Shown here: positions 1-64,000 of the stretch, in pieces
Numbering within the stretch: the first letter of the stretch is position 1
Layout of the letters: the number at the start of each line of letters is the position of its first letter
Assembly (NCBI GenBank): GCA_001303785.1
Contig: LJUJ01000005.1
Coordinates: 62,001 to 126,000 of the forward strand
Direction: 5' to 3'
Origin: Caldifarciminota bacterium SM23_42
GTDB taxonomy: Bacteria > Hydrothermota > Tepidihabitantia > SM23-42
DNA: 64,000 nt
The notes under the pieces: generated by a model
Told to the model about the DNA's origin: nothing
What the model saw: only the letters and a program-made list of their open reading frames with translations
The model's database searches: none
Position numbers and translations under genes: made by a program

Positions 1-1
1 C

Positions 2-619
2 CTCGGCGCGCTAATGGTAATACCTGCAGCGATAATTGAAATGCTATTGATGACTGTGGTAAATAGAAGCACGGCGGGGTTATTGAATATATTTGTTCTA
101 TCCTTCCTCGTGATCGCACCAATTGAAGAACTGCTAAAATATTTGGCGGTCCGAAAGTGGATTTACAAATCCCTGGAATTCGACGAGATCATGGACGGCA
201 TTGTCTATACAGTATCTGCGTCACTGGGTTTTGCGACCGTAGAAAACGTGATGTATGTTTTGCGGCTTGGTATTGAAACTGGAATCGTGCGCGCCTTCCT
301 GGCCGTACCAGGCCATGCGCTCTTCGGCGCTTTAATGGGTTACTATATTGGGAAAGCTAAGTTCAACAAGGAAAAAGAAACTCAGCTTATTCTAAGAGGC
401 ATAATATATGCAATACTCTGCCATGGCATATACGACTTCTTAGTCCTTGCCCCCAGCGCGCTCTCGTCACTCGTCATACTCCTACTCGTTGTACTCCTAT
501 TGTGGATCAGAAAACAATTAAAAAAGGCCGAAGTCGACAGCCGGCAGAGGATGACCCATGCTGAACATGTCCAACTCGCAAAAGAAGTCATGAACACAAG
601 CGATAAAGATGATCACTAG
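2..619 (+). CDS. PrsW-like intramembrane protease, 5' end outside window
   Basis: Multi-pass membrane protein of the PrsW glutamic-type protease family, which cleaves membrane-anchored substrates such as anti-sigma factors. The family signature is visible: EELLKYLAVR near residue 38, then FDEIMDGIVY and GFATVENVMY, then VPGHALFGALMGYY and CHGIYDF, which together carry the conserved Glu/His residues of the family. Six or so hydrophobic segments are present and the C-terminus is charged and soluble. The frame is open to the first base of the window (an ATG lies at 14), and the first helices expected in PrsW are missing, so the true start is probably upstream. The substrate cannot be told from the neighbours. 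Confidence 0.85.
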   Translation, partial: LGALMVIPAAIIEMLLMTVVNRSTAGLLNIFVLSFLVIAPIEELLKYLAVRKWIYKSLEFDEIMDGIVYTVSASLGFATVENVMYVLRLGIETGIVRAFLAVPGHALFGALMGYYIGKAKFNKEKETQLILRGIIYAILCHGIYDFLVLAPSALSSLVILLLVVLLLWIRKQLKKAEVDSRQRMTHAEHVQLAKEVMNTSDKDDH

Positions 620-629
620 TCTTTTTTCG

Positions 630-657
630 TTGACAGCAGTGGAAAATTGGATATTAT
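630..657 (+). promoter_or_regulatory. Promoter, leaderless type
   Basis: TTGACA at 630-635, a 16-bp spacer, TATTAT at 652-657. Only six bases separate the -10 box from the ATG at 664, so the transcript should begin at or next to the start codon. Confidence 0.7.
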
Positions 658-663
658 AAGAAG

Positions 664-822
664 ATGGTGAAGATGAACAAAGCGATACTCGGTGCTGCTA
701 TTGCCGGCGTGGTAGGTGTCTTCTTCGCTACAGTTGGCTTTTGGCGTACAATAATGATCGGCTTCCTGGTTGCCCTGGGTTATCTTGTTGGTTCCTATCT
801 AGAGACGACAAGGAAAGAATAA
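664..822 (+). CDS. Small DUF2273-like membrane protein
   Basis: A 52-residue protein with two hydrophobic segments separated by a short polar turn containing GFWRT, followed by LGYLVGSYLE. This fits the DUF2273 family of small membrane proteins, which usually accompany Asp23/AmaP envelope-stress proteins; no Asp23 gene is visible here. A consensus promoter ends six bases before the ATG, which supports the gene being real and translated from a leaderless message. A second in-frame ATG lies at 673. Function is unknown; the family assignment rests on the GFW turn and the overall shape. Confidence 0.72.
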   Translation: MVKMNKAILGAAIAGVVGVFFATVGFWRTIMIGFLVALGYLVGSYLETTRKE

Positions 823-876
823 TCACCTACAGGGTATTAACCGAAGACCCCAGCTACATCCCTAAGAATCAAATTC

Positions 877-1929
877 TCACCAGAGAACAAAAGGTTGTGG
901 TACAAATGTTAGTATCAATATGATAAGCGGAACAATGGCATACGCCTTTTCCCTGACGGTCAGCGGAGTTATGGTATCCTGGATAATCGGATCACGGCGG
1001 GCAATGAAAAACGCAATCAGAATCCAAAAAAACCAACCAGGCCAGAGGAAACCCAAGGCAATGAGCACACCAAATATGGGGGCGTACAAATACCTTCGTC
1101 TTTTCAAGAACAAACTAAACAGAACGTGCCCGCCATCGAGTTGTCCTATTGGTATCAGATTCATCGATGTCACAAACAATCCTATCCAACCAGCAAATGC
1201 GACAGGATGAATGAAAAGGTCGTATCCTTGCGGTATACTGGGATGAATGATCCTGGTGAGAACCATGAATAACAGAGAATCTCCAAGCTTCAAGAAACCC
1301 GTAGTCTCGGGCGCCGGCCCTATTTCCGAAAGATAAATACCGACGATACAAATAGGTACTGCAACGACGAATCCGGCCAAGGGTCCAGACAAACCGACTT
1401 TAAGCAACGACTTCCGGGACGGAACCAATGATTTCATTTTGATTACCGCACCAAATGTTCCAAGAAAATGTAGCGGCATAGGGATAAAATACGGCAACGT
1501 CGTTATCATTCCCTCTTTACGCGACACGAAGTAATGACCTAATTCATGGCACGTCAGGATAGCCATGATCGAGAAGGAGAACGGAATCCCGAGCATCAAT
1601 TCAGAGAGATCTCGAAAAGGATTGCCCCCGCTATTGAGAGACCCGGCGAATATTGTAGACAATATGGTAGCAACAAAAAGTAGTACATTCAACCAGTACT
1701 TTGGTTTTGCATCGTGTTTCTTAAAAATGCCAAACTGAACAATATGCTGGTCACCTTCCTGAATAAACAGCGGCGTATATTCAGTGCCGGAAAAATACTC
1801 CCTAATATCACGAATGGTTTCCACAAATGGTGGATAAATCTTCCCTTTCAGCTTGGTCATCATCAACGAATCAACCACCTCTTCTACTGACATCTTTGTT
1901 TTCAGATACTCAATAATCTGTTCTTTCAT
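877..1929 (-). CDS. Site-2 protease family (M50) membrane metalloprotease
   Basis: A 350-residue zinc metalloprotease that cuts within the membrane. The N-terminal ~75 residues are soluble. HELGH (residues 128-132) in the first core helix supplies the two His ligands and the catalytic Glu; NLIPIGQLDGG (257-267) supplies the third, Asp ligand. GPLAG near 182-186 is also conserved. No PDZ domain is seen, so it resembles the EGY/PDZ-less branch of the family rather than RseP. Its ATG overlaps the mnmG stop codon as ATGA (1926-1929), so translation is probably coupled to mnmG. The substrate is unknown. Confidence 0.9.
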   Translation of the reverse strand: MKEQIIEYLKTKMSVEEVVDSLMMTKLKGKIYPPFVETIRDIREYFSGTEYTPLFIQEGDQHIVQFGIFKKHDAKPKYWLNVLLFVATILSTIFAGSLNSGGNPFRDLSELMLGIPFSFSIMAILTCHELGHYFVSRKEGMITTLPYFIPMPLHFLGTFGAVIKMKSLVPSRKSLLKVGLSGPLAGFVVAVPICIVGIYLSEIGPAPETTGFLKLGDSLLFMVLTRIIHPSIPQGYDLFIHPVAFAGWIGLFVTSMNLIPIGQLDGGHVLFSLFLKRRRYLYAPIFGVLIALGFLWPGWFFWILIAFFIARRDPIIQDTITPLTVREKAYAIVPLIILILTFVPQPFVLW

Positions 1930-3803
1930 TTCTTCTGCCCGGATGATTTCTTAAGGTGTAACAGCAATAGTAATATATCTGAGGGGCTAATCCCCTGAAT
2001 ACGAGATGCCTGATCGAGGTTTATCGGTCTCACCGAAACCAGTTTCGTACGCGCCTCATTGGACAAGCCGGTTATTCCTGCATAGTTGAAATTCCGAGGT
2101 ATCGTTTCCTTTTCGAGTTGTCGTAACTTCGCAATCTCTTGTTGTTCCCTTTTGATGTAGCCTTCGTACTTAACTTCGATTTCGACCCGACGGCCGATTT
2201 CCGGAGAAAGGGCAATATCACTCATTTCTCGGATATCTTCATAATGTATCTGAGGACGCTTCAGGATTTGAAAGACACTTTGACCACCCCGCCCCTCAGG
2301 AATTATGGCCTCGCTTTTCTTTGCTAATATAGGATTCGCGACGGCCGGGCTCAATACCGTTTGGCGCATCTGCTCGATTTTTCTATCTATTTCTTCTCTT
2401 TCATTCACACACTCCTGCCAATCGTTGGGCTCGATCAATCCGAACTTCAACCCATAATGCATCAAACGGTCTGCGACGTTGTCAATTCTCAGAAGAAGTC
2501 GGTGTTCGGCAAGCGACGTGAACATACGGTACGGCTCTAACGTGTTTTTGGTGACCAAGTCGTCAATAAGCACGCCGATATACGCCTCATACCTCTTCAA
2601 CACAAACGGATTCTCGTCATGCATTCGCAAGGATGCATTCAGACCCGCAATAATACCCTGAGCCGCAGCCTCTTCGTAACCAGAAGTCCCGTTAATCTGA
2701 CCGGCAAAATAAAGGCTCTTTATTGTCTTTAACTCGAGTGTCGGATGCAGCTGTATTGGATAGACAAAATCATATTCCACCGCATAACCGGGTTTGGTAA
2801 TTTCGGCGTTCTCCAATCCCGCAATGCTATGTAGTATACCCACCTGAACATCATACGGCAACGACGTGGACAATCCATTGAGATAATACTCAGAGGCATC
2901 TCTTCCTTCGGGTTCAATGAAAACGAGGTGTGAATCCCGATCGGCGAAGCGTTCGACCTTGGTCTCGATTGAAGGACAGTAACGCGGCCCAATACCCTTG
3001 ATCTTACCCGAGTAAAGCGGTGAGCGGTCCAAGTTCTGAAGTATTATCTCATGCGTCTTCTCATTAGTGTGCGTTATGTAGCAGGGTATTTGCACTTCAA
3101 TAACTTTTTTCGTGCGAAAAGAAAGTGGTTCCGGTGTCTGATCGCCGTGCTGCATTCGCAAATCTGTCAAATCCACGCTTCTTGTGGAAACGCGGGGTGA
3201 CGTACCGGTTTTCAGACGTCCCAGATTGATGCCAACGCCCTTCAATGAATCAGTCAACCGCGTGGCTGCAGGCTCGGCAAGACGGCCGCCATGAAAATTG
3301 CTCAGTCCGATATGCATCAGGCCGTTGAGGAAGGTACCAGTTGTCACAATCACTGCCTTGGCATAGTACTCATTATTAAAAGCAGTCCTTACCCCTAATA
3401 CCCGGTTTTTCTCAGTGATAATCTCGGTGGCCTCTTCCTGTTTAATATCGATATTGGGCGTGTGTTCGATTACAGCGCGTGCGCACGTCTTGTATTGTAT
3501 TCGGTCGTTCTGTGAACGCGGTGACCATACGGCTGGTCCTTTTGAGCGATTCAGCATACGATACTGGATCGCCGTCTTGTCCGCGAGAACGCCGATCTCA
3601 CCGCCAAGCGCGTCAACTTCCTTGACCAGATGCCCCTTTGCCAAACCACCGATTGAGGGATTACACGACATCTGACCGATATTGTCGACGCTGAGCGTCA
3701 ACAAAAGCACACTGTGTCCCATGCGCGCACTGACAAGGGCAGCTTCAATGCCTGCATGTCCCGCACCGACGACGACAACTTCAAACCGATCCGACTTGGT
3801 CAT
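1926..3803 (-). CDS. mnmG: tRNA uridine-5-carboxymethylaminomethyl modification enzyme MnmG
   Basis: FAD-dependent subunit of the MnmEG complex, which installs 5-carboxymethylaminomethyl groups on wobble uridine-34 of certain tRNAs. The 625-residue length is normal. The N-terminal Rossmann motif GAGHAG (about residues 13-18) and the family signatures MSCNPSIGG and RMLNRSKGPAV are intact, as is the C-terminal helical MnmE-binding region (YAGITGLS). MnmE is not in the window. The ATG at 3803 lies five bases after a TATTAT -10 box, so the message is probably leaderless. A related second promoter copy lies about 300 bp upstream. The gene overlaps the downstream M50 protease gene by four bases. 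Confidence 0.97.
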   Translation of the reverse strand: MTKSDRFEVVVVGAGHAGIEAALVSARMGHSVLLLTLSVDNIGQMSCNPSIGGLAKGHLVKEVDALGGEIGVLADKTAIQYRMLNRSKGPAVWSPRSQNDRIQYKTCARAVIEHTPNIDIKQEEATEIITEKNRVLGVRTAFNNEYYAKAVIVTTGTFLNGLMHIGLSNFHGGRLAEPAATRLTDSLKGVGINLGRLKTGTSPRVSTRSVDLTDLRMQHGDQTPEPLSFRTKKVIEVQIPCYITHTNEKTHEIILQNLDRSPLYSGKIKGIGPRYCPSIETKVERFADRDSHLVFIEPEGRDASEYYLNGLSTSLPYDVQVGILHSIAGLENAEITKPGYAVEYDFVYPIQLHPTLELKTIKSLYFAGQINGTSGYEEAAAQGIIAGLNASLRMHDENPFVLKRYEAYIGVLIDDLVTKNTLEPYRMFTSLAEHRLLLRIDNVADRLMHYGLKFGLIEPNDWQECVNEREEIDRKIEQMRQTVLSPAVANPILAKKSEAIIPEGRGGQSVFQILKRPQIHYEDIREMSDIALSPEIGRRVEIEVKYEGYIKREQQEIAKLRQLEKETIPRNFNYAGITGLSNEARTKLVSVRPINLDQASRIQGISPSDILLLLLHLKKSSGQKK

Positions 3804-3808
3804 GTGTA

Positions 3809-3836
3809 ATAATAGCTAAACTTTGGAGAAAATCAA
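3809..3836 (-). promoter_or_regulatory. mnmG promoter P1, leaderless type
   Basis: Read on the minus strand: TTGATT (3836-3831), 16-bp spacer, TATTAT (3814-3809), then five bases (TACAC) and the mnmG ATG. Confidence 0.65.
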
Positions 3837-4115
3837 TAAAGGACTATTGATCGTCCAATCAGCAGCGTTACGTTTCCGCGAAACGTTCGTGCACAAATCG
3901 CGCCTCAAGGGGACAGGCATAACATTTTTAACATTTTACCTGAGGCAATGTGGAGAACAGTCTGACTTTCAGAGAGTTTTCAAAAGTTAACTGAAAAAAA
4001 CGGAAAAACAAAAGACCTGTAAATTGTCATGAAATATCGGCGGATTATGCTCATGAAAGTCAACAAAATATAGCCCTCCTAGGAGGATCTACGACAGGTT
4101 GGGGTCGAATGTGTA
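3837..4115. other. Intergenic region between mnmG and the reductase gene
   Basis: No convincing gene. It holds a small hairpin (ACGTTT/AAACGT, 3870-3886), a 12-bp perfect palindrome CCTCCTAGGAGG (4075-4086) of unknown role, and an A-rich stretch near 3990-4015. The region is bracketed by two related promoter copies. Confidence 0.5.
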
Positions 4116-4143
4116 ATGATAGCTGAACTTAGGAAAGAATCAA
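4116..4143 (-). promoter_or_regulatory. Duplicated mnmG promoter copy P2
   Basis: Minus strand: TTGATT (4143-4138), 16-bp spacer, TATCAT (4121-4116), then TACAC. Bases 4111-4146 match 3804-3839 at 30 of 36 positions, so this is a direct repeat of P1. Where P1 has the mnmG ATG, P2 has ATT. The -35 box overlaps the last codons of the upstream reductase gene. Confidence 0.5.
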
Positions 4144-4979
4144 CAACGCAAGAGTTTTCTCAATTTCTTCAAGAAACCCGCGGCGGCGCGGTATTTGGCA
4201 ATTGTGATCACGTAGAATCCATCTACATGTTTTGCAATTTTCTTAGCGGTTGCCAGTAGCATCTCACCTTCATCCTCGACTTCGACACGCGCTATGTACT
4301 CATAAGGAATACCCAAGAATTTCATCAGGGCAAAGGCTCTCTTCTTCGTGTACAGAAATGACAACCCGGCAATGATCTTTGCATTCTTACAACGCGCACG
4401 GAGTTCTCTGAAAACCACCAAAGCGCGTTCCGGTGCGAATATCGGCTGGGTAAAGAATATCTCGGCCCCACAATGATATTTTGATGCGGCTTTCACGAAC
4501 TCACCCTGCACATTCGGAACATTAGGGTTGAAGCTAGTACAAAGACAGAAATCTATAGGACTGATGCTTTTGCGTGCCGACGTCTGACCCTGCCTCAGGT
4601 TTTTCGCTATCTCCAGCAATTTCGAGGAATCCAATTCGAATGCACTCCTGCCTTCAGACGGTGCGTCGCCAGTCACGCAAAGAATATTCTCGATACCTAA
4701 GGTTCTTGCTCCGAGAAGCCGGCTCTCATATCCGAGTAGTGTATGATGCCGGGCAACAAAGTGAGGTATCGTCTCGATGTTGAGGCAATCTTGAATAACA
4801 TGAGCACATGATAAGGCATCCGGCCGTAATTTGCCTAATGGATTTGAGGGGAGATTCACCGCGTCGATAAATGCGCTCACATATTTAATATCGCTCAATA
4901 ATTCATCAAGTCCAAACGAAACCGGAAGTAGAATTTCCAGAGTGATTATCTTTTTCTTGAGTATTTTATCGCGTAGCAC
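4140..4979 (-). CDS. metF: Methylenetetrahydrofolate reductase (MetF-like)
   Basis: A 279-residue TIM-barrel flavoprotein of the MTHFR family, which makes 5-methyltetrahydrofolate for methionine synthesis. Family features include the N-terminal substrate-side Glu region (TLEILLP), PHFVARHHT, the FAD-contacting ILCVTGDAP motif and the central FFTQPIF motif. It overlaps the end of metH by 14 bases, so both are surely one operon and act in sequence. The sequence is diverged from enterobacterial MetF, and NADH-binding residues cannot be assigned by eye. Some bacterial homologues need an extra partner subunit (MTHFR C-terminal family); none is next to it here. Confidence 0.85.
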   Translation of the reverse strand: MLRDKILKKKIITLEILLPVSFGLDELLSDIKYVSAFIDAVNLPSNPLGKLRPDALSCAHVIQDCLNIETIPHFVARHHTLLGYESRLLGARTLGIENILCVTGDAPSEGRSAFELDSSKLLEIAKNLRQGQTSARKSISPIDFCLCTSFNPNVPNVQGEFVKAASKYHCGAEIFFTQPIFAPERALVVFRELRARCKNAKIIAGLSFLYTKKRAFALMKFLGIPYEYIARVEVEDEGEMLLATAKKIAKHVDGFYVITIAKYRAAAGFLKKLRKLLRC

Positions 4980-7296
4980 TATCCTGGCTTTTCAGTAGTT
5001 TTAGCCCCTCAAAGACGTTCCGCGCAGCACCAAATGCACCTATTCTTTGAGCATATGTCGCGTTCACGTTTGGTCCGCCTAAGATGACTTTCACATCGAG
5101 CCTCGCTCTCTTCAAAGCCCTTATCACATTCTCCATCTCAACCATGGTCGTCGTCAGTAGCGCGCTGAGACCTATGAAATCAGGTCTGTGCTTTCTTGTA
5201 GCATCAATAATAAAGCTCGCGGCAACATCCTTACCCAGATCGATCACCTCATAACCTGCCGATTCAAAAATCATTGCTGCCAGGTTTTTGCCTATGTCAT
5301 GAATGTCGCCCTTCACAGTCGCCATCACAATCTTGCCACGCCTGGTTTGTGTGGGTATATGACGCTTTACAACACTAAGAATTGACTGAGCAACCTCAGC
5401 AGCCTGCAACAAATCAGGGATGTAGAATTTCCCTTGCTCATAATGATTGCCCACAATCTCCAATCCTATCACAAGGTGCTTTTCGATCAGTTCCTGCGCG
5501 GTGATACCGGCATCGAGTAGGTTGGTCGCCAGCGCAGTGCCTGATTCAACGTCACCACGGACAATAGCGTGAACAAGATCGTCCCTTTCTGTCTCTGGCG
5601 CACGCCTATGCTTTCTGTGTTTTTCCAGATAGGAAGTAATACCGTCATGGAACAGTGCGTCCGAAGCATTCATTGCACGCATCACTATTTCGTCCAGCGG
5701 GTTCAGAATCAGAAACGTTGCACCGACTTTAACTGCTTCAGTGACCAATGCCGAATTCAGCTGCGTTCTATCTGGTAATCCATAAGAAACGTTAGACACA
5801 CCCAAAATTGTTTTCAGCCCCATGTTGTGTAACCTGGACATCGTTGTCAGCGTACTATGAATCTGTTCTTTTTCTGTGGCTACCGGGAAAACCAACGGGT
5901 CGAATATTAGATCATCGATCGGAAACCGAACTTTCTTCGCCACCTTCAAGGCGAGTTTGACATTGTTCATGCGTTCTTTACTGTCCCTGGGTATCTGGTC
6001 ACCAATCAGTGATATGACGGTCTTGAATCCATATCGACGAACCATTGGCAGCCATCTTACCAATGCCTTGCTACGCGCCGGAATCGAGTTATACACTCCG
6101 ATACCAGGATAGAAACGCAGCACCGCCTCTGCTGCATCGTAGTTCTGAGTATCGATAAACAGCGGCAGGCGGGTTTTTTTTATGACCTCAAAGACCGCGT
6201 GCAATAGTGTTTCCTGTTCATCGAGAATCGGCACAAATGCATTAACATCAAGCGCGTCGGCACCTGCCTGGTCCTGTATCGATGCTTCTTCACCATACAC
6301 CCTGTAATCTTTTTTTTGTAACGCCGTCTTCAATTTCTTGCGACCCGAAGGATTCAAGCGCTCACCAACAATCAGAGTCCTTGCGCAATCAACTTCAAGT
6401 ACGCGGCCCGGCGCGGTCAAGTAGCATGTCTTGCGGGTCTTTCGGCGACTCGGCCTCACCCTCTTCTTGGCAACTGCTTCAATATATTTGGGCGTAGTGC
6501 CACAACAACCTCCCACCATATTTGCTCCGGCCCGCACTAGTTTCTCATAGTACCTGGCCAGCTGCATATCGGATAACGTATGATATACACGCCCATCCCG
6601 AATCTGTATTTTGCCCGCATTCGGCTTAGCAACAAGCGGCAGTTTGGTCACGCTGGCCATCTTTGCAATAGCCTCGACCGCGACCTCAGGTGTAGTACAA
6701 CTCACCCCCACGCCGCTGGCACCTAATGCTTCGAATGTAATGGCAATCGATTCGGGACTCTCCCCCATGATCGTACGTCCATTATCCTGTAAAGAAAAGC
6801 AAACAAAAATGCAGTCTGAAAACTGTTTCGCCGCAATGAATGCAGCCTTAGCCTCGAGGACCGATATCTGTGTCTCAACAAAGAACGCTCTTTGACCTGC
6901 CTGCGTGGAAATCTTACATATTGTAGCATAGTCTTTAACCGCATCTTCGAAATGCTTGACGCCATAGGGGCTGATGAGTTCGCCCAATGGACCAATATCC
7001 GTAAACACGATTCTGCCACGAGCGGCACGTCGAGCCAGTACGACACCTTCATGGATGATGCGCTTCAACATGCGTTTCCCGAAATTCACGGGGTTTGCAC
7101 TGAAAGTATTCGTAAGGATAATATCGGAACCAGCCCTGATATAGGCCTTATGCAAATCAAAGACGCTGGCTTGGTTTCTGATATTGAGCACGCTCGGCGA
7201 CTCTCCCGGTGCAATTCCCTTTCCGAAGAGATTAGTGCCTATAGCACCATCAAGGATTATTACCCTTTCTTGAAGAAGTCGCTGTAACTTGCCCAT
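4966..7296 (-). CDS. metH: Cobalamin-dependent methionine synthase without reactivation domain
   Basis: Transfers a methyl group from methyltetrahydrofolate to homocysteine through cobalamin. Domains in order: homocysteine-binding barrel (ILDGAIGTNLF at the start, zinc ligands in VSCTTPE and GGCCGTTP), pterin-binding barrel (about 310-560; VGERLNPSGRKK, GVSNVSYGLP), B12 cap helices, and B12-binding Rossmann domain (DIHDIGKN with the axial His, later GGPNVNATYA). It ends there: the AdoMet reactivation domain of the ~1,200-residue enterobacterial enzyme is absent, so reactivation must be done by another protein or not at all. I place the start at the ATG at 7296, not the in-frame ATG at 7329, because a promoter occupies 7302-7329 and ends five bases before this ATG. 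Confidence 0.93.
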   Translation of the reverse strand: MGKLQRLLQERVIILDGAIGTNLFGKGIAPGESPSVLNIRNQASVFDLHKAYIRAGSDIILTNTFSANPVNFGKRMLKRIIHEGVVLARRAARGRIVFTDIGPLGELISPYGVKHFEDAVKDYATICKISTQAGQRAFFVETQISVLEAKAAFIAAKQFSDCIFVCFSLQDNGRTIMGESPESIAITFEALGASGVGVSCTTPEVAVEAIAKMASVTKLPLVAKPNAGKIQIRDGRVYHTLSDMQLARYYEKLVRAGANMVGGCCGTTPKYIEAVAKKRVRPSRRKTRKTCYLTAPGRVLEVDCARTLIVGERLNPSGRKKLKTALQKKDYRVYGEEASIQDQAGADALDVNAFVPILDEQETLLHAVFEVIKKTRLPLFIDTQNYDAAEAVLRFYPGIGVYNSIPARSKALVRWLPMVRRYGFKTVISLIGDQIPRDSKERMNNVKLALKVAKKVRFPIDDLIFDPLVFPVATEKEQIHSTLTTMSRLHNMGLKTILGVSNVSYGLPDRTQLNSALVTEAVKVGATFLILNPLDEIVMRAMNASDALFHDGITSYLEKHRKHRRAPETERDDLVHAIVRGDVESGTALATNLLDAGITAQELIEKHLVIGLEIVGNHYEQGKFYIPDLLQAAEVAQSILSVVKRHIPTQTRRGKIVMATVKGDIHDIGKNLAAMIFESAGYEVIDLGKDVAASFIIDATRKHRPDFIGLSALLTTTMVEMENVIRALKRARLDVKVILGGPNVNATYAQRIGAFGAARNVFEGLKLLKSQDSATR

Positions 7297-7301
7297 ATTC
7301 A

Positions 7302-7329
7302 ATTGTATCTTCATAACCAATCTAGTCAA
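7302..7329 (-). promoter_or_regulatory. metH promoter, leaderless type
   Basis: Minus strand: TTGACT (7329-7324), 16-bp spacer, TACAAT (7307-7302), five bases, then ATG at 7296. The longer reading frame would put this promoter inside the coding region. Confidence 0.65.
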
Positions 7330-7372
7330 TAGAAAATACTTCTGTGGAAGAAAAAGTGTTTTCTAGAGTGGG

Positions 7373-9214
7373 CTAATCAAAGACTTTCTTGTTAACCGGT
7401 CTCTGCTTTTCTACAATGCCTAACTCAAAGTCTGAAAAATGTGAGCCAGGGACTATGTATACATAGAGCAATTCTCGCCGCGCAGCGATTGTTTCCGGAG
7501 GCAAGACTCTTGGCTCAAGCACATAGGTACCCGATACGAGGTTCGCAAAACGAAACTGCCCATCCCTGTCAGTCGTTGTCATGTAGCCATTGAGCGCAAG
7601 AACAGCGTTAGGCACACCCTTTTCGTCATCGTCCCTTTCGCCATTATTGTTGATGTCATAGTATACTACACCGCCAACCGAACCTAGTACTTCCAGCGGA
7701 AAGTCGATCTTTGTCTGCGACAGAAACCCTGTGTCCAATTTACGAGACCTATGCGCAGGACCGATCTCAGCCGGAACACAACCAAGGCTTAAGCTCAGGG
7801 TGTGTTCACCGGACCTAACAAACGAGAACGTATAACCCCCATTTTTATCGGTCATCACCTCATCTTTACCATCCATGACTACGGTCACATTCGGCACCAC
7901 TCGATCACCTGCATCGAACATTCCGTTACTATTGACGTCCATAAAAACGCGCCCGGAGACGAAACTGAAACCCACCTGATCAAAATCAAATGTCTTCGAC
8001 ACGCTCACTGACAGGAAGTGATCACTCGTCGCATCATGGTGCAAAAATTCATAGGTGAAGTGCATATAGAGGTCTCTCAGGAGTTTTGCTGACAATTCGA
8101 ATCCAGTAGAATAATTACGGTAGTTTGAACTCAACACATAATTAAGAAAACCCTTGAATCTGAAATAACGGGGGAACGGAAACATATATCCGAACTGCCA
8201 CACATCAGTATTGCGGCGCTGGAAACTAGACCAGATTTGGCAGTTCTCGATCCGCTGAGCAACCTTGAAACCATAGGCATTCTGTTCTTTTGACCACTCA
8301 TAGTTCGCGGATATAGTAAAATTCTTGTAGTAATACTCTGTATTGACCGATTGGTCTATGAGATTTCTCGAGAATGCTATGCTGTAAACAAAGGTAGGAA
8401 ACGGCGCTTTCATTACTCTTGTGTTAAGCATGAGTCTTGCATCATAGAACGATGAATACCCAAGGTCCTGGCTGAACCCAAACCACTCTGTGGGATGCTG
8501 GTATGATGTTAGCCTGAACCACGTACCAGGTTGCATTTTGATGTTCGACAGTGCGACATAGTTGCTAGATATCGCCGTAATGTAGCAATGACCTCCGTAC
8601 TTCTCTGCTGTATACCGTCCGTTGAGTGCAAAACTACTGCCAAACCCGTGGTCCGAGAAACCTGTCCATAGTTGGGTATCAAGAGATAATTTATCACCAA
8701 AATTCATTCCAGAATTTACGCCCAGGGCATTATTGTTACTTACCCGCAAGGGATTTGTGTTCTCGCTTCTTCTCACGACATAGATGTCGAGCGGGATACG
8801 ATATGATATCTGTCTATGAAATCTAGCACCAACTGTATACTTGTTTTCGTCGAATGTCGGTGGCAATGATGACGAAAAATCCCTGATCCTTCCGAGGAAG
8901 AAATCCGCGCCACGACTGAGAAACGCCAAGCCCCATAGATTCAAGACCGAGCTAACTGGAGCCCGTACGTGATAGGATTTCTCGCCCAGCGCCACACGGT
9001 AGTCCTTGAATACCGAATCGATTTCAAGCGCGATGCTTCTCAACCCAAAGTCATCCTGCCTTTTTTGAAGATTCAATCGCAAATCGTATCTGTTCATCAA
9101 ATAGTTGAAGTAGAAATCACTAATAGAATAAGCGCCTAACTTGTGGTAGGTATAGAACGACGTATTGACGCGACCACTAGAGGCAAGAATGACGAAAAGC
9201 ATCAAGAGATTCAC
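7373..9214 (-). CDS. Usher-like outer-membrane barrel with SdrD-like domains
   Basis: A 613-residue protein with a short N-terminal hydrophobic signal, then about 400 residues of alternating aromatic beta-strands typical of an outer-membrane barrel. Two C-terminal beta-sandwich domains of the SdrD-B/carboxypeptidase-regulatory type follow: the first begins SGRVFMDVNSNGMFDAGD, the second GVVYYDINNNGERDDDE, each with an acidic Ca-binding-like loop. It is the last gene of a four-gene operon, overlapping the upstream gene by ATGA. The PapD-like neighbour and two small exported proteins suggest a role like an usher (a pore that assembles surface subunits). It is shorter than classical ushers (over 800 residues), and I see no clear plug domain, so that role is an inference. 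Confidence 0.6.
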   Translation of the reverse strand: MNLLMLFVILASSGRVNTSFYTYHKLGAYSISDFYFNYLMNRYDLRLNLQKRQDDFGLRSIALEIDSVFKDYRVALGEKSYHVRAPVSSVLNLWGLAFLSRGADFFLGRIRDFSSSLPPTFDENKYTVGARFHRQISYRIPLDIYVVRRSENTNPLRVSNNNALGVNSGMNFGDKLSLDTQLWTGFSDHGFGSSFALNGRYTAEKYGGHCYITAISSNYVALSNIKMQPGTWFRLTSYQHPTEWFGFSQDLGYSSFYDARLMLNTRVMKAPFPTFVYSIAFSRNLIDQSVNTEYYYKNFTISANYEWSKEQNAYGFKVAQRIENCQIWSSFQRRNTDVWQFGYMFPFPRYFRFKGFLNYVLSSNYRNYSTGFELSAKLLRDLYMHFTYEFLHHDATSDHFLSVSVSKTFDFDQVGFSFVSGRVFMDVNSNGMFDAGDRVVPNVTVVMDGKDEVMTDKNGGYTFSFVRSGEHTLSLSLGCVPAEIGPAHRSRKLDTGFLSQTKIDFPLEVLGSVGGVVYYDINNNGERDDDEKGVPNAVLALNGYMTTTDRDGQFRFANLVSGTYVLEPRVLPPETIAARRELLYVYIVPGSHFSDFELGIVEKQRPVNKKVFD

Positions 9215-9945
9215 TTACGAAATCTCCTCTCACCCATAAGCAATTCAATCGCGCCATAGTCGAATATGACTTCTGCGGCGTACGAACCCGGAGCCAACGG
9301 TTTCTTCAACCCAATCTTGAGTTTCCGCTGTTTTCTAGACATGATGACGATTTCCGGCAATGAATCCTTTTGAACTAACTTATCATCGAAGGTGCGTATG
9401 AGTGCTTCTCCCTTAGCCCTCAAATGAACGTTACCGGTATTGTGTAACACTATCTCCAGGGTGTCGTTCACAACCGAAAGACTATCGAAAGATGCATCCC
9501 TGACTGCGTATTCAGGTATAGCGTAGTATATGGGAACACCGACCTCGCCCGCTACTGCAATGGATGCAGCATACCGCGTTGGGATGGGACGTGACTTGAA
9601 GAGCATCATTCCATAATATTCAGGTATCCCGGAACTGCGATCCAACCGGAAAGTAACTCGCACGTTTTCGACATCTTTTGGGGGAATGACGAATTCTTCA
9701 GGATTCACCACGGCACGTGGTGCCAGAGAATTCGCAAAATAGCCACCCGGATAAAAGGTAACTTCACCTAATTTATTAATGTCAAAATCCTCAAACTCGA
9801 CCACAATTCTTAGAGAATCGTTGGTAAAGTTCTGTACCTCAAATACCTCGGTTATGGTCTCAGCTCCGATTAAGGCTTTTTCAACCTTAGCCGGACCTAC
9901 TGTAAAACCAAGGTAGCCAATCAAGAAAAAGTATATTATATTCAT
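9211..9945 (-). CDS. Periplasmic PapD-like chaperone candidate
   Basis: A 244-residue exported protein with a signal peptide (IIYFFLIGYLGFTVG) and two immunoglobulin-like domains. The first has the pattern seen in pilus chaperones and related proteins: VGPAKVEKALIGAETITEVF, a VQNFTNDSLRIVVEFEDF strand pair and VIPPKDVENVRVTFRL. The second (about 150-244) includes EIVLHNTGNVHLRAKGEA and a C-terminal GSYAAEVIFDYG. It overlaps both neighbours by four bases and lies between two small exported proteins and a barrel, the order expected of a subunit-chaperone-usher set. The basic cleft residues of PapD cannot be assigned without alignment. It could instead be a structural surface protein. Confidence 0.5.
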   Translation of the reverse strand: MNIIYFFLIGYLGFTVGPAKVEKALIGAETITEVFEVQNFTNDSLRIVVEFEDFDINKLGEVTFYPGGYFANSLAPRAVVNPEEFVIPPKDVENVRVTFRLDRSSGIPEYYGMMLFKSRPIPTRYAASIAVAGEVGVPIYYAIPEYAVRDASFDSLSVVNDTLEIVLHNTGNVHLRAKGEALIRTFDDKLVQKDSLPEIVIMSRKQRKLKIGLKKPLAPGSYAAEVIFDYGAIELLMGERRFRK

Positions 9946-10460
9946 AGTCCATAAACTCGGTAATACACAACTATTGATGAATTGCCAGATTCGTCATCTG
10001 CATCGGCCTTAAAAACGTAATCTTGGGGGCGGTCGAATTGCTGGAGGCCAGGACCACTGACCTGGATGTGTTCGATTTCCTGATAGATTATGCTATATGC
10101 TCGCCAGTTACCTCCCGGGGGGTCGACCCCGGCTGGGGGTAGAGGTTCTCCACTCGGGGCAAAATACAGTTGGCCCAACGCTATGGAACTTGAGAAATCA
10201 CCACTTGCCCGGGTAGCGAGATATAAATCAGAGATATCGTGCTGTGGCCCAATCCTTTGATAAGCAAACGTCAACATGATCCCATGGGGGTTGAACCCAG
10301 ATGCCATGGTAGGGAAATAGTAGGTTGGAAAGACAAATGGAGGATATATCACCTGTGACAGGTCAAACTCAACATTCGAATCAAGCGTAAGTCTAATGCG
10401 CGTTCTCGAATGGAGCAGAGAGGCCGACAGAAAAAGCAGCAATAAGAGTGTTCTTTTCAT
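9942..10460 (-). CDS. Small exported beta protein, paralogue of upstream gene
   Basis: A 172-residue protein with a clear signal peptide (MKRTLLLLLFLSASLLHS). I start it at the ATG at 10460, which follows a strong GGAGGAGG site; the longer open frame reaching 10703 only overlaps the gene before it. It shares with that upstream neighbour the motifs FDLSQVIYPPFVFPTYY, SGDFSSSIALGQLYFA, a DPPGGNW loop and a final VVYYRVYG strand, so the two are paralogues. The beta-rich, repetitive layout fits a surface subunit. It overlaps the chaperone-like gene by ATGA. No database family recognised by eye. Confidence 0.65.
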   Translation of the reverse strand: MKRTLLLLLFLSASLLHSRTRIRLTLDSNVEFDLSQVIYPPFVFPTYYFPTMASGFNPHGIMLTFAYQRIGPQHDISDLYLATRASGDFSSSIALGQLYFAPSGEPLPPAGVDPPGGNWRAYSIIYQEIEHIQVSGPGLQQFDRPQDYVFKADADDESGNSSIVVYYRVYGL

Positions 10461-10482
10461 CGGCCTCCTCCTCTCCCTTACC

Positions 10483-11082
10483 TTATTCGGCATAAACACG
10501 ATAGCGGATAACCACCGTTTCACCTGCAGCCGGCGTGGGTTGGTCGTCAACCTCAGCCTGGAATAAAAAATCCTGGCTTTCATCCTGCCAACCGGTAGTA
10601 CCAAGACCACTCGCGATCTGCGTGTAGGTAGTGGTAAAGGGTAGCCAGTTTCCGCCAGGTGGATCAGTCCCGTCTGCCGGATTTGGCTCGCCGTCCTGAG
10701 CATAGAACAGCTGATCGAGTGCTATCGTTGCACTGAAATCACCACTTCCGTTCGTTTGCAGATACCACGTGAGCGCCTGCGAATTAGAGAACACCTCGAC
10801 GTCAATGCCGTCGGTATTCGTCCCACTCACCGTAGTCGGATCATAGTATCCAGGAAAGACCACCGGTGGAAAGGTCACCGCAGGATCTCCGAGATCAAAC
10901 TCGGTATTGCCGTTGACATACAAACCGATTCGCGCCGGCACCCTCACCGTCACATAGAGGGTATCAACAAGGGTATCGCCCGGTGCAAAACCCATGATGC
11001 GATCGCCCGGGCCGCCCCGGATGATAGTCGCCAGCACCAGCGTGGGTGCGAGCACAATAAGCATTATCCACGTTAGCTTCAC
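10483..11082 (-). CDS. Small exported beta protein, putative surface subunit
   Basis: First gene of the operon. I choose the GTG at 11082, which follows AAAGGAGG and begins directly with a signal peptide (KLTWIMLIVLAPTLVLA); an in-frame ATG at 11112 would add ten residues. The mature part has a strand-rich region TLYVTVRVPARIGLYVNG, then FDLGDPAVTFPPVVFPGYY, SGDFSATIALDQLFYA, DPPGGNW and a C-terminal VVIRYRVYAE. It resembles the next gene in all these points, so the pair arose by duplication. The N-terminal pattern recalls spore-coat-U/pilin-like sandwich subunits, but this is only a resemblance. Confidence 0.65.
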   Translation of the reverse strand: MKLTWIMLIVLAPTLVLATIIRGGPGDRIMGFAPGDTLVDTLYVTVRVPARIGLYVNGNTEFDLGDPAVTFPPVVFPGYYDPTTVSGTNTDGIDVEVFSNSQALTWYLQTNGSGDFSATIALDQLFYAQDGEPNPADGTDPPGGNWLPFTTTYTQIASGLGTTGWQDESQDFLFQAEVDDQPTPAAGETVVIRYRVYAE

Positions 11083-11141
11083 TTTGCCTCCTTTGTCAAA
11101 TAACGCTGTCATGCCATTCTTATCAATGTTTATATTAGACT

Positions 11142-11155
11142 TAGACTTAAGTCTA
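11142..11155. promoter_or_regulatory. Palindromic operator candidate
   Basis: Perfect 14-bp palindrome TAGACTTAAGTCTA lying where transcription from the 11160-11187 promoter should start. A third half-site copy (TTAGAC) abuts it. The position suits a repressor site; it could also form a short hairpin at the 5' end of the message. Confidence 0.45.
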
Positions 11156-11159
11156 TCAG

Positions 11160-11187
11160 ATTGTAATCAAGATTTTCATTCTGTCAA
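11160..11187 (-). promoter_or_regulatory. Promoter of the chaperone-usher-like operon
   Basis: Minus strand: TTGACA (11187-11182), 16-bp spacer, TACAAT (11165-11160). The start point near 11153 gives a leader of about 70 bases to the GTG, with a Shine-Dalgarno site. Confidence 0.65.
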
Positions 11188-11208
11188 GAGTTCGTATTGG
11201 CATTAACA

Positions 11209-11946
11209 TCATATAGCCTCCACGGATGTGCCAACGGTTATGCCGAGCAATGCCTGCGCATCGCCTTTATAACAGGCGATCTCATAGTAACCTACGCTAC
11301 CGCGCACACAAATGGGCTGTCCTACCGCCCCGTCTCCATAACTCTGTACGACGTTAATCATATGATGGGAAACGGACATGTGACGAACCCTGTAACGTAC
11401 AGGTATATTGGTTATACAATTCCCAAAATGATCGATATAGACAATTTCACCACACAATCGGTCCCCCACCTGCTTGGCCTGCGGCACCTTGAATTGTTCA
11501 TAGGTATCTATCTGTTTGCCTAATGCTTGCACGGTAACGCCTGTTGCCAGCCGCGCCGCAGCGGGTCCGAAAATATCACGCGCATGAAAAGTAGCACTCG
11601 CTACTGTACCCACGGTAATGGCGTGAACCTTCGAATCCGGGTTATAAAAATAGGAGAATATTCCATTATCCGGGCCCACAAACAAATGTCCGGACGACTC
11701 AACGATCAGTGGTTTTCGCACACCGCCAACACCAGGGTCGACAACCACAAGATGTACCGTACCCCTAGGAAAGTTGTCATATACTGCGTAAAGCAAGAAA
11801 GCTGCACCACGAATATTGTAGGGATCAAGATTGTGTGTGATATCTACAATCCGAACATCGGGCACGATCTTGAGTATCTCCCCCTTAACCGCGGCCGCAA
11901 ACCAATCAGGATTTCCAAAATCAGAAAGGAAGGTAATAATTCTCAT
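11209..11946 (-). CDS. SAM hydrolase (SAM hydroxide adenosyltransferase, DUF62)
   Basis: A 245-residue member of the fluorinase/chlorinase superfamily; most bacterial members split S-adenosylmethionine to adenosine and methionine using water. Family motifs are clear: ITFLSDFGNPDWF at the N-terminus, VDITHNLDPYNIRGAAF, VVVDPGVGG, VGPDNGIFSYF, HARDIFGPAAA, and the C-terminal-domain motif IDHFGNCITNIP. The FGN and D-x-HFGN motifs are those of the hydrolase branch rather than halogenases. It overlaps the cvpA-like gene by 26 bases and is probably cotranscribed from the promoter at 12436-12463. The physiological role of the family is not settled. Confidence 0.9.
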   Translation of the reverse strand: MRIITFLSDFGNPDWFAAAVKGEILKIVPDVRIVDITHNLDPYNIRGAAFLLYAVYDNFPRGTVHLVVVDPGVGGVRKPLIVESSGHLFVGPDNGIFSYFYNPDSKVHAITVGTVASATFHARDIFGPAAARLATGVTVQALGKQIDTYEQFKVPQAKQVGDRLCGEIVYIDHFGNCITNIPVRYRVRHMSVSHHMINVVQSYGDGAVGQPICVRGSVGYYEIACYKGDAQALLGITVGTSVEAI

Positions 11947-12427
11947 TATTGAATACTACATCACGTCGGACAAAGGTCTCTTCAATCCATTCATACCACG
12001 GTTTTGGCAGGAATCTGCTCATCTTCAAACCGCTGTTGACAACCTCTGTTGCAATCTGCGATTCGGTAAGAACACGAGCGTCTTTTCTTATTAACATCAC
12101 GACCAGCAAGAATACAAAACACAAGACTAGACCTTTTATTAACCCTAACGCTGCGCCCAATATTCTATCGATAAACCCAAGTGGTGTGATGTGTATTATT
12201 TTGGAAATAATTCTTCCTACTATAGAAAAGCTTACTAAAACAACAACGAATATTATGAGAAACGCAAGAATCTGGGGCATTCTAACTGTTGCACTATAGC
12301 TAACCGCAAAAATGTATCCGAAGATAATACCGGCAATATCAAAAACGCTTCTGATCAACCCAGTGGCGATGCCATGAATTACCAAACCAATGACGATGAT
12401 GATTATGACTATGTCAACCCATGCCAT
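11921..12427 (-). CDS. cvpA: CvpA family membrane protein
   Basis: A 168-residue protein with four hydrophobic segments in the layout of CvpA: an N-terminal WVDIVIIIIVIGLVIHGI helix, GLIRSVFDIAGIIFGYI, a third helix with a following RIISKIIHITPLGFIDRILG amphipathic stretch, and LGLIKGLVLCFVFLLVV. CvpA proteins are linked to colicin V production and envelope stability; the molecular function is unclear. The ATG lies eight bases after a TATAAT box, so the transcript is probably leaderless. The downstream SAM hydrolase gene starts within its last codons. Confidence 0.85.
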   Translation of the reverse strand: MAWVDIVIIIIVIGLVIHGIATGLIRSVFDIAGIIFGYIFAVSYSATVRMPQILAFLIIFVVVLVSFSIVGRIISKIIHITPLGFIDRILGAALGLIKGLVLCFVFLLVVMLIRKDARVLTESQIATEVVNSGLKMSRFLPKPWYEWIEETFVRRDVVFNNENYYLPF

Positions 12428-12435
12428 TTGTACAC

Positions 12436-12463
12436 ATTATAAGCGGTATAGAAGGCAAGTCAA
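12436..12463 (-). promoter_or_regulatory. cvpA promoter, leaderless type
   Basis: Minus strand: TTGACT (12463-12458), 16-bp spacer, TATAAT (12441-12436), eight bases, ATG at 12427. It sits in the 50-bp gap after the M16 peptidase genes. Confidence 0.7.
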
Positions 12464-12477
12464 CGCATTGTCTCAAA

Positions 12478-13794
12478 TCAATCAACCCATTCAATGCCGT
12501 CAACCGCAACATCCTCAGGTTTGATGTCGCCGAGAATCAGCAAATGATAGCTCTCTGGATGAAGATGTCTACGCGCTGCCGCCTGTAGATCTGCGAGACT
12601 AAGTTGTGCGACAGAGACGTCGAATTTCTCGATATAGTCCAGTCCGAGATTCTCAAACTCGATATGTGCAACAAGATTCGCCATCTCGCCGTAGGAGTCA
12701 TAGGTCAAAGGAAAGTAACCCGTGTAGAACTGCTTCGCCCGCTCCAACTCATCGGTGTAAATCGTATCCTGTGTGTGATACAATACCTCGAGTAAGGTCT
12801 GCACCGCTTCGCTCGTTCTCTCTTTCATTGTCTGGACCTCGGCAGCAAAGTAGCCACCGTGAATGGACCGAACAAAGTGAGAATACGCCACGTAAGCCAA
12901 CCCTCTTTCAGCCCTAACTTCCGTATATATCCGCGAAACAGAACTCGTACCCAGAATGTAGTTCATGACCCGCGTCGGTAACCAGTCATCGGCACCATAT
13001 TTTGGACCCGGGTTGCCTAAAACGATATAAGATTGTGATATGTCCATGGGTACGATTCTACCGAGCGGTTTGGTTCGTACCTTAGGTTCGACGATCTCCA
13101 CAACATCCATCTCGTTTCTCTGCCAATCACCAAATCTATTCCCAAGCATTTTCAGCAGAGAATCCTTTTCAAAATCGCCAACAAAAATAAAAAAGACGTT
13201 ATTCGGCACGTAGTACGAATCATGAAATTGCCGAGCATCTGCGGTGTTCAATGCTGTAACCGTCGAATCGTATCCTTCAGGGTAGTGTGCTAGGGGATGA
13301 ACTCCGAAGACCAATCTTCTGAATGCCTTTTTGCTGAATTCAAATGGGTCATCAGCCTCAGCCCTTATGCCCGACACTAGCTCACCTTTCAATCGTGTAA
13401 ATTCCAACTCATCGAACATTGGGTTGCGCAGGCAATCATTGAGCAAATCAAGCAACAAAACCAAATCCTTACTCAACACTTTTCCATTTAGTCCTGCATT
13501 GTCAGTATTGGCAAAAGGAGCCAATGCCCCGCCGACGGATTCGATTGATTCGACGATTTCATAGGCGGAACGCGTTTGCGTTCCCCGCAGCAGCATGTTA
13601 CTAACAACATTGGCAAGTCCTTCCTTCCCAGCAGGGTCATAGACGCTACCTGCGCGGACTAGCGCCTTCACCTCAACAACCGGAATCCGGTGCGCCTCGA
13701 CCGTCAGAACAACCATACCGTTATCCAGCGTGTCGCGCTCAATCGACAATCCCCAGCAGAGTATGGGTAACAACAATCGTAGCAAGACCTTCAA
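12478..13794 (-). CDS. M16 family peptidase-like protein, inactive subunit
   Basis: A 438-residue secreted M16 homologue with an N-terminal signal (MKVLLRLLLPILCWGLS). Where active M16 enzymes have HxxEH, this protein reads GLANVVSNMLL (around residue 60), so both zinc-binding His and the catalytic Glu are lost. The second M16 domain, with the substrate-binding region (LAYVAYSHFVRSIHGGYF), is kept. It overlaps the active partner by four bases (13791-13794). Such active/inactive pairs form heterodimers like the mitochondrial processing peptidase; the same arrangement is inferred here. Likely periplasmic, substrate unknown. Confidence 0.9.
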   Translation of the reverse strand: MKVLLRLLLPILCWGLSIERDTLDNGMVVLTVEAHRIPVVEVKALVRAGSVYDPAGKEGLANVVSNMLLRGTQTRSAYEIVESIESVGGALAPFANTDNAGLNGKVLSKDLVLLLDLLNDCLRNPMFDELEFTRLKGELVSGIRAEADDPFEFSKKAFRRLVFGVHPLAHYPEGYDSTVTALNTADARQFHDSYYVPNNVFFIFVGDFEKDSLLKMLGNRFGDWQRNEMDVVEIVEPKVRTKPLGRIVPMDISQSYIVLGNPGPKYGADDWLPTRVMNYILGTSSVSRIYTEVRAERGLAYVAYSHFVRSIHGGYFAAEVQTMKERTSEAVQTLLEVLYHTQDTIYTDELERAKQFYTGYFPLTYDSYGEMANLVAHIEFENLGLDYIEKFDVSVAQLSLADLQAAARRHLHPESYHLLILGDIKPEDVAVDGIEWVD

Positions 13795-15071
13795 TTCTCC
13801 TCCTCGGGCAGCAGGTATCCGACTGTTCGGTTGTTCTTCGTAAGGTATGTCTGCGCGACCCGTATGATATCCTCTTTACTCACCTTTTGGATCTCTTCGA
13901 AATACTGGTTCAATTTCTCCCATCCCCCAGCCTCGATCTCCCATGAACCGAGTCGCATCCCGATACCAGAAGGCGAATCCTGCTGGTACACGGCGCTGGC
14001 TAAGGCCTGATTCTTTGCCTTCTCCAATTCCGCATCCAGAACTGGTATTGTTTTCAAGCTGTCAATTGCGCTGTAAATGGCGTTTTCAAGTGCAGCGAGC
14101 GTTATTTCGGTCTGCGGTACACCGAAAATTATGAAATTACCACCATATTTGTAGTTGACATGGTAGACATTGGCAGCTGTTGCCAGCCCCTTGTCGCGAA
14201 CCAGATTTTGTTCAAAACGTGAACTCATTCCATACGAGAGAATCATGGCCAAGACGTCCAGGGCGCTCACGTCCTCGTGGCTGACTGTCACAGTATGATA
14301 TTGAATGGCAAGTGCTGGCATTTGCACCTCTCGGCGGTATTCAAAACGGCGCTCTCCTTTTTGAGGCGGCTCATCAAACTCAACATCTTCAACCTTGTGT
14401 CCCTCTAGCGCACCGAAATATCGCTTCACCAGATCATAAGCTTGCTGCGGACGGACATCACCAGCAATCACAATAACCGCGTTACCTGGGTTATAATAGT
14501 GTCGATACCATTTGTAGACATCATCTCGGCTAATCCTCTCAATGTCCGCCATAAATCCTATTATGGGTCGCCGGTGCGGATGGTATGAAAAACCTATCAA
14601 GTCAAGCTGCTCGAATATCATATAATACGGATCGTTTTCGCGTAGCCGCCGCTCTTCCATCACAACCTGCTTTTCGGATGTGTATTCTTCCCCGGCAATG
14701 AGCAGGTTCTGCATCCGATCAGCTTCTAGCTCGAGTTCAAGCTCGTAGCGATCGCTACCCAAGTGAGCATGGTATACCGTGCGATTAACCGAAGTGTAGG
14801 CATTCTCTATGCCACCTGCCCCCTCGATCAGCCTGCTGTATTCATGCGGACCATGCGCCGCGGTTCCCTTGAATGCCATGTGTTCCAGAAGATGAGAAAT
14901 CCCGGTCAACCCTACGCTTTCATTATAACTGCCTACTCGATAATGTACCTGAACAGATACCACGGGTGCGAAATGATCTTCGTAGACAAGAAGCTTCAAG
15001 CCATTACCGAGCGTATATTCTTCGACTTGAATCGGCTGAAAAATGAATAATGCAAGGACTATGTGCAACAT
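13791..15071 (-). CDS. M16 family zinc peptidase, active subunit
   Basis: A 426-residue peptidase with a signal peptide (MLHIVLALFIFQPIQ) and an intact inverted zinc motif HLLEH (residues 60-64); the third ligand is a Glu in KQVVMEERRLR about 76 residues later. NAYTSVNRTVYH and the C-terminal domain glycine-rich motif are typical of M16B enzymes. It precedes the inactive paralogue in the same operon. A promoter with a 16-bp spacer lies just upstream, and a GGGGG-type ribosome site precedes the ATG. Probable role: degradation or processing of peptides in the envelope. Confidence 0.92.
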   Translation of the reverse strand: MLHIVLALFIFQPIQVEEYTLGNGLKLLVYEDHFAPVVSVQVHYRVGSYNESVGLTGISHLLEHMAFKGTAAHGPHEYSRLIEGAGGIENAYTSVNRTVYHAHLGSDRYELELELEADRMQNLLIAGEEYTSEKQVVMEERRLRENDPYYMIFEQLDLIGFSYHPHRRPIIGFMADIERISRDDVYKWYRHYYNPGNAVIVIAGDVRPQQAYDLVKRYFGALEGHKVEDVEFDEPPQKGERRFEYRREVQMPALAIQYHTVTVSHEDVSALDVLAMILSYGMSSRFEQNLVRDKGLATAANVYHVNYKYGGNFIIFGVPQTEITLAALENAIYSAIDSLKTIPVLDAELEKAKNQALASAVYQQDSPSGIGMRLGSWEIEAGGWEKLNQYFEEIQKVSKEDIIRVAQTYLTKNNRTVGYLLPEEEN

Positions 15072-15097
15072 CGCTTTACCCCCTTATCGTTTTTTCT

Positions 15098-15125
15098 ATT
15101 CTAGCCATATATTACCCTAGGTCAA
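15098..15125 (-). promoter_or_regulatory. Promoter of the M16 peptidase pair
   Basis: Minus strand: TTGACC (15125-15120), 16-bp spacer, TAGAAT (15103-15098); about 20 bases of leader with AGGGGG before the ATG at 15071. Confidence 0.6.
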
Positions 15126-15188
15126 TATGGTTTTATATTATGGGGGGACAGAGGCGGCCTTTTGCCCATTCAAAGGAACTTAACCATT

Positions 15189-15293
15189 CGTTGGTCGGTT
15201 TCGAAAAGCGCCTCGGTTTAGTTAACCGGTTTCATTATACGTAAAACGACATACGACCGACGAAACGCTTTTCCAAACCGTATAACGAAACCG
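15189..15293. repeat. 105-bp structured repeat, copy 1
   Basis: Identical over 105 bases to 15654-15758, same orientation. It holds two long inverted pairs that interleave: A (15196-15210) pairs with A' (15266-15280) at 14 of 15 positions, B (15227-15241) with B' (15279-15293) at 14 of 15. A third small hairpin (CGGTT/AACCG) lies at 15214-15228. The short length, strong structure and lack of coding capacity suggest a non-autonomous mobile or REP-like element. Flanking ATT triplets are present on both sides of this copy. Confidence 0.8.
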
Positions 15294-15325
15294 ATTGTCC
15301 GTATCCTGTGAATGGGGGTCGATGC

Positions 15326-15362
15326 CAATTCTGATCACATTCTCGATGTGACCGCAGAATTG
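15326..15362. other. Two-tier hairpin in intergenic region
   Basis: CAATTCTG (15326-15333) pairs exactly with CAGAATTG (15355-15362), and within it CACAT (15336-15340) with ATGTG (15346-15350). No T-run follows, so it is not an ordinary terminator. It could be part of a structured RNA or a mobile-element remnant. Confidence 0.45.
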
Positions 15363-15586
15363 ACTATCCCACTTCAGGGGAACAGACCTGCCAAGGGTAA
15401 CGAAATAGTGTTGGTTCCAATCATCACCCTATCTGTTTTGAGAATTGTAATTTGGAGTTTTGGATTTATTTGTTATTTCGGATTTGGAATTTGGGATTTC
15501 TTTGAGGAATGCATTTTGGCATGAAAAATAGTGCTATTTACAGATCGTAAGTAATTTTGGATTGAGGAATACGTGTCTTTTCCCCC
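15363..15586. other. Gene-free AT-rich stretch between repeat copies
   Basis: No gene recognised. From about 15440 it consists of short TTTGGAATTTGG-like near-repeats, a low-complexity pattern common in intergenic DNA of candidate-phylum genomes. Confidence 0.4.
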
Positions 15587-15614
15587 TTGACAACCGCCAT
15601 ATTTTCATTATAAT
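15587..15614 (+). promoter_or_regulatory. Promoter upstream of the lexA remnant
   Basis: TTGACA (15587-15592), 16-bp spacer, TATAAT (15609-15614): a full-consensus pair. The expected start point (about 15621) falls inside the palindrome at 15619-15636. Confidence 0.7.
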
Positions 15615-15618
15615 GTAA

Positions 15619-15636
15619 TGTAAACAAATGTTTACA
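15619..15636. promoter_or_regulatory. SOS-box-like operator
   Basis: TGTAAACAAATGTTTACA: 7-bp arms TGTAAAC/GTTTACA around a 4-bp centre, overlapping the start point of the promoter at 15587-15614 and just upstream of a lexA remnant. LexA autorepression from such a site is established in many bacteria; this particular sequence being the LexA site is an inference from position and symmetry. Confidence 0.6.
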
Positions 15637-15653
15637 TGATGGAGTAAAGGTTA

Positions 15654-15758
15654 CGTTGGTCGGTTTCGAAAAGCGCCTCGGTTTAGTTAACCGGTTTCAT
15701 TATACGTAAAACGACATACGACCGACGAAACGCTTTTCCAAACCGTATAACGAAACCG
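15654..15758. repeat. 105-bp structured repeat, copy 2, inside lexA
   Basis: Perfect copy of 15189-15293. It lies between a ribosome-site-like GGAG/AAGG (15641-15650) and lexA codons starting at 15759, and replaces what should be the first ten or so codons. Insertion here probably destroyed the lexA start. Confidence 0.8.
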
Positions 15759-16255
15759 GATTTCGTGGACGAATACGGATATCCACCATCGATTCGTGAG
15801 ATTGCCAAAAACATACGTTTTAAAAGCACCAAGGCAGTAAAGGTTCATTTAGACAATCTTGCAAGAGAAGGCTTAATCGATAGGGTTTCAGGACAAGCAA
15901 GGGGTATCCGTATTAAACCAAAATTGATGCCTATTGCCGGTCGAGTTGCCGCCGGATTACCAGAACTCGCTTTCGAAGAAATTGAAGGCTATTTTGAACC
16001 CCGTGAGTGGCGAGGATGTTTTCTTCTAAAGGTAAAGGGTGTATTTACGACGGGGATCTTGTCGTTGTCAAACCAGGCGGGCAGGCACTACATAATGACA
16101 TTATTGTTGCCAACGTTGGAGACGAAACAACGGTAAAGCGTTTAAAGAAATTCGGAGGTAAATTCGTCCTGAAACCAGAAAATGACGCCTATCCATTGAT
16201 CAAGGATAAATTTGAAGTAGTCGGCAAAGTAATCGGCGTAATAAGAAAGGTATAA
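15759..16255 (+). pseudogene. lexA: lexA remnant: start lost, catalytic Ser segment deleted, frameshifted
   Basis: LexA-type SOS repressor in pieces. Codons from 15759 give DFVDEYGYPPSIREIAKNIR and the rest of the winged helix, then GRVAAGLPELAFEEIEGYFE with the Ala-Gly self-cleavage site. After FLLKVKG (about 16040) the frame breaks. The next frame continues with IYDGDLVVVKPGG, TVKRLKKFGG including the catalytic Lys, and VIGVIRKV, ending at 16255. The missing piece, roughly SM plus a few residues, carries the catalytic Ser; the loss is not a multiple of three. The first ten or so residues are replaced by the 105-bp repeat, and the first usable codon is a GTG at 15765. A truncated DNA-binding product (to 16136) cannot be excluded. 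Confidence 0.85.
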
Positions 16256-16325
16256 CTTAAAAGGCATCGTTTTCCATATCGTCCGAGGGTATGGTTATAT
16301 GGTTGAAAATAGAAAAGGAGTTTAA

Positions 16326-16613
16326 ATGCAACGGCAATATTATGTCTACATAATCACAAATAAAAAAAACAATGTACTGTACACAGGAGTCACAAAAGAC
16401 TTAAGAAAAAAAGTTTATGAACATAAAAATAATTTAGTGTCTGGATGCACTAAAAGCTACAATATCAACAAGCTGGTTTACTATGAAGTATTCGAAAATA
16501 AATACGGCGCAATCACAAGAGAAAAAAGGATCAGGGCAGAATCAAAACAAAAAAAAATTAATTTGATTAAATCGCTCAACCCTACATGGGATGATTTATA
16601 TGATTATTTTTGA
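16326..16613 (+). CDS. GIY-YIG nuclease-domain protein
   Basis: A 95-residue single-domain protein. YYVYIITNKKNNVLYTGVT near the N-terminus is the GIY-YIG core (here YVYI...YTGV), followed by a lysine-rich stretch with LRKKVYEHK and a C-terminal KRIRAESKQKKINLIKSLNP motif typical of the small YhbQ/UPF0213 branch. Members are structure-selective DNA nucleases or repair-associated proteins of unclear role. A good AAAAGGAG site lies five bases before the ATG. The gene is more AT-rich than most of the window and stands between the lexA remnant and dinB, so it may have arrived with this island. Confidence 0.85.
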   Translation: MQRQYYVYIITNKKNNVLYTGVTKDLRKKVYEHKNNLVSGCTKSYNINKLVYYEVFENKYGAITREKRIRAESKQKKINLIKSLNPTWDDLYDYF

Positions 16614-16650
16614 GCGTTTTTTGTCGCTCCGTCTACCTTTGATGACCGGT

Positions 16651-16743
16651 ACTCCTCGTAATGATAGAATAAGCAAAGAATTCTTCATTTATCTAAGAGG
16701 AATTCGGAATAACCCCATTCTTCCCATTATCATTGCGAGGAGT
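16651..16743. repeat. Inverted repeat with 16-bp arms
   Basis: ACTCCTCGTAATGATA (16651-16666) is the inverse of 16728-16743 with one mismatch. The arm sequence (ATTGCGAGGAG type) resembles a palindromic interspersed repeat known from many bacteria. It lies in the otherwise gene-free 16614-16982 gap; the open frame there is not convincing as protein. Confidence 0.55.
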
Positions 16744-16802
16744 ATCCTTTTCCCTGACCTGCCCCGTAGATCGAAAAGGTGTCGTCAAATGTTTAACGGT
16801 TA

Positions 16803-16836
16803 CGAAACCCGTTTCGTATATCGTAAACGGGTTACG
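16803..16836. repeat. Hairpin related to the 105-bp repeat
   Basis: CGAAACCCGTTT (16803-16814) pairs with 16825-16836 at 11 of 12 positions across a 10-base loop. The CGAAACC/GGTTACG style of the arms resembles the 105-bp repeats, so it may be a diverged relative. An A-run follows, which would act as a terminator only on the minus strand, where no gene ends. Confidence 0.45.
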
Positions 16837-16982
16837 TTCAAAAAAAAATATGACATCATTGTTCACCGTGACAACACGATAGACGTGACCATCATAAATG
16901 TATTTGTTTCGTATTTCGAATTTGGACGAATAAATTTATATATGATTATTCTTAAGAGTACTCCTCGGTAAGGGGTAAGGTT

Positions 16983-18179
16983 ATGTTCCTCTGCATTGAC
17001 CTCGACGCCTTTTTTGTTTCTGTGGAGCAGGCATTGAATCCGTCATTGACCGGTAAACCGGTGATCGTCGGCGGATTACCCCAAGAAAGAGGGGTTGTCG
17101 CTTCGGCATCCTATGAAGCAAGGAAATTCGGCATCCACTCGGGCATGCCTACATCCCTCGCTTATCGACTATGCCCTCAAGCAATATTCTTAAAAGGAAA
17201 ATTTCAATATTACCAGCTCTATTCAAGGCAATTCCATCAAATCATCAGTTCCTATTCTCCAGACATTGATATGGTCTCAATAGATGAGGCCTACATAAAC
17301 GCGAGAGGAACTCAACGCTTATTTGGAACTCCTCTTGAATTAGCCTGCACGTTGAGAAGTAATATCAAAAATATATTGAAAATCCCATCATCCGTTGGCA
17401 TTGCTCGAACAAAGGTGTTTTCCAAAATTGCCTGCGAACAATCAAAACCGAATGGTACACTCGCGGTTCCCGTAAAGGATGAAACGAAATTCCTCTCACC
17501 GCTTAATGTTGGTGTCTTACCCGGCATCGGGCCAAAACATGTTGAGATACTACATAATTTAAACATCAACACTGTGGAAGAGCTAATTAAAACACCCGAT
17601 TGGATAGTGGAAACCGCCCTAGGTAATTACTATAAAATACTAAAGTTCTTCATCCATGGCGGGGATTATCAATCCGTTGATACCATGAAATCTATCAGCC
17701 GAGAAACGACCCTACATGAGGATACAATAAACCGAGAACTGATTTATGCACTATTATACTATCTCACTGAACGCGCATGCAATACACTGCGTAAGAAGAA
17801 ACGCATCGCCAAAACATTAACCGTGAAGATAAGATTTTCCGATTTCAAAACCATATCAAGAAGGACTAAAATACCTGCCGGCAACGCTCAACAAATAATT
17901 TTCAAACTCGGTACAAGAATACTAGAAGAAATGCTGAAGGAAAAGAAACGAGTAAGGCTTATCGGCATTGCCTTATCAGGATTGGAAAAGGATGGTCTGC
18001 AACCCTCAATGTTTAGACTGAAAGAAGAACGACTCAACCGGTTAAATAGTGCTCTGGATAGGGTACGGAACAAATTCGGCTTCAATTCGCTCTCTGCGGC
18101 AAATAGTATTATTTTAAAGAGGAGTTTCGAAGATACGAAAAATGGCTACACCCTACACACCCCTTCTCTATCACAGTAA
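16983..18179 (+). CDS. dinB: DNA polymerase IV (Y family)
   Basis: A 398-residue translesion polymerase. The catalytic residues are present: FLCIDLDAFFVSVEQ at the N-terminus and VSIDEAYINA with the Asp-Glu pair near residues 101-102. The PVIVGGLPQERGVVASASYEAR and LPGIGPKHVEIL (thumb helix-hairpin-helix) motifs are also typical, and the little-finger domain follows. It overlaps the start of the DnaE-like gene by 38 bases, so the two are cotranscribed. Together with the nearby lexA remnant this is the order of mutagenesis cassettes (lexA-imuA-imuB-dnaE2); no imuA is present, and unlike ImuB this protein keeps its active site. No consensus promoter was found directly upstream. Confidence 0.92.
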   Translation: MFLCIDLDAFFVSVEQALNPSLTGKPVIVGGLPQERGVVASASYEARKFGIHSGMPTSLAYRLCPQAIFLKGKFQYYQLYSRQFHQIISSYSPDIDMVSIDEAYINARGTQRLFGTPLELACTLRSNIKNILKIPSSVGIARTKVFSKIACEQSKPNGTLAVPVKDETKFLSPLNVGVLPGIGPKHVEILHNLNINTVEELIKTPDWIVETALGNYYKILKFFIHGGDYQSVDTMKSISRETTLHEDTINRELIYALLYYLTERACNTLRKKKRIAKTLTVKIRFSDFKTISRRTKIPAGNAQQIIFKLGTRILEEMLKEKKRVRLIGIALSGLEKDGLQPSMFRLKEERLNRLNSALDRVRNKFGFNSLSAANSIILKRSFEDTKNGYTLHTPSLSQ

Positions 18180-20925
18180 CTATGGAGTCGGCGGCTCAGA
18201 TTTTAAAACTCTCTTTAAATATTTGAAAAAGTATAACCTAAATAGCTGTGGCATAGTCGACGTCACACTTTTTGGTCTTCATGAGTTCATAAAATACGCA
18301 AAGACCTACGACATAAAACCCATCATTGGTACAAAAATCCCCTTTATTGAAGAAGCCGGCAGCAAAACATACCTGCTCATCCAGAATGAAAATGGTTACA
18401 AAAATCTATGTAAAATAATCACCAATATTTCGTTCAAAAACATTGACATTAACCATATAGAAGAACATGCCGAAGGACTCGTCCTACTTTCGAATTCCAA
18501 AAAAATGTTAAAAGAATTAGGACCATCATTTGCCATGAAGTATTATCTTCTTCTACCCTACCACTCAATAATAGATAACACATTCCCCCCGGTTGCCGCA
18601 AACGAAATATTTTACGTATCAAAAAAAGAAAAAACCCTATATAAATTGATGTGTGCTATAAAAGACAATGCATATGAGCATAAACCAGGGATGCCCAATA
18701 ATCTTCTACAAAGAGAAAAATTCAGCCGGGTATTTGCCGATTATCCGACCGCAGTACGCAACAACATCAGGTTAACAGAAATGTGCGATTACATACCCGA
18801 AAATAGAGGTTGGATATTCCCGGCATCAAATCAGGATCTCTCCGAGATAATAAGATCAAACAGCAGAAACCTGACCTCTAAAGAAAGAAGACGCCTCGAC
18901 TATGAATATAGGGTAGTCGTGGACACCGGTTTTGCACCCCATTTTTCTCTCGTTTATCACCTGAAAGAATTTGCCCTCCAAAAGGGTATCGGTATGAATG
19001 TGCGCGGCTCGGCGGCATCATCTTTTATTCTTTACGCGCTGGGTCTCTCAATAACCAATCCTTTAAAGCACAACCTACCATTTGAAAGATTTCTTAATCC
19101 ACAACGTAGCGAACCACCCGATATTGATGTCGATGTCGAATTCAATCAGCGTGAAAGGTTGATAAAGGAAATCTACAAAAAATTCGGCAGTGACCATGTT
19201 GCTCATATTTCGGTGGTCAATCGTTTCAAGCGACGGGCGAGCTTTCGCGAGACAGCCCGTGCTTGCGGCATCTCACCGCGTGAACTGAGAAATATAAAAA
19301 ATCATCTTGAAGAAAAAACCATTCAAGACATACATGATATGTCCGAAAGCATCATCGGTTATCCACATTATTTTTCATGTCATCCAAGCGGTATTGTCAT
19401 AACGCCAAAAACGATATGCAACTATGTACCACTATACCCCAGTCCGGCGGATCAAGTTACCCATCTAGACAAAGATGGGGTCGAGATGGTTGGGCTAGTA
19501 AAAATAGATATTCTCGGCGTGAGAGGCTTTCCTGAATTGTATTTATCAAAAGAAAAAATTGATTTCAATGACCCAAAAGTCTATCAATTTATCGGTACAG
19601 CCAAAACCCTCGGTTGTTTTCAAATCGAAAGCCCAATGGTCAGATATATGCTCAAACGCATAAAGCCAAAAACAGCTATGGATATTGCCAATGCGATCGC
19701 CATTATCCGGCCAGGTCCGGCTCAGGGTGGTATGAAAGAAAGATTCCTCAAGAGAATCAAGGGTGAAGAAAGAATAGAATACCCTCACCCGAAACTCCGG
19801 AACGCTTTGTATGACACCCTGGGTATTCCCGTGTATCAAGAACAGATTCTGCAAATTGCTCATGACTTTGCCCATTTCTCTTTGAGCGAAGGTGATATGT
19901 TACGCCGGGCAATGACCAAGGCACGCAACCCGAATAGTATGAAAGACCTCAAGGAAATATTCTTTTCTAAGGCAAAAACCATGGGTTACCGTGATAAAGA
20001 CATCGAACCGGTTTGGGATCGTATAAGATCATTCTCTTCATTTGGGTTTAACAAGGCACACAGCATAACTTATGCAACGCTTGCCTATTTATCGGCGTAC
20101 CAAAAGTTTTATGAACCCCTTAAATTTTTTTGTCAGGTAATTAATAACAAAGGAGGCTATTATCCTACTGGTGCTTACATCAATGAAGCGAGAAGGTGGG
20201 GGATCAGTATACTAGCGCCTGATGTTAACAAAAGTGAAGAAAAATTCACCGTATTCAAATCGTCACTCTTGACTGGATTGGATGAAATAAGAGAACTCTC
20301 TACGGGAACGATCAAACGTATCATGAAACTGCGTCCCTTCAAGGACGGGCGTGATTTCTTTTATCGCGCTCGCCCTTCAATTGACGAGGGTATTTCTTTG
20401 ATAAAATCCAAGAGCCTGGACGCGTTCAAGCATACCTGGCCCGAACTATATTTTCTCTTATTAGACTCAAAAATCCCGAGAGAAACCATTCCTGATTTTA
20501 TTGAAAAACCACCTAAAATTAGTGACTTTAACAGTGAAGTTAAACTATTGGATCAACTGAAAACTATTGAGTTCATCCCCGAAAAACACATCTTAGAAAT
20601 ATTCTACCCCAAGCGCAATGTCTACATATCTGATCTACCAAAAAAAAGAGGAGCGAGAATCATCGGTACGCTTATCACCAGAAGAACTATTCGCACGAGA
20701 AACAACAAATTGATGTGTTTTTTGACAATTGACGACGAGACCGATATTCTGGAGGTTGTAATATTCCCGGATAAATATAACTCAGGCAAAATCGGACCAG
20801 TGATGCAAATCGTCGGGACCATGCAAGACGATTCACTAATCGCTGACGCCTATACAATATTACCAATCACACAAAACAGAGTAGAAGAAAGAATCACGTA
20901 TGAACGATTCGCCCATCGCGCATAA
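18142..20925 (+). CDS. DnaE2-like error-prone DNA polymerase III alpha subunit
   Basis: A 927-residue C-family polymerase, shorter than replicative DnaE (about 1,150). The polymerase active-site acids are kept: PDIDVDVE at about 326-333 and KIDILG near 454-459, with RGSAASSFI and the FGFNKAHS motif. YYPTGAYINEARRWGI and PDVNKSE match the DnaE2/ImuC branch. The N-terminal PHP domain starts LLYHSNYGVGG and lacks most of the metal-binding His/Asp set, so it is probably inactive for proofreading. A C-terminal OB domain (about 820-890) is present; a beta-clamp motif was not identified. Probable role: mutagenic lesion bypass with the adjacent Pol IV. Confidence 0.88.
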   Translation: MATPYTPLLYHSNYGVGGSDFKTLFKYLKKYNLNSCGIVDVTLFGLHEFIKYAKTYDIKPIIGTKIPFIEEAGSKTYLLIQNENGYKNLCKIITNISFKNIDINHIEEHAEGLVLLSNSKKMLKELGPSFAMKYYLLLPYHSIIDNTFPPVAANEIFYVSKKEKTLYKLMCAIKDNAYEHKPGMPNNLLQREKFSRVFADYPTAVRNNIRLTEMCDYIPENRGWIFPASNQDLSEIIRSNSRNLTSKERRRLDYEYRVVVDTGFAPHFSLVYHLKEFALQKGIGMNVRGSAASSFILYALGLSITNPLKHNLPFERFLNPQRSEPPDIDVDVEFNQRERLIKEIYKKFGSDHVAHISVVNRFKRRASFRETARACGISPRELRNIKNHLEEKTIQDIHDMSESIIGYPHYFSCHPSGIVITPKTICNYVPLYPSPADQVTHLDKDGVEMVGLVKIDILGVRGFPELYLSKEKIDFNDPKVYQFIGTAKTLGCFQIESPMVRYMLKRIKPKTAMDIANAIAIIRPGPAQGGMKERFLKRIKGEERIEYPHPKLRNALYDTLGIPVYQEQILQIAHDFAHFSLSEGDMLRRAMTKARNPNSMKDLKEIFFSKAKTMGYRDKDIEPVWDRIRSFSSFGFNKAHSITYATLAYLSAYQKFYEPLKFFCQVINNKGGYYPTGAYINEARRWGISILAPDVNKSEEKFTVFKSSLLTGLDEIRELSTGTIKRIMKLRPFKDGRDFFYRARPSIDEGISLIKSKSLDAFKHTWPELYFLLLDSKIPRETIPDFIEKPPKISDFNSEVKLLDQLKTIEFIPEKHILEIFYPKRNVYISDLPKKRGARIIGTLITRRTIRTRNNKLMCFLTIDDETDILEVVIFPDKYNSGKIGPVMQIVGTMQDDSLIADAYTILPITQNRVEERITYERFAHRA

Positions 20926-20927
20926 TT

Positions 20928-23570
20928 CTAATCAACAATAATGACCTTACGCATATCATTTATGTCTGCCGTCTCCAAACTTAAAAAATATACCCCGCTT
21001 GACAACCGCCGACCATGACTATCATCAAGGTACCAAGACAAACCATCCAATGATTGCTCGTCAAATATCGTTTTCACAAGTCTGCCAGTTATGTCGTACA
21101 CTCTTAATGAACCTGTCTTCCCGACCAAACTGCTTCCCATAGTAATATACACTTGTCGATGACTAGGATTGGGAAATACGGAGAACAAAGAGTACGGACG
21201 CTCGACAGAACCTTCGGCAACTGCTACAACGCCAAACCAACTAAGAAACCTTTCCAGAAGCTGTGTACGTGTCATGTAACCTAGCCATGGTATGGGCTTG
21301 TGGACGGCTTCGACGCCAAACGCGCAATAGACTATTTGACAACCACTGATTGCATCCTCATACCAGATGCCGGCGCAATCTGTCAGCAGCGAATCGTAAT
21401 ACAGGAATTCGTGAGCCAATGTATCGGCCGCGATTACGTCCCGTGAATACTGATTCTGTGCACCGGTAATACCGACGGTGTAAAGCTTGCCGATATCTTG
21501 ACCGAGTGCATCGAGAGTATCGGGAAAGCACTTCAGCGAATTTATCGAATCGCTTACCAACACTGCGTGCAAATAATCACTGTAGAATTGTGTCCCTGAT
21601 ATTTCCTCACCGACATTCTGCCCGGTGATCAGCAACTTGCCGCCGCTATCAAGGAAGACCATCAAACTTTCTTGCTCACTGGACGTAACATTGTCGACGA
21701 CTGCCTGGCCCGTATACCAGATGATTGTGTTGTAGTTAAATTCATCGATTCTACTCATGGGGAACAAACCTTGATTTTGTGGAGCCCATACCTTACATGT
21801 AATATTCAATGAGTCCAGTGGCGCAGCATAATAGTCTGCGTAGCGTGCTTCATTATCTCTATTGATAACCAGCAAATCGGCAGGGCCGAAAGCAAAATCG
21901 AAATCCGATACTGAATCCGGCGTCACATAGATGTATTCGGCAACGGAATCGGGATATGGAATGTCTGTGTAGATATATGCTCGATACAACGAATCTATCA
22001 AGTATACACTAAATATTCCGGTCGACGGATTAGTCTCTGTACTGTCGAAATATGAGGCGCCACTATCGTCGAGAAACTGAAAATACAACTTGGCATCTAT
22101 GCCGGTACTATTGACTGTGTCAATTACCGTCCCCGAGACAAACCTCAAGGGCCGCACATATATGGACGTGGTAAACGTATCATTTGCAGGACGCTCATCA
22201 CCGGCATATAAGCTGTATCCCGTAAAAGATAGATAACCAGTATCACTAGGTATGAAAATGTTCGCGAGTGCAAACGTATCCTCGACCCCAATAGCAAGGT
22301 CGACCGTTGTATCACCAGAAAATGCATCGGTTACTTCAAGATATACATCGGACAACGCAGCGAATCCATAGTTGGCAGCCTGCACCGCAACTTGCACGGT
22401 GTCGCCTATGAGTAGGAAAGGACGCGGACCAGTTGCATAAATGCCGTTGACACCTGCGTCGTAGGTGCGTACCGAATCCATGAGACCTTCAAAACCCATG
22501 AATACCATATAGCTTGAGATCCAGGAATGGTCTTGATTCTCATTCCAACCACGTGTCGGCGGTACACCACCATCATTGTCGTAATCCTGGATCAAAAGAC
22601 TATCGGTTATCGAGTGATGATAGTCGACATAGGTTCCGTTTTGGGTAATCCGTGCAGAAAAATTGTAAGCGTTCGCATACCAGATGTTCCACGAATTGTT
22701 CCAAGTACCGGCTGGCTGATAATACTTCATATAGGGAAGGTAAGTACTCAACCAAGTAACGCCGAAAGACGAATCGGCATCGAAAATCGAGCGACACAGG
22801 CCCCATACTGCAGTCCCTCCGGACATCGCCCACACCTCATCATTTATGTTCACATTCGGATTAGCCTCGACCCATACCCGGACTCGATCTCCATAAGCCA
22901 GTGCCGTGTCCTTCCACGTCTGGTTATTCATCTCCTTACCATATTGATATAACATGCCCGCGGCCAGGCTAGTGACCTTTGGATGAAGTCTCGCATAGGT
23001 CTGAGGAACTCCAGTGAAAGGCAATGGGTGGCCTAGCATATATTGAGAACATGTATCGGCATACGGCATATAGCTACTATCGCCTGTGATCGTACGGTAC
23101 TTGCTCTCAGCAAAGAAAGCAAGACCACAATTCCATACCCGATAATAATCACTATCAGTACCCTCTTCCAACCAGGCAGGATGATTGAGTACATATATCC
23201 AGGCCCGGCGCAAGTTAACAAAATACGTTGTATCTCCAGTTATCTGATAATACCTACACCATACCCATATAGCTTCTTGCGTGTTATCAGTCTCAACCAC
23301 GCCCATTGCATCCTCGCCTTCGATTAAACCACCGAATTCAGGATCAAGCGTATCCGAAACCTGCATCGAAGCAATGAAAGCGGCGGTCTGGCAGAGTTCG
23401 TGAACGTAACTCCACATCTGCCATTCTGTGCGTAATGGACCAACATCGTACTGCATGATTGGATCGAGCCGTGGAATGGAATCGGCATTGATGAAATCTT
23501 GTTCAGTCCAATAAGGGAGTGAAAAACCGACTCCGAATAATATCGTAAAGATGACTATAGATCTTCTCAT
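20928..23570 (-). CDS. Secreted toroid-domain protein with T9SS sorting domain
   Basis: An 880-residue exported protein. A signal peptide (MRRSIVIFTILFGVGFS) is followed by a 350-residue helical region rich in W/Y with repeated helix pairs, like alpha/alpha-toroid (six-hairpin glycosidase) folds; catalytic residues cannot be named. Next come beta-sandwich regions (about 390-560), an alpha/beta segment with LLVINRDNEARYADYY and KLLITGQNVGEE resembling glutamine-amidotransferase-like domains, and a C-terminal T9SS type A sorting domain (SLFSVFPNPSHRQVYI, LRVYDITGRLVKTI, SSGVYFLSLE). Likely a cell-surface or released carbohydrate-active or structural protein. GAGGAGG precedes the ATG. Confidence 0.75.
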   Translation of the reverse strand: MRRSIVIFTILFGVGFSLPYWTEQDFINADSIPRLDPIMQYDVGPLRTEWQMWSYVHELCQTAAFIASMQVSDTLDPEFGGLIEGEDAMGVVETDNTQEAIWVWCRYYQITGDTTYFVNLRRAWIYVLNHPAWLEEGTDSDYYRVWNCGLAFFAESKYRTITGDSSYMPYADTCSQYMLGHPLPFTGVPQTYARLHPKVTSLAAGMLYQYGKEMNNQTWKDTALAYGDRVRVWVEANPNVNINDEVWAMSGGTAVWGLCRSIFDADSSFGVTWLSTYLPYMKYYQPAGTWNNSWNIWYANAYNFSARITQNGTYVDYHHSITDSLLIQDYDNDGGVPPTRGWNENQDHSWISSYMVFMGFEGLMDSVRTYDAGVNGIYATGPRPFLLIGDTVQVAVQAANYGFAALSDVYLEVTDAFSGDTTVDLAIGVEDTFALANIFIPSDTGYLSFTGYSLYAGDERPANDTFTTSIYVRPLRFVSGTVIDTVNSTGIDAKLYFQFLDDSGASYFDSTETNPSTGIFSVYLIDSLYRAYIYTDIPYPDSVAEYIYVTPDSVSDFDFAFGPADLLVINRDNEARYADYYAAPLDSLNITCKVWAPQNQGLFPMSRIDEFNYNTIIWYTGQAVVDNVTSSEQESLMVFLDSGGKLLITGQNVGEEISGTQFYSDYLHAVLVSDSINSLKCFPDTLDALGQDIGKLYTVGITGAQNQYSRDVIAADTLAHEFLYYDSLLTDCAGIWYEDAISGCQIVYCAFGVEAVHKPIPWLGYMTRTQLLERFLSWFGVVAVAEGSVERPYSLFSVFPNPSHRQVYITMGSSLVGKTGSLRVYDITGRLVKTIFDEQSLDGLSWYLDDSHGRRLSSGVYFLSLETADINDMRKVIIVD

Positions 23571-23635
23571 AGTTCCTCCTCATGGATTACTTTTTTTTCT
23601 ACAAAATCAGCCAAACTACATTTAATTATCAAAAG

Positions 23636-23663
23636 ATTCTACCCATTTGCTAGCCGATGTCAA
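23636..23663 (-). promoter_or_regulatory. Promoter of the T9SS cargo gene
   Basis: Minus strand: TTGACA (23663-23658), 16-bp spacer, TAGAAT (23641-23636); leader of about 60 bases to the ATG at 23570. Divergent to the promoter at 23717-23744. Confidence 0.65.
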
Positions 23664-23716
23664 CACAGCGACGCGATTCATCAAAGATCGCGACGCATGG
23701 TATTCCATTGTGTCTG

Positions 23717-23744
23717 TTGACCATCATTTTTTTCAGGTTATAAT
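23717..23744 (+). promoter_or_regulatory. Promoter of the EamA permease pair
   Basis: TTGACC (23717-23722), 16-bp spacer, TATAAT (23739-23744). The start point near 23751 leaves a leader of about 30 bases containing AAGGAG (23769-23774). Confidence 0.65.
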
Positions 23745-23782
23745 AGCGCTCATTAGGATATGAGAGACAAGGAGTTGGTATT

Positions 23783-24625
23783 TTGACATCATCAATTGCA
23801 GCTGCATTAATAGCTCTGACCTTGATCGGGGCAGCCGACACAATAAACAAGCGCGCCCGGCAATTGGATATCCCCATTGGTTCGTATTTAATCATACAGA
23901 GCATATTTTACTCACTCACCGTGCTGGTTCTCGCATTGCTCTCGACCGGGATCAAATGGCACAGCGCTGATATTACGTATAGCTTACTCGGCGCCATCTT
24001 TGGCTTCGCTGGGTTCACGCTCATGCTACACAGTCTGACCTATGGTTGCGCAAGCGTAAACTATGCGATTTTCCGGTCGAGTTTTGTTTTTTCTTCAGCA
24101 GCAGCAATTTTATTCTTGAGTGAATCATTATCCTTGAACAAAATGATCGCGATTATTGCCGCATGTTCTGCAATTGTGCTATTCTTCCTAGAACCGAAAC
24201 AACGGGTTATGGCAAACAAATCTCTCATCATGGCACTCGCAGCCATGTTAGTAGCTGCTGGCTTTCAATTCATTGTGAAGCTCTCGACCCGAGTATACAG
24301 CTCACCCCTTTCATTCATACTGTTGATGAATCTTTTTTTCGCAATCTTCGTAATCATATATAACATCCTATTGAGAAATTGGAAATTCCCGAGGGAAACC
24401 TTCCTATGGGCGCCAATCAATGGAGTCCTAATGGCCTCGGCAACGTTTTTCTACGTCACGGCTTTGCATAAGGGTGAATTGAGCACCGCAATTCCCGTAA
24501 TTCAACTCAGTTTTATCATCACAGCGATTTTTTCATTTGTTTTTCTTAAAGAGCGGTTAGGTAGCCTGAAAATAGTAGGCATCATACTGGCCACTCTAGC
24601 CGTCATTGTCCTGGCGACACTGTGA
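23783..24625 (+). CDS. EamA/DMT-family transporter, first of a pair
   Basis: A 280-residue protein with about ten hydrophobic helices in two homologous halves, the EamA (drug/metabolite) layout. Family-typical stretches are the VNYAIFRSSFVFSSAAAILFL and LSTAIPVIQLSFIITAIFSFVFLKE regions, each ending a half. The start is a TTG at 23783, eight bases after AAGGAG. The next gene begins nine bases after its stop and encodes a second, diverged EamA protein, so they may act together or be a duplication. Substrate unknown. Confidence 0.85.
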   Translation: MTSSIAAALIALTLIGAADTINKRARQLDIPIGSYLIIQSIFYSLTVLVLALLSTGIKWHSADITYSLLGAIFGFAGFTLMLHSLTYGCASVNYAIFRSSFVFSSAAAILFLSESLSLNKMIAIIAACSAIVLFFLEPKQRVMANKSLIMALAAMLVAAGFQFIVKLSTRVYSSPLSFILLMNLFFAIFVIIYNILLRNWKFPRETFLWAPINGVLMASATFFYVTALHKGELSTAIPVIQLSFIITAIFSFVFLKERLGSLKIVGIILATLAVIVLATL

Positions 24626-24634
24626 TAAGATGAC

Positions 24635-25528
24635 ATGAGCAATTTCTTCGGTGAATTCGCTGCCCTAGGAACAGCATTATGTTGGTCATTTGGTTCAATT
24701 TTCTTCACCATATCATCACGCCGCCTTGGATACAGTGTCGTTAACCGCGTGCGCTTGGCACTCGCGCTGCTGCTGTTGATGGCTGCCCATTTCATCATTT
24801 ACGGCAGTTTTGTACCGCTCGATGTTACTGGATACCATTGGTTCTGGTTCGGGCTATCTGGGATTATCGGTTTCGCGATTGGTGATATGCTACTGTTCAG
24901 GGCCTTTGTGCTCCTTGGTGCGCGGGTCAGTATGCTCCTAATGGCCCTCGTCCCGGTATTTGGCACAATCATCGCCTGGTTGTTCCTGGGTGAACTGCTA
25001 CAACTCAGTGAAGTCGTAGCAATAACGATAACTATCTCTGGCATTGCCTGGGTTATAACAGAACGTAAGAACCAAAACCGTCGCAAAGACCACTACATGA
25101 GTGGCATTCTCTGTGGCATAGGCGGCGCCATGGGGCAAGCACTTGGGTTAATACTTTCCAAGAAAGGGCTTGGCAGTGATTATTCTGCCCTTTCGGCAAA
25201 CATCGTCAGGGTGTTTGTTGCAACGTCAGTGCTTTGGTTCATCACTCTTCTGCGGGGAAGAATCCCGGAAACATTCAACAAACTTCGCGATACCAAAGGA
25301 ACAGCCGCTCTAGGTGGTGGTGCATTCTGCGGTCCCTTCTTGGGTGTGTGGTTGTCGCTAGTTGCAGTCCAATACACCTACGTAGGCATCGCCTCGACAC
25401 TAATGGCCATGCCTCCGATTTTCTTGATCCCGCTCTCGCATTGGATATTCAAGGAGAGAATAAGCCTCGGCGCAATACTCGGTACTGTTGTGGCTGTCTT
25501 CGGGGTGGCTCTGATATTTCTTTTGTAG
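24635..25528 (+). CDS. EamA/DMT-family transporter, second of a pair
   Basis: A 297-residue ten-helix permease of the EamA family. The N-terminal half has NFFGEFAALGTALCWSFGSI, GFAIGDMLLFRAFVLLGARVS and a typical LLGARVSMLLMALVPVFGTI helix; the second half begins after the charged linker TERKNQNRRKDHY and contains GIASTLMAMPPIFLIPLSHW followed by FKERISLGAILG. It probably exports or imports small metabolites. It is in one operon with the preceding EamA gene. The substrate cannot be predicted. Confidence 0.87.
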   Translation: MSNFFGEFAALGTALCWSFGSIFFTISSRRLGYSVVNRVRLALALLLLMAAHFIIYGSFVPLDVTGYHWFWFGLSGIIGFAIGDMLLFRAFVLLGARVSMLLMALVPVFGTIIAWLFLGELLQLSEVVAITITISGIAWVITERKNQNRRKDHYMSGILCGIGGAMGQALGLILSKKGLGSDYSALSANIVRVFVATSVLWFITLLRGRIPETFNKLRDTKGTAALGGGAFCGPFLGVWLSLVAVQYTYVGIASTLMAMPPIFLIPLSHWIFKERISLGAILGTVVAVFGVALIFLL

Positions 25529-25742
25529 TAGATTTATGTAATTTCGAATTGCGGAATTCGAATTTCACTGTTTACTAACTACTTCATGCTATTTTTCGCA
25601 AACGTGATACCAACTTGTTGTTGTTCGAACCAGAATTGCGGGACGCAAAGGTAGAGAAAGTATAGCAGCTTACTTATGTTAACGTTACGCTGTTTTGGAT
25701 TTCGGGCATTTGATATTATAATTTATTTAGAATTTACTATTT

Positions 25743-25770
25743 TACTGCCTACTGCTTACTCCCTACTGTA
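25743..25770. repeat. Four-unit 7-bp tandem repeat
   Basis: Four 7-base units of the form TACTGCC/TACTGCT/TACTCCC/TACTGTA, just downstream of the hydrogenase operon. The rest of the 250-base gap (25529-25778) is AT-rich and has no gene. Confidence 0.6.
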
Positions 25771-25778
25771 TGACGGTA

Positions 25779-26384
25779 TCAGTATCCCCAGATTTCCTTC
25801 AAATAGACGGTTCTCCGGCACTGAGGACACAGGTATCTCAAATGCTCACTGCGGTAGGGCGGTACATCGGTACTTTTTGGAATCGACTCCTCACCATATT
25901 CCTGCGACAAGACCAAAAAGAGATTGGGGTTCGCATAGGCCAATTCACCGACCCGTCGGGCAATCCATAGCAGGTGTGCACGGGTAGTAATGACCTCACC
26001 ACAACGTTCACAGAAAATCAGCTCCTTCTCGATCGCTTCTTCGTAATCCTCTCTTGTTATTTCAGCCAAATCATATTCCTGAGTGTGTTTAATACCCTCC
26101 TTGGTTGTACAATAGGCAACACACTGCCCGCAGTATATGCACTTCTCTGGATAGTAGCTCTCCCGTCGGATACCCTTTGCTCGGTCGTCTTTCTGATCAC
26201 GAGCGTTCGCCGGGCAGACCTCGACACAAGCACCACACAAGATACACTTATCAAGATTGAATTCTATTTTTCCACGGAACGTCGGGGCTGCAGGTGAAGG
26301 CTTGAACGGAAATTTTGAGGTGAAAGGTCCTAAGAATATTGCCCTGATCGCCTCGCCGAGCTCCCTCAATTTTGGTTTGCGCAT
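25779..26384 (-). CDS. NuoI/MbhN-like ferredoxin subunit of the hydrogenase complex
   Basis: A 201-residue iron-sulfur protein, last gene of the hydrogenase operon. Two [4Fe-4S] sites are visible: CILCGACVEVCP and CIYCGQCVAYCT (the usual final Pro of the second is Thr). It corresponds to NuoI/MbhN, which passes electrons between the electron donor and the NuoB-like subunit. A C-terminal extension carries two further Cys pairs (CERCGEV, CPQCRR) that look like a zinc ribbon; this is unusual for the family and may be a docking element. The stop of the mrpG gene is immediately before its ATG. Confidence 0.88.
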   Translation of the reverse strand: MRKPKLRELGEAIRAIFLGPFTSKFPFKPSPAAPTFRGKIEFNLDKCILCGACVEVCPANARDQKDDRAKGIRRESYYPEKCIYCGQCVAYCTTKEGIKHTQEYDLAEITREDYEEAIEKELIFCERCGEVITTRAHLLWIARRVGELAYANPNLFLVLSQEYGEESIPKSTDVPPYRSEHLRYLCPQCRRTVYLKEIWGY

Positions 26385-26741
26385 TTAGGTATCCTCCCTT
26401 TCAATCTGTTCACCGCCGAGTTTGTCTGTTCCATACGTGTCAAGAATGGTGCCCTTCCACATTTTCGTGCCGAAATGCAATGATCCTCTCATCAGAGCGT
26501 GTGCCGCAACCGGGCTCGTCAATAATAGAACCGCCGTACAGATCAGTGCTTTTATGCCCATAGGAGTGAAGCCCTTAATTAGAAATATGCCAAGCATGAT
26601 GCCGACTGTACCCAGGGTCACACATTTTGTGGAAGCCTGTAAACGGTTGTATACATCCGGAAAACGAATGAGCCCTATCGCACCTAATAAATCAAAGAAA
26701 ACTCCTACCCATATTATTATCCATCCGATAGTACTAATCAT
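26385..26741 (-). CDS. mrpG: Mrp-type Na+/H+ antiporter subunit G
   Basis: A 118-residue membrane protein with three helices matching MrpG/MnhG/MbhC: IIIWVGVFFDLLGAIGLIRFPDVYNRLQA is the family hallmark region (LIRFPDVYNRL), followed by TVGIMLGIFLI and a third helix. A polar C-terminal tail of about 35 residues follows. It overlaps mrpF by eight bases. In the complex it belongs to the cation-translocating membrane module. Function inferred from the family and the unbroken order E-F-G. Confidence 0.9.
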   Translation of the reverse strand: MISTIGWIIIWVGVFFDLLGAIGLIRFPDVYNRLQASTKCVTLGTVGIMLGIFLIKGFTPMGIKALICTAVLLLTSPVAAHALMRGSLHFGTKMWKGTILDTYGTDKLGGEQIEREDT

Positions 26742-26988
26742 CGAGACTCCTTTTTTCTAAATACTTCGCGAGGGCGACAGTACCGATGAAACTGAAGAGC
26801 GCTAGCGATATTGACAAGTCGATCAGGTATGGTAGATCATAAAACAATGCACTGAGCGCAGTGATTCCGACGAACAGTATACCCATGATATCGACACCCA
26901 CTGCCCGATCAGAGATCGATGGGCCCTGGTAAATCCTATAGAGACACAAAAATCCACCAATTGCTAGGATGCTAACTAACACGCTCAT
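26734..26988 (-). CDS. mrpF: Mrp-type Na+/H+ antiporter subunit F
   Basis: An 84-residue, three-helix protein of the MrpF/MnhF/MbhB family, recognised by LYRIYQGPSISDRAVGVDIMG, the family's conserved GPSxxDRxxxxD motif, and a final LALFSFIGTVALAKYLEKR helix. Overlaps mrpE by four bases and mrpG by eight, so the three are translationally coupled. Confidence 0.92.
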   Translation of the reverse strand: MSVLVSILAIGGFLCLYRIYQGPSISDRAVGVDIMGILFVGITALSALFYDLPYLIDLSISLALFSFIGTVALAKYLEKRSLDD

Positions 26989-27470
26989 TCGAATATCCTC
27001 CTTAGAAATCTTTCAAAACGCGAGGCGATGATTTTCGAAGCCTCCTCCAAATCAGGCGATTGTACCCAAATCCAGTGTATATACAAATAGTCACCTTCCA
27101 CGTCGCAAGTCATGGTTCCTGGCGTCAGTGTAATTGAATTGGCTAGAAAGACCTTTCCAATATTAGTCTTCAATATCGTCCTAATTTTCACTATACCGGG
27201 TTTGATCGGCCTCTCTGGATGTAACACACGATAGGCAACGTCAATATTTGCCTTCACCATGTACCACAGAAAGAATGGGATGTAAATAATGAACCAGATA
27301 AGTCTATGCAGTTGCAGGAATTTGATTGGTTTGTCTGTGAAATATCCACCGAAGAAAATAGTCCCCAGTAAAACGACAATCACGCCAGCAACTAGATGAT
27401 CAAGGTTAACGCTCAAGGTTAAGAGAAGCCACAAACAGAATGCAATTACAAAATAGACCACGTATCTCAT
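26985..27470 (-). CDS. mrpE: Mrp-type Na+/H+ antiporter subunit E
   Basis: A 161-residue protein of the MrpE/MnhE/MbhA family: two N-terminal helices, the LIWFIIYIPFFLWYMVKANIDVAYRVL segment, and a soluble C-terminal part with NSITLTPGTMTCDVEGDYLYIHW, the strongest family signature. It is separated from mrpD by nine bases and overlaps mrpF by four. Confidence 0.92.
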   Translation of the reverse strand: MRYVVYFVIAFCLWLLLTLSVNLDHLVAGVIVVLLGTIFFGGYFTDKPIKFLQLHRLIWFIIYIPFFLWYMVKANIDVAYRVLHPERPIKPGIVKIRTILKTNIGKVFLANSITLTPGTMTCDVEGDYLYIHWIWVQSPDLEEASKIIASRFERFLRRIFE

Positions 27471-27479
27471 TCGGCCTCC

Positions 27480-28982
27480 TTAGAAACCAACAGCAACTGA
27501 ACCAAACACGAGATTCGCATATTCTATACCTCTGAGCAAAGCATGTGCCGCGGGGCCGACGACAAAATCAAAAACCTGTTGGAACCCGATTCCGAGTAGC
27601 ACGATTAACACCACGAGAAAAACCATTGCGATACGCATCGTAAACGGTGCCTTGCTTGCTTCGGTCCTACCTTTTTTCATGAACACGTTATTTTCTATCT
27701 TAAGAAGATAACCTAATGTTACAACACTTAGTCCGATGGCAATGATGGCTAACCACAAGAATCCACCCTTCAAAGCACCTAATATTATAAAGTACTTGGC
27801 AAAAAACCCCACCAACGGTGGTAGGCCAATCAATGACAAACCGCCGATCCGAAAACTCCACGCGGTGGTAGACATTCTCTCACCGAGTCCAGCAAGCTTG
27901 CTCAAATCTCTTGTTCCAGTAGCATTCACAACTGAACCCGATGTGAAAAACAACAACCCCTTTGCGAGGGCATGTGCCAGAATATAGAAAATTGCTCCGG
28001 CGACACCGTAGTAATTGCCGATACCAAAACCAAGCATGATGTAGCCGACCTGTGACACACTTGAATAACCCAGTAACCTCTTGTAATCTCGCTGGCTAAG
28101 GGCCGTGATTCCAGCAAAGGCGATGGACAGCAATCCTATGCCGAGAAGAACATTGAAGAATGCCGGCGCCGTGTCACGACTGAGACCAAAAACATTGAAC
28201 ACAATTCTCGCCGTCGTGTACATACCCAGCACTTTGATGAAGATACCGGACAGAAGACTTGATATGGGAGCCGGGGCCGCAGGGTGTGCGTCAGGCAGCC
28301 AGGAATGGAAAGGCACAAAGGCGGCCTTGATCGAAAACGCAAACAGCATCATGCCCAACACGGTCCAGAAGAAAGGTGTTTGCCCCATCGCCTGCAACGT
28401 ATTTGAAATATCAGCAAGATTCAGTGTAGAGGTTTTCGCATACAACAGTGCAATCGCCAGCAGAAATGTCAAACCGCCGATCTCCCCCATCACCATGTAC
28501 TTAAAGGAAGCCTCCAACTCCTCGGCGTCAACACCGAAGGCAACGAGTGCATACGACGAAATTGCCGCGATTTCAAGAAAAACAAACATATTGAAAAGGT
28601 CACCCGTGATCGACACACCCATCATTCCAGCGGTTATCAGCATATACAATGTGTAGTATTTCCATTGGCCAGTATAGTGGCTCATGTAGCGCCAGGAAAA
28701 CAGACTACCCGCAAATACGAGTATCGAGATAACGAGCACCATAAAAGCAGAGAATGAATCAAACGCCATGACAATACCAAGCGGAGGCGGCCAGTTCCCC
28801 ATCTTGTAGACGACCATTGGAATCTGCTGCATCACGGCAACACCATAGAGTGCAAGGATGAAAAGGACAAACGATACCAGTGTCACGAAAATCCAAACCA
28901 CTGATTTTGCAATTTTGCCTAGGATGGGGATTATGAATGCTGCAGCCAGAGGCAGGGCAAAATATAGCGGAATAAATGTCAC
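27480..28982 (-). CDS. mrpD: Mrp-type antiporter subunit D (NuoM/N-like channel)
   Basis: A 500-residue polytopic ion channel subunit with about 14 helices. Conserved features of the family include FVFLEIAAISSYALVAFG with the TM5-region Glu, IKAAFVPFHSWLPDAHPAAPAP with the TM7 Lys, and the LLGYSSVSQVGYIMLGFGIG and HALAKGLLFFTSG regions. It is one of three antiporter-like subunits in this operon. Length and neighbours (mrpC upstream, mrpE downstream) match MrpD/MbhH. Confidence 0.92.
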   Translation of the reverse strand: MTFIPLYFALPLAAAFIIPILGKIAKSVVWIFVTLVSFVLFILALYGVAVMQQIPMVVYKMGNWPPPLGIVMAFDSFSAFMVLVISILVFAGSLFSWRYMSHYTGQWKYYTLYMLITAGMMGVSITGDLFNMFVFLEIAAISSYALVAFGVDAEELEASFKYMVMGEIGGLTFLLAIALLYAKTSTLNLADISNTLQAMGQTPFFWTVLGMMLFAFSIKAAFVPFHSWLPDAHPAAPAPISSLLSGIFIKVLGMYTTARIVFNVFGLSRDTAPAFFNVLLGIGLLSIAFAGITALSQRDYKRLLGYSSVSQVGYIMLGFGIGNYYGVAGAIFYILAHALAKGLLFFTSGSVVNATGTRDLSKLAGLGERMSTTAWSFRIGGLSLIGLPPLVGFFAKYFIILGALKGGFLWLAIIAIGLSVVTLGYLLKIENNVFMKKGRTEASKAPFTMRIAMVFLVVLIVLLGIGFQQVFDFVVGPAAHALLRGIEYANLVFGSVAVGF

Positions 28983-28992
28983 ATTCGCCTCC

Positions 28993-29331
28993 TTATCCTT
29001 TCAACTTCCTGATTTCTGCAATATCAAAGGTCTTGTACCGATTGTAGATACGCAACACAACACTTAGCATGAGTGCCGTCGTCCCCAATGCAATAACGAT
29101 TGCCGTAAGAACCAAGGCCTGAGGGATCGGGTCAACAAATTTGTGCGGCATATCGACCTGCGTAATGATCGGCGCCAGCATGCCGCGCCGGAAACCGATT
29201 AGGGCGAAGAGGAGATTGATTGCGTATTCGATGAAAGCGAAGCCGATGACTATTTTTATCAGATTGCGTTTGGTAACAATAGCGTACAAACCTATCAAGA
29301 ATAGAATAATACAGCTCAGAAAAATAATCAT
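28993..29331 (-). CDS. mrpC: Mrp-type antiporter subunit C (NuoK-like)
   Basis: A 112-residue three-helix NuoK/MrpC/MbhG homologue. RNLIKIVIGFAFIEYAINLLF (with the functional Glu in the second helix) and PIPQALVLTAIVIALGTTAL are the hallmark MrpC segments. A C-terminal amphipathic tail follows. It lies between mrpB and mrpD as in Mrp operons. Confidence 0.92.
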   Translation of the reverse strand: MIIFLSCIILFLIGLYAIVTKRNLIKIVIGFAFIEYAINLLFALIGFRRGMLAPIITQVDMPHKFVDPIPQALVLTAIVIALGTTALMLSVVLRIYNRYKTFDIAEIRKLKG

Positions 29332-29342
29332 AATTTATCTCC

Positions 29343-29777
29343 TCAATCCTTCATCACATACTTGACTGCGGCGAGGGAAAGAAATATCGAGAATAGACCA
29401 GCGCCTACCTTGAAACTTATCGCGATGTTACAGAAAGGAATAATACCTCCACTCAAGAGATTCAGGGGAACACCCTTTGGCAAGAAGTTGCGGAAGAAAA
29501 CGCCAGCCAGCATGAGCCCGGCGATGGCAATACCGACAAACAAAAGTGCACCGATGCTTTCGAATATCGAAGCTCTGGTTTCCGATCTTTTCTCGGCACC
29601 AGCCTCGCTACCGTATGCCAATACTCTTAAGACCAGTGCTCCGGCAATGATCACACCGCCCGCAAAGCCGCCACCCGGTGTCAAATGTCCATGTAGAATA
29701 ATATATACACCATAGATGAAGATGAAACCGATCATGACATTGGTTATTGTCTTCACAATCAAACTCATTCCCTTCAT
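29343..29777 (-). CDS. mrpB: Mrp-type antiporter subunit B
   Basis: A 144-residue four-helix protein of the MrpB/MnhB/MbhF family: GVYIILHGHLTPGGGFAGG is the invariant motif, followed by GVIIAGALVLRVLAYG and LNLLSGGIIPFCNIAISFKVG. Overlaps the MbhD/E-like gene by four bases. Confidence 0.93.
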   Translation of the reverse strand: MKGMSLIVKTITNVMIGFIFIYGVYIILHGHLTPGGGFAGGVIIAGALVLRVLAYGSEAGAEKRSETRASIFESIGALLFVGIAIAGLMLAGVFFRNFLPKGVPLNLLSGGIIPFCNIAISFKVGAGLFSIFLSLAAVKYVMKD

Positions 29778-30307
29778 TTCTTCCTCCCGACGCTGCGCAT
29801 TAGAGCGATCACACCGATAACCGATGTAAAGAGAACGGTCGCCTCACCAAGTGTATCGAGTGCACGAAAATCTAATATCACATCAGCAACGAGGTTGGCA
29901 CCCCCGGTTTGCGGAAGTCCTAGCCTTATATATTCACTCGCAACCTTCATTGTTGCGTTGCCAAAAGCCGGTAATTCCTGTAACGCCCTGACCATGGCTA
30001 TGAAAAAGATTAGCGCAAAAAATGCGTAGAGCACAATAGACAATACGTGAGAGCTGGTAAGTTTCTTTCCAATGGTCTCGTCGACGTGTGTAGTACGGAA
30101 GATCACAGCCACGAAAATGACAATAGTGACCACTTCCACAACGATCTGCACAATGGCTAGATCTGGAGCTTGAACGAGGATGAACATGATCGCAACGGAA
30201 AAGCCCACTGCACCGAGTGATATCACTGCTGCCAACAGGTCTTTTATCTCAGTGGCAACAAAGGCTGCTATAATCATGAACACAAGAAACAGATAGAGTT
30301 CTATCAT
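29774..30307 (-). CDS. Fused MbhD/MbhE-like subunit (MrpA C-terminal region)
   Basis: A 177-residue membrane protein combining two units that are separate in Pyrococcus Mbh. The N-terminal half (DUF4040 type) has VQAPDLAIVQIVVEVVTIVIF, as in MbhD and the MrpA tail. The C-terminal half has NLVADVILDFRALDTLGEATV followed by a helix, as in MbhE and the MrpA/MrpB junction. In full-length MrpA these regions are the C-terminal part of one large protein; here they stand alone while the NuoL-like part is the preceding gene. Probably forms part of the Na+ pathway. Confidence 0.82.
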   Translation of the reverse strand: MIELYLFLVFMIIAAFVATEIKDLLAAVISLGAVGFSVAIMFILVQAPDLAIVQIVVEVVTIVIFVAVIFRTTHVDETIGKKLTSSHVLSIVLYAFFALIFFIAMVRALQELPAFGNATMKVASEYIRLGLPQTGGANLVADVILDFRALDTLGEATVLFTSVIGVIALMRSVGRKK

Positions 30308-30319
30308 TAAGACCTCCCG

Positions 30320-32215
30320 TCAAAAAACCAAAATCAGCAGTATTATTATACCACCGAGAAAAATCCAGCCGACATAGTTGTACAACTCGCCAGTGTGGAG
30401 TAACGAAGTCAATTTCCCGAACATGGTCACGATCTTCCCGAACACCCTGTATAATGATGTTATGAGTCTGTCCAAGACATCCCTGGAGAGAATAGCGACG
30501 CCGCTTGCTGCACCGTGTAGAAAGTTATAGAAATCAAAAGCACCACCCTCACCGAAATCATATGTCTTCTTGAGCATATCAACACTGTCTATCGAAGAGT
30601 AGAAATTGGGGCCAGTTATCCGGGCGGATTCTTCATCGAGTATTTCACCGCCCACATATACACGCGTCCTTCTCGGTTTCATTACAGTACCAAACAGATA
30701 GACAACGATCCCGACCACGATCCCGACGATGATCAACAACGTGGCAAGGGTAGGAGACCAGAAACCGATTTCGCCAATGTCATACACAACGCTAGGCAGA
30801 ATAAGGTATTTGAGGGGCACAGCCTGGGCAAAGATGCCAAACACGATACACACCAGAGCAAGCAACAATGCTGGGACAACCATTTCGAAACGGGCCTCAC
30901 GCACCTTATTGAGTTCTTTTGGTCGTTCACCAAGAAAAATCGAGTGCATTAACTTCAGGTTGTACGCCAATGTCAAAATGCTACCAAACATGGCGCAGAT
31001 GAGAAAAACGAACCAGATGTTTATTGTACTACTCGTCTCGATTATACCCTGATAGATCATCCATTTCGAATAGAAACCATTCAACGGCGGAACTCCGGAA
31101 ATCGCGAGAGCCGCCACGACGAATGCGAAAAGAGTGACCGGCATCTTCACTCCCAACCCGCCCAACGAGTCCAAGTTTGTCGTTTTGGTTCGGTATTCGA
31201 CGGCACCCGTGGATAAGAAGAGTGCCGATTTATATATCACGTTATTCAACATGTGAAAAAGCGCTCCCGCAATAGCTATTGGTATACCGGTACCGACACC
31301 CAGCAGCATATAGCCGGCCTGTGAAACGGTCGAGAATGCCAACATTCTTTGAGCTTCTTTCTGCCATAGTGCCATTAGTGCCATGAAGATGATCGTGATT
31401 GAACCGATGATCATCAAGGTCAACTGCAACGGAACATACTTAGAAATATCAAATATATAATAGGACAATCTCATCAAGAGATAGAACCCTAGTAGCTTGT
31501 CCAAACTACCCGGTAAATACGCCAAGGTAGAGGCCGGAACGACCTTTGCGGCTTCCGGTATCCAGGTATGCATGGGAACCGTACCCAGCTTGGCTAAGAC
31601 CCCAACAAGAATCATCAAGTAGGATACGATCAACCATACATCGGTGAAAAGGACCTTCGTATCCAGAGGGAAATTGATACTACCTGTCTTGACGAAAAAT
31701 ATTACAATGCCCAACATCATGACGTAATCAGAAACACCGATAATAGTTATCGCCTTACGCGCCGCGGGTGCGCTATAGACCTTTCCGACTTGAAGTAAAC
31801 CGTAAAGAGAGAATACTAATACATTCCAGAATAGCAGGAGGAATATCAGATTACCACTGAGAACGACACCATTTGCGGCCGACAGGGTCAACGCTACGTA
31901 TAGATAATAGACTCTCTCACGTGGTGTCTTTGACATCGCCCTCAAGGAATAGAGCCAAATCAGAATCGCAAAAATTGCATTGAAAAGAACGATGAAGCCG
32001 GCTAGACTATCCGCATAGAACCTGAAATCAATACCAATAAACGAAGCAACATTGTAGGAGATTATCTGTGTTCTTGTGTCGATGAATATCCTTATTGCAT
32101 AGAAAAGTGTAAGCAGAAAGGCCACCAGATCCAATTCTGTACGGAGGCGATTGATAAGAAAACCCAGCAGCCCGAAAAATATTGGCACTACGATGACATA
32201 ATATATTTCATTCAT
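30320..32215 (-). CDS. NuoL/MrpA-like proton or sodium channel subunit
   Basis: A 631-residue polytopic antiporter-like protein. Conserved channel features: LIFLLLFWNVLVFSLYGLL (TM5 region), LAKLGTVPMHTWIPEAAKVV with the TM7 Lys, GAALFHMLNNVIYKSALFL, and the LAFSTVSQAGYMLLGVG region. Beyond the usual 14 helices it has a C-terminal extension (about 500-631) with a soluble stretch and a terminal helix (YVGWIFLGGIIILLILVF), like HyfB/NuoL-type lateral helices. With the two other channel subunits it gives the complex three ion paths. Six bases or fewer separate it from its neighbours. Confidence 0.9.
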   Translation of the reverse strand: MNEIYYVIVVPIFFGLLGFLINRLRTELDLVAFLLTLFYAIRIFIDTRTQIISYNVASFIGIDFRFYADSLAGFIVLFNAIFAILIWLYSLRAMSKTPRERVYYLYVALTLSAANGVVLSGNLIFLLLFWNVLVFSLYGLLQVGKVYSAPAARKAITIIGVSDYVMMLGIVIFFVKTGSINFPLDTKVLFTDVWLIVSYLMILVGVLAKLGTVPMHTWIPEAAKVVPASTLAYLPGSLDKLLGFYLLMRLSYYIFDISKYVPLQLTLMIIGSITIIFMALMALWQKEAQRMLAFSTVSQAGYMLLGVGTGIPIAIAGALFHMLNNVIYKSALFLSTGAVEYRTKTTNLDSLGGLGVKMPVTLFAFVVAALAISGVPPLNGFYSKWMIYQGIIETSSTINIWFVFLICAMFGSILTLAYNLKLMHSIFLGERPKELNKVREARFEMVVPALLLALVCIVFGIFAQAVPLKYLILPSVVYDIGEIGFWSPTLATLLIIVGIVVGIVVYLFGTVMKPRRTRVYVGGEILDEESARITGPNFYSSIDSVDMLKKTYDFGEGGAFDFYNFLHGAASGVAILSRDVLDRLITSLYRVFGKIVTMFGKLTSLLHTGELYNYVGWIFLGGIIILLILVF

Positions 32216-32217
32216 TT

Positions 32218-33426
32218 CTATATTCCCCCTGAGACCAGATAATGCACAGGCTGATAGAAGAAGACACCGAGGAGTAGTGAGACCAGAGCAAGCACGAAGG
32301 ACACTGCGATGCCCACATAACTCGGACGCTTTGCCCGCAGCTTTTGAACGTCACATTGCGGGCCAAAGAACAACTCGTGGTAGAACCTGGTGCTGTAAAG
32401 CAGAGTGAAGACGGCAGCCACAATCGCACCGACACCAAAATATGCGGTCTTTTCAACTGCGCCGATAATCACGGTTAGCTTTGAGAAAAACCCTAGCATC
32501 GGGAAGAATCCGACGATCGACCCAATCAACAATGCCATCGATACCGCCAGGACAGGCGACAGCCTAAGCAAACAAGCCACATTCCTCAAATCATCTTTAC
32601 CTGTGGATTCCTCTATCACACCGACCCCATAAAACAAACCGGACTTTGCCAAAGCATGCGCTGCGATATACAAAACACCGCCAAGCAAACCATAAGTTCC
32701 GCCTACCGCAAATGCTAGAATGATAAACCCCAGTTGACTGACTGTTGAGAATGCCAACAACGTTCTGAGTTTGTTAGCCCGGAGCGCCACACCTCCACCA
32801 ATGATACTAGACAATATTGCAATCCACGCTACCGTGTTGAAGAAAGCCGGGGCCGCGTAATGCCCCATGGTAAACAATCGAAGAAAAAGAACAGCGCCGA
32901 GGTTCTCAGCAATACCGGCTAAACTGCCACCGATTGCTGAAGGGATCGCTTCGTATGCGGGTGCCAGCCAAATATGAAGCGGTATGGTTACCGATTTCGT
33001 GAGTATTCCGATAAGTATCAATACTGCCGCGGTATCACTGATAACACTGATCTTAAACAAATTAAATGTCCCGTTGTCAACATACAAAATCATGAGGCCG
33101 ACCAACATTACCGTTGCCGCCGCAAAATTCACCAAGAAGGTGAAGCTCGAAGCAGATATTTCCCCGGCGCCCCGGTAGTAGCCCACTGCCCTCCAGACCG
33201 CAAACGTTGAAACTTCCCAGAGGACGTATATTAACAAAAGATTGTAAGATAGTGCCACGCCCACTCCCGACCCTATAATCAGCAGTAGCATCAGGTAGAA
33301 CTCAAGACGATGCCCCTTTTCCCTCACTGTAGCAAGACCGTATATTAGAGACATGAGACCAATGAAAACGAATATAATACTCAAGAAAATACCATACTGG
33401 TCTAGGAAAAAATCAAATCCAATCAT
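32218..33426 (-). CDS. NuoN/HyfF-like antiporter subunit
   Basis: A 402-residue polytopic channel subunit, shorter than NuoM/N (about 490). It shows LLLIYVLWEVSTFAVWRAVGYY with the TM5 Glu, GILTKSVTIPLHIWLAPAYEA with the TM7 Lys, and LLAFSTVSQLGFIILAFA and IAAHALAKSGLFYGVG. I start it at the ATG at 33426, which overlaps the stop of the large-subunit gene as ATGA; the open frame extends 40 codons further upstream but that part overlaps the hydrogenase gene and is not membrane-like. Confidence 0.88.
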   Translation of the reverse strand: MIGFDFFLDQYGIFLSIIFVFIGLMSLIYGLATVREKGHRLEFYLMLLLIIGSGVGVALSYNLLLIYVLWEVSTFAVWRAVGYYRGAGEISASSFTFLVNFAAATVMLVGLMILYVDNGTFNLFKISVISDTAAVLILIGILTKSVTIPLHIWLAPAYEAIPSAIGGSLAGIAENLGAVLFLRLFTMGHYAAPAFFNTVAWIAILSSIIGGGVALRANKLRTLLAFSTVSQLGFIILAFAVGGTYGLLGGVLYIAAHALAKSGLFYGVGVIEESTGKDDLRNVACLLRLSPVLAVSMALLIGSIVGFFPMLGFFSKLTVIIGAVEKTAYFGVGAIVAAVFTLLYSTRFYHELFFGPQCDVQKLRAKRPSYVGIAVSFVLALVSLLLGVFFYQPVHYLVSGGI

Positions 33427-34598
33427 CGCCGATATCTCCTTCTTAACCTTTCGGTCTTTCGCCACGAAAGTCTTAGCATATCTTTTCCGGTAAGTTCCCT
33501 TTTGCCATTTCGCAAGACAACGGTCCTCTCGGTGCAACAGTAGCACGGATCAACTGCGGCAAGAACCAATGCTGCATCAGCAATAGAATAGCCCCTCACG
33601 GCAACCACATTCGATGGTATGTTCATGAAACTCGGTGCCCTTATCTTATGCCTAACTGGCATATTCGAACCATCTGAGCGCACATAATGGAACACCTCAC
33701 CGCGCGGCGCCTCATGTCGCCCAATGCCCTCGCCAGGTGGGATTTCATCCACTCTGGTCTCGATTGGGCCATCGGGCATATTCCTCAAACACTGCCGCAC
33801 TATTTTTATTGACTCGGAACACTCCAAGAGCCGCACTTTTGCTTTAGCGAGCACATCACCCTCGTCAAATACGATTTCATTCCAATCAACCTTATCGTAG
33901 GCATCATATGGGTCATCCTTGCGCACATCTGTTGCATAACCAGAACCCCGCGCAGTTGGACCGAGCACGCCATAAGCAACAGCATCCTCTTTTGATAATA
34001 TCCCCACGCCCTCCAAACGGGCTCTTATCACCGGGTCATCTAGTACCGCCTTGGTGAACATTGTATTCTTCTCTTCGAGCAGATCCAAGTACTTCTCAAT
34101 CTTTGAGTAATGCTCAGGCAGAATATCACGCCTCGCACCACCAACCTTATTGATCGCGTAGTGATTACGGTTCCCCATGATCAATTCAAATATGTCAAGT
34201 AAGGGCTCACGATAACGCCAGACCCACATCCATACAGTGTTGTAACCAATGAAATGACCGGCTAAACCCACCCACAGATAATGGGAATGTATCCTCTCCA
34301 GCTCGCCAATAATGGTTCTTATGTACTGAGCACGGGGTGGCGCCGTTACATGTGCCGCGTCCTCGACTGCTAGGACATATGCATAGGGATGTGAATCAGA
34401 GCAGATACCACATATCCTTTCTACTAAGAAGGTTACCTGATCCCAGGTCATCTTTTGAGCGACAAATTCATGCCCACGGTGGTTGTAGCCGATATTTATC
34501 TCAAGGTCAACGACCTTCTCGCCTTCGACAATAAGCTTGAAAAACTCCGGCTCCTCCTGCAATGGGTGGTACGGTCCAATCGGCACTATTCTCTTCAT
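33423..34598 (-). CDS. Group 4 [NiFe] hydrogenase large subunit
   Basis: A 391-residue NuoD-related catalytic subunit. Both nickel-binding motifs are intact: RICGICSDSH (residues 61-70) and DPCYCCTER (350-358), giving four Cys ligands, so this is a hydrogenase and not a complex I or sulfane-reductase subunit, in which one or both motifs are altered. A 33-residue C-terminal tail follows Arg358, as in HycE-type enzymes where a maturation protease cuts after this residue; a matching protease gene lies at 40419-40892. IRTIIGELERIHSHYLW is also typical. The start overlaps the NuoC-like gene by four bases. Expected to evolve or oxidise H2 at the cytoplasmic side of the membrane. Confidence 0.94.
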   Translation of the reverse strand: MKRIVPIGPYHPLQEEPEFFKLIVEGEKVVDLEINIGYNHRGHEFVAQKMTWDQVTFLVERICGICSDSHPYAYVLAVEDAAHVTAPPRAQYIRTIIGELERIHSHYLWVGLAGHFIGYNTVWMWVWRYREPLLDIFELIMGNRNHYAINKVGGARRDILPEHYSKIEKYLDLLEEKNTMFTKAVLDDPVIRARLEGVGILSKEDAVAYGVLGPTARGSGYATDVRKDDPYDAYDKVDWNEIVFDEGDVLAKAKVRLLECSESIKIVRQCLRNMPDGPIETRVDEIPPGEGIGRHEAPRGEVFHYVRSDGSNMPVRHKIRAPSFMNIPSNVVAVRGYSIADAALVLAAVDPCYCCTERTVVLRNGKRELTGKDMLRLSWRKTERLRRRYRR

Positions 34599-35083
34599 CG
34601 CTCCTCCGTAGATTTCTCGACCTTTAGATCCTTATGTTCGTCGGCGTAATCACGTCGCAGCGGATGCAAGTCACCAGGCCATGTCTCAGCAGTCAAGAGT
34701 GGAATAAGGTTTGGATGACCGACGAAATCGATCCCCAGCAATTCATGAATCTCACGTTCAATCCAATTTGCCGCCGGCAGAAAATCAGCCAGACTCTTGA
34801 TCTTCAAGTCGTCTTTTGGTACCAGCGTCTTAATGCTGTAATATGTCCCGCTCGGATCGTGTGAAAAGTGATAGATGATTTCCATGCCATCACGCTTATC
34901 GATGCCAGTAGCAATGGATAGACGGCACTCCTTTTCTTCGAACAGGAACTTCGCGAAACCATATACATCATCCCTAGGTACGCGGATGTAGGTACGGCGT
35001 GGTGCGTGTATCTTCACCGACGCTTGCGGAAACTTGGCACCAATTTCATCCAAGATCTCTTTTGAATATTCTTTTTTCATCAT
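34595..35083 (-). CDS. NuoC-like (30 kDa) hydrogenase subunit
   Basis: A 162-residue soluble protein of the NuoC/HycE-N/MbhK family. The RLSIATGIDKRDGMEIIYHF strand pattern and the C-terminal signature AANWIEREIHELLGIDFVGHPNLIPLL, followed by DLHPLRRDY, are diagnostic. It binds next to the large subunit and bridges to the NuoB-like protein. It overlaps both neighbouring genes by four bases. Confidence 0.92.
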   Translation of the reverse strand: MMKKEYSKEILDEIGAKFPQASVKIHAPRRTYIRVPRDDVYGFAKFLFEEKECRLSIATGIDKRDGMEIIYHFSHDPSGTYYSIKTLVPKDDLKIKSLADFLPAANWIEREIHELLGIDFVGHPNLIPLLTAETWPGDLHPLRRDYADEHKDLKVEKSTEER

Positions 35084-35496
35084 AACCTCTTCAATGCCTT
35101 AACAACACCACTGATTATCGCCTCAGGTTTGGGAGGACAGCCTGGAATATAGACATCCACGGGAAGATATTTGTCGTACGGTCCCACCACGTTATATGAC
35201 GGGGCAAACATATGGGTATCGCAAGTGCATGTGCCGACACAAATCACAAGACACGGTTTCGGCGTCTGTTCATATACGCGCAGAACTCGGGGCAGCGACT
35301 TGCGGTTCAACACGCCCGTGACGAGTAACGCATCCGCGTGTCTTGGCGAACCAACCAAGACGATGCCAAAACGTTCAACGTCCCAACGCGGGGTCAGAAT
35401 ATCGAGTATTTCGATATCGCAGTTATTGCACGATGCGGCAGCCACATGAAAAACCCAAGGTGATTTTTTCAGTCCCCAAAGCTTAGCATTCGCCAT
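35080..35496 (-). CDS. NuoB-like hydrogenase small subunit
   Basis: A 138-residue protein carrying the proximal [4Fe-4S] cluster. Ligands are in ASCNNCDIEILDILTPRWD (two Cys), ICVGTCTCD and YIPGCPPKPE; this SCNxCDIE pattern matches the MbhJ type. It receives electrons from the NuoI-like ferredoxin and passes them to the NiFe site. Gene order H-B-C-D of the core module is kept. Confidence 0.92.
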   Translation of the reverse strand: MANAKLWGLKKSPWVFHVAAASCNNCDIEILDILTPRWDVERFGIVLVGSPRHADALLVTGVLNRKSLPRVLRVYEQTPKPCLVICVGTCTCDTHMFAPSYNVVGPYDKYLPVDVYIPGCPPKPEAIISGVVKALKRL

Positions 35497-35508
35497 ATAG
35501 TTCTCCTT

Positions 35509-36429
35509 TTATAGACCGTAAACTGCCAAAACCAAACCCACGACTGATAATATGCCGATACCTAGCCAGAAGAAACGCAGCGATTGATCAATACGAATTC
35601 TTGGATTGGTATTCTTGATAAGCACGATCAGAACGATGATTAACAGGAATTTCAGAATCGCCCACCAATCACCCAGACCGCCCCAAAGTACCGAAATCAA
35701 GAAGAGCGGCAGGAGAAACAACATCATCGCTCGCACCAACTTATACATGGCCAGGGCTACTCCAGAATATTCTATATAGGGACCAGCCATGATTTCCTGC
35801 TCGGCTTCAGGGATGTCAAAGGGCACGAATCCCAGTTTTGCTTGAGCCGATAAAAGAATAACAATTGCGCCTATCACCCCTGAAATCGAATACAGAAAAG
35901 GGCCGCTGGCCTTTTGGGCAAGAATAATATCTCCAAATCTGATGCTTCCCCCGGCCTTCAATATGATTCCGGCGATTGTGATCAGGAAAGGCAATTCATA
36001 CGCGAAATACTGAGTCATCTCTCGAGATACACCGACACTCGCCAACGGATTCTTCGAAGCCGAACCGCCAATCATTATTCCCAGCGGAGGCAATGCCAAG
36101 AGATAAATCATAACAATCAGATCACCGACAAAAGTGTTACCCGGGTTCAAATTCATCGAGAATAGCATTACCGCCAGAATACTCATGGCAACAAGGCCAA
36201 TGATCGGTCCCAACAGGAAGAGCACTTTCGAACTGCCTTCGGGAATGATTGTCTCTTTCAAAAGCAGTTTAAGAAAATCTGCATACGGCTGATACCACGG
36301 CGGTCCGACGCGCCAGTGAATGCGGGCCGTAACTTTTCGATCAATCCAGGTAAGCAAAAGACCGACTAGGGCTGTGAATATGAAACCTGGAAATATAATA
36401 TAAGAAAAAAGAATTCTTACGACGCTCAT
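35509..36429 (-). CDS. NuoH-like membrane anchor of the hydrogenase
   Basis: A 306-residue protein with about eight helices, homologous to NuoH, EchB and MbhM. The hallmark cytoplasmic loops are present: LLTWIDRKVTARIHWRVGP, QPYADFLKLLLKE, and LGFVPFDIPEAEQEIMAGP with its acidic cluster. It links the hydrophilic hydrogenase arm to the ion-channel arm. Its ATG overlaps the stop of the ferredoxin gene (36426-36429). Confidence 0.94.
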   Translation of the reverse strand: MSVVRILFSYIIFPGFIFTALVGLLLTWIDRKVTARIHWRVGPPWYQPYADFLKLLLKETIIPEGSSKVLFLLGPIIGLVAMSILAVMLFSMNLNPGNTFVGDLIVMIYLLALPPLGIMIGGSASKNPLASVGVSREMTQYFAYELPFLITIAGIILKAGGSIRFGDIILAQKASGPFLYSISGVIGAIVILLSAQAKLGFVPFDIPEAEQEIMAGPYIEYSGVALAMYKLVRAMMLFLLPLFLISVLWGGLGDWWAILKFLLIIVLIVLIKNTNPRIRIDQSLRFFWLGIGILSVVGLVLAVYGL

Positions 36430-36896
36430 GCCTTTCTCCTGATAAACAGATCCTGGGATACCATTCTCATCCCAATCTCATGTCGCTTGATTTCGTCATC
36501 AGATAGCCACTGGAGAGCACCCGAAGAACACGCAGCAACGCATCGCGGGCCTTCCTTCCGGTCGGCACACAAGCTGCATTTCTGAGATATGTGCCTAACT
36601 AAAGGTGCGTCGATTACACCAAAAGGACAGGCATACGCACAGCTCTTGCAGCCAATACAAATGTTTGCCGAACGGACAACGAGGCCGGTGGATTCATCTT
36701 GGGTGATTGCCTCCACCGGACATGATGCAAGACACAAGGGTTGTTTGCAATGTTTGCAGGCTAGTGGAAGGTAAGCAACACCGGTAATGTCTCCATGTCG
36801 AATGCGCGCCTCACCCTTGAACGCAGACCTGCACGCGGCTTCGCAGGAACGACATCCGCAACACAAATCAAGGTCCAATACTATTCTTTTCTGCAT
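36426..36896 (-). CDS. Four-cluster ferredoxin (HycB/CooF-like)
   Basis: A 156-residue electron-transfer protein with cysteine groups for four [4Fe-4S] clusters: CCGCRSCEAAC, CKHCKQPLCLASCP, CIGCKSCAYACP and CSLCADRKEGPRCVAAC. This matches the HycB/HydN/CooF family that connects formate or CO dehydrogenases to group 4 hydrogenases. Its start overlaps the end of the molybdopterin-fold gene by 16 bases, so it probably takes electrons from that subunit or the flavoproteins and feeds the membrane hydrogenase. Confidence 0.93.
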   Translation of the reverse strand: MQKRIVLDLDLCCGCRSCEAACRSAFKGEARIRHGDITGVAYLPLACKHCKQPLCLASCPVEAITQDESTGLVVRSANICIGCKSCAYACPFGVIDAPLVRHISQKCSLCADRKEGPRCVAACSSGALQWLSDDEIKRHEIGMRMVSQDLFIRRKA

Positions 36897-38455
36897 ATTT
36901 TCACCTCGGTTGGAATGAAATTGACAATATTACTATCGGTGTTGATCTCATACTCGAATAGTCCCTTCACGTCCGGCGTCTCGGCCGAAACGGCAACGAT
37001 CCCTTTGTCAACATCAGTGGTCAGTCTCACTGGAAAATCCACACTGCCATGTTTGGAAGTAACCGACGCCAGGTCATTCTCCTTCAATCCCAGTTCAGCC
37101 GCATCTCGAGGGTTGACCTTCAGTGCTTCCGACTCGAAGAATCCAAGAAAGCTATAGGCAATCTTTTCACCGATGAGCCGATAGCCCTTCTTCTTGGGAA
37201 GGCTCATCTGTACCAGCTTGCGCGCACTTTCAGTGATATTCATCTTGCCCTCAGGCGGTATCATAACCTCACCCTTCCCGGGTCCCTCGTCAAGCATATT
37301 CAGGATCTCGCTGATTGACTTTGCACCACTTGGTGGTTCGATACCGGCGTTGAGTTCTTTTTTCCCGAATGTAGTGATCACCGTACCTTTCTTCTCAAGA
37401 TTAAAAGGCACGGGCAGCACGATATCACCGGTGTACTTGAACGTTGACGTAGCATAGATATTCGACCCCTTTAGCTCAGCATTCAATTGCGGATAGTAGA
37501 AGGGGAAAAGTTCCCCAAAGTTGATCAGATTCTTTATTTTCTTCTTCTTCACCTTTTCCAATATCGTCGCGAAATTTCGACTTCCTCCGTAACCCGTAAA
37601 CTCCACGAAAGGCACGACCCTCATCCCACTGAATTTACGCAATCGCATGAGACCCTCCACGAGCAATCTTGCATCGTAAGTATGCCCAAAGGAGAGACAC
37701 GCGAAAATCAAACCTCCCTCTGCAGCCTTGATAGCCTTGGAAACATCGGCTATCACCTCTGCATCGATGCCAGTCGCCTTGGCAATATCTACACCGTCAA
37801 TTTTCTCCTGAGCGAGACCGAAGAGCAACAAAGGCTCTGTTCCGACCGCTACCCTCAAGAATGTGTCTGCAAACCCTGCGGTGTGAGTATTAATCGAATC
37901 AATGACTAATAGATTGTTTTTCTTGTTACTCAACTTCCAGTCAATGATCGATTGCGATGACATCGGCGCGTGGTTGAACGGGTCCCCAAGAATAAGAACA
38001 AGCTGCGCTTTGTCTAGCTCTTTAGTCGCAAAAGGTTTATCAAGAAATGGCTTCAAATAGGCTTCTGGCTCAAAATATGTAGATGAAATATCATCGATAC
38101 CGTTTTTCTTGCAGAATCCGATAATCGAGGCGTATTCCTCAAGCGTCACGTTACGATCAAAGGTCACAGCGACGTTCTTCGGATTACCGATGACTTTCCT
38201 CAATTCTTTAGCCATCCTCGACCATTCAATAGCTTTGCTATTCTTCATCGGCGTGGACAATCGCCGCGGATGATCAAGATACATTGCGGCGGCGCTTCCC
38301 CTTGGGCATAGCCTCCCGCCACTGCTGCCATCTTTGATGTATTCCACACCGGCAACACCGAAATCATTGAAGATCACCCCGAATTCGCACCCAAAACTAC
38401 AGAATGGGCATAGCGCCCTCTTGACTACAACGGCTTTAGGATCGATGTTTTTCAT
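36881..38455 (-). CDS. Molybdopterin-oxidoreductase-fold subunit (FdhA/NuoG-like)
   Basis: A 524-residue protein related to formate dehydrogenase alpha and NuoG. The N-terminal [4Fe-4S] motif CPFCSFGCEFGV ... GRLCPRG is intact, the middle has LVLILGDPFNHAPMSSQS, and the C-terminal dinucleotide-binding domain includes NPRDAAELGLKENDLASV. It is about 150-200 residues shorter than FdhA, and I cannot find the Cys or Sec Mo-ligand segment (CHxPS-like) near residue 140, so it may be a NuoG-type electron conduit and not a formate dehydrogenase. I start at the ATG at 38455, which forms ATGA with the preceding stop; a longer frame reaches 38491. Confidence 0.75.
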   Translation of the reverse strand: MKNIDPKAVVVKRALCPFCSFGCEFGVIFNDFGVAGVEYIKDGSSGGRLCPRGSAAAMYLDHPRRLSTPMKNSKAIEWSRMAKELRKVIGNPKNVAVTFDRNVTLEEYASIIGFCKKNGIDDISSTYFEPEAYLKPFLDKPFATKELDKAQLVLILGDPFNHAPMSSQSIIDWKLSNKKNNLLVIDSINTHTAGFADTFLRVAVGTEPLLLFGLAQEKIDGVDIAKATGIDAEVIADVSKAIKAAEGGLIFACLSFGHTYDARLLVEGLMRLRKFSGMRVVPFVEFTGYGGSRNFATILEKVKKKKIKNLINFGELFPFYYPQLNAELKGSNIYATSTFKYTGDIVLPVPFNLEKKGTVITTFGKKELNAGIEPPSGAKSISEILNMLDEGPGKGEVMIPPEGKMNITESARKLVQMSLPKKKGYRLIGEKIAYSFLGFFESEALKVNPRDAAELGLKENDLASVTSKHGSVDFPVRLTTDVDKGIVAVSAETPDVKGLFEYEINTDSNIVNFIPTEVKICRKE

Positions 38456-39267
38456 AGAAACGGCTCCTCGATATCCTTTATATCTTTCCACGTGAGAACT
38501 GGGCCATCCTTACAAACATAGAACTTACCCACGCGACAATGATTACACTTACCCAGACCGCAAGACATGTTCTTTTCCATCGATAGATAAATGCTCTCGT
38601 GCCTGAATCCGGCCTCGACCAGTTTCTGAGTCGTGAATTTCATCATAAGTGGTGGGCCACAAACAATTGTGGGGGAAGTCTTCACATCAACGGGAATCTC
38701 GTCTAGAATTACGGTTACAACACCAACCCTGCCCTGCCAAGATGCATCACCAACATCCACAGTGAGTAGCAGATCGACTCCATCGATCCTCTGCCATTCT
38801 GGGATGAGATGTTTGTAGACGATGTCTTTAGGCGTTCTCGCTCCATACCGTATATAAATCTTCTTATAGTCTTTTATTTTGTGAAGCAATGCCAAAAATA
38901 GTGATCGCAGAGGAGCAAAGCCAACGCCGCCACCGACAATGAATACTTCTTTGCCTTTGAAATCCTTTAACGGGTACGGTTTTCCAAAAGGACCCCTGAC
39001 ACCTACGAGTTCTCCTTCCTTTAAATCAAACAGCGCATCGGTGACACGTCCAACTTTCATAATCGTGAATTCCAGATCATCATCGTATGGCGAAGAGGAA
39101 GGCGTAAACGGTGCCTCACCAACACTCGGTATTGTCAATTCAGCAAACTGACCGGCCTCGAAATCGATCGGCTTACCGTCTAATATGAACGTCGTGATAT
39201 TGGGCGTTTCAGGGATAATCTTTTTAATCTTGACTGGGATAGGATAATATGGATTTATAGGTTCCAT
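38452..39267 (-). CDS. HydG/AsrB-like FAD/NAD(P)H oxidoreductase subunit
   Basis: A 271-residue flavoprotein of the sulfhydrogenase gamma-subunit type. An FAD domain comes first (FEAGQFAELTIPSVGEAPF), then a pyridine-nucleotide domain (EVFIVGGGVGFAPLRSLFLAL, VCGPPLMMKF) and a C-terminal [2Fe-2S] site (NMSCGLGKCNHCRVGKFYVC). In group 3b hydrogenases and anaerobic sulfite reductase this subunit exchanges electrons with NAD(P)H. Here it is in a group 4 hydrogenase operon, overlapping the HydB-like gene by 13 bases. Confidence 0.92.
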   Translation of the reverse strand: MEPINPYYPIPVKIKKIIPETPNITTFILDGKPIDFEAGQFAELTIPSVGEAPFTPSSSPYDDDLEFTIMKVGRVTDALFDLKEGELVGVRGPFGKPYPLKDFKGKEVFIVGGGVGFAPLRSLFLALLHKIKDYKKIYIRYGARTPKDIVYKHLIPEWQRIDGVDLLLTVDVGDASWQGRVGVVTVILDEIPVDVKTSPTIVCGPPLMMKFTTQKLVEAGFRHESIYLSMEKNMSCGLGKCNHCRVGKFYVCKDGPVLTWKDIKDIEEPFL

Positions 39268-40259
39268 AGAATCTCCCTTATATCAATCTTTGCTGAGCAA
39301 CCTAACAGGCATCTTCCGCAACCCGAACAGGCGTACATATTCTCGTATTTAAAGAAAAAATCAAACTTGCATTGAAAACGGTTCCAGAATCTTTCATCGA
39401 GCCGGCTACGTGGGTTGGCTCCGCCTCCGACACGCGCGTATGCAGCGTAGTAGCACGCATCCCAAAGTCTTATTCGTTCTATGTCCTTTCCCTTCTTATA
39501 ATCGCTTAATAGAAAACAATAGCATGTAGGGCATCCATGTAGACAGGCATGACACTCAACACACTCATCGCGCGCATCACGAATTCGCTCTTTGTCTGCC
39601 GCACCTACCCTGGCCGACAGATCTTTTTTGAAAACCCTGCTGTTGATAGTATTGAGCTTCTTGATCGCCTGATCGCGTATCATCGCCCGCTGTTTCTTAT
39701 CCTCCTCCTTTGCTTCCGTAAAGAAATCTTTATGAGCTTCAATGATTGCTTCACCCTTCTTGGTAAAAGCATCAAACAACAGCCCGTTAGGTACTACCGT
39801 GAAATTCAAATCACTCAGGCCCTCAACATATGGGTTTAGTCCTAGTAGGTTGCAGAAGCACGAATCTTCAGGCTCCGGGCAGTCCGCTGATATAATGATT
39901 GTCTTATCTCTGCGTTCTTTGTACAATGGGTCAACTGGCTCCCAGCCTACAAACACACGGTCATAAACATCGATTCCACGCAAGTCACAATTCTTGACAC
40001 CAAAAAGATAACGCTTCCGCACCGGAATCACTTCATCCTTCGGAAACCTCGCCACAGTATCACGGCTCGGGAAGAAGAAGTGTTTAATGTTTTCCGCGGT
40101 TCGTATCCTTTCGAAATTGGGTTTGAATTCCCTGCTCACATCATACCCGACGATATGTGTCTTCCCATTCTCGAGTTCCGGGTAATACAGAGACCCATCG
40201 CTTGACAGTTCTTTAACAAAATCTAATAATTTATCTGGGGATAGTAGATAGGATTTCAT
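39255..40259 (-). CDS. HydB/AsrA-like iron-sulfur subunit, first gene of the hydrogenase operon
   Basis: A 334-residue protein of the sulfhydrogenase beta/anaerobic sulfite reductase A family. The N-terminal part includes RYLFGVKNCDLRGIDVYDRVF and DCPEPEDSCFCNLLG; the C-terminal part has two [4Fe-4S] sites, CVECHACLHGCP and CSGCGRCLLGCS. It partners the HydG-like flavoprotein and moves electrons between it and other Fe-S subunits. It heads an 18-gene operon, and its ATG stands eight bases after a consensus TATAAT, so the whole operon message is probably leaderless. Confidence 0.92.
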   Translation of the reverse strand: MKSYLLSPDKLLDFVKELSSDGSLYYPELENGKTHIVGYDVSREFKPNFERIRTAENIKHFFFPSRDTVARFPKDEVIPVRKRYLFGVKNCDLRGIDVYDRVFVGWEPVDPLYKERRDKTIIISADCPEPEDSCFCNLLGLNPYVEGLSDLNFTVVPNGLLFDAFTKKGEAIIEAHKDFFTEAKEEDKKQRAMIRDQAIKKLNTINSRVFKKDLSARVGAADKERIRDARDECVECHACLHGCPTCYCFLLSDYKKGKDIERIRLWDACYYAAYARVGGGANPRSRLDERFWNRFQCKFDFFFKYENMYACSGCGRCLLGCSAKIDIREILWNL

Positions 40260-40267
40260 AGAAGCCT

Positions 40268-40295
40268 ATTATAGCAATATCTTACACCCTGTCAA
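40268..40295 (-). promoter_or_regulatory. Hydrogenase operon promoter, leaderless type
   Basis: Minus strand: TTGACA (40295-40290), 16-bp spacer, TATAAT (40273-40268), eight bases, ATG at 40259. Both boxes are perfect consensus. No separate operator is obvious. Confidence 0.75.
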
Positions 40296-40418
40296 CACTT
40301 CGCAGGTACACAAAAGCATTGACGATCATGAACAGAAACCCAAGTCGACTCGGCGCAAGGAAACACACCAGTACTTGCCAGCAATATCGTTGTGAGATCA
40401 TCGGTGAAGTTGTGGAGC

Positions 40419-40892
40419 TTATCTGAGTTTTTCAGATAATGCCTCATACAGCTCTATTATACTAAAACCTTGCTTTTTGTCAACATCGTTTAAAACGCTC
40501 GCTATGCGGTCTCCGATATCCTTGACACGCTTCGAGCATGTCTCAAAGGACGCCGCTGGTACGCCTAAAAATAATACATCCGGCACACCGTTCCCCCGTA
40601 AGAACATATACACAGCACCGAAGGGCAGGTTGTGCGTCGTAACCGAAAGCGCATTATGGTCTGCAATCTCATCGTTTCTCAACAAAACAGGGACGTCCTC
40701 ACCCTTTACAGCATCCAGGAAAATGACGACATCTGGCGACTGCGCGATGATTTCATTCAATTGGTTTTCAGGATAGAGCCCACAATCGATCTTCAGAACG
40801 TTTTGCTGTGTACGCAACTGTTCAACAACGTAAGGACCGAAAGCATCATCACCGCGGTCCTTGTTACCGATCCCGCATACTACAATACGCAT
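40419..40892 (-). CDS. HycI-type [NiFe] hydrogenase maturation protease
   Basis: A 157-residue endopeptidase that removes the C-terminal tail of the hydrogenase large subunit after Ni insertion. The family motif GIGNKDRGDDAFGPYVVE is at the N-terminus; nickel-sensing acids are in the DD pair and in VIFLDAVKG, and the His is in SVTTHNLPFG, as in HybD/HycI. It lies upstream of the hydrogenase operon, in the same direction but with its own leaderless promoter. The large subunit here has the tail this enzyme needs. Confidence 0.93.
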   Translation of the reverse strand: MRIVVCGIGNKDRGDDAFGPYVVEQLRTQQNVLKIDCGLYPENQLNEIIAQSPDVVIFLDAVKGEDVPVLLRNDEIADHNALSVTTHNLPFGAVYMFLRGNGVPDVLFLGVPAASFETCSKRVKDIGDRIASVLNDVDKKQGFSIIELYEALSEKLR

Positions 40893-40898
40893 TCAATC

Positions 40899-40926
40899 AT
40901 TATAACCACTCACTACGTCTTGTCAA
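40899..40926 (-). promoter_or_regulatory. Maturation-protease promoter, leaderless type
   Basis: Minus strand: TTGACA (40926-40921), 16-bp spacer, TATAAT (40904-40899), six bases, ATG at 40892. Confidence 0.75.
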
Positions 40927-40942
40927 TTGTAATCCATGCCCC

Positions 40943-41082
40943 CGTAAGTCCCTGCCTTCTTCGAGCCTTTGCGAATTTCTCCAAAATCTTGATTTTGCCG
41001 GAAAATTCAGTCCCGTTCGCCGAGGATCCTCGCCCCTTGGGCGGGACATCCCACACTTTCATCAGAAAGTGCGGGGCTTACG
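40943..41082. other. 140-bp structured intergenic element
   Basis: Ends pair as CGTAAGTCCC (40943-40952) with GGGGCTTACG (41073-41082), one G-U. Inside are CAAAATC/GATTTTG (40982-40997), GTCCCG/CGGGAC around 41011-41047, the palindrome CGAGGATCCTCG (41021-41032) and a strong hairpin CACTTTC-ATCA-GAAAGTG (41054-41071). It fills the space between the divergent promoters of the protease and cupin genes. It could be a small mobile element or a structured RNA. Confidence 0.5.
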
Positions 41083-41100
41083 TCTCCTAGTTCGTTCGTA

Positions 41101-41128
41101 TTGACACGCCTATCGAAACGACTATATT
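41101..41128 (+). promoter_or_regulatory. Cupin-operon promoter, leaderless type
   Basis: TTGACA (41101-41106), 16-bp spacer, TATATT (41123-41128), seven bases, ATG at 41136. Confidence 0.72.
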
Positions 41129-41135
41129 TGTATTG

Positions 41136-41504
41136 ATGCTCTTGAAAAAACTATGCGATTGCCCGCATATTACGGCTGGTGATGGCTCCTTGCTGAGAGA
41201 AATTCTGCACCCCGCGAAACAGCCGTTTGACATTCACTATAGTCTTGCTTGGGCGGCGATCGAGCCTAACGAAAAGTCCTTTCCTCACAAACTTGAGTAC
41301 TCAGAGGTGTACTACATATTAAAAGGTCAGGGCAAGATGCATATTAATAATGAGGAAACGTCGGTGAACAAAGACGATACAGTATATGTTCCTCCACACG
41401 CAACGCAATTTTTGCATAATGTTGGAACCGTCGATCTCGAATTTTTATGCATCGTCGATCCCCCCTGGCAGTCTGTGGCGGAACGCATCCTTAGTGAGGA
41501 ATAA
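41136..41504 (+). CDS. Cupin-domain protein
   Basis: A 122-residue single-domain cupin. The two metal-binding stretches are recognisable: PHKLEYSEVYYILKGQG (His plus Glu residues, motif 1) and VPPHATQFLHNVG (motif 2). Such proteins bind a metal ion and small ligands; many are isomerases, dioxygenases or sensors, and this one cannot be assigned further. The ATG follows a -10 box by seven bases, so the message is probably leaderless. A TTG immediately precedes the ATG but is unlikely to be used. Confidence 0.85.
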   Translation: MLLKKLCDCPHITAGDGSLLREILHPAKQPFDIHYSLAWAAIEPNEKSFPHKLEYSEVYYILKGQGKMHINNEETSVNKDDTVYVPPHATQFLHNVGTVDLEFLCIVDPPWQSVAERILSEE

Positions 41505-41621
41505 CAAATACATAGCCACCCGTTTTCTAATATGCCGGCAGCACCCAAAGCCTCGTCAGTTGATTGCCCAACGGCTAACATTCCATTTGAGAAAAACACT
41601 CGTCGAGAAAATATTCAGAAC

Positions 41622-42014
41622 ATGAGGACCTACCTGTTAAGAATCCATCTTGAACACCCGCAGGTCATCAGAATTGGCAAGCTAGGCACGTTTCTCTTCG
41701 CAAAAGGCGATTATTGGTATGTCGGCTCGGCTAAGCGAAACTTAAAACAGCGTGTAGCACGGCATTTGTGTAAAGAGAAAAAACTACACTGGCACATTGA
41801 CTACTTGCTACAGCACGCGGAAATCACATCGATATGGTGTACCAATATTCGTGAAGAAACCCTAGCGCGCTCACTGTCAGAAAAAATGGACACTCCGGTC
41901 AGTGGTTTCGGGTCTTCAGACAAGAGAACGCGAGCACACCTTTTCTCCGGCGAGGAAGATGACTGCTTCACGGCGGTTAGATCCTTGAAGCTCATACCAT
42001 TGCTAGAATCATGA
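41622..42014 (+). CDS. DUF123 GIY-YIG-like nuclease
   Basis: A 130-residue protein of the DUF123 family, a GIY-YIG-related nuclease domain often found fused to endonuclease III in archaea. Family landmarks are IRIGKLGTFLFAKGDYWYVGSA, RVARHLCKEKKLHWHIDYLL and the C-terminal DKRTRAHLF stretch. I start at the ATG at 41622 because the family begins there; an open frame extends back to 41532. Its stop overlaps the next ATG (42011-42014). Probably DNA repair, unproven. Confidence 0.82.
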   Translation: MRTYLLRIHLEHPQVIRIGKLGTFLFAKGDYWYVGSAKRNLKQRVARHLCKEKKLHWHIDYLLQHAEITSIWCTNIREETLARSLSEKMDTPVSGFGSSDKRTRAHLFSGEEDDCFTAVRSLKLIPLLES

Positions 42015-42748
42015 TCAGCACGTCTTTGTTGCTTTATCTCATCGCTGTGCTTCTCCCCACGGATAGTATCACGCTTGATAGGACTTTCAGTAGCTTGAAA
42101 TGCTTCAACAATGAGTTTTTCGTCGCGCACCGCGTTGGGCAAAGTATCTTCAATGTCGTTGCGTCAGGTAAACTGACTGCTATGAACATCACCGACGAAG
42201 CCAATTACCTAATATATGATTTCCAGATAACGCCTTTCGCAATCTACATCAACCGAGGTGTTGCCCTTGAGAAATACTACATTTCATACGGTCGCAAAGA
42301 GACCATCTACACTTCCGATGATATTGCAGCATTTGCGATCACCCCCTCCGGCGAAATTACGCTGGCTGACCGTCAGACTCACGAGATGGTTTTCTTGGAT
42401 TTCGCATACCAAGAGAAATTCACGATCGATAACGTACACGTAATCGACCTGGACCAATCTGAGGATAAAATATACGCGCTGACCAGAAAACACATCAACA
42501 TATTTGATGAGTACGGCAACCTCATTGAGAGGAAGCAAATTCCTGAACCAATGGACAAAATATACGTTGACAAACAACGGATATATCTTTTCTCGAAATC
42601 GCTCAATTATATACATCGCCTGGATGCTGAGTGGACAAAAACAGATCTACCGTTCGGCGTCTCAGACATGTGTACCGATGAAAAGGTACTCGTAATACTT
42701 GATGGCACTGGTACTACTCTGTATTTTTATAACAGGAACGACTTCTAG
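42011..42748 (+). CDS. Exported beta-propeller-like protein of unknown function
   Basis: A 245-residue protein with an N-terminal signal (MISTSLLLYLIAVLLPTDS) and a run of roughly 40-residue beta repeats (FAITPSGEITLADRQTHEMV, DQSEDKIYALTRKHINIFDE, IYVDKQRIYLFSKS), like a small propeller. It overlaps the next gene, a large outer-membrane protein, by 47 bases; the two are probably a functional pair at the envelope. I do not recognise a family. Confidence 0.7.
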   Translation: MISTSLLLYLIAVLLPTDSITLDRTFSSLKCFNNEFFVAHRVGQSIFNVVASGKLTAMNITDEANYLIYDFQITPFAIYINRGVALEKYYISYGRKETIYTSDDIAAFAITPSGEITLADRQTHEMVFLDFAYQEKFTIDNVHVIDLDQSEDKIYALTRKHINIFDEYGNLIERKQIPEPMDKIYVDKQRIYLFSKSLNYIHRLDAEWTKTDLPFGVSDMCTDEKVLVILDGTGTTLYFYNRNDF

Positions 42749-45422
42749 CCCGGATACAACCATCCGTTTGGATTCCATTTACTATCGGTACGAAGTCATG
42801 CAGTTCGACAGCATCTCCAGCGAACCTTCCGTTATAACCAGTCTCGATACCTTGAGGAGAAAGCAGGATGGTCTCAAGATATCAGGTGTCAAGGACTTCT
42901 CCTTCGACGTGAAGCAGGGATTCGACCAGGGCCTGAGGGTCGACCTCGCTGGCGAAGTCGAGGGCGTAGGCATTGAGGGAAACCTCTCGGACAAGACATC
43001 ACCCGCTTCGACAATACCTTTATCGGAAATCGATAAAATGAACCTCAACATATTCACGAAAAACTTCTACGGTGGTATCGGCAATCTAATATTGGATCTT
43101 CCTTTTGGAATAACGGATGAAATTCAAGGCGGGACTATCGGCTTGCGCTCAGACAACGCTGTTCATGACGTCAGCGTATCGTATGCCATCGATCGTGGAG
43201 CCTACAAGCGAACACAATTCGTTGGTGAAGAAGGTAAACAGAGTCCTTACTTCCTCGAGGGTGCCGTGATCTCTGGTAGTGATCGGGTTTACTTGAGCCG
43301 CGGAATAGACGAGCCAATCCTACTGTCCCGAGATATCGATTATTCCATCGATTACGCGCTCGGTATTATTTCTTTCTCAAACAATCGTATCATTACGGCT
43401 CAAACACGCATCGAAGTGGAATACCAGCAAGCCATTGAAGACTACACCAACATATACCAACAAACCAATGGCACGGCCAAGATCGCAAATATAGAAATCG
43501 ATGGAATGTATCGAAGACGTGTTGACGACAAGGAGAATCCCTTGACCTTTGTCATGAGTGAAGAAGAAAAGGAAAGCCTAAGATTGGCCGGTGACAGCGC
43601 AACGGTTTATCGAACATATGCCGATACCTCGTCCGCAGGAGCTTACATCAAGGAGGATGATCGCTTCACATTTGTTGGCCAGGGCAACGGTGACTATGAT
43701 GTTGTGTTCTTTTACGTAGGCGAAGGACAAGGGGAGTACGTGTACGACCCGAACCTGAAAGCCTTCAGTTATGTCGCCGCTGGTCTCGGAAACTACTCAC
43801 CGACAAAGGCATTACCGCTGCCCACGAGCGACGACTTCTATGGTCTCGGCGCACACCTCTTCGACGCGCTCGAAATACAAATCCTCGGCTCTAGACGGGA
43901 CAAGAATACCTTTTCTTCTATTGATGACGAAAACAATAACGGATTTGGATACCGGGCATGGTTAGACAAGACGATAAGTATCTTGTCTGTAAACGGCTCT
44001 TACGTCAGATACTCTGACGATTTCCTCATGCCCTCGAGGCAGGAAGATATCGACTACAACTACACATGGAATACGAGCGAAGCCTTGGAAGAAATGGGTA
44101 ATCTTGCACTAAGCATAAAGGCCAATCAATCGCTGAATATACAAGCTGGTTATGGGTTGCTCAATCGCAAACACCACCGTAAATTTGTGAAGTTACAACC
44201 ATATTTCTTTGAGTTGGGGTATGAAGGAGTAGGAGATATCAATAAATACTTTGCTAGCATCACGAAGCAAGTGGCGCGCGTTGCACTATTTGGTCGTTTC
44301 GAGAAGGTTGAACAGATACAGCTCATCAGTTACAACACCCAATACTACCTTACAAAGAAAAGTTACATCGGTCTGAAAGGAAATTATGACAAGGATAGCG
44401 TCTCGTCTGGCATTACAACGATCGCCTACTTGGGTACGACTCCCCTCTCTGTATCCCTTGGTCACAGGTGGCTCAATGACACCACCTTTCTCTTCGGAAA
44501 CGCAATAATAGACCTCACATACAGAGGCGCGTCGCTACACGCGGATTTACAGCAGAGTCAGAGATACTCGCAAAAGAGAGATGAAACATATACAAAGGTA
44601 GACGAAGGTGAGGGCGATTATGTCTATGACCCAATCACGAATACTTATATAAAAAAAGATGGCGGCGATTACGTTCGAAAGGTCTTCCTCCTCCCTGATT
44701 TCACGCGGGTGGTCTCGCGGAATTTCAACATCGAGGTTGGATACACAAAATCACTTTTCGATCTAAAGGGGAGGTTCTATTACACAAATGAGACCGATTT
44801 GCTCGTTCATGGCGAAGACATCACGGCAAATCTCGGAGACAGCCGTTACAATGCCGCCATAACCTTCCGTCAAAATGTTGTGGAAGATGCACGCTACGCA
44901 CTGTACGCAACTTCGAGCCACGAAAGATTATTCTTTTGCATACCATCCATTGACGCACTGTCTGCGCGTTTGGAAATCCGCACACGTAGTGAGAAAGAGG
45001 GCCAGTATGAGCGGGAAAGAAGAACGACGTACGGGGGCGAGTTGCTGTATGATCTAGTTACAAAACCATTCCTCCGACCCATGGTGGGCTACTCCTACCA
45101 CAAGATATACTCTCAATACTTCTCCGACCTGGACGTGCGTCTACAGGCCCCAAAGATCGGTTTGCTTCTAAGAATAGCCTTGTTGAAAAACAGAGGTAAG
45201 ATCGAAATAACGACCGAGACTGTATATCGGCAATACAACATAGACGCTGTTCCTTTCTTCTTTGCGGCCAATGAACCACAAGGGTTATCGAATACACTCG
45301 GGGTATTCACCGGGATTAGTGTCAGTACAAGCACGGTATTCAATGTGATATATCGTGTTGAATTCCGCCCCGATGAAGACCCGAATCAAAGCTTAAGGTT
45401 GCAATCAAGGATACGGTTCTAA
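42702..45422 (+). CDS. Large outer-membrane beta-barrel protein with SprA-like strand motifs
   Basis: A 906-residue exported protein (signal MALVLLCIFITGTTSS) made almost entirely of beta-strands and ending in a typical barrel strand with C-terminal Phe (RLQSRIRF). Around residues 175-250 it reads FLEGAVISGSDRVYLSRG, then a RDIDYSIDYALGIISFSN motif and IEVEYQQ, the pattern seen in SprA, the T9SS translocon, and in some ushers. It is much smaller than SprA (over 2,000 residues). It may be a porin, export pore or surface anchor. Start chosen at the ATG at 42702; a TTG abuts it. The stop overlaps the next ATG by one base. Confidence 0.7.
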   Translation: MALVLLCIFITGTTSSPDTTIRLDSIYYRYEVMQFDSISSEPSVITSLDTLRRKQDGLKISGVKDFSFDVKQGFDQGLRVDLAGEVEGVGIEGNLSDKTSPASTIPLSEIDKMNLNIFTKNFYGGIGNLILDLPFGITDEIQGGTIGLRSDNAVHDVSVSYAIDRGAYKRTQFVGEEGKQSPYFLEGAVISGSDRVYLSRGIDEPILLSRDIDYSIDYALGIISFSNNRIITAQTRIEVEYQQAIEDYTNIYQQTNGTAKIANIEIDGMYRRRVDDKENPLTFVMSEEEKESLRLAGDSATVYRTYADTSSAGAYIKEDDRFTFVGQGNGDYDVVFFYVGEGQGEYVYDPNLKAFSYVAAGLGNYSPTKALPLPTSDDFYGLGAHLFDALEIQILGSRRDKNTFSSIDDENNNGFGYRAWLDKTISILSVNGSYVRYSDDFLMPSRQEDIDYNYTWNTSEALEEMGNLALSIKANQSLNIQAGYGLLNRKHHRKFVKLQPYFFELGYEGVGDINKYFASITKQVARVALFGRFEKVEQIQLISYNTQYYLTKKSYIGLKGNYDKDSVSSGITTIAYLGTTPLSVSLGHRWLNDTTFLFGNAIIDLTYRGASLHADLQQSQRYSQKRDETYTKVDEGEGDYVYDPITNTYIKKDGGDYVRKVFLLPDFTRVVSRNFNIEVGYTKSLFDLKGRFYYTNETDLLVHGEDITANLGDSRYNAAITFRQNVVEDARYALYATSSHERLFFCIPSIDALSARLEIRTRSEKEGQYERERRTTYGGELLYDLVTKPFLRPMVGYSYHKIYSQYFSDLDVRLQAPKIGLLLRIALLKNRGKIEITTETVYRQYNIDAVPFFFAANEPQGLSNTLGVFTGISVSTSTVFNVIYRVEFRPDEDPNQSLRLQSRIRF

Positions 45423-46240
45423 TGAAAGATCACTTCCGCGAATTTTACGAGTCGGTAGGCTCGTCTTATCCCGAAGACAATATCGTCTACAAGACATTGA
45501 GTGGATATATCAGAAAGAAATGGATCGAGAAGAAACTGCAGAACATGCCCGCCGGCAATCTCCTGGACTGCGGCTGTAACATCGGAACTCTCTCTAAAAA
45601 GTGGCACCGAGGGCCAATCTATGGAGTAGACATATCATATGCAGTGCTGAAAAGGGGAAAATACATCACACCACGAACTTGTTTCATCCAGGCAGATCTG
45701 CGCAACCTGGCTATGCTACAGGAAAACTCCATTGACAATGCCATGGCCTGCGAGGTCATCGAACATCTGGATGAACCAGTTGCTTTCCTCAAACATCTCT
45801 ATCAGGTCATGAAGAAAGGCGGCCATGTTTTGATTACCGCACCCAATTTCACCAGGTCGCGGCCCAAACTCGTACCGCTGGGTATCATGCGCAGCTTCGG
45901 AGTAACCGCTGGCACCAACCATGACCAGTACCTCCATACTGCCTACAAACCGCACGAACTTACTGCGATGGTACAAGACGCCGGTTTCACTGTCATCGAG
46001 CAAGGCAGTTTTGAGCATGAATTACGCGGCTGGCTCAAGCCTCTCACCGTTACACAACAGCTATTTGATTCGCTGGGTAAACGGGCATTTATGGAGTCAC
46101 GAATGTACTATCTACTGCACCATTTTATCGACCTCATGGAAGTGAATCTCTTCATTATATTTAACAGCTTTGGTCTCGGCTGGATACTTGGTAAGGTTTT
46201 CAGAGAAGGGCGACGTTCATATATCTTAGCGGCCAAATGA
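45422..46240 (+). CDS. Class I SAM-dependent methyltransferase
   Basis: A 272-residue enzyme with a Rossmann methyltransferase domain: LLDCGCNIGTLSKKW (motif I), IYGVDISYAVLKRG, FIQADLRNLAM, and NAMACEVIEHLDEPVAFLKH (motif IV-like, Methyltransf_11). A C-terminal part has two hydrophobic stretches (YYLLHHFIDLMEVNLFIIF) that may lie on the membrane. The substrate is unknown; such enzymes are common near envelope or lipid genes. It overlaps queA by four bases. Confidence 0.85.
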   Translation: MKDHFREFYESVGSSYPEDNIVYKTLSGYIRKKWIEKKLQNMPAGNLLDCGCNIGTLSKKWHRGPIYGVDISYAVLKRGKYITPRTCFIQADLRNLAMLQENSIDNAMACEVIEHLDEPVAFLKHLYQVMKKGGHVLITAPNFTRSRPKLVPLGIMRSFGVTAGTNHDQYLHTAYKPHELTAMVQDAGFTVIEQGSFEHELRGWLKPLTVTQQLFDSLGKRAFMESRMYYLLHHFIDLMEVNLFIIFNSFGLGWILGKVFREGRRSYILAAK

Positions 46241-47229
46241 AACTAACTGACTTCGGCTATGATTTGCCCCAAGACTTGATTGCCCAATACCCACTAGAAA
46301 AAAGGGCTGAGGCACGCTTGATGGTGCTCGACCGAGGGGAGGAAAAAATCCGCCATTGCGGTTTCAATCAAATCACTGATTACGTTGAAAAAAGCGATGT
46401 CCTCGTTCTGAATAACACAAGAGTTTTCAAAGCACGCATGTTCGGGCACAAAGAAACCGGCGGTAAAGTAGATATCCTGTTGGTGAGAGAAATTGAAGAC
46501 GGCTTATGGGAGGCAATGATTTCGCACGCAAAGCGTACAAGGAAGAACACCAGAATATTCCTCGAATCCGATGTTTATGCCACAATCGTTGATAAAAAGG
46601 GGACGCGATGCTATCTGGAGTTTAATGTACCCGCAAAGAATGTAATCAGTCAATGCGGAAAAGTTCCTCTCCCCCATTACATCAAACGCGACGTGATCGA
46701 ATCAGATGAGGAATACTACCAATCGGTTTTCGCAAAGAAACAAGGTTCGATTGCCGCGCCCACTGCGGGACTGCATTTTACCGCGCAGATATTGGACACC
46801 ATTCGCGCACACGGTACGATCATCGCCGAAATCACGCTCCATATTGGACCCGGCACTTTCAAACCTATCAGAACCGAGAACGTAGCCGCTCACAAGATGG
46901 AAGCCGAGTATTTTGAAATACCAGACAAAACCATCCAAACAATCAAGGACGCGAAGAGGATCATCGGCGTTGGTACATCTGTTTGTCGGGCAATAGAAAC
47001 TTTCGCTACCACCGGAGAAGCGAGCGGCCGAGCCGACCTATTCATCTACCCGGGCTACAAATTCAAATCAATAAACAGTCTCGTCACGAATTTCCATCTA
47101 CCCTGCTCCACGCCACTCCTCTTGGTCTGTGCTTTCGCCGGCACGGATCTGGTTTTCAAGGCGTACGAAGAAGCCATAGAGAAAAAATACCGGTTCTTGT
47201 CGTATGGCGATGCTATGATGATCGTATAA
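46237..47229 (+). CDS. queA: S-adenosylmethionine:tRNA ribosyltransferase-isomerase QueA
   Basis: A 330-residue enzyme of queuosine synthesis, transferring and isomerising the ribosyl part of SAM onto 7-aminomethyl-deazaguanine in tRNA. Signatures: FGYDLPQDLIAQYPLEKR at the start, VLVLNNTRVFKAR, APTAGLHFT, LHIGPGTFKPI, and the C-terminal TNFHLPCSTPLLLVCAFAG followed by RFLSYGDAMMI. Full length, no anomalies. No other queuosine genes are in the window. Confidence 0.97.
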   Translation: MKLTDFGYDLPQDLIAQYPLEKRAEARLMVLDRGEEKIRHCGFNQITDYVEKSDVLVLNNTRVFKARMFGHKETGGKVDILLVREIEDGLWEAMISHAKRTRKNTRIFLESDVYATIVDKKGTRCYLEFNVPAKNVISQCGKVPLPHYIKRDVIESDEEYYQSVFAKKQGSIAAPTAGLHFTAQILDTIRAHGTIIAEITLHIGPGTFKPIRTENVAAHKMEAEYFEIPDKTIQTIKDAKRIIGVGTSVCRAIETFATTGEASGRADLFIYPGYKFKSINSLVTNFHLPCSTPLLLVCAFAGTDLVFKAYEEAIEKKYRFLSYGDAMMIV

Positions 47230-47306
47230 CGCTTTGTCAACGATAGTTTACATTTGAAGGTCCGTTCCCACTGAGATTTCACAACCAAATCGGCACAACA
47301 CTTATG

Positions 47307-48350
47307 TCAACTTATCGTCAACCAATGCCCAAACAAGCCGCCATCAGAATTTATGATCCACGACAATGAAATCGTGCGATTCTGAGTAGGGTATTCATAT
47401 ACATTTTCGTCTATACCGATATCAAGGGCAAAGCTCTCTATGGCTATGCCCATGCCAAATGTAATACCCTCCCGCTTCCCTTCATAATCATAAAAGTATC
47501 CGGCACGTAATGAGAAAATCCCATAGAAAGCAAGCTCTAGGCCGATAGCCTTCCACGCTTCATCGAATTCGTATTTCAGATTTTCCCAGAATGAGTTTTC
47601 TTCATTTGCGAACATACTGACCAGGACCTTTGTAATTTCACACGTAAGAGTGCATTTGAAACGTTCATCATCTACTGGCACGTATGCTACGCCCAAACGA
47701 CCTAATCTCGGTAATGGATCCGTTCCAGGGTAGTCATCAGTATGATTGATATCAGGACCGATATTATGTAGCACTGCGCCGATCGAGAGATTGTGCAAGG
47801 GCCTGTGCAGAACACTGAAGTCAAATGCCCAGGATTTGCCATTCGCAGTTACCCAGCCGAACCGAGTCGGGTCCCAAACATACCGCTCATAGACGAATTT
47901 CCACGCGACGCCAAGCGACACAGGATCACTGACTCTGCGCGCGTAGCTTATTTTCGGCGCGATACGCCACACCAATTCAGTACCTAAATAGACCCCTTCA
48001 AAATAACGTTTTTCAACCTCGCCGGGCGTGAAGAGCGTAAAATCGAAACCCCAAGCCGAGTTGACGAGTGGATACGACATGCCGAAGTATGCATAGTGCT
48101 GATCTGGTGACAGGCCAGTGAGATAACCGAGGTAAGAAACCGTGATAGCTGGTGATTCCAAAAATGCAAGACCCGCGCCATTATAGTAGTTCGCGTTAGC
48201 ATCATCACTGATTGCGGTGAAGGCGCAGGCCATGCCCGTGGCTCTCGCGGAGGGGGATATCAACAGAAATGTTGCACCGGATCGCTGACCTACACAAAAG
48301 GCTAGATTCGCTAATATGAGTAATAGAAGGGATATTTTCTTAACGTACAC
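47307..48350 (-). CDS. PorV/PorQ-family outer-membrane protein
   Basis: A 347-residue barrel of the PorV/PorQ family, needed in type IX secretion to shuttle or attach cargo at the outer membrane. A signal peptide (KKISLLLLILANLAFCVG) is followed by the family hallmark SARATGMACAFTAISDDANA and YYNGAGLAFLESP, then barrel strands. It starts with GTG at 48350; an in-frame stop lies just upstream, so no earlier start is possible. Its presence agrees with the T9SS-type sorting domains of four other proteins here. It converges with queA. Confidence 0.82.
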   Translation of the reverse strand: MYVKKISLLLLILANLAFCVGQRSGATFLLISPSARATGMACAFTAISDDANANYYNGAGLAFLESPAITVSYLGYLTGLSPDQHYAYFGMSYPLVNSAWGFDFTLFTPGEVEKRYFEGVYLGTELVWRIAPKISYARRVSDPVSLGVAWKFVYERYVWDPTRFGWVTANGKSWAFDFSVLHRPLHNLSIGAVLHNIGPDINHTDDYPGTDPLPRLGRLGVAYVPVDDERFKCTLTCEITKVLVSMFANEENSFWENLKYEFDEAWKAIGLELAFYGIFSLRAGYFYDYEGKREGITFGMGIAIESFALDIGIDENVYEYPTQNRTISLSWIINSDGGLFGHWLTIS

Positions 48351-48373
48351 GAAACATTGTTACTTACCATGAA

Positions 48374-48402
48374 ATAATATTAGAATTCACGGTGTCTGTC
48401 AA
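48374..48402 (-). promoter_or_regulatory. PorV-like gene promoter
   Basis: Minus strand: TTGACA (48402-48397), 17-bp spacer, TATTAT (48379-48374); leader of about 17 bases without a clear Shine-Dalgarno site. The only promoter in the window with a 17-bp spacer. Confidence 0.55.
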
Positions 48403-48450
48403 GAGGCACGTCATCTGTCCGCATGACAAAAGAGTCCAAGCAGCAAGAGA

Positions 48451-48478
48451 TTGACAACGGGTGATAGTCATATATAAT
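48451..48478 (+). promoter_or_regulatory. Glycosyltransferase promoter, leaderless type
   Basis: TTGACA (48451-48456), 16-bp spacer, TATAAT (48473-48478), seven bases, ATG at 48486. Both boxes are perfect consensus. Confidence 0.75.
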
Positions 48479-48485
48479 ATATGTT

Positions 48486-49214
48486 ATGCTAAAGGGACTG
48501 GTTATTATCCCAACCTATAACGAAGCAGCAAATATCGATAGAATCATCAACATAATATTAGCCGTCTCTAATCAGCTGGAAGTGCTCGTGATTGATGACA
48601 ACTCGCCAGACCATACTGCCAAGGTTGTAAGAAAAATGTCTTCAGAGAACAAACGGATTCATCTCAGAACAAGACCAAGAAAAATGGGTTTAGGCACCGC
48701 ATATGTCATGGGGTTTGATTATGCATTAAAACATGGCTATGACTTTGCATTTGAGATGGATGCTGACTTTTCACACGACCCGGTCGAATTGCCGAATTTC
48801 ATAAACCTACTCAATGAATACGACCTGGTCATCGGCTCCCGATACATACAAGGCATTAGTGTTGTCAACTGGCCGATGAAAAGGCTTCTGCTATCCTTTT
48901 TTGCATGCATCTTTGCACGCGTCGTTACCGGGATACCAGTGAAGGATTTGACCAGCGGGTTTAAATGCTATTCGCGCGGTGCTCTGGCCCGCGTTGACTG
49001 GCAGAAATTTGAGGTCGACGGCTACGGTTTCCAAATTCAAAGTGTGTACTCGGTTTTCAAGGCCGGACTGCGCATAAAAGAGATACCGATAATTTTCGTC
49101 GAACGTCGAGCCGGTGAATCAAAGATGTCCAAACGAATCATTTGGGAGGCGTTCTGGTTGGTTTGGAAACTCCGAATCTTCTCTATTTTCAATGGCAAGA
49201 AGTATTTGAAATAA
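48486..49214 (+). CDS. Polyprenol-phosphate mannosyltransferase-like GT2 enzyme
   Basis: A 242-residue GT-A glycosyltransferase related to dolichyl/polyprenyl-phosphate mannose synthase. It shows VIIPTYNEAANIDRII, VLVIDDNSPDHTAKV, GLGTAYVMGFDYAL, the FEMDADFSHDPVEL metal-binding stretch, and VVNWPMKRLLLSF with DLTSGFKCYSR. No C-terminal transmembrane helices are present. It probably supplies lipid-linked sugar to a GT-C enzyme such as the one encoded at 54699. The message appears leaderless. Confidence 0.92.
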   Translation: MLKGLVIIPTYNEAANIDRIINIILAVSNQLEVLVIDDNSPDHTAKVVRKMSSENKRIHLRTRPRKMGLGTAYVMGFDYALKHGYDFAFEMDADFSHDPVELPNFINLLNEYDLVIGSRYIQGISVVNWPMKRLLLSFFACIFARVVTGIPVKDLTSGFKCYSRGALARVDWQKFEVDGYGFQIQSVYSVFKAGLRIKEIPIIFVERRAGESKMSKRIIWEAFWLVWKLRIFSIFNGKKYLK

Positions 49215-49232
49215 TAACACGGAGGTAATTTC

Positions 49233-51401
49233 TTGACACACATTATTTTCTTCGTGATGGCAATCAACATCCAACCCGAATACTACACAAACACCAACTA
49301 CATCTATGATATGACGGGCCGTAACAGCATGATATACTGTGCGACCAATGGCGGTTTCGCGGCCTTCGATAATCAGAGCAACGGTTTCATGGCGCTCACA
49401 AATACGGACGGGCTTCAAAAAAACGTACAGAATTCGGTAAGCCTCGATAGTTCAGGGCATGTGTGGATCGGCAATGACCTGGGGCTCGCGCTAGTCGAAA
49501 ATGATTTCAGTAGCATCCACGTCTATCCGGTCGAATGTCTAACTTGCACACGAACACAAGAAATAGTCTGCTCGAAGGACAGCATCTATGTTGGATCTTC
49601 AAACGGTTTGCTGTTCATTGACACGAAAGGAACACCGCTTAACTTCGATGATGATACGCAAATCAAGCTGTTTGACCTGCCATGCAACGACATCCGCTCT
49701 ATTGCTCTCGACGATACCTCGGTGTGGGTAGGAACGGCAACCGGAGGCATCCTGCGATTCTCAAAGGATTTCCTGACAATGAACAACTACACAATCGCTG
49801 ACGGACTCCTGACTAATGAAATCAACGAACTGATATTCTTTGAAGCACAGCTTTACGTTGCCACTGATGCGGGTCTGAATATATTCGCGATTGACCACTT
49901 CGATACGCTACTTACGAACTATCAAATAAACGCCCTGAGCTATCTGGGCGACTCGCTTGTATTAGGACTGGATCAGGACCAACAGGTCGGCGTATTCTAC
50001 GGGGGAGTCGTGACCATCATAAGAAACGGCCTTCCCTGGCAATCAAGAGTTCTTGCATTACTGAACTTAAATGGAATCCTGCATTGTGGTCTCGGAAACC
50101 GATACACCAAAGACTATCATGGCGACGGCATAGGCACTTATGATGCTTCTGGCAACGTTTGGGCAATCACGAAGAATCAATGCATCCCCTCAAATCACAT
50201 ATCAGAGATCACATCCAATGAACATGGTGTCTTCGTGGCTTGCGGCAACCGAGTAGACGAATCCAAAGGAGCAGGTTGGTTGAACAATCAATACCTGTGG
50301 ATAAATTTCTCCTCCGATTCCATCTTGCCGTCGAACCGTGTCCACCGATGTGCAACGGCTCCGGATGGTAAGGTTTGGTTCGGATACAATCCCTTTCCGG
50401 ATAATAGTTCCTCAATAATGGCTTCGTGTTTCGATCCAGCGCATAACCAATGGGATTCCCTTCCCAACAGATACAACGGCATGGAAGGTTGTGAGGCGAT
50501 CTGGGATATCGAATTCGATACAGACCAAAACATGTATCTTGCTCTTGCCGGTCCCACCGATAAGTTATGGCTCATCGATTCTGCACTCGACGTCGTCTAT
50601 CACCTGAACCCACAATTCGGCGTTTTTAACGTTGAAATAGCCCTAGACTCGTCAGGTAAGATTTGGCGTTCACTCACCGATGCCGGGCTGTTGATGACTG
50701 ATACGAGAAATACACTGTTTGACCGTGCCGATGACGAGTATCGTAATTATACCACTGCCGATGGTTTGATTTCCAATTACATGCGTGGTTGTGTGGTCGG
50801 CAAAAACAACAGCCTCTATGTTGCGGCCGACGAAGGTTTGGTCATCTACGATGACACTGGTTTTTCTAACCGTACTGACATATCTGATTCCGAGTTGTTG
50901 GATGTCGAACTCGATTCACAGGGCAGAATATGGATTCTAGCACGTGACGGTGTTTACTGGCTCGATCCAGTTGCTGATATCGTACGAAATTGGAGATTCA
51001 GTGACCACAATATCGAGATCAACTTTCTCCAATCGATTGGTGAAATGATACAGGTCCAGGGTTTCGATTTTGACCCGATCAGGAATTGTTTCTGGGCCGG
51101 CGGCGAGAATGGATTACTCAAATTGACCATACAATACGACTCGATACCCGAAATAGGCGCCGCAACCGTCTATCCTAATCCGGTGAGGCAAGGCGTGGTC
51201 CGCATAAAGGATATCCCTTCGGACGCCAGCGTCGATATTTATACAATATCGGGACGTCGCGTTGCCCAGGGCCTTATGCCCGACGCCGCTTTCGGTGAGG
51301 TCGTGTGGGAAATACCACAAGATGTACCCAGTGGAATGTATTTTGCCCTCGTTAAATCCGACCAAGGCAACACAACCTACAAGTTTGCGATCATCAGATA
51401 G
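49233..51401 (+). CDS. Secreted propeller protein with T9SS sorting domain
   Basis: A 722-residue exported protein starting with TTG after a GGAGG site. The body consists of two-component-regulator-type propeller repeats (for example SLDSSGHVWIGNDLGLALVE, ALDDTSVWVGTATGGILRF, ELDSQGRIWILARDGVYWL), giving two probable propellers. The last 80 residues form a T9SS type A sorting domain: ATVYPNPVRQGVVRI, ASVDIYTISGRRVAQG, VPSGMYFALVKS. The signal region is short, so an alternative start is possible. Probably a surface protein; ligand unknown. Confidence 0.78.
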   Translation: MTHIIFFVMAINIQPEYYTNTNYIYDMTGRNSMIYCATNGGFAAFDNQSNGFMALTNTDGLQKNVQNSVSLDSSGHVWIGNDLGLALVENDFSSIHVYPVECLTCTRTQEIVCSKDSIYVGSSNGLLFIDTKGTPLNFDDDTQIKLFDLPCNDIRSIALDDTSVWVGTATGGILRFSKDFLTMNNYTIADGLLTNEINELIFFEAQLYVATDAGLNIFAIDHFDTLLTNYQINALSYLGDSLVLGLDQDQQVGVFYGGVVTIIRNGLPWQSRVLALLNLNGILHCGLGNRYTKDYHGDGIGTYDASGNVWAITKNQCIPSNHISEITSNEHGVFVACGNRVDESKGAGWLNNQYLWINFSSDSILPSNRVHRCATAPDGKVWFGYNPFPDNSSSIMASCFDPAHNQWDSLPNRYNGMEGCEAIWDIEFDTDQNMYLALAGPTDKLWLIDSALDVVYHLNPQFGVFNVEIALDSSGKIWRSLTDAGLLMTDTRNTLFDRADDEYRNYTTADGLISNYMRGCVVGKNNSLYVAADEGLVIYDDTGFSNRTDISDSELLDVELDSQGRIWILARDGVYWLDPVADIVRNWRFSDHNIEINFLQSIGEMIQVQGFDFDPIRNCFWAGGENGLLKLTIQYDSIPEIGAATVYPNPVRQGVVRIKDIPSDASVDIYTISGRRVAQGLMPDAAFGEVVWEIPQDVPSGMYFALVKSDQGNTTYKFAIIR

Positions 51402-51448
51402 CAACATACTTGGCCATACAATTGAACACATAACGATAAGGTAGTGAT

Positions 51449-51790
51449 ATGCATGAATATGGCGTGACGAAATCTCTTGTCGAACTATGTAACAAAGAAG
51501 CGGACAAGAACGACATCAAGAAGGTAGTCAAGGTTTACCTGAAGGTTGGAAAATTCACAGGTTTTTCACCGGATTCTATTCAGTTTTACTTTGAGCATCT
51601 GAAAGTCGACACTAAATGTAGTACAGCCGAGATCGTATTTGAGGAAATCCCGATCAAGATCAAATGCAATGGCTGTAGTAAGCAGCATGTCATAGACGAA
51701 CCGATACTACTCTGTCCTAACTGCGGCAGCGATGAGATCGAACTCCTTTCGGGCAGAGAATTCTATGTAGCATCCATAGAAGGTGAATAG
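51449..51790 (+). CDS. hypA: Hydrogenase nickel incorporation protein HypA
   Basis: A 113-residue nickel metallochaperone. MHEYGVTKSLVELC carries the N-terminal nickel-binding His2, and the zinc domain has CNGC and CPNCG. VYLKVGKFTGFSPDSIQFYFE is typical. With HypB it delivers nickel to the hydrogenase large subunit. It begins a hypA-hypB-hypF run; AAGG precedes the ATG. Confidence 0.95.
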   Translation: MHEYGVTKSLVELCNKEADKNDIKKVVKVYLKVGKFTGFSPDSIQFYFEHLKVDTKCSTAEIVFEEIPIKIKCNGCSKQHVIDEPILLCPNCGSDEIELLSGREFYVASIEGE

Positions 51791-51811
51791 GCAACATCTG
51801 GGAGCTGAACC

Positions 51812-52480
51812 ATGAGAAGAATCAAAGTGTTGAAACCAGTGCTCGTCTCGAATCAACAACGAGCCAAAGAGAATAGGCAGGCATTTGACCGCCTAAACAG
51901 CCTCGTCATCAACATCATAGCGTCACCAGGAGCCGGTAAGACGTCGTTGATAAAAGGTATCATCGAGAAGTTAAAAAACAAATACCGTATACTGGTCATC
52001 GAAGGCGACATAAGAGGACAGATAGACAGCGAAATGATTTCGAAACTAGGTGTCGACGTCATTCAAATAAATACGGTTACCGAATGTCATTTGGACGCAT
52101 TCATGGCCGCTCAGGCTCTCCCGAAGATTAAGAAGAAGTACGATCTCATCCTAGTTGAAAATGTCGGCAATCTGGTTTGCCCGGCAGAATTCGAAATCGG
52201 TGAGGACTACAAACTAGCAATGCTGTCGTGCCCCGAGGGTGATGATAAGCCAATGAAGTATCCGCTACTCTTTCATTTGGCAAAGGTGGTGGTGATAAAC
52301 AAGTGTGATCTCCTGCCCTATCTTGACTTCAACATCGTCGAAGCCAAGAAAGCCGTCAGGAAAGAAAACCCAAGAGCGATCATCTTCGAAGTCTCATCAA
52401 AGACCGGCGCCGGATTTGAAGAAATCTGTCGACATTTGGAAAAAGAATTAAATGCCAAAAAGAAAAAAACTGCGGGTTAA
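51812..52480 (+). CDS. hypB: Hydrogenase nickel incorporation GTPase HypB
   Basis: A 222-residue GTPase. The P-loop is ASPGAGKTSLIKG, switch regions include VIEGDIRGQIDSEMI and LVENVGNLVCPAEFEIGE, and the base motif is NKCDLL. The metal-site region has TECHLDAFMA with the bridging Cys. No histidine-rich or CxxCGC N-terminal nickel store is present. It overlaps hypF by 29 bases. Confidence 0.96.
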   Translation: MRRIKVLKPVLVSNQQRAKENRQAFDRLNSLVINIIASPGAGKTSLIKGIIEKLKNKYRILVIEGDIRGQIDSEMISKLGVDVIQINTVTECHLDAFMAAQALPKIKKKYDLILVENVGNLVCPAEFEIGEDYKLAMLSCPEGDDKPMKYPLLFHLAKVVVINKCDLLPYLDFNIVEAKKAVRKENPRAIIFEVSSKTGAGFEEICRHLEKELNAKKKKTAG

Positions 52481-54698
52481 GGGCATTGTCCAAGGTGTCG
52501 GTTTCAGACCATTCGTTTACCGCCTCGCGCGTAGTCTGCGGCTGAAAGGCTTTGTTCGTAATACAACGAACGGCGTTGAAATCGAAGTGGAGGGAAGTGC
52601 CGCAGGCATCGATCGATTCATTGAAAGCATGCTCGATAGCAAGCCACCGGCCGCGCGTATTGATAAAATCAGAATTGACACGGCCCCGAACAAGGCATAC
52701 CGAGAATTCTCTATAAAAGAGAGTACAACCTCCACCGGATTTACGCAGATCTCGCCCGACATCGCTACTTGTAATGATTGTCTCAAGGAAATGAATGACC
52801 CACACGACCGCCGCTACAAATTCCCGTTCATCAACTGCACAAACTGCGGTCCCCGGTATTCGATAATCATAAAAACGCCATATGACCGGGCACGCACTTC
52901 AATGCACGAATTTAAAATGTGTGTTGATTGCGAGAAAGAATTTCAGGAAATTTCTGACCGACGTTTTCATGCGCAACCCGACTGCTGCCTGGTCTGCGGG
53001 CCAACATATAGTCTGCATACGATCTCCGGCGAGAAAGTTGAAACTGACAAACCCATCCTAAGAACCGTCGAATCACTGAAACGCGGGGATATTGTCGCAA
53101 TCAAAGGCGTTGGTGGATTTCATATCGCCTGCGATGCATTGAATCGCGATGCCGTTACAAGACTACGCCGCTTGAAGCACAGGCCAACGAAGCCGTTTGC
53201 GATAATGGCCAACAAACATGACCTGCACAGAATCACATATATCAATGCTGATGAGAAAAAAGTGATCGAGTCACCAATCGCCCCGATCATGCTTTTAAGA
53301 AAAAGGGGCAAGACTATCTGCGAAGAAGTCGCACCGAATAACCCATATCTCGGCGTAATGATACCCTATGCTCCGATCCACCATCTACTATTGGCTGAGA
53401 TGCCCTATTTGGTTATGACCAGCGCAAATATCCAGGATGAACCGATCGTCAAGAACGCAGAAGAGGTTGAGAGAAAGCTCAGTCGTCTGGTCTCCCTCTA
53501 CCTGGACCATAATCGGAATATCGAAAATAGATGCGATGACTCAGTCGGTTATCATCTGAACAACCGAGGATTTTCGATCATTCGACGCTCCCGAGGCTAT
53601 GTTCCTATCCCCATCGACTTGCCGATTGCAGTGAAACCGACCCTCGCGGTTGGCCCCTATTTAAAAAACACGTTTACCTTGGCCAATAGTGAAGAGGCCT
53701 ACGTCTCACCCCATATTGGCGACCTGGATAACCTAGAGACTCTGCAATTCTACGACGAAATGGTGACCAAGTACAAGCGTTGGTTCGGAATCGACCCGCA
53801 GCTAATCATCCACGACCTTCATCCTGATTATCTATCGACAAAAATCGCTCAAACGATGCCCGGTCAGAAAATCGGCATACAACATCACATCGCCCATTTC
53901 GTTTCATGCCTGGGTGAGAACGCCACATTGACAAACACCATCGGTATCATCTTCGATGGTACCGGTTACGGTCTCGATGGAAAGATCTGGGGAGGTGAGT
54001 TTTTCATCGGTAGCATCACCGATCAAAAAAGAGTCGCACACCTGCAGTATCTTCCTCTACCCGGTGGCGAATCAAGCATAAGAAAACCCTATCGTATCGC
54101 CATCGCATATGCTCATAAATTACTACATGAAGATATGCACCTGACTACCGATTCTGAAACGAAAATCATCAAAACGATGATTGATGAAAACCGTAATCTC
54201 GTTTATACGTCGAGCATCGGCAGGCTGTTTGATTGCATCTCAGCGATGCTTCATGTAACCAGAGAGATAACCTACGAAGCAGAGGCCGCGATAAACCTCG
54301 AGTACATCGCGGCTCATGGTGTCACAACTCACTACCCGTACAGAATACACGAGTCTGAGCCCATGACCGTAGAAATTGAAGATACCTTGGCGGCTATCGT
54401 TAAAGACACACGATCTGGGATTTCGAACAAAAGGATTTCTGCAAAATTCCATAATACGCTCGCTGTGTTGTCCTTGGATGTAGCAAAGAGATTAAGACAA
54501 AGATACGGCATAAAAAGAGTGTGCTTTTCCGGCGGGGTATTCCAGAACCGTTACCTACTCAATTTGATGATCCGATACTTTCTAGCCGATGGTTTTGAAG
54601 TATCAACTCACCGCCGGCTCCCCAACAACGACGGGTGTATTTCGTACGGCCAAACAATTGCTGGGAACACCAAAGAGATCAGTGGCAGGAACAAATAG
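52452..54698 (+). CDS. hypF: Carbamoyltransferase HypF
   Basis: A 748-residue enzyme making the carbamoyl precursor of the cyanide ligands of the NiFe site. Domains: acylphosphatase (KGIVQGVGFRPFVYRLA), two zinc-finger units (CNDCLKEMND, CTNCGPRYS, CVDCEKEF, CCLVCGPTY), YrdC-like (VAIKGVGGFHIACDA, TKPFAIMA), and Kae1-like carbamoyltransferase (IQHHIAHFVSCL, IIFDGTGYGLDG, CFSGGVFQNRYLL). All expected motifs are intact. Confidence 0.97.
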   Translation: MPKRKKLRVKGIVQGVGFRPFVYRLARSLRLKGFVRNTTNGVEIEVEGSAAGIDRFIESMLDSKPPAARIDKIRIDTAPNKAYREFSIKESTTSTGFTQISPDIATCNDCLKEMNDPHDRRYKFPFINCTNCGPRYSIIIKTPYDRARTSMHEFKMCVDCEKEFQEISDRRFHAQPDCCLVCGPTYSLHTISGEKVETDKPILRTVESLKRGDIVAIKGVGGFHIACDALNRDAVTRLRRLKHRPTKPFAIMANKHDLHRITYINADEKKVIESPIAPIMLLRKRGKTICEEVAPNNPYLGVMIPYAPIHHLLLAEMPYLVMTSANIQDEPIVKNAEEVERKLSRLVSLYLDHNRNIENRCDDSVGYHLNNRGFSIIRRSRGYVPIPIDLPIAVKPTLAVGPYLKNTFTLANSEEAYVSPHIGDLDNLETLQFYDEMVTKYKRWFGIDPQLIIHDLHPDYLSTKIAQTMPGQKIGIQHHIAHFVSCLGENATLTNTIGIIFDGTGYGLDGKIWGGEFFIGSITDQKRVAHLQYLPLPGGESSIRKPYRIAIAYAHKLLHEDMHLTTDSETKIIKTMIDENRNLVYTSSIGRLFDCISAMLHVTREITYEAEAAINLEYIAAHGVTTHYPYRIHESEPMTVEIEDTLAAIVKDTRSGISNKRISAKFHNTLAVLSLDVAKRLRQRYGIKRVCFSGGVFQNRYLLNLMIRYFLADGFEVSTHRRLPNNDGCISYGQTIAGNTKEISGRNK

Positions 54699-56111
54699 TT
54701 GAAGGCTGGAATCTTCGAAAGAATCCTTGAATTTGATTGGTCAAAGTTGCCTAATCTTCTACTACTCATCTTCGTCTTCGTCATTTCGCGCTTACCCCTG
54801 CTCAATCTGGGTTTTGGATTAGATGCCGATGCCTGGCGTATAGCAAATTCAGCGTTTGATTTAAGATACCACGGTGTTTACCACGCATCAAGATTTCCTG
54901 GCTATCCGCTTCTCGAGTTTCTGAATGCGGCGGTCATTCAATTTGGTTGGGTAGCTACGAACAGTCTAACCATGCTCGTGTCCTTGATTTCAGTGATAAC
55001 ATTCGTGCAGATTCTTAAAACCCTAGATTGCCGAAAGGGAGGACTGCTGACGATAACCTATGCTTTCCTCCCCCTGCTCTGGCAGAACAGCACAAACACG
55101 ATGGATTACATGTGGGCGCTTTGTTTCATCATGTTCGTTTGGCTGTTTTTGCTCAATAAGAAATGGGTTATCGCAGGACTCATGATGGGTCTTACGCTTG
55201 GCTCGAGGCCTCAGGCAGCAGTGCTCATACCACCTTGCTTATTTCTGATCTACCACCATGACAGGAACGTTAAAGACGTCGCAAGGTTCTTGTTGGCGTC
55301 TCTATTCGCAACGGGTTTTCTGTTTTCTCCGTTGTTCCTGACCTATGGTTTGACATTCATCCGACACTACCCGGCACAGACTTCCATATTCCAAATCGGA
55401 TATCAAACAATAAAGCAAATTGGACTGCCTGCTACGCTCTCGCTGCTCATTCTACTCATTACATCCCGGCGGGGCCTGCGAAGTATGATAACCGAGCAAA
55501 ACAGAAACGATATGTTCATCCTACTGTGTGTCATTCTGGTACTAATCTCTTTCGCAGCAACACCGTATCACTTAGAATACATCATCCTGGCTATTCCATT
55601 CGGGTTGATGCTCCTTTACCGTATTGGCAGCAGACCGTTTGTGGTGCTCTTCAGCGTGTTGTTGTTGTTGCACGCATTTGTGACAATCGGAGGTTTCCAG
55701 CATAACGTGGACGGGGAAATCACTCCAAGACTCATCGCTCAAGGAGCGATGAGTTCAAATGCCGGAGAACGCAAGCAACAGCTTGTTCTCGCAGAGAATT
55801 TGAATCAAACCAGCATAGACAACCATAGTATCGTGATCGCCGGACCATGGTTGCCTATCCTAGCATACCTCGATGATGAGGTCTCTTCGACTGTGGGAGT
55901 AAAAAAAATGTATGATAGCAATCGACCGGGTGCAGGTGTATGGAATTTCCAGCGCGACATTTCGTATCGATATTTATTGCATCTTGATGAAGTAAAGGCA
56001 TTGAAAGCTAAGAACTACAGAATATACTACATAACGAGAGTCAGAGAATTTACCGAAGATATTCATGGTTATGACCTGGACGATTACGGTGCCGTGTATC
56101 TGTCCGTTTAG
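54699..56111 (+). CDS. GT-C type membrane glycosyltransferase-like protein
   Basis: A 470-residue protein with about ten helices, likely of the GT39/ArnT-like (GT-C) superfamily. The first periplasmic loop carries acidic residues (NLGFGLDADAWRIAN), as expected for metal/lipid-sugar binding, and TLGSRPQAAVLIPP follows. A soluble C-terminal region (about 340-470) follows. The TTG start directly follows the hypF stop, with AGGA eight bases before it. It may use the polyprenol-sugar made by the GT2 enzyme at 48486. Its place among hyp genes seems incidental. Confidence 0.72.
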   Translation: MKAGIFERILEFDWSKLPNLLLLIFVFVISRLPLLNLGFGLDADAWRIANSAFDLRYHGVYHASRFPGYPLLEFLNAAVIQFGWVATNSLTMLVSLISVITFVQILKTLDCRKGGLLTITYAFLPLLWQNSTNTMDYMWALCFIMFVWLFLLNKKWVIAGLMMGLTLGSRPQAAVLIPPCLFLIYHHDRNVKDVARFLLASLFATGFLFSPLFLTYGLTFIRHYPAQTSIFQIGYQTIKQIGLPATLSLLILLITSRRGLRSMITEQNRNDMFILLCVILVLISFAATPYHLEYIILAIPFGLMLLYRIGSRPFVVLFSVLLLLHAFVTIGGFQHNVDGEITPRLIAQGAMSSNAGERKQQLVLAENLNQTSIDNHSIVIAGPWLPILAYLDDEVSSTVGVKKMYDSNRPGAGVWNFQRDISYRYLLHLDEVKALKAKNYRIYYITRVREFTEDIHGYDLDDYGAVYLSV

Positions 56112-56125
56112 GTCTCATCACACCC

Positions 56126-56153
56126 TTGATAAGAGACAAGATTTGTATATAAT
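56126..56153 (+). promoter_or_regulatory. hypC promoter
   Basis: TTGATA (56126-56131), 16-bp spacer, TATAAT (56148-56153). The start near 56160 leaves a short leader with GGAGA (56165-56169) before the ATG at 56178. Confidence 0.68.
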
Positions 56154-56177
56154 GAAGCCGTGCATGGAGAATAATAA

Positions 56178-56396
56178 ATGTGCCTAGGCGTTGTTGGTCG
56201 CATAGACGAAATCGATGGTGAAATGGCAACTGCCGAGATAATGGGTGTCCGGCGTCGAATTTCTATAGTCCTAGTTCCCGAAACAAAAATTGGGGATTAC
56301 GTCATGATCCACGCTGGATTCGCCATTAATCAGATGGACGAAAAGGATGCCCGCGAGACCGAAGAGATGATAATGGAAGTATTGAAGTACTCGTAG
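56178..56396 (+). CDS. hypC: Hydrogenase assembly chaperone HypC
   Basis: A 72-residue HypC/HybG/HupF-family protein. The N-terminal MCLGVVGRI carries the essential Cys2, and GDYVMIHAGFAINQMDEKDA is the conserved C-terminal half. It carries the Fe(CN)2CO unit with HypD and chaperones the large subunit. HypD and HypE genes are not found in this window. It has its own promoter. Confidence 0.95.
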   Translation: MCLGVVGRIDEIDGEMATAEIMGVRRRISIVLVPETKIGDYVMIHAGFAINQMDEKDARETEEMIMEVLKYS

Positions 56397-56438
56397 AGAA
56401 CTCATCAAAAAACTACCTGGCAAATAAGGAGCTGTGGC

Positions 56439-57713
56439 ATCCTAATCGCAGTTCTCTTCCTTCTTAATAGTGATTTCCCGATCGCCGCAGCTGCTCAGTC
56501 TCAGCATTACCCAGCGGTTCAATTCGCCAATAATCAATTCTATGTCTTTTGGCAGGACCTCCGGTTTTATCCCTCGGATCGCTCAACACTGGCCGCGCGG
56601 GTGACTCAAAACGGCATCGTGCTTGATCCTGAGGGAATTGTCATCCTGCGCGACAAGACAGATCGCGTAGACGCCGCTTTCGATGGTTCAAATTTCCTTG
56701 TTGTCGTCCAGGACAGCTGTTGAAATATGGCTGATATTTTCGGCGTGCGGGTCACGACCGAGCTCACCATTCTCGACTCTCTAGTTATCATCCGTAACAC
56801 TGCCGGTGGCCAGACCGAGCCGGCGGTGACCTTTGGTAGTCAGAACTACTTTGTCACGTGGCTCGACCAAGCTTTCCAGACACGCTCTTCCCCCGTGGCG
56901 GTGGCGCGCGTTAGCACTCAAGGTATTGTTCTCGATACTGTTTCTCATGTTGGGGTAGGTGACTATCACCCAGATATTTCTTTCGACGGTAGTCGCTGCC
57001 TCGTTGTCTGGTCTAAAGAATTTCATGGCGTGGTGGGACGGTTTATCAACGCCTCAGGGCAACCAGAGGGACAAGCAATCGATATTTCCTTGACCCAGGG
57101 GACATCTACATTACCCGTGTTGACATACGGCACACAGGACTATCTTGTGGTTTGGGCTGACTTCTGCCTCTCCGGTACAGATATTGATATCTTTGGGCAG
57201 CTCGTGTCATCCACCGGGCAGCTTGTCGGTGAACGCATAACTATTGCCGAAGGGGCGCCGATGCAAAACTATCCAGCGGTCACCTACGACGGCAATCAAT
57301 TCCTCGTTGTCTGGATCGAAGATCAAGAATATGTTTACGGACGCTTTGTGACCGCCGATGGCCAACCAAGCGGCACCCAATTTATGGTATCAAACAACAC
57401 TTCTTATGAACGCCAACAGACTACGGTGGCTGCCGGGACAAATCACGCTCTTGTAGCATGGAATGAATATCATTATGATTTTGATGTTTACGGTAACCTG
57501 GATGTATCGGTTGGCGTCGAGGAAGAAAAAAATTGGGTCGCCCGACCCGAAGCATGTACGATCACCTCATCTGGGATAGATAGGCTCATTGGGCAAGATT
57601 GTCAAATATACGACATCTCGGGCAGGAACATCCCTAAGAACGCAATCACCCCAGGTGTCTATTTTCTAAAGACAGATAAGAAAATTGTCGAAAAGGTAGT
57701 GGTTGTACGTTAA
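56439..57713 (+). pseudogene. Decayed secreted repeat protein with short T9SS-type end
   Basis: A continuous reading frame broken by one in-frame TGA at 56721. The 5' part encodes a signal peptide (ILIAVLFLLNSDFPIAAAA) and a repeat HYPAVQFANNQFYVFWQD. The 3' part continues the same repeats (TEPAVTFGSQNYFVTWLD, NYPAVTYDGNQFLVVWIED) and ends in a shortened sorting domain (CQIYDISGRN, PGVYFLKTD). AAGGAG (56426-56431) is seven bases before ATC at 56439, where an ATG would be expected; no ATG, GTG or TTG is available in this frame. So both start and body carry lesions. An ATG at 56727 could give a product without a signal peptide. Sequencing errors are an alternative. Confidence 0.75.
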
Positions 57714-57720
57714 GGATCGT

Positions 57721-58509
57721 TTACGATATTTTGGATGTCGGCCGATCGGTGATCTTCCGTACCAGTAACGGCAAAGCCACATCAGCCTTAGCTCTGATCG
57801 ATACGTCAACAGCGTTACTGATCGGAGTGGGCTCGAGATTTATTTCTATTGTTTTCACTCCCTGTTCCATTGCGATCCGGGGTATCGCGGCCGCGGGCCA
57901 CACCACGCCGGATGTCCCGCAAATCATCGCGACTGCTGTGCCACTTAGGAAATCCAAAGAGTCCTGCCAAATATATTCAGGTATCGCCTCACCGAACCAA
58001 ACAACATCGGGTCTCAAAAGACCACCGCACACGCACCTAGGCAAATCATTTGACACACCCTGGATTCCTGTATACTCAGTTTTGCGGTCGCACTCACAAC
58101 AACGCGCACGGAAAATATTACCATGTAGTTCGAGTACTCTCTGCGACCCGGCACGGCGGTGCATATTGTCGACATTCTGTGTCAACAGGAGAAAGTGCTC
58201 GAAGATACTTTCGAATGCTGACAAGGCGTAATGCGCAGCATTGGGTGAAGCCTTCAAAATCAAGTCCTGCCTCCAGTGGTACCATTCCCACACTAGTACA
58301 GGATCTTTTTGAAAAGCTTGAGGTGTTGCGAGTTCCTGCGCTGAGTAGTTTTTCCAAAGTCCATCAGCGCCCCGAAAGGTTGGAATCCCACTCTCAGCAG
58401 ATACCCCGGCACCAGTCAACACAAACACCGAATTGACCGTCCCCAAGAGCAGGGCTGCTCGATCGATCAAATTGTCCGTTGAATTCGAGTTGCCAGATGT
58501 GTGGTTCAC
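57721..58509 (-). CDS. Sir2-family NAD-dependent protein deacylase
   Basis: A 262-residue sirtuin. The NAD motif FVLTGAGVSAESGIPTFRG, the catalytic LLTQNVDNMHRRAG and ELHGN, a zinc site (CCECD ... RCVCGG) and CGTSGVVWPAA are all present. WEWYHWRQDLI carries the Tyr-x-x-Arg pair typical of sirtuins that remove succinyl or malonyl groups (SIRT5/CobB type). The GTG at 58509 adds a Ser/Asn-rich leader; a TTG at about 58470 would give a more usual N-terminus. Confidence 0.93.
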   Translation of the reverse strand: MNHTSGNSNSTDNLIDRAALLLGTVNSVFVLTGAGVSAESGIPTFRGADGLWKNYSAQELATPQAFQKDPVLVWEWYHWRQDLILKASPNAAHYALSAFESIFEHFLLLTQNVDNMHRRAGSQRVLELHGNIFRARCCECDRKTEYTGIQGVSNDLPRCVCGGLLRPDVVWFGEAIPEYIWQDSLDFLSGTAVAMICGTSGVVWPAAAIPRIAMEQGVKTIEINLEPTPISNAVDVSIRAKADVALPLLVRKITDRPTSKIS

Positions 58510-58563
58510 GAACCTACTGCATGATTGACTGTCGCTCTCTAATTAGAATCAGCGACGGTAGGA

Positions 58564-59154
58564 TCAAAACCTGTAAATCAAGCCGATCCTTCCCTCACTG
58601 GTATCGATGCCAAATTTCTCCTCTTTCTTAAAAAGCAATACATCGACCACTGATACAATACGATTGATGATCGCAAAGCCGGGCATGAAAGAAGCGCGCC
58701 GCCGGTGTTCGCGGGCCTCCCTTCTTTTCTCCCAGTAGTAAGTACGACTTGCCAGGGTGTCCCACACCCACTCGTCCTCACCAAAGTAGGAATTCTCTTC
58801 GATGTAGTTTTGCTGGAGCAGCGGATCGTTAGGAAAGAAATAACTCGCGTTCCTCTCTACTTCCAGATTGTAGTCTACGGAAGACAGATAATCCTCAACA
58901 GCATCGTAGTAGGCATCGTCACGGCGCGTCGGATTTGCCCCAGCATGCTCGATGGCAAATACGCGTGCCGAGTGATCAATGCGTTTACCAAAGTAATTCA
59001 ACCCAAAATAAGACAACCACACGGCACCTTCAACCACAAAGAACGCTTGGGCCTTTGACTTTTGCCCCTGTATCATTTGTCCCAAGCCAGGAACCATGAT
59101 CGACGCGAATACCGGATTCATCGCTTGGAAGACGATCAGTGTAATACTCAACAT
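58564..59154 (-). CDS. DUF5683-like membrane protein
   Basis: A 196-residue protein with two N-terminal hydrophobic segments (ITLIVFQAMNPVFASIMVPGLGQ and AFFVVEGAVWLSYFGLNYFG), a charged middle (YYDAVEDYL, NDPLLQQNYIEE) and a third hydrophobic region (GFAIINRIVSVVDVLLF). The PGLGQ motif is common in small inner-membrane proteins of FCB bacteria. No function is known. GGAGGT is six bases before the ATG; the gene is 11 bases downstream of the M6 protease gene, so probably in its operon. Confidence 0.68.
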   Translation of the reverse strand: MLSITLIVFQAMNPVFASIMVPGLGQMIQGQKSKAQAFFVVEGAVWLSYFGLNYFGKRIDHSARVFAIEHAGANPTRRDDAYYDAVEDYLSSVDYNLEVERNASYFFPNDPLLQQNYIEENSYFGEDEWVWDTLASRTYYWEKRREAREHRRRASFMPGFAIINRIVSVVDVLLFKKEEKFGIDTSEGRIGLIYRF

Positions 59155-59165
59155 CGTAGTACCTC

Positions 59166-62100
59166 CTACTTCAAAACCGCAAATTTCTTGAACTTGACTT
59201 CGCTCTTGTTTGCGTTCTTAGCCTCGATGCGAAGGATATACATACCGTTAGCCTGTCGCGTGAAGTCAAATTGCACTTCATTGTATTCATTTTGTGTTGG
59301 GCTGGACAGCGTTGCCTCACCGATGCTACGCCCTGTTATATCCAGTATCTCAACGGTGACTTCTGCCAATTGGTACAAGAAGAAACGCGCTCGACCAAAG
59401 TTCTCAATGGGCGATGGATACATATAGCAATTGCCTAGTAGTGAACTTGAAACTTCAGGTTCGGATAACACGCCGTCGAAGTAACCAATATTTGCAGGTG
59501 AATTCATATACCCACTCCACGATACGCTGCTTCCCGGGAAATCCCAGACGTACAACTTCCCTGAATTAGTACCGCAGGCTATTTCAAGGTCACCATCTGC
59601 ATCAAGATCGAAAACGACACCCGGGCTAGAAAAACCACCTTCGCCGAACAACGGAGAATAGGCAAATTCAGTATTACGATCGTTGATTATTCGGAGATAA
59701 CCATTACCGAGCGAATCCGAGGTAGCCACGCCAAAAATGATATCCTCAGCACCATTATCGTCCAAATCGGCAATCATCAACGGATATAGAATGAATTCAT
59801 CCAAGGGTAAAGGAAAGTTGTTCGCGCTCGAACCGTTCTTATTGGAGACGTATAGTGTCTTGCTGCTGTTAGGCATTATTATCTCAAGGAAACCATCATC
59901 ATCGATATCGGCAAGCCCCGGGGTATAATAGAATATGGTGTCGATCAAGATGTCGAATTTCTGCTCCAGTGTGTCTCGACTGTATATGTATACCGTACCA
60001 TAACCGTTCACGATGACCGCTTCGGGATCGCCGTCACGATCAACATCGCCGACAATCGGCGATGCGTAGGTCAGCATGTTGTGGCTTGCTTCGTCAAATT
60101 CCCGAACAATACCATCTTGATTCGCTATCCAAAAACGACCGTCCGAACCCAATATCCCAAGATCACGATCTGCTTCACTGAAAACGCAAGGGGTTGAAAG
60201 TAACTCGGTACCTAAGTATATCGGATACTGAGCAATGTTCTGCCCGGTACTATTAAGGCAATAGAGCGTGCGGTCTTTGCTACCGAAGACTATCTCAGCA
60301 TTCGCATCACCGTCTACATCAAATAGCAGCGGTGCACCGGTGATTACATCGCCGGTCGTGAAAGGAAAGTTAGGGATGGTATCCAGGGTCTGCCCGTCGA
60401 GACATTTCAAATCGAATCCGGAACCAAAAGCAATATCATCCGCATTGTCACCGGTAATATCGCCGACGGCCAGGAAAGTGGTAATCGTGCCAACAAACCT
60501 ACTACCGTAAGACCCACCGTCATGATTGAAGGCATAGATGAAACCGTTTCTTGCGGCAACAACTATCTCCATATCACCATTGCCATCAAGATCACCGTAG
60601 CTGACATCCCCAATCGCCCCATACTGAACAGCAATCGGAAAACCAGATTGCAACATACCAAGATTGACCGCGACATCCATGAGGGTATCAAGTGCCGACT
60701 GCACATCGATATTCACCAGAGATTTCCCGTAGTACGAATCAGAATTAGGTTCGGTGAACGGACCAAAACGATCGCTAGCCTTGTTGCTATCATCGACGAA
60801 GAACAAATCATATTTCGAACCGTAATACTCAAGTGAATCACCATAATAGTATGCATCAAAATGCTGAATACCGTCTGCCTCTTCTAAGTCGACTCCTTTA
60901 TGGTCCGGATCTGTCTGTAGTGTATTCGTCACGTACTTCGCGCTTATGATGTTGTCGTCGACATGCCAGATCGCAATGCCACTGGCTGGTAGGAAGAAAT
61001 CATATTCACCGTTATCGACATAAATAGGAACCCCATCTTCCGCGTCAATTACTATCGTGTCTTTGTGTACCATGTCTTGTTGTCGATTTTCAATCAAGAA
61101 AAACTCGGTCGCAGAAATCGGCACCTTCACCATGGTCTGATCGGCAACGGCGTACTGAGTAGTATCTATTGAGGACGCTCTGATAGTTATGAGACTGTCC
61201 GGATCGGTCACGACGATCGGATTCACCCAACCCAACCAGTATCTAGACCAGGCGCTCATGTTAGCAGGAATAGAACCCTCAGGTGCACCAGCCCCAGGAC
61301 TGCCGACCCAACCACCAGTGCCCATCAGGCAGAAAGCACCGACCCCGTTTGACCAACCGGTTATATCATACAGGTCAGGCAGATCAAGTATGTGTCCGAA
61401 CTCATGGACAACCGTACCCACTGCACCCACCATATATTCATCGACCCTTGCCATCTCTGCGTTGATGCTAACCGGAAAGTCAATCGTATCAGTGCCACCA
61501 TTGGCAAGAATATGGGGTACGCCTAAGTAGAACTCGAGCGCGCCGGGCGGGATCGTTGCCGAAGGAATGTCGCAAAAGCGCAGGAAATTAAGGCTCGTCT
61601 GCCACTGTGTACCCGCATGGAAGATGATGATCGCATCGTAATCCGAAAAATCAATTGTTTCATCCTGATCCGCGGCGGCAACCGCATCAGCGAGTATGCG
61701 CACTAATCCCATTTCCATAGCAAAGGTATTGTAGTACACAAAACCATTTTCCGCGTCGTATTCAACAAAGCCACTGTAGTAACGCATGTTGTGCGGCAGT
61801 TGGTAGCTTTCCAAATTGTGATCAGGTTTTACCGTATAGCTGACAACGCAATTTCCAAAGGAATTAGCCTTGTAATAATTGCTCAAGAATTGCATCTGAC
61901 GCTCGAAATAGACACCGCTGTGAGGTGGGTCATAGAATAAACCATCCTCAGGTGTACCGAAGCCGGTTAGATCCATCTTACCATTTCCGGTTGTGCATCC
62001 TTCGTTGTCTTCCACGAATTCAACCTTGAGAACTAAAACGTTAAGGTCTTGCCTGCTTTCGCGTGGTAGGGGTGCAATAAATTCTCTGAAAAGCCTCAAG

Positions 62101-62276
62101 TTCTGGAACCTCAGAACAGGTATGCTCCGCGTGCCCCCATCTGATACCAGCTTCAACGTAAGATCGGAAGACACAGGATATGCGGGTGGAGAATAGGCTG
62201 TCTGATCTCTTACCAGCCTTATCTGACTCGCGGTGCTCAAAGTAAGAAACATCATCAAAGCCATGATTGTTTTCAA
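59166..62276 (-). CDS. Secreted M6-family metalloprotease with VCBS repeats and T9SS sorting domain
   Basis: A 1,036-residue exported zinc protease of the immune-inhibitor-A (M6) family. The signal is TIMALMMFLTLSTASQ; the catalytic site is VVHEFGHILDLPDLYD (about residues 289-304), with CLMGTGGW downstream. From about 560 to 950 there are FG-GAP/VCBS-type propeller repeats (GDLDGNGDMEIVVAAR, GDVDRDGDPEAVIVNG, DIDDDGFLEIIMPN). The C-terminus is a T9SS type A domain (CYMYPSPIENFGRARF, VEILDITGRSIGEA, GMYILRIEAKN). Start is TTG, five bases after GGAGG. The leader is about 110 bases long. Confidence 0.92.
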   Translation of the reverse strand: MKTIMALMMFLTLSTASQIRLVRDQTAYSPPAYPVSSDLTLKLVSDGGTRSIPVLRFQNLRLFREFIAPLPRESRQDLNVLVLKVEFVEDNEGCTTGNGKMDLTGFGTPEDGLFYDPPHSGVYFERQMQFLSNYYKANSFGNCVVSYTVKPDHNLESYQLPHNMRYYSGFVEYDAENGFVYYNTFAMEMGLVRILADAVAAADQDETIDFSDYDAIIIFHAGTQWQTSLNFLRFCDIPSATIPPGALEFYLGVPHILANGGTDTIDFPVSINAEMARVDEYMVGAVGTVVHEFGHILDLPDLYDITGWSNGVGAFCLMGTGGWVGSPGAGAPEGSIPANMSAWSRYWLGWVNPIVVTDPDSLITIRASSIDTTQYAVADQTMVKVPISATEFFLIENRQQDMVHKDTIVIDAEDGVPIYVDNGEYDFFLPASGIAIWHVDDNIISAKYVTNTLQTDPDHKGVDLEEADGIQHFDAYYYGDSLEYYGSKYDLFFVDDSNKASDRFGPFTEPNSDSYYGKSLVNIDVQSALDTLMDVAVNLGMLQSGFPIAVQYGAIGDVSYGDLDGNGDMEIVVAARNGFIYAFNHDGGSYGSRFVGTITTFLAVGDITGDNADDIAFGSGFDLKCLDGQTLDTIPNFPFTTGDVITGAPLLFDVDGDANAEIVFGSKDRTLYCLNSTGQNIAQYPIYLGTELLSTPCVFSEADRDLGILGSDGRFWIANQDGIVREFDEASHNMLTYASPIVGDVDRDGDPEAVIVNGYGTVYIYSRDTLEQKFDILIDTIFYYTPGLADIDDDGFLEIIMPNSSKTLYVSNKNGSSANNFPLPLDEFILYPLMIADLDDNGAEDIIFGVATSDSLGNGYLRIINDRNTEFAYSPLFGEGGFSSPGVVFDLDADGDLEIACGTNSGKLYVWDFPGSSVSWSGYMNSPANIGYFDGVLSEPEVSSSLLGNCYMYPSPIENFGRARFFLYQLAEVTVEILDITGRSIGEATLSSPTQNEYNEVQFDFTRQANGMYILRIEAKNANKSEVKFKKFAVLK

Positions 62277-62391
62277 ATTGACCTCCGTATCTCTAACATG
62301 AAATTATGAATGTATAACCACTCCAGAATTGAAATGAAATTATTCACTCTCTTATCCGTGACATGAATGCAAAGCATTAACTTATTTCTCC

Positions 62392-62419
62392 ATTATAACG
62401 ACGACGCTTTAGTTGTCAA
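62392..62419 (-). promoter_or_regulatory. Promoter of the M6 protease operon
   Basis: Minus strand: TTGACA (62419-62414), 16-bp spacer, TATAAT (62397-62392). Transcription near 62385 would give a leader of about 110 bases before the TTG at 62276, the longest in the window. Confidence 0.7.
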
Positions 62420-62472
62420 GATAAAAGCAAAAACCACAAATGGATACGTCATCGACAGATGTCTGCTACGTT

Positions 62473-64000
62473 TCAGAACCTTATCCGATAATTGTATTGC
62501 AGACGATACTCACCAGTTTCGTCTCTTTCCACACTAATCTTATTATTATCATCGACCACGTATTCGACATTGAACTCGTTAGAGAAGGTCGTGATATCGT
62601 ACGTATACGTAACGAAAAGGTTTCTTGAAATGAATTTGCCAACAGTCAACTTTGTTCGCTCATCGGGTTCAAAGAAAGGTGTCTCGATGCGAAAATAATC
62701 GAGTCCCGTGTATTGCCTAATCCTCCGGGAAACGTCACCCTCCAACCAAGATACTAGGCCACGTGAAAGTCCGCTCATATACTCACCACGTTTCATCTGC
62801 TCAAGCTCTTGCCATGTGATATTCAGATTCAAATATGTTACGATGTCCTGCTCGGTGTACTGCCCAGGAGGGTCAGTGAAGAATTCGAAAACTGGTTCGG
62901 AAATGGGACCGAAAAGATGAAGGATTATTCTTATTCCCTCTCTAGTGTCAAGTTCTGCCCAAAAGTCGATATCCGGGTCTATCTCATCATCAGGTATGAA
63001 AGTGACCTTACCTTGAGTTATCGACAGCACATGATTTGCCCAATAGAAATTGCCCCGGTCGGTTTCCATGACACCGGTCAGGTAGACCGGCCCAGTTTCT
63101 TTCACTACGAAAAGCTCACCTCCAAACTCCATGTCTGCTTCACGGTTTCTCAACCATATGTCCCTTTCTCCTTTTACTCTAATGTTCATACGCCAGTCAT
63201 CATCGCCTGTCTGCTGGTCTTCGCTAATTTTCATTCCGAATTCCAAGGGCACAATACCTTCGCTAAGTGTTATGTTACCGTTGTAGTGCATCAACCGATC
63301 ACGCATGTTCAGCGAGAAATTACCGCTTCCCACCCCGTAGGCAAAAGGCGGAAATTGAACGGGCGCATCAACAAAACTGAAATCGAACTTGAGATTATCG
63401 ACTCCGAATCTGGGTTCCAATTTGACGACACCACCACCATCCACCCATTGGCTCGACAAACTACGTCCATTCTTGGGCGATATTAGGCCCTTGCCCGAAG
63501 CGAATAATATGCGATTCCCTTCGAATATGACATCGGTATTGACCGAATCAAATTGCGACGCAATGATATCCACGGAAAAGGAACCATCATGAATCTTGCC
63601 GCCACCGCCTAACTCAAACTGCTCGATATCCCCTCGGAAGGTGACTTCGCCGGTCATTAACCCGGTTGGGTTACCCAAGATATTCTCTAGAAAAGCCAAT
63701 ACCCACACGCCGACGTTCTGAAACCTAGCGGTGAGTTCTGACTGTTCGAAAGACAAGACGCCGGATGCAGTGCATTCCTGTCCGTTATCATCATGTATGT
63801 GGATTGAGTCGACAAAAATACTCTCATTCACATATCTGCCACTAAAGACCAGCTCACCATTTTTCAAACCTAGGAAGTCCACACCGCGTACGTTGATCGC
63901 GATACTATCGTTCTCGACACGCACATTCAGATTTCCGTGTAGCTCTTCTCTTAAGCCTAATAGCCTACCGATTTCATGCAGGTCGATATTTGAAAGCGCC
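62473..64000 (-). CDS. TamB-like translocation/assembly protein, 5' end outside window
   Basis: C-terminal part of a TamB/DUF490 protein, an envelope-spanning beta-structure that moves lipids or helps insert outer-membrane proteins. Recognisable features are the long amphipathic strands of the AsmA/TamB type, the stretch GNFYWANHVLSITQGKVTF, TDPPGQYTEQDIVTYL, and the final region YFRIETPFFEPDERTKLTVGKF and TYTYDITTFSNEFNVEY ending in YRIRF. The frame is open to the end of the window (SNIDLHEIGRLLGL precedes the GTG at 63922-63924), so the gene continues beyond it; full-length TamB is often over 1,000 residues. Confidence 0.88.
   Translation of the reverse strand, partial: ALSNIDLHEIGRLLGLREELHGNLNVRVENDSIAINVRGVDFLGLKNGELVFSGRYVNESIFVDSIHIHDDNGQECTASGVLSFEQSELTARFQNVGVWVLAFLENILGNPTGLMTGEVTFRGDIEQFELGGGGKIHDGSFSVDIIASQFDSVNTDVIFEGNRILFASGKGLISPKNGRSLSSQWVDGGGVVKLEPRFGVDNLKFDFSFVDAPVQFPPFAYGVGSGNFSLNMRDRLMHYNGNITLSEGIVPLEFGMKISEDQQTGDDDWRMNIRVKGERDIWLRNREADMEFGGELFVVKETGPVYLTGVMETDRGNFYWANHVLSITQGKVTFIPDDEIDPDIDFWAELDTREGIRIILHLFGPISEPVFEFFTDPPGQYTEQDIVTYLNLNITWQELEQMKRGEYMSGLSRGLVSWLEGDVSRRIRQYTGLDYFRIETPFFEPDERTKLTVGKFISRNLFVTYTYDITTFSNEFNVEYVVDDNNKISVERDETGEYRLQYNYRIRF

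Follow-up and report, generated by a model that had tools for sequence, protein, structure and literature searches.

Start-adjacent consensus promoters and predicted leaderless initiation in a WOR-3 bacterium, with a putatively duplicated hydrogenase start

Leaderless initiation is known from the Deinococcota and the Actinobacteria. In Deinococcota, a -10 element a few base pairs before the start codon gives leaderless mRNA at ∼30% of open reading frames, an RBS class coexists with these genes, and the TANNNT element alone is sufficient, while an added -35 element only strengthens it (Zhong et al., 2025; PMC12340547). In mycobacteria, RNA-seq and ribosome profiling showed that leaderless mRNAs are common beside those led by a Shine-Dalgarno (SD) sequence (Shell et al., 2015; PMC4633059). 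An in silico survey has also covered leaderless genes of bacteria (Zheng et al., 2011; PMC3160421). GeneMarkS-2 places 21.6% of bacterial species in its leaderless class (Lomsadze et al., 2018, cited in PMC9581028). A full-text literature search found no paper on leaderless mRNA, or on promoter or transcript mapping, in WOR-3.

The DNA analyzed here is a window of 64,000 nucleotides (G000:C16:62001-126000) from the MAG of an uncultured member of the WOR-3 candidate phylum (2.53 Mb in 59 contigs, 97% complete). Its MnmG protein is 64-70% identical to those of its four closest named relatives, which carry the annotation candidate division WOR-3 or Candidatus Stahlbacteria. Promoter and start statistics cover 832 kb of this genome (G000) and 200-800 kb per relative, with genes called by our own simple ORF caller and with arbitrary cut-offs. 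The relatives are G004 (same genus), G012 (same family), and G028 and G056 (class level, with G028 outside the order). No Rfam family was found within the 64-kb window. The 16S rRNA of the MAG is represented by just a fragment under the Rfam cut-off (G000:C5:320316-320455), and the full gene is absent from the MAG.

Promoters adjacent to start codons

The sigma70 housekeeping promoter consists of TTGACA and TATAAT boxes spaced by 17 ± 1 bp, and G000 promoters have both the boxes and the spacing. Across all 2.53 Mb of the genome we count 210 copies of TTGACA-N15..18-TATAAT and one of a reversed control, and the spacer is nearly always 16 bp; among 35 exact pairs in 464 kb, 31 have a 16-bp spacer and three have 17 bp. 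Genomes sharing the genus, family or order all hold 103-271 exact 16-bp copies, and genomes from other families of the class hold 7-135, mostly fewer than 100. At spacers of 15-18 bp, the pair count is 211 and 172 in two more WOR-3 genomes, versus 0-42 across 19 genomes outside the group. Promoters across the order (∼100-270 exact copies per genome) have a 16-bp and not a 17-bp spacer, and T is favored at the fourth base before the -10 box.

A preliminary description of the window had placed such promoters directly before eight start codons, and re-reading the DNA bore out the geometry at each: a 16-bp spacer, a -10 box ending 5-8 nt from the ATG, and no SD at any of the eight starts. The boxes of the hydrogenase operon promoter on the minus strand are perfect (see below), as are those of hycI (TTGACA-16-TATAAT, 40899..40926, minus strand, 6 nt before the ATG at 40892), found in 7 of 8 loci of the genus, and of a GT2 glycosyltransferase gene (TTGACA-16-TATAAT, 48451..48478, plus strand, 7 nt to the ATG at 48486), where the geometry is kept in G004 and G012. 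The remaining five have imperfect boxes: mnmG (TTGATT-16-TATTAT, 3809..3836, minus strand, 5 nt to the ATG at 3803), metH (TTGACT-16-TACAAT, 7302..7329, minus strand, 5 nt to the ATG at 7296), cvpA (TTGACT-16-TATAAT, 12436..12463, minus strand, 8 nt to the ATG at 12427), a DUF2273 small membrane protein gene (TTGACA-16-TATTAT, 630..657, plus strand, 6 nt to the ATG at 664) and a cupin gene (TTGACA-16-TATATT, 41101..41128, plus strand, 7 nt to the ATG at 41136). Visual inspection of mnmG in five other WOR-3 loci showed the same geometry, which was also found in G012. Pfam was used to check the genes at these sites (MnmG, MetH, CvpA, HycI, cupin, GT2 and DUF2273).

The pattern extends well beyond these eight sites. 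With a promoter defined as TTGAC, a 16-17 bp spacer and TATAAT with at most one mismatch, there are 197 strong promoters in 832 kb of G000, and ORF starts lie 5, 6, 7 and 8 nt after their -10 boxes in 26, 30, 12 and 6 cases, compared to ∼4 at each other offset. Summed over offsets 5-8, this is a strong excess of 74 observed against ∼18 expected (P ∼ 3 × 10⁻²³). The offset peak recurs in G004 (P ∼ 2 × 10⁻⁹), G012 (P ∼ 3 × 10⁻¹⁰) and G028 (P ∼ 6 × 10⁻⁷), and weakly in G056, which has few promoters. Loci from outside WOR-3 have 41 promoters per Mb versus ∼237, without a clear offset peak.

Could the -10-like boxes be chance matches in AT-rich DNA, with the genes transcribed by readthrough from upstream promoters and translated by a non-SD, AT-rich or S1-type route? 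AT-rich stretches before starts can indeed be a sign of S1 binding or of little structure (PMC5397173), but a reverse test makes this explanation highly improbable. A TTGACA-like -35 box (at most two mismatches) at a spacer of 16-17 bp accompanies 67 of the 85 -10 boxes that lie 5-7 nt ahead of candidate starts, with 55 at 16, 12 at 17 and 0-7 at any other spacer, and this confinement indicates that the start-adjacent -10 boxes are real promoters. In addition, promoters matching all 12 consensus bases are far above the control, and in the hydrogenase orthologs both boxes are conserved while the spacers diverge.

None of 65 leaderless candidates has an SD. SD motifs are most frequent 4-7 nt ahead of the start, and -10 boxes, in fewer genes, at 5-7 nt. 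Leaderless candidates, which include GTG and TTG starts, make up 46 of 225 operon-first genes versus 3 of 242 internal genes (P ∼ 7 × 10⁻¹³), and in 33 of the 46 the base preceding the start is a pyrimidine, which fits the usual Y-1/R+1 preference at transcription starts. The preliminary description had proposed a genome scan for such an excess as a test of leaderless mRNAs at operon-first genes, and the outcome favors them: the excess is strong and confined to operon-first genes, the starts lack an SD, and the geometry is conserved gene by gene, as described below. Genes of this kind are nonetheless a minority, at ∼20% of operon-first genes. Many of the remaining operon-first genes have a leader with GGAGG. 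An intact anti-SD at the 16S 3′-end was found in 38 of the group's 61 genomes, indicating that SD initiation coexists with the leaderless mode.

Transcription from sigma70 promoters usually starts ∼7 nt past the -10 box. We propose that a housekeeping sigma70-type RNA polymerase would use the strong TTGACA-16-TATAAT promoters, and that at about one-fifth of operon-first genes the -10 box, placed 5-8 nt before the start codon, would set the transcription start on, or 1-3 nt from, the first base of that codon. The ribosome would then initiate at the 5′-terminal start codon of a leaderless mRNA without SD pairing, while downstream operon genes and operon-first genes with a real leader would initiate via GGAGG. 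The start positions are predicted from the usual -10 spacing, and AUG initiation at the 5′-terminus is the expected consequence. Taken as a whole, together with the inheritance of the mode by each gene and the duplicated hydrogenase start discussed below, we regard this explanation as very probable.

The hydrogenase operon and its promoter

The first gene of the 18-gene operon (25779-40259, minus strand) encodes a 4Fe-4S dicluster protein with a Fer4_22 domain (39255..40259), and its predicted leaderless start at 40259 agrees with an N-terminus conserved from residue 1. The 17 further genes (25779..39267, minus strand) encode a group-4-like [NiFe] hydrogenase and Mrp-type antiporter subunits by Pfam. 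As had been claimed for genes inside operons, all 17 carry SD-like sites. The operon has the features of a group 4 [NiFe] hydrogenase, with a NiFe large and small subunit, NuoH-like and Mrp-type membrane subunits, and HycI nearby. The large subunit (NiFeSe_Hases/Complex1_49kDa) shows two CxxC-type motifs, CGIC and CYCC, in its translation, and other domains in the operon are Oxidored_q6, NADHdh and Proton_antipo_M. The operon also encodes a 4Fe-4S plus FAD/NAD electron-input pair and a molybdopterin-oxidoreductase-like subunit.

Read on the minus strand, the promoter P1 is TTGACA-GGGTGTAAGATATTGC-TATAAT-AGGCTTCT-ATG, with the -35 box at 40290..40295, the -10 box at 40268..40273, AGGCTTCT at 40260..40267 and the ATG at 40259-40257, so that the -10 box ends 8 nt before the ATG. 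All 20 order-level orthologs have the -35 box, as TTGAC(A/T/G) with one TTGATG, and a 16-bp spacer, and the -10 box is TATAAT in 19 and TATACT in one. The gap from the -10 box to the ATG is 7-9 nt in all 20, reaching 9 nt in three f2 orthologs. This geometry is kept whether or not the promoter lies within hycI, and conservation of the promoter in other genera partly reflects hycI coding. A further motif, CTATCTACTAYCCY, was considered as a shared promoter motif and rejected, having one perfect match and one with a single mismatch, and it is not common to other promoters.

The 8-nt gap at the hydrogenase and cvpA promoters, and the 9-nt gap in the three f2 orthologs, are longer than the typical 5-6 nt and would allow a leader of 1-3 nt. 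It is possible, as a variant of our main reading, that transcription starts 1-5 nt before the ATG and leaves a leader too short for an SD. We find this doubtful, as most sites have gaps of 5-6 nt, and at the hydrogenase gene the base before the ATG is T in 20 of 20 orthologs, with the two bases before it pyrimidines in 20 and 19 of 20. In 19 orthologs, three pyrimidines thus precede the ATG, making its A the first purine after them, and a predicted start on the first base of the ATG, or 1-3 nt from it, remains the preferred reading.

A relic start within hycI

Upstream of the operon lies hycI, encoding the hydrogenase maturation protease (40419..40892, minus strand), with a leaderless start predicted from its TATAAT-6-ATG geometry. 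The preliminary description had overlooked a second perfect TTGACA-16-TATAAT pair in the 3′-end of hycI, which we call P2 (40456..40483, minus strand). P2 is kept in all eight genus members, with 12 of 12 consensus bases in seven of these, although the encoded HycI residues vary. Following P2 is what appears to be a relic of the hydrogenase start (40419..40447, minus strand), beginning with ATGAGGCATTATCTG and overlapping the last 29 nt of hycI, and its translation, MRHYLKNSDKL, resembles the MKSYLLSPDKL of the present gene. In 8 of 8 genus members the hycI stop lies exactly 29 nt into the relic, which encodes a MRHYLxxSDNL-like peptide. At 9 of 9 loci elsewhere in the family that have an upstream hycI, the end of hycI shares exactly 29 nt with the real hydrogenase gene, which places the hydrogenase promoter and start inside hycI there. 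Within the genus, the hycI end lies 155-159 nt 5′ of the hydrogenase gene in all eight members, and the relic start is ∼188 nt upstream of the present one.

From these arrangements we infer that the ancestral leaderless start lay in the 3′-end of hycI, with the 29-nt overlap, and that in this genus the unit of promoter and ATG was duplicated, with the copy ∼188 nt downstream, leaving P2 as a relic of the ancestral hydrogenase promoter. The conservation of P2 in the eight genus members, despite varying HycI residues, could also be read to mean that P2 is the main driver of the hydrogenase operon, producing a leader of ∼185 nt, and that P1 is secondary. This is unlikely, as a transcript from P2 would lack an SD ahead of the ATG at 40259, the P2-P1 interval is poorly conserved except at its two ends, and the ancestral start, still part of hycI coding sequence, accounts for P2. 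P2 could still yield an additional, leadered transcript of the operon beside the leaderless one predicted from P1.

Two other candidates in this region were rejected. A 51-aa ORF after P2 was considered as a leaderless leader peptide, but past the relic start the genus conserves neither its frame nor its residues. The palindrome TTATCTGA-N5-TCAGATAA was considered as a regulon operator; a second genome site was found zero times at up to one mismatch and once at two, and the palindrome is part of the relic start and hycI end.

The first codons of the present hydrogenase gene are themselves conserved. Across the 20 orthologs, conservation of the first ten codons is partly due to hycI, which overlaps the gene by 29 nt outside the genus. 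Within the genus no such overlap is left, yet in seven of its species codons 2-10 (start region 40230-40259, minus strand) are 97% synonymously conserved, the top of 324 windows. An inverted repeat, TATCT-N9-AGATA, lies within these codons. High synonymous conservation of first codons was rejected as a general mark of leaderless genes (0.47 and 0.45, versus 0.41-0.50 for SD-led genes), so the effect is specific to the hydrogenase gene. We tentatively suggest that the first 30 nt of the leaderless hydrogenase mRNA may be a gene-specific control element, freed from the hycI overlap by the duplication and then kept, a proposal we hold with less than even confidence. Such an element might act on transcription, as an operator covering the start point, or on translation, as an initiation element within the 5′-terminal codons.

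Inheritance of the initiation mode and comparison with known systems

We classed G000 genes as leaderless or SD-led and sought their orthologs in G004 and G012, covering 800 kb of each. The leaderless mode recurs among orthologs of leaderless genes in 18 of 20 cases in G004 and 12 of 13 in G012, and none gained an SD. Orthologs of SD-led operon-first genes kept the SD in 16 of 18 and 25 of 30 cases, and are leaderless in one of 18 and one of 30. The contrast between the two classes (P ∼ 2 × 10⁻⁷ and 1 × 10⁻⁸) indicates that the initiation mode, as predicted from promoter and SD positions, is inherited gene by gene.

The same orthologs bear on whether the ATGs next to the -10 boxes were miscalled within ordinary leaders, the true starts lying further downstream behind an SD. 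Two hydrogenase operon genes (38491 and 33546) do have an SD-led start 3′ of the longest-ORF start. The hydrogenase, mnmG and other leaderless proteins, however, align with their orthologs from or near residue 1, and nearby in-frame ortholog starts have an SD in 0 of 20 and 0 of 13 cases, leaving miscalled starts a scarcely credible account of these genes. With leaderless starts as the favored reading, SD-based gene finders may misplace WOR-3 start codons in part of the operons, as GTG and TTG occur among the leaderless starts. The hydrogenase locus offers a natural experiment, in which a promoter and ATG now ∼188 nt from the neighboring gene, with no SD, remain a conserved unit, and this suggests that a short cassette is sufficient.

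Compared to mycobacteria, WOR-3 is a different phylum, and its leaderless mode is predicted here from sequence. As in the surveyed leaderless bacteria (PMC3160421; PMC9581028), a Pribnow box precedes the start, and leaderless and SD-led genes are mixed in one genome; in WOR-3, conservation of the mode was measured here per ortholog (18/20 and 12/13). With WOR-3, a phylum whose transcripts have apparently not been mapped in the literature searched joins those with mixed leaderless and SD initiation. The closest likeness is to Deinococcota, with the -10 box next to the start codon in predicted leaderless genes alongside an SD class. Unlike the Deinococcota mode, in which the -10 element typically stands without a -35 box, 67 of 85 start-adjacent -10 boxes in WOR-3 have a TTGACA-like -35 box at 16-17 bp, mainly 16. 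While the predicted leaderless mode is shared with these known systems, WOR-3 as its host phylum, leaderless promoters with full consensus -35 and -10 boxes, and the putatively duplicated hydrogenase start are new.
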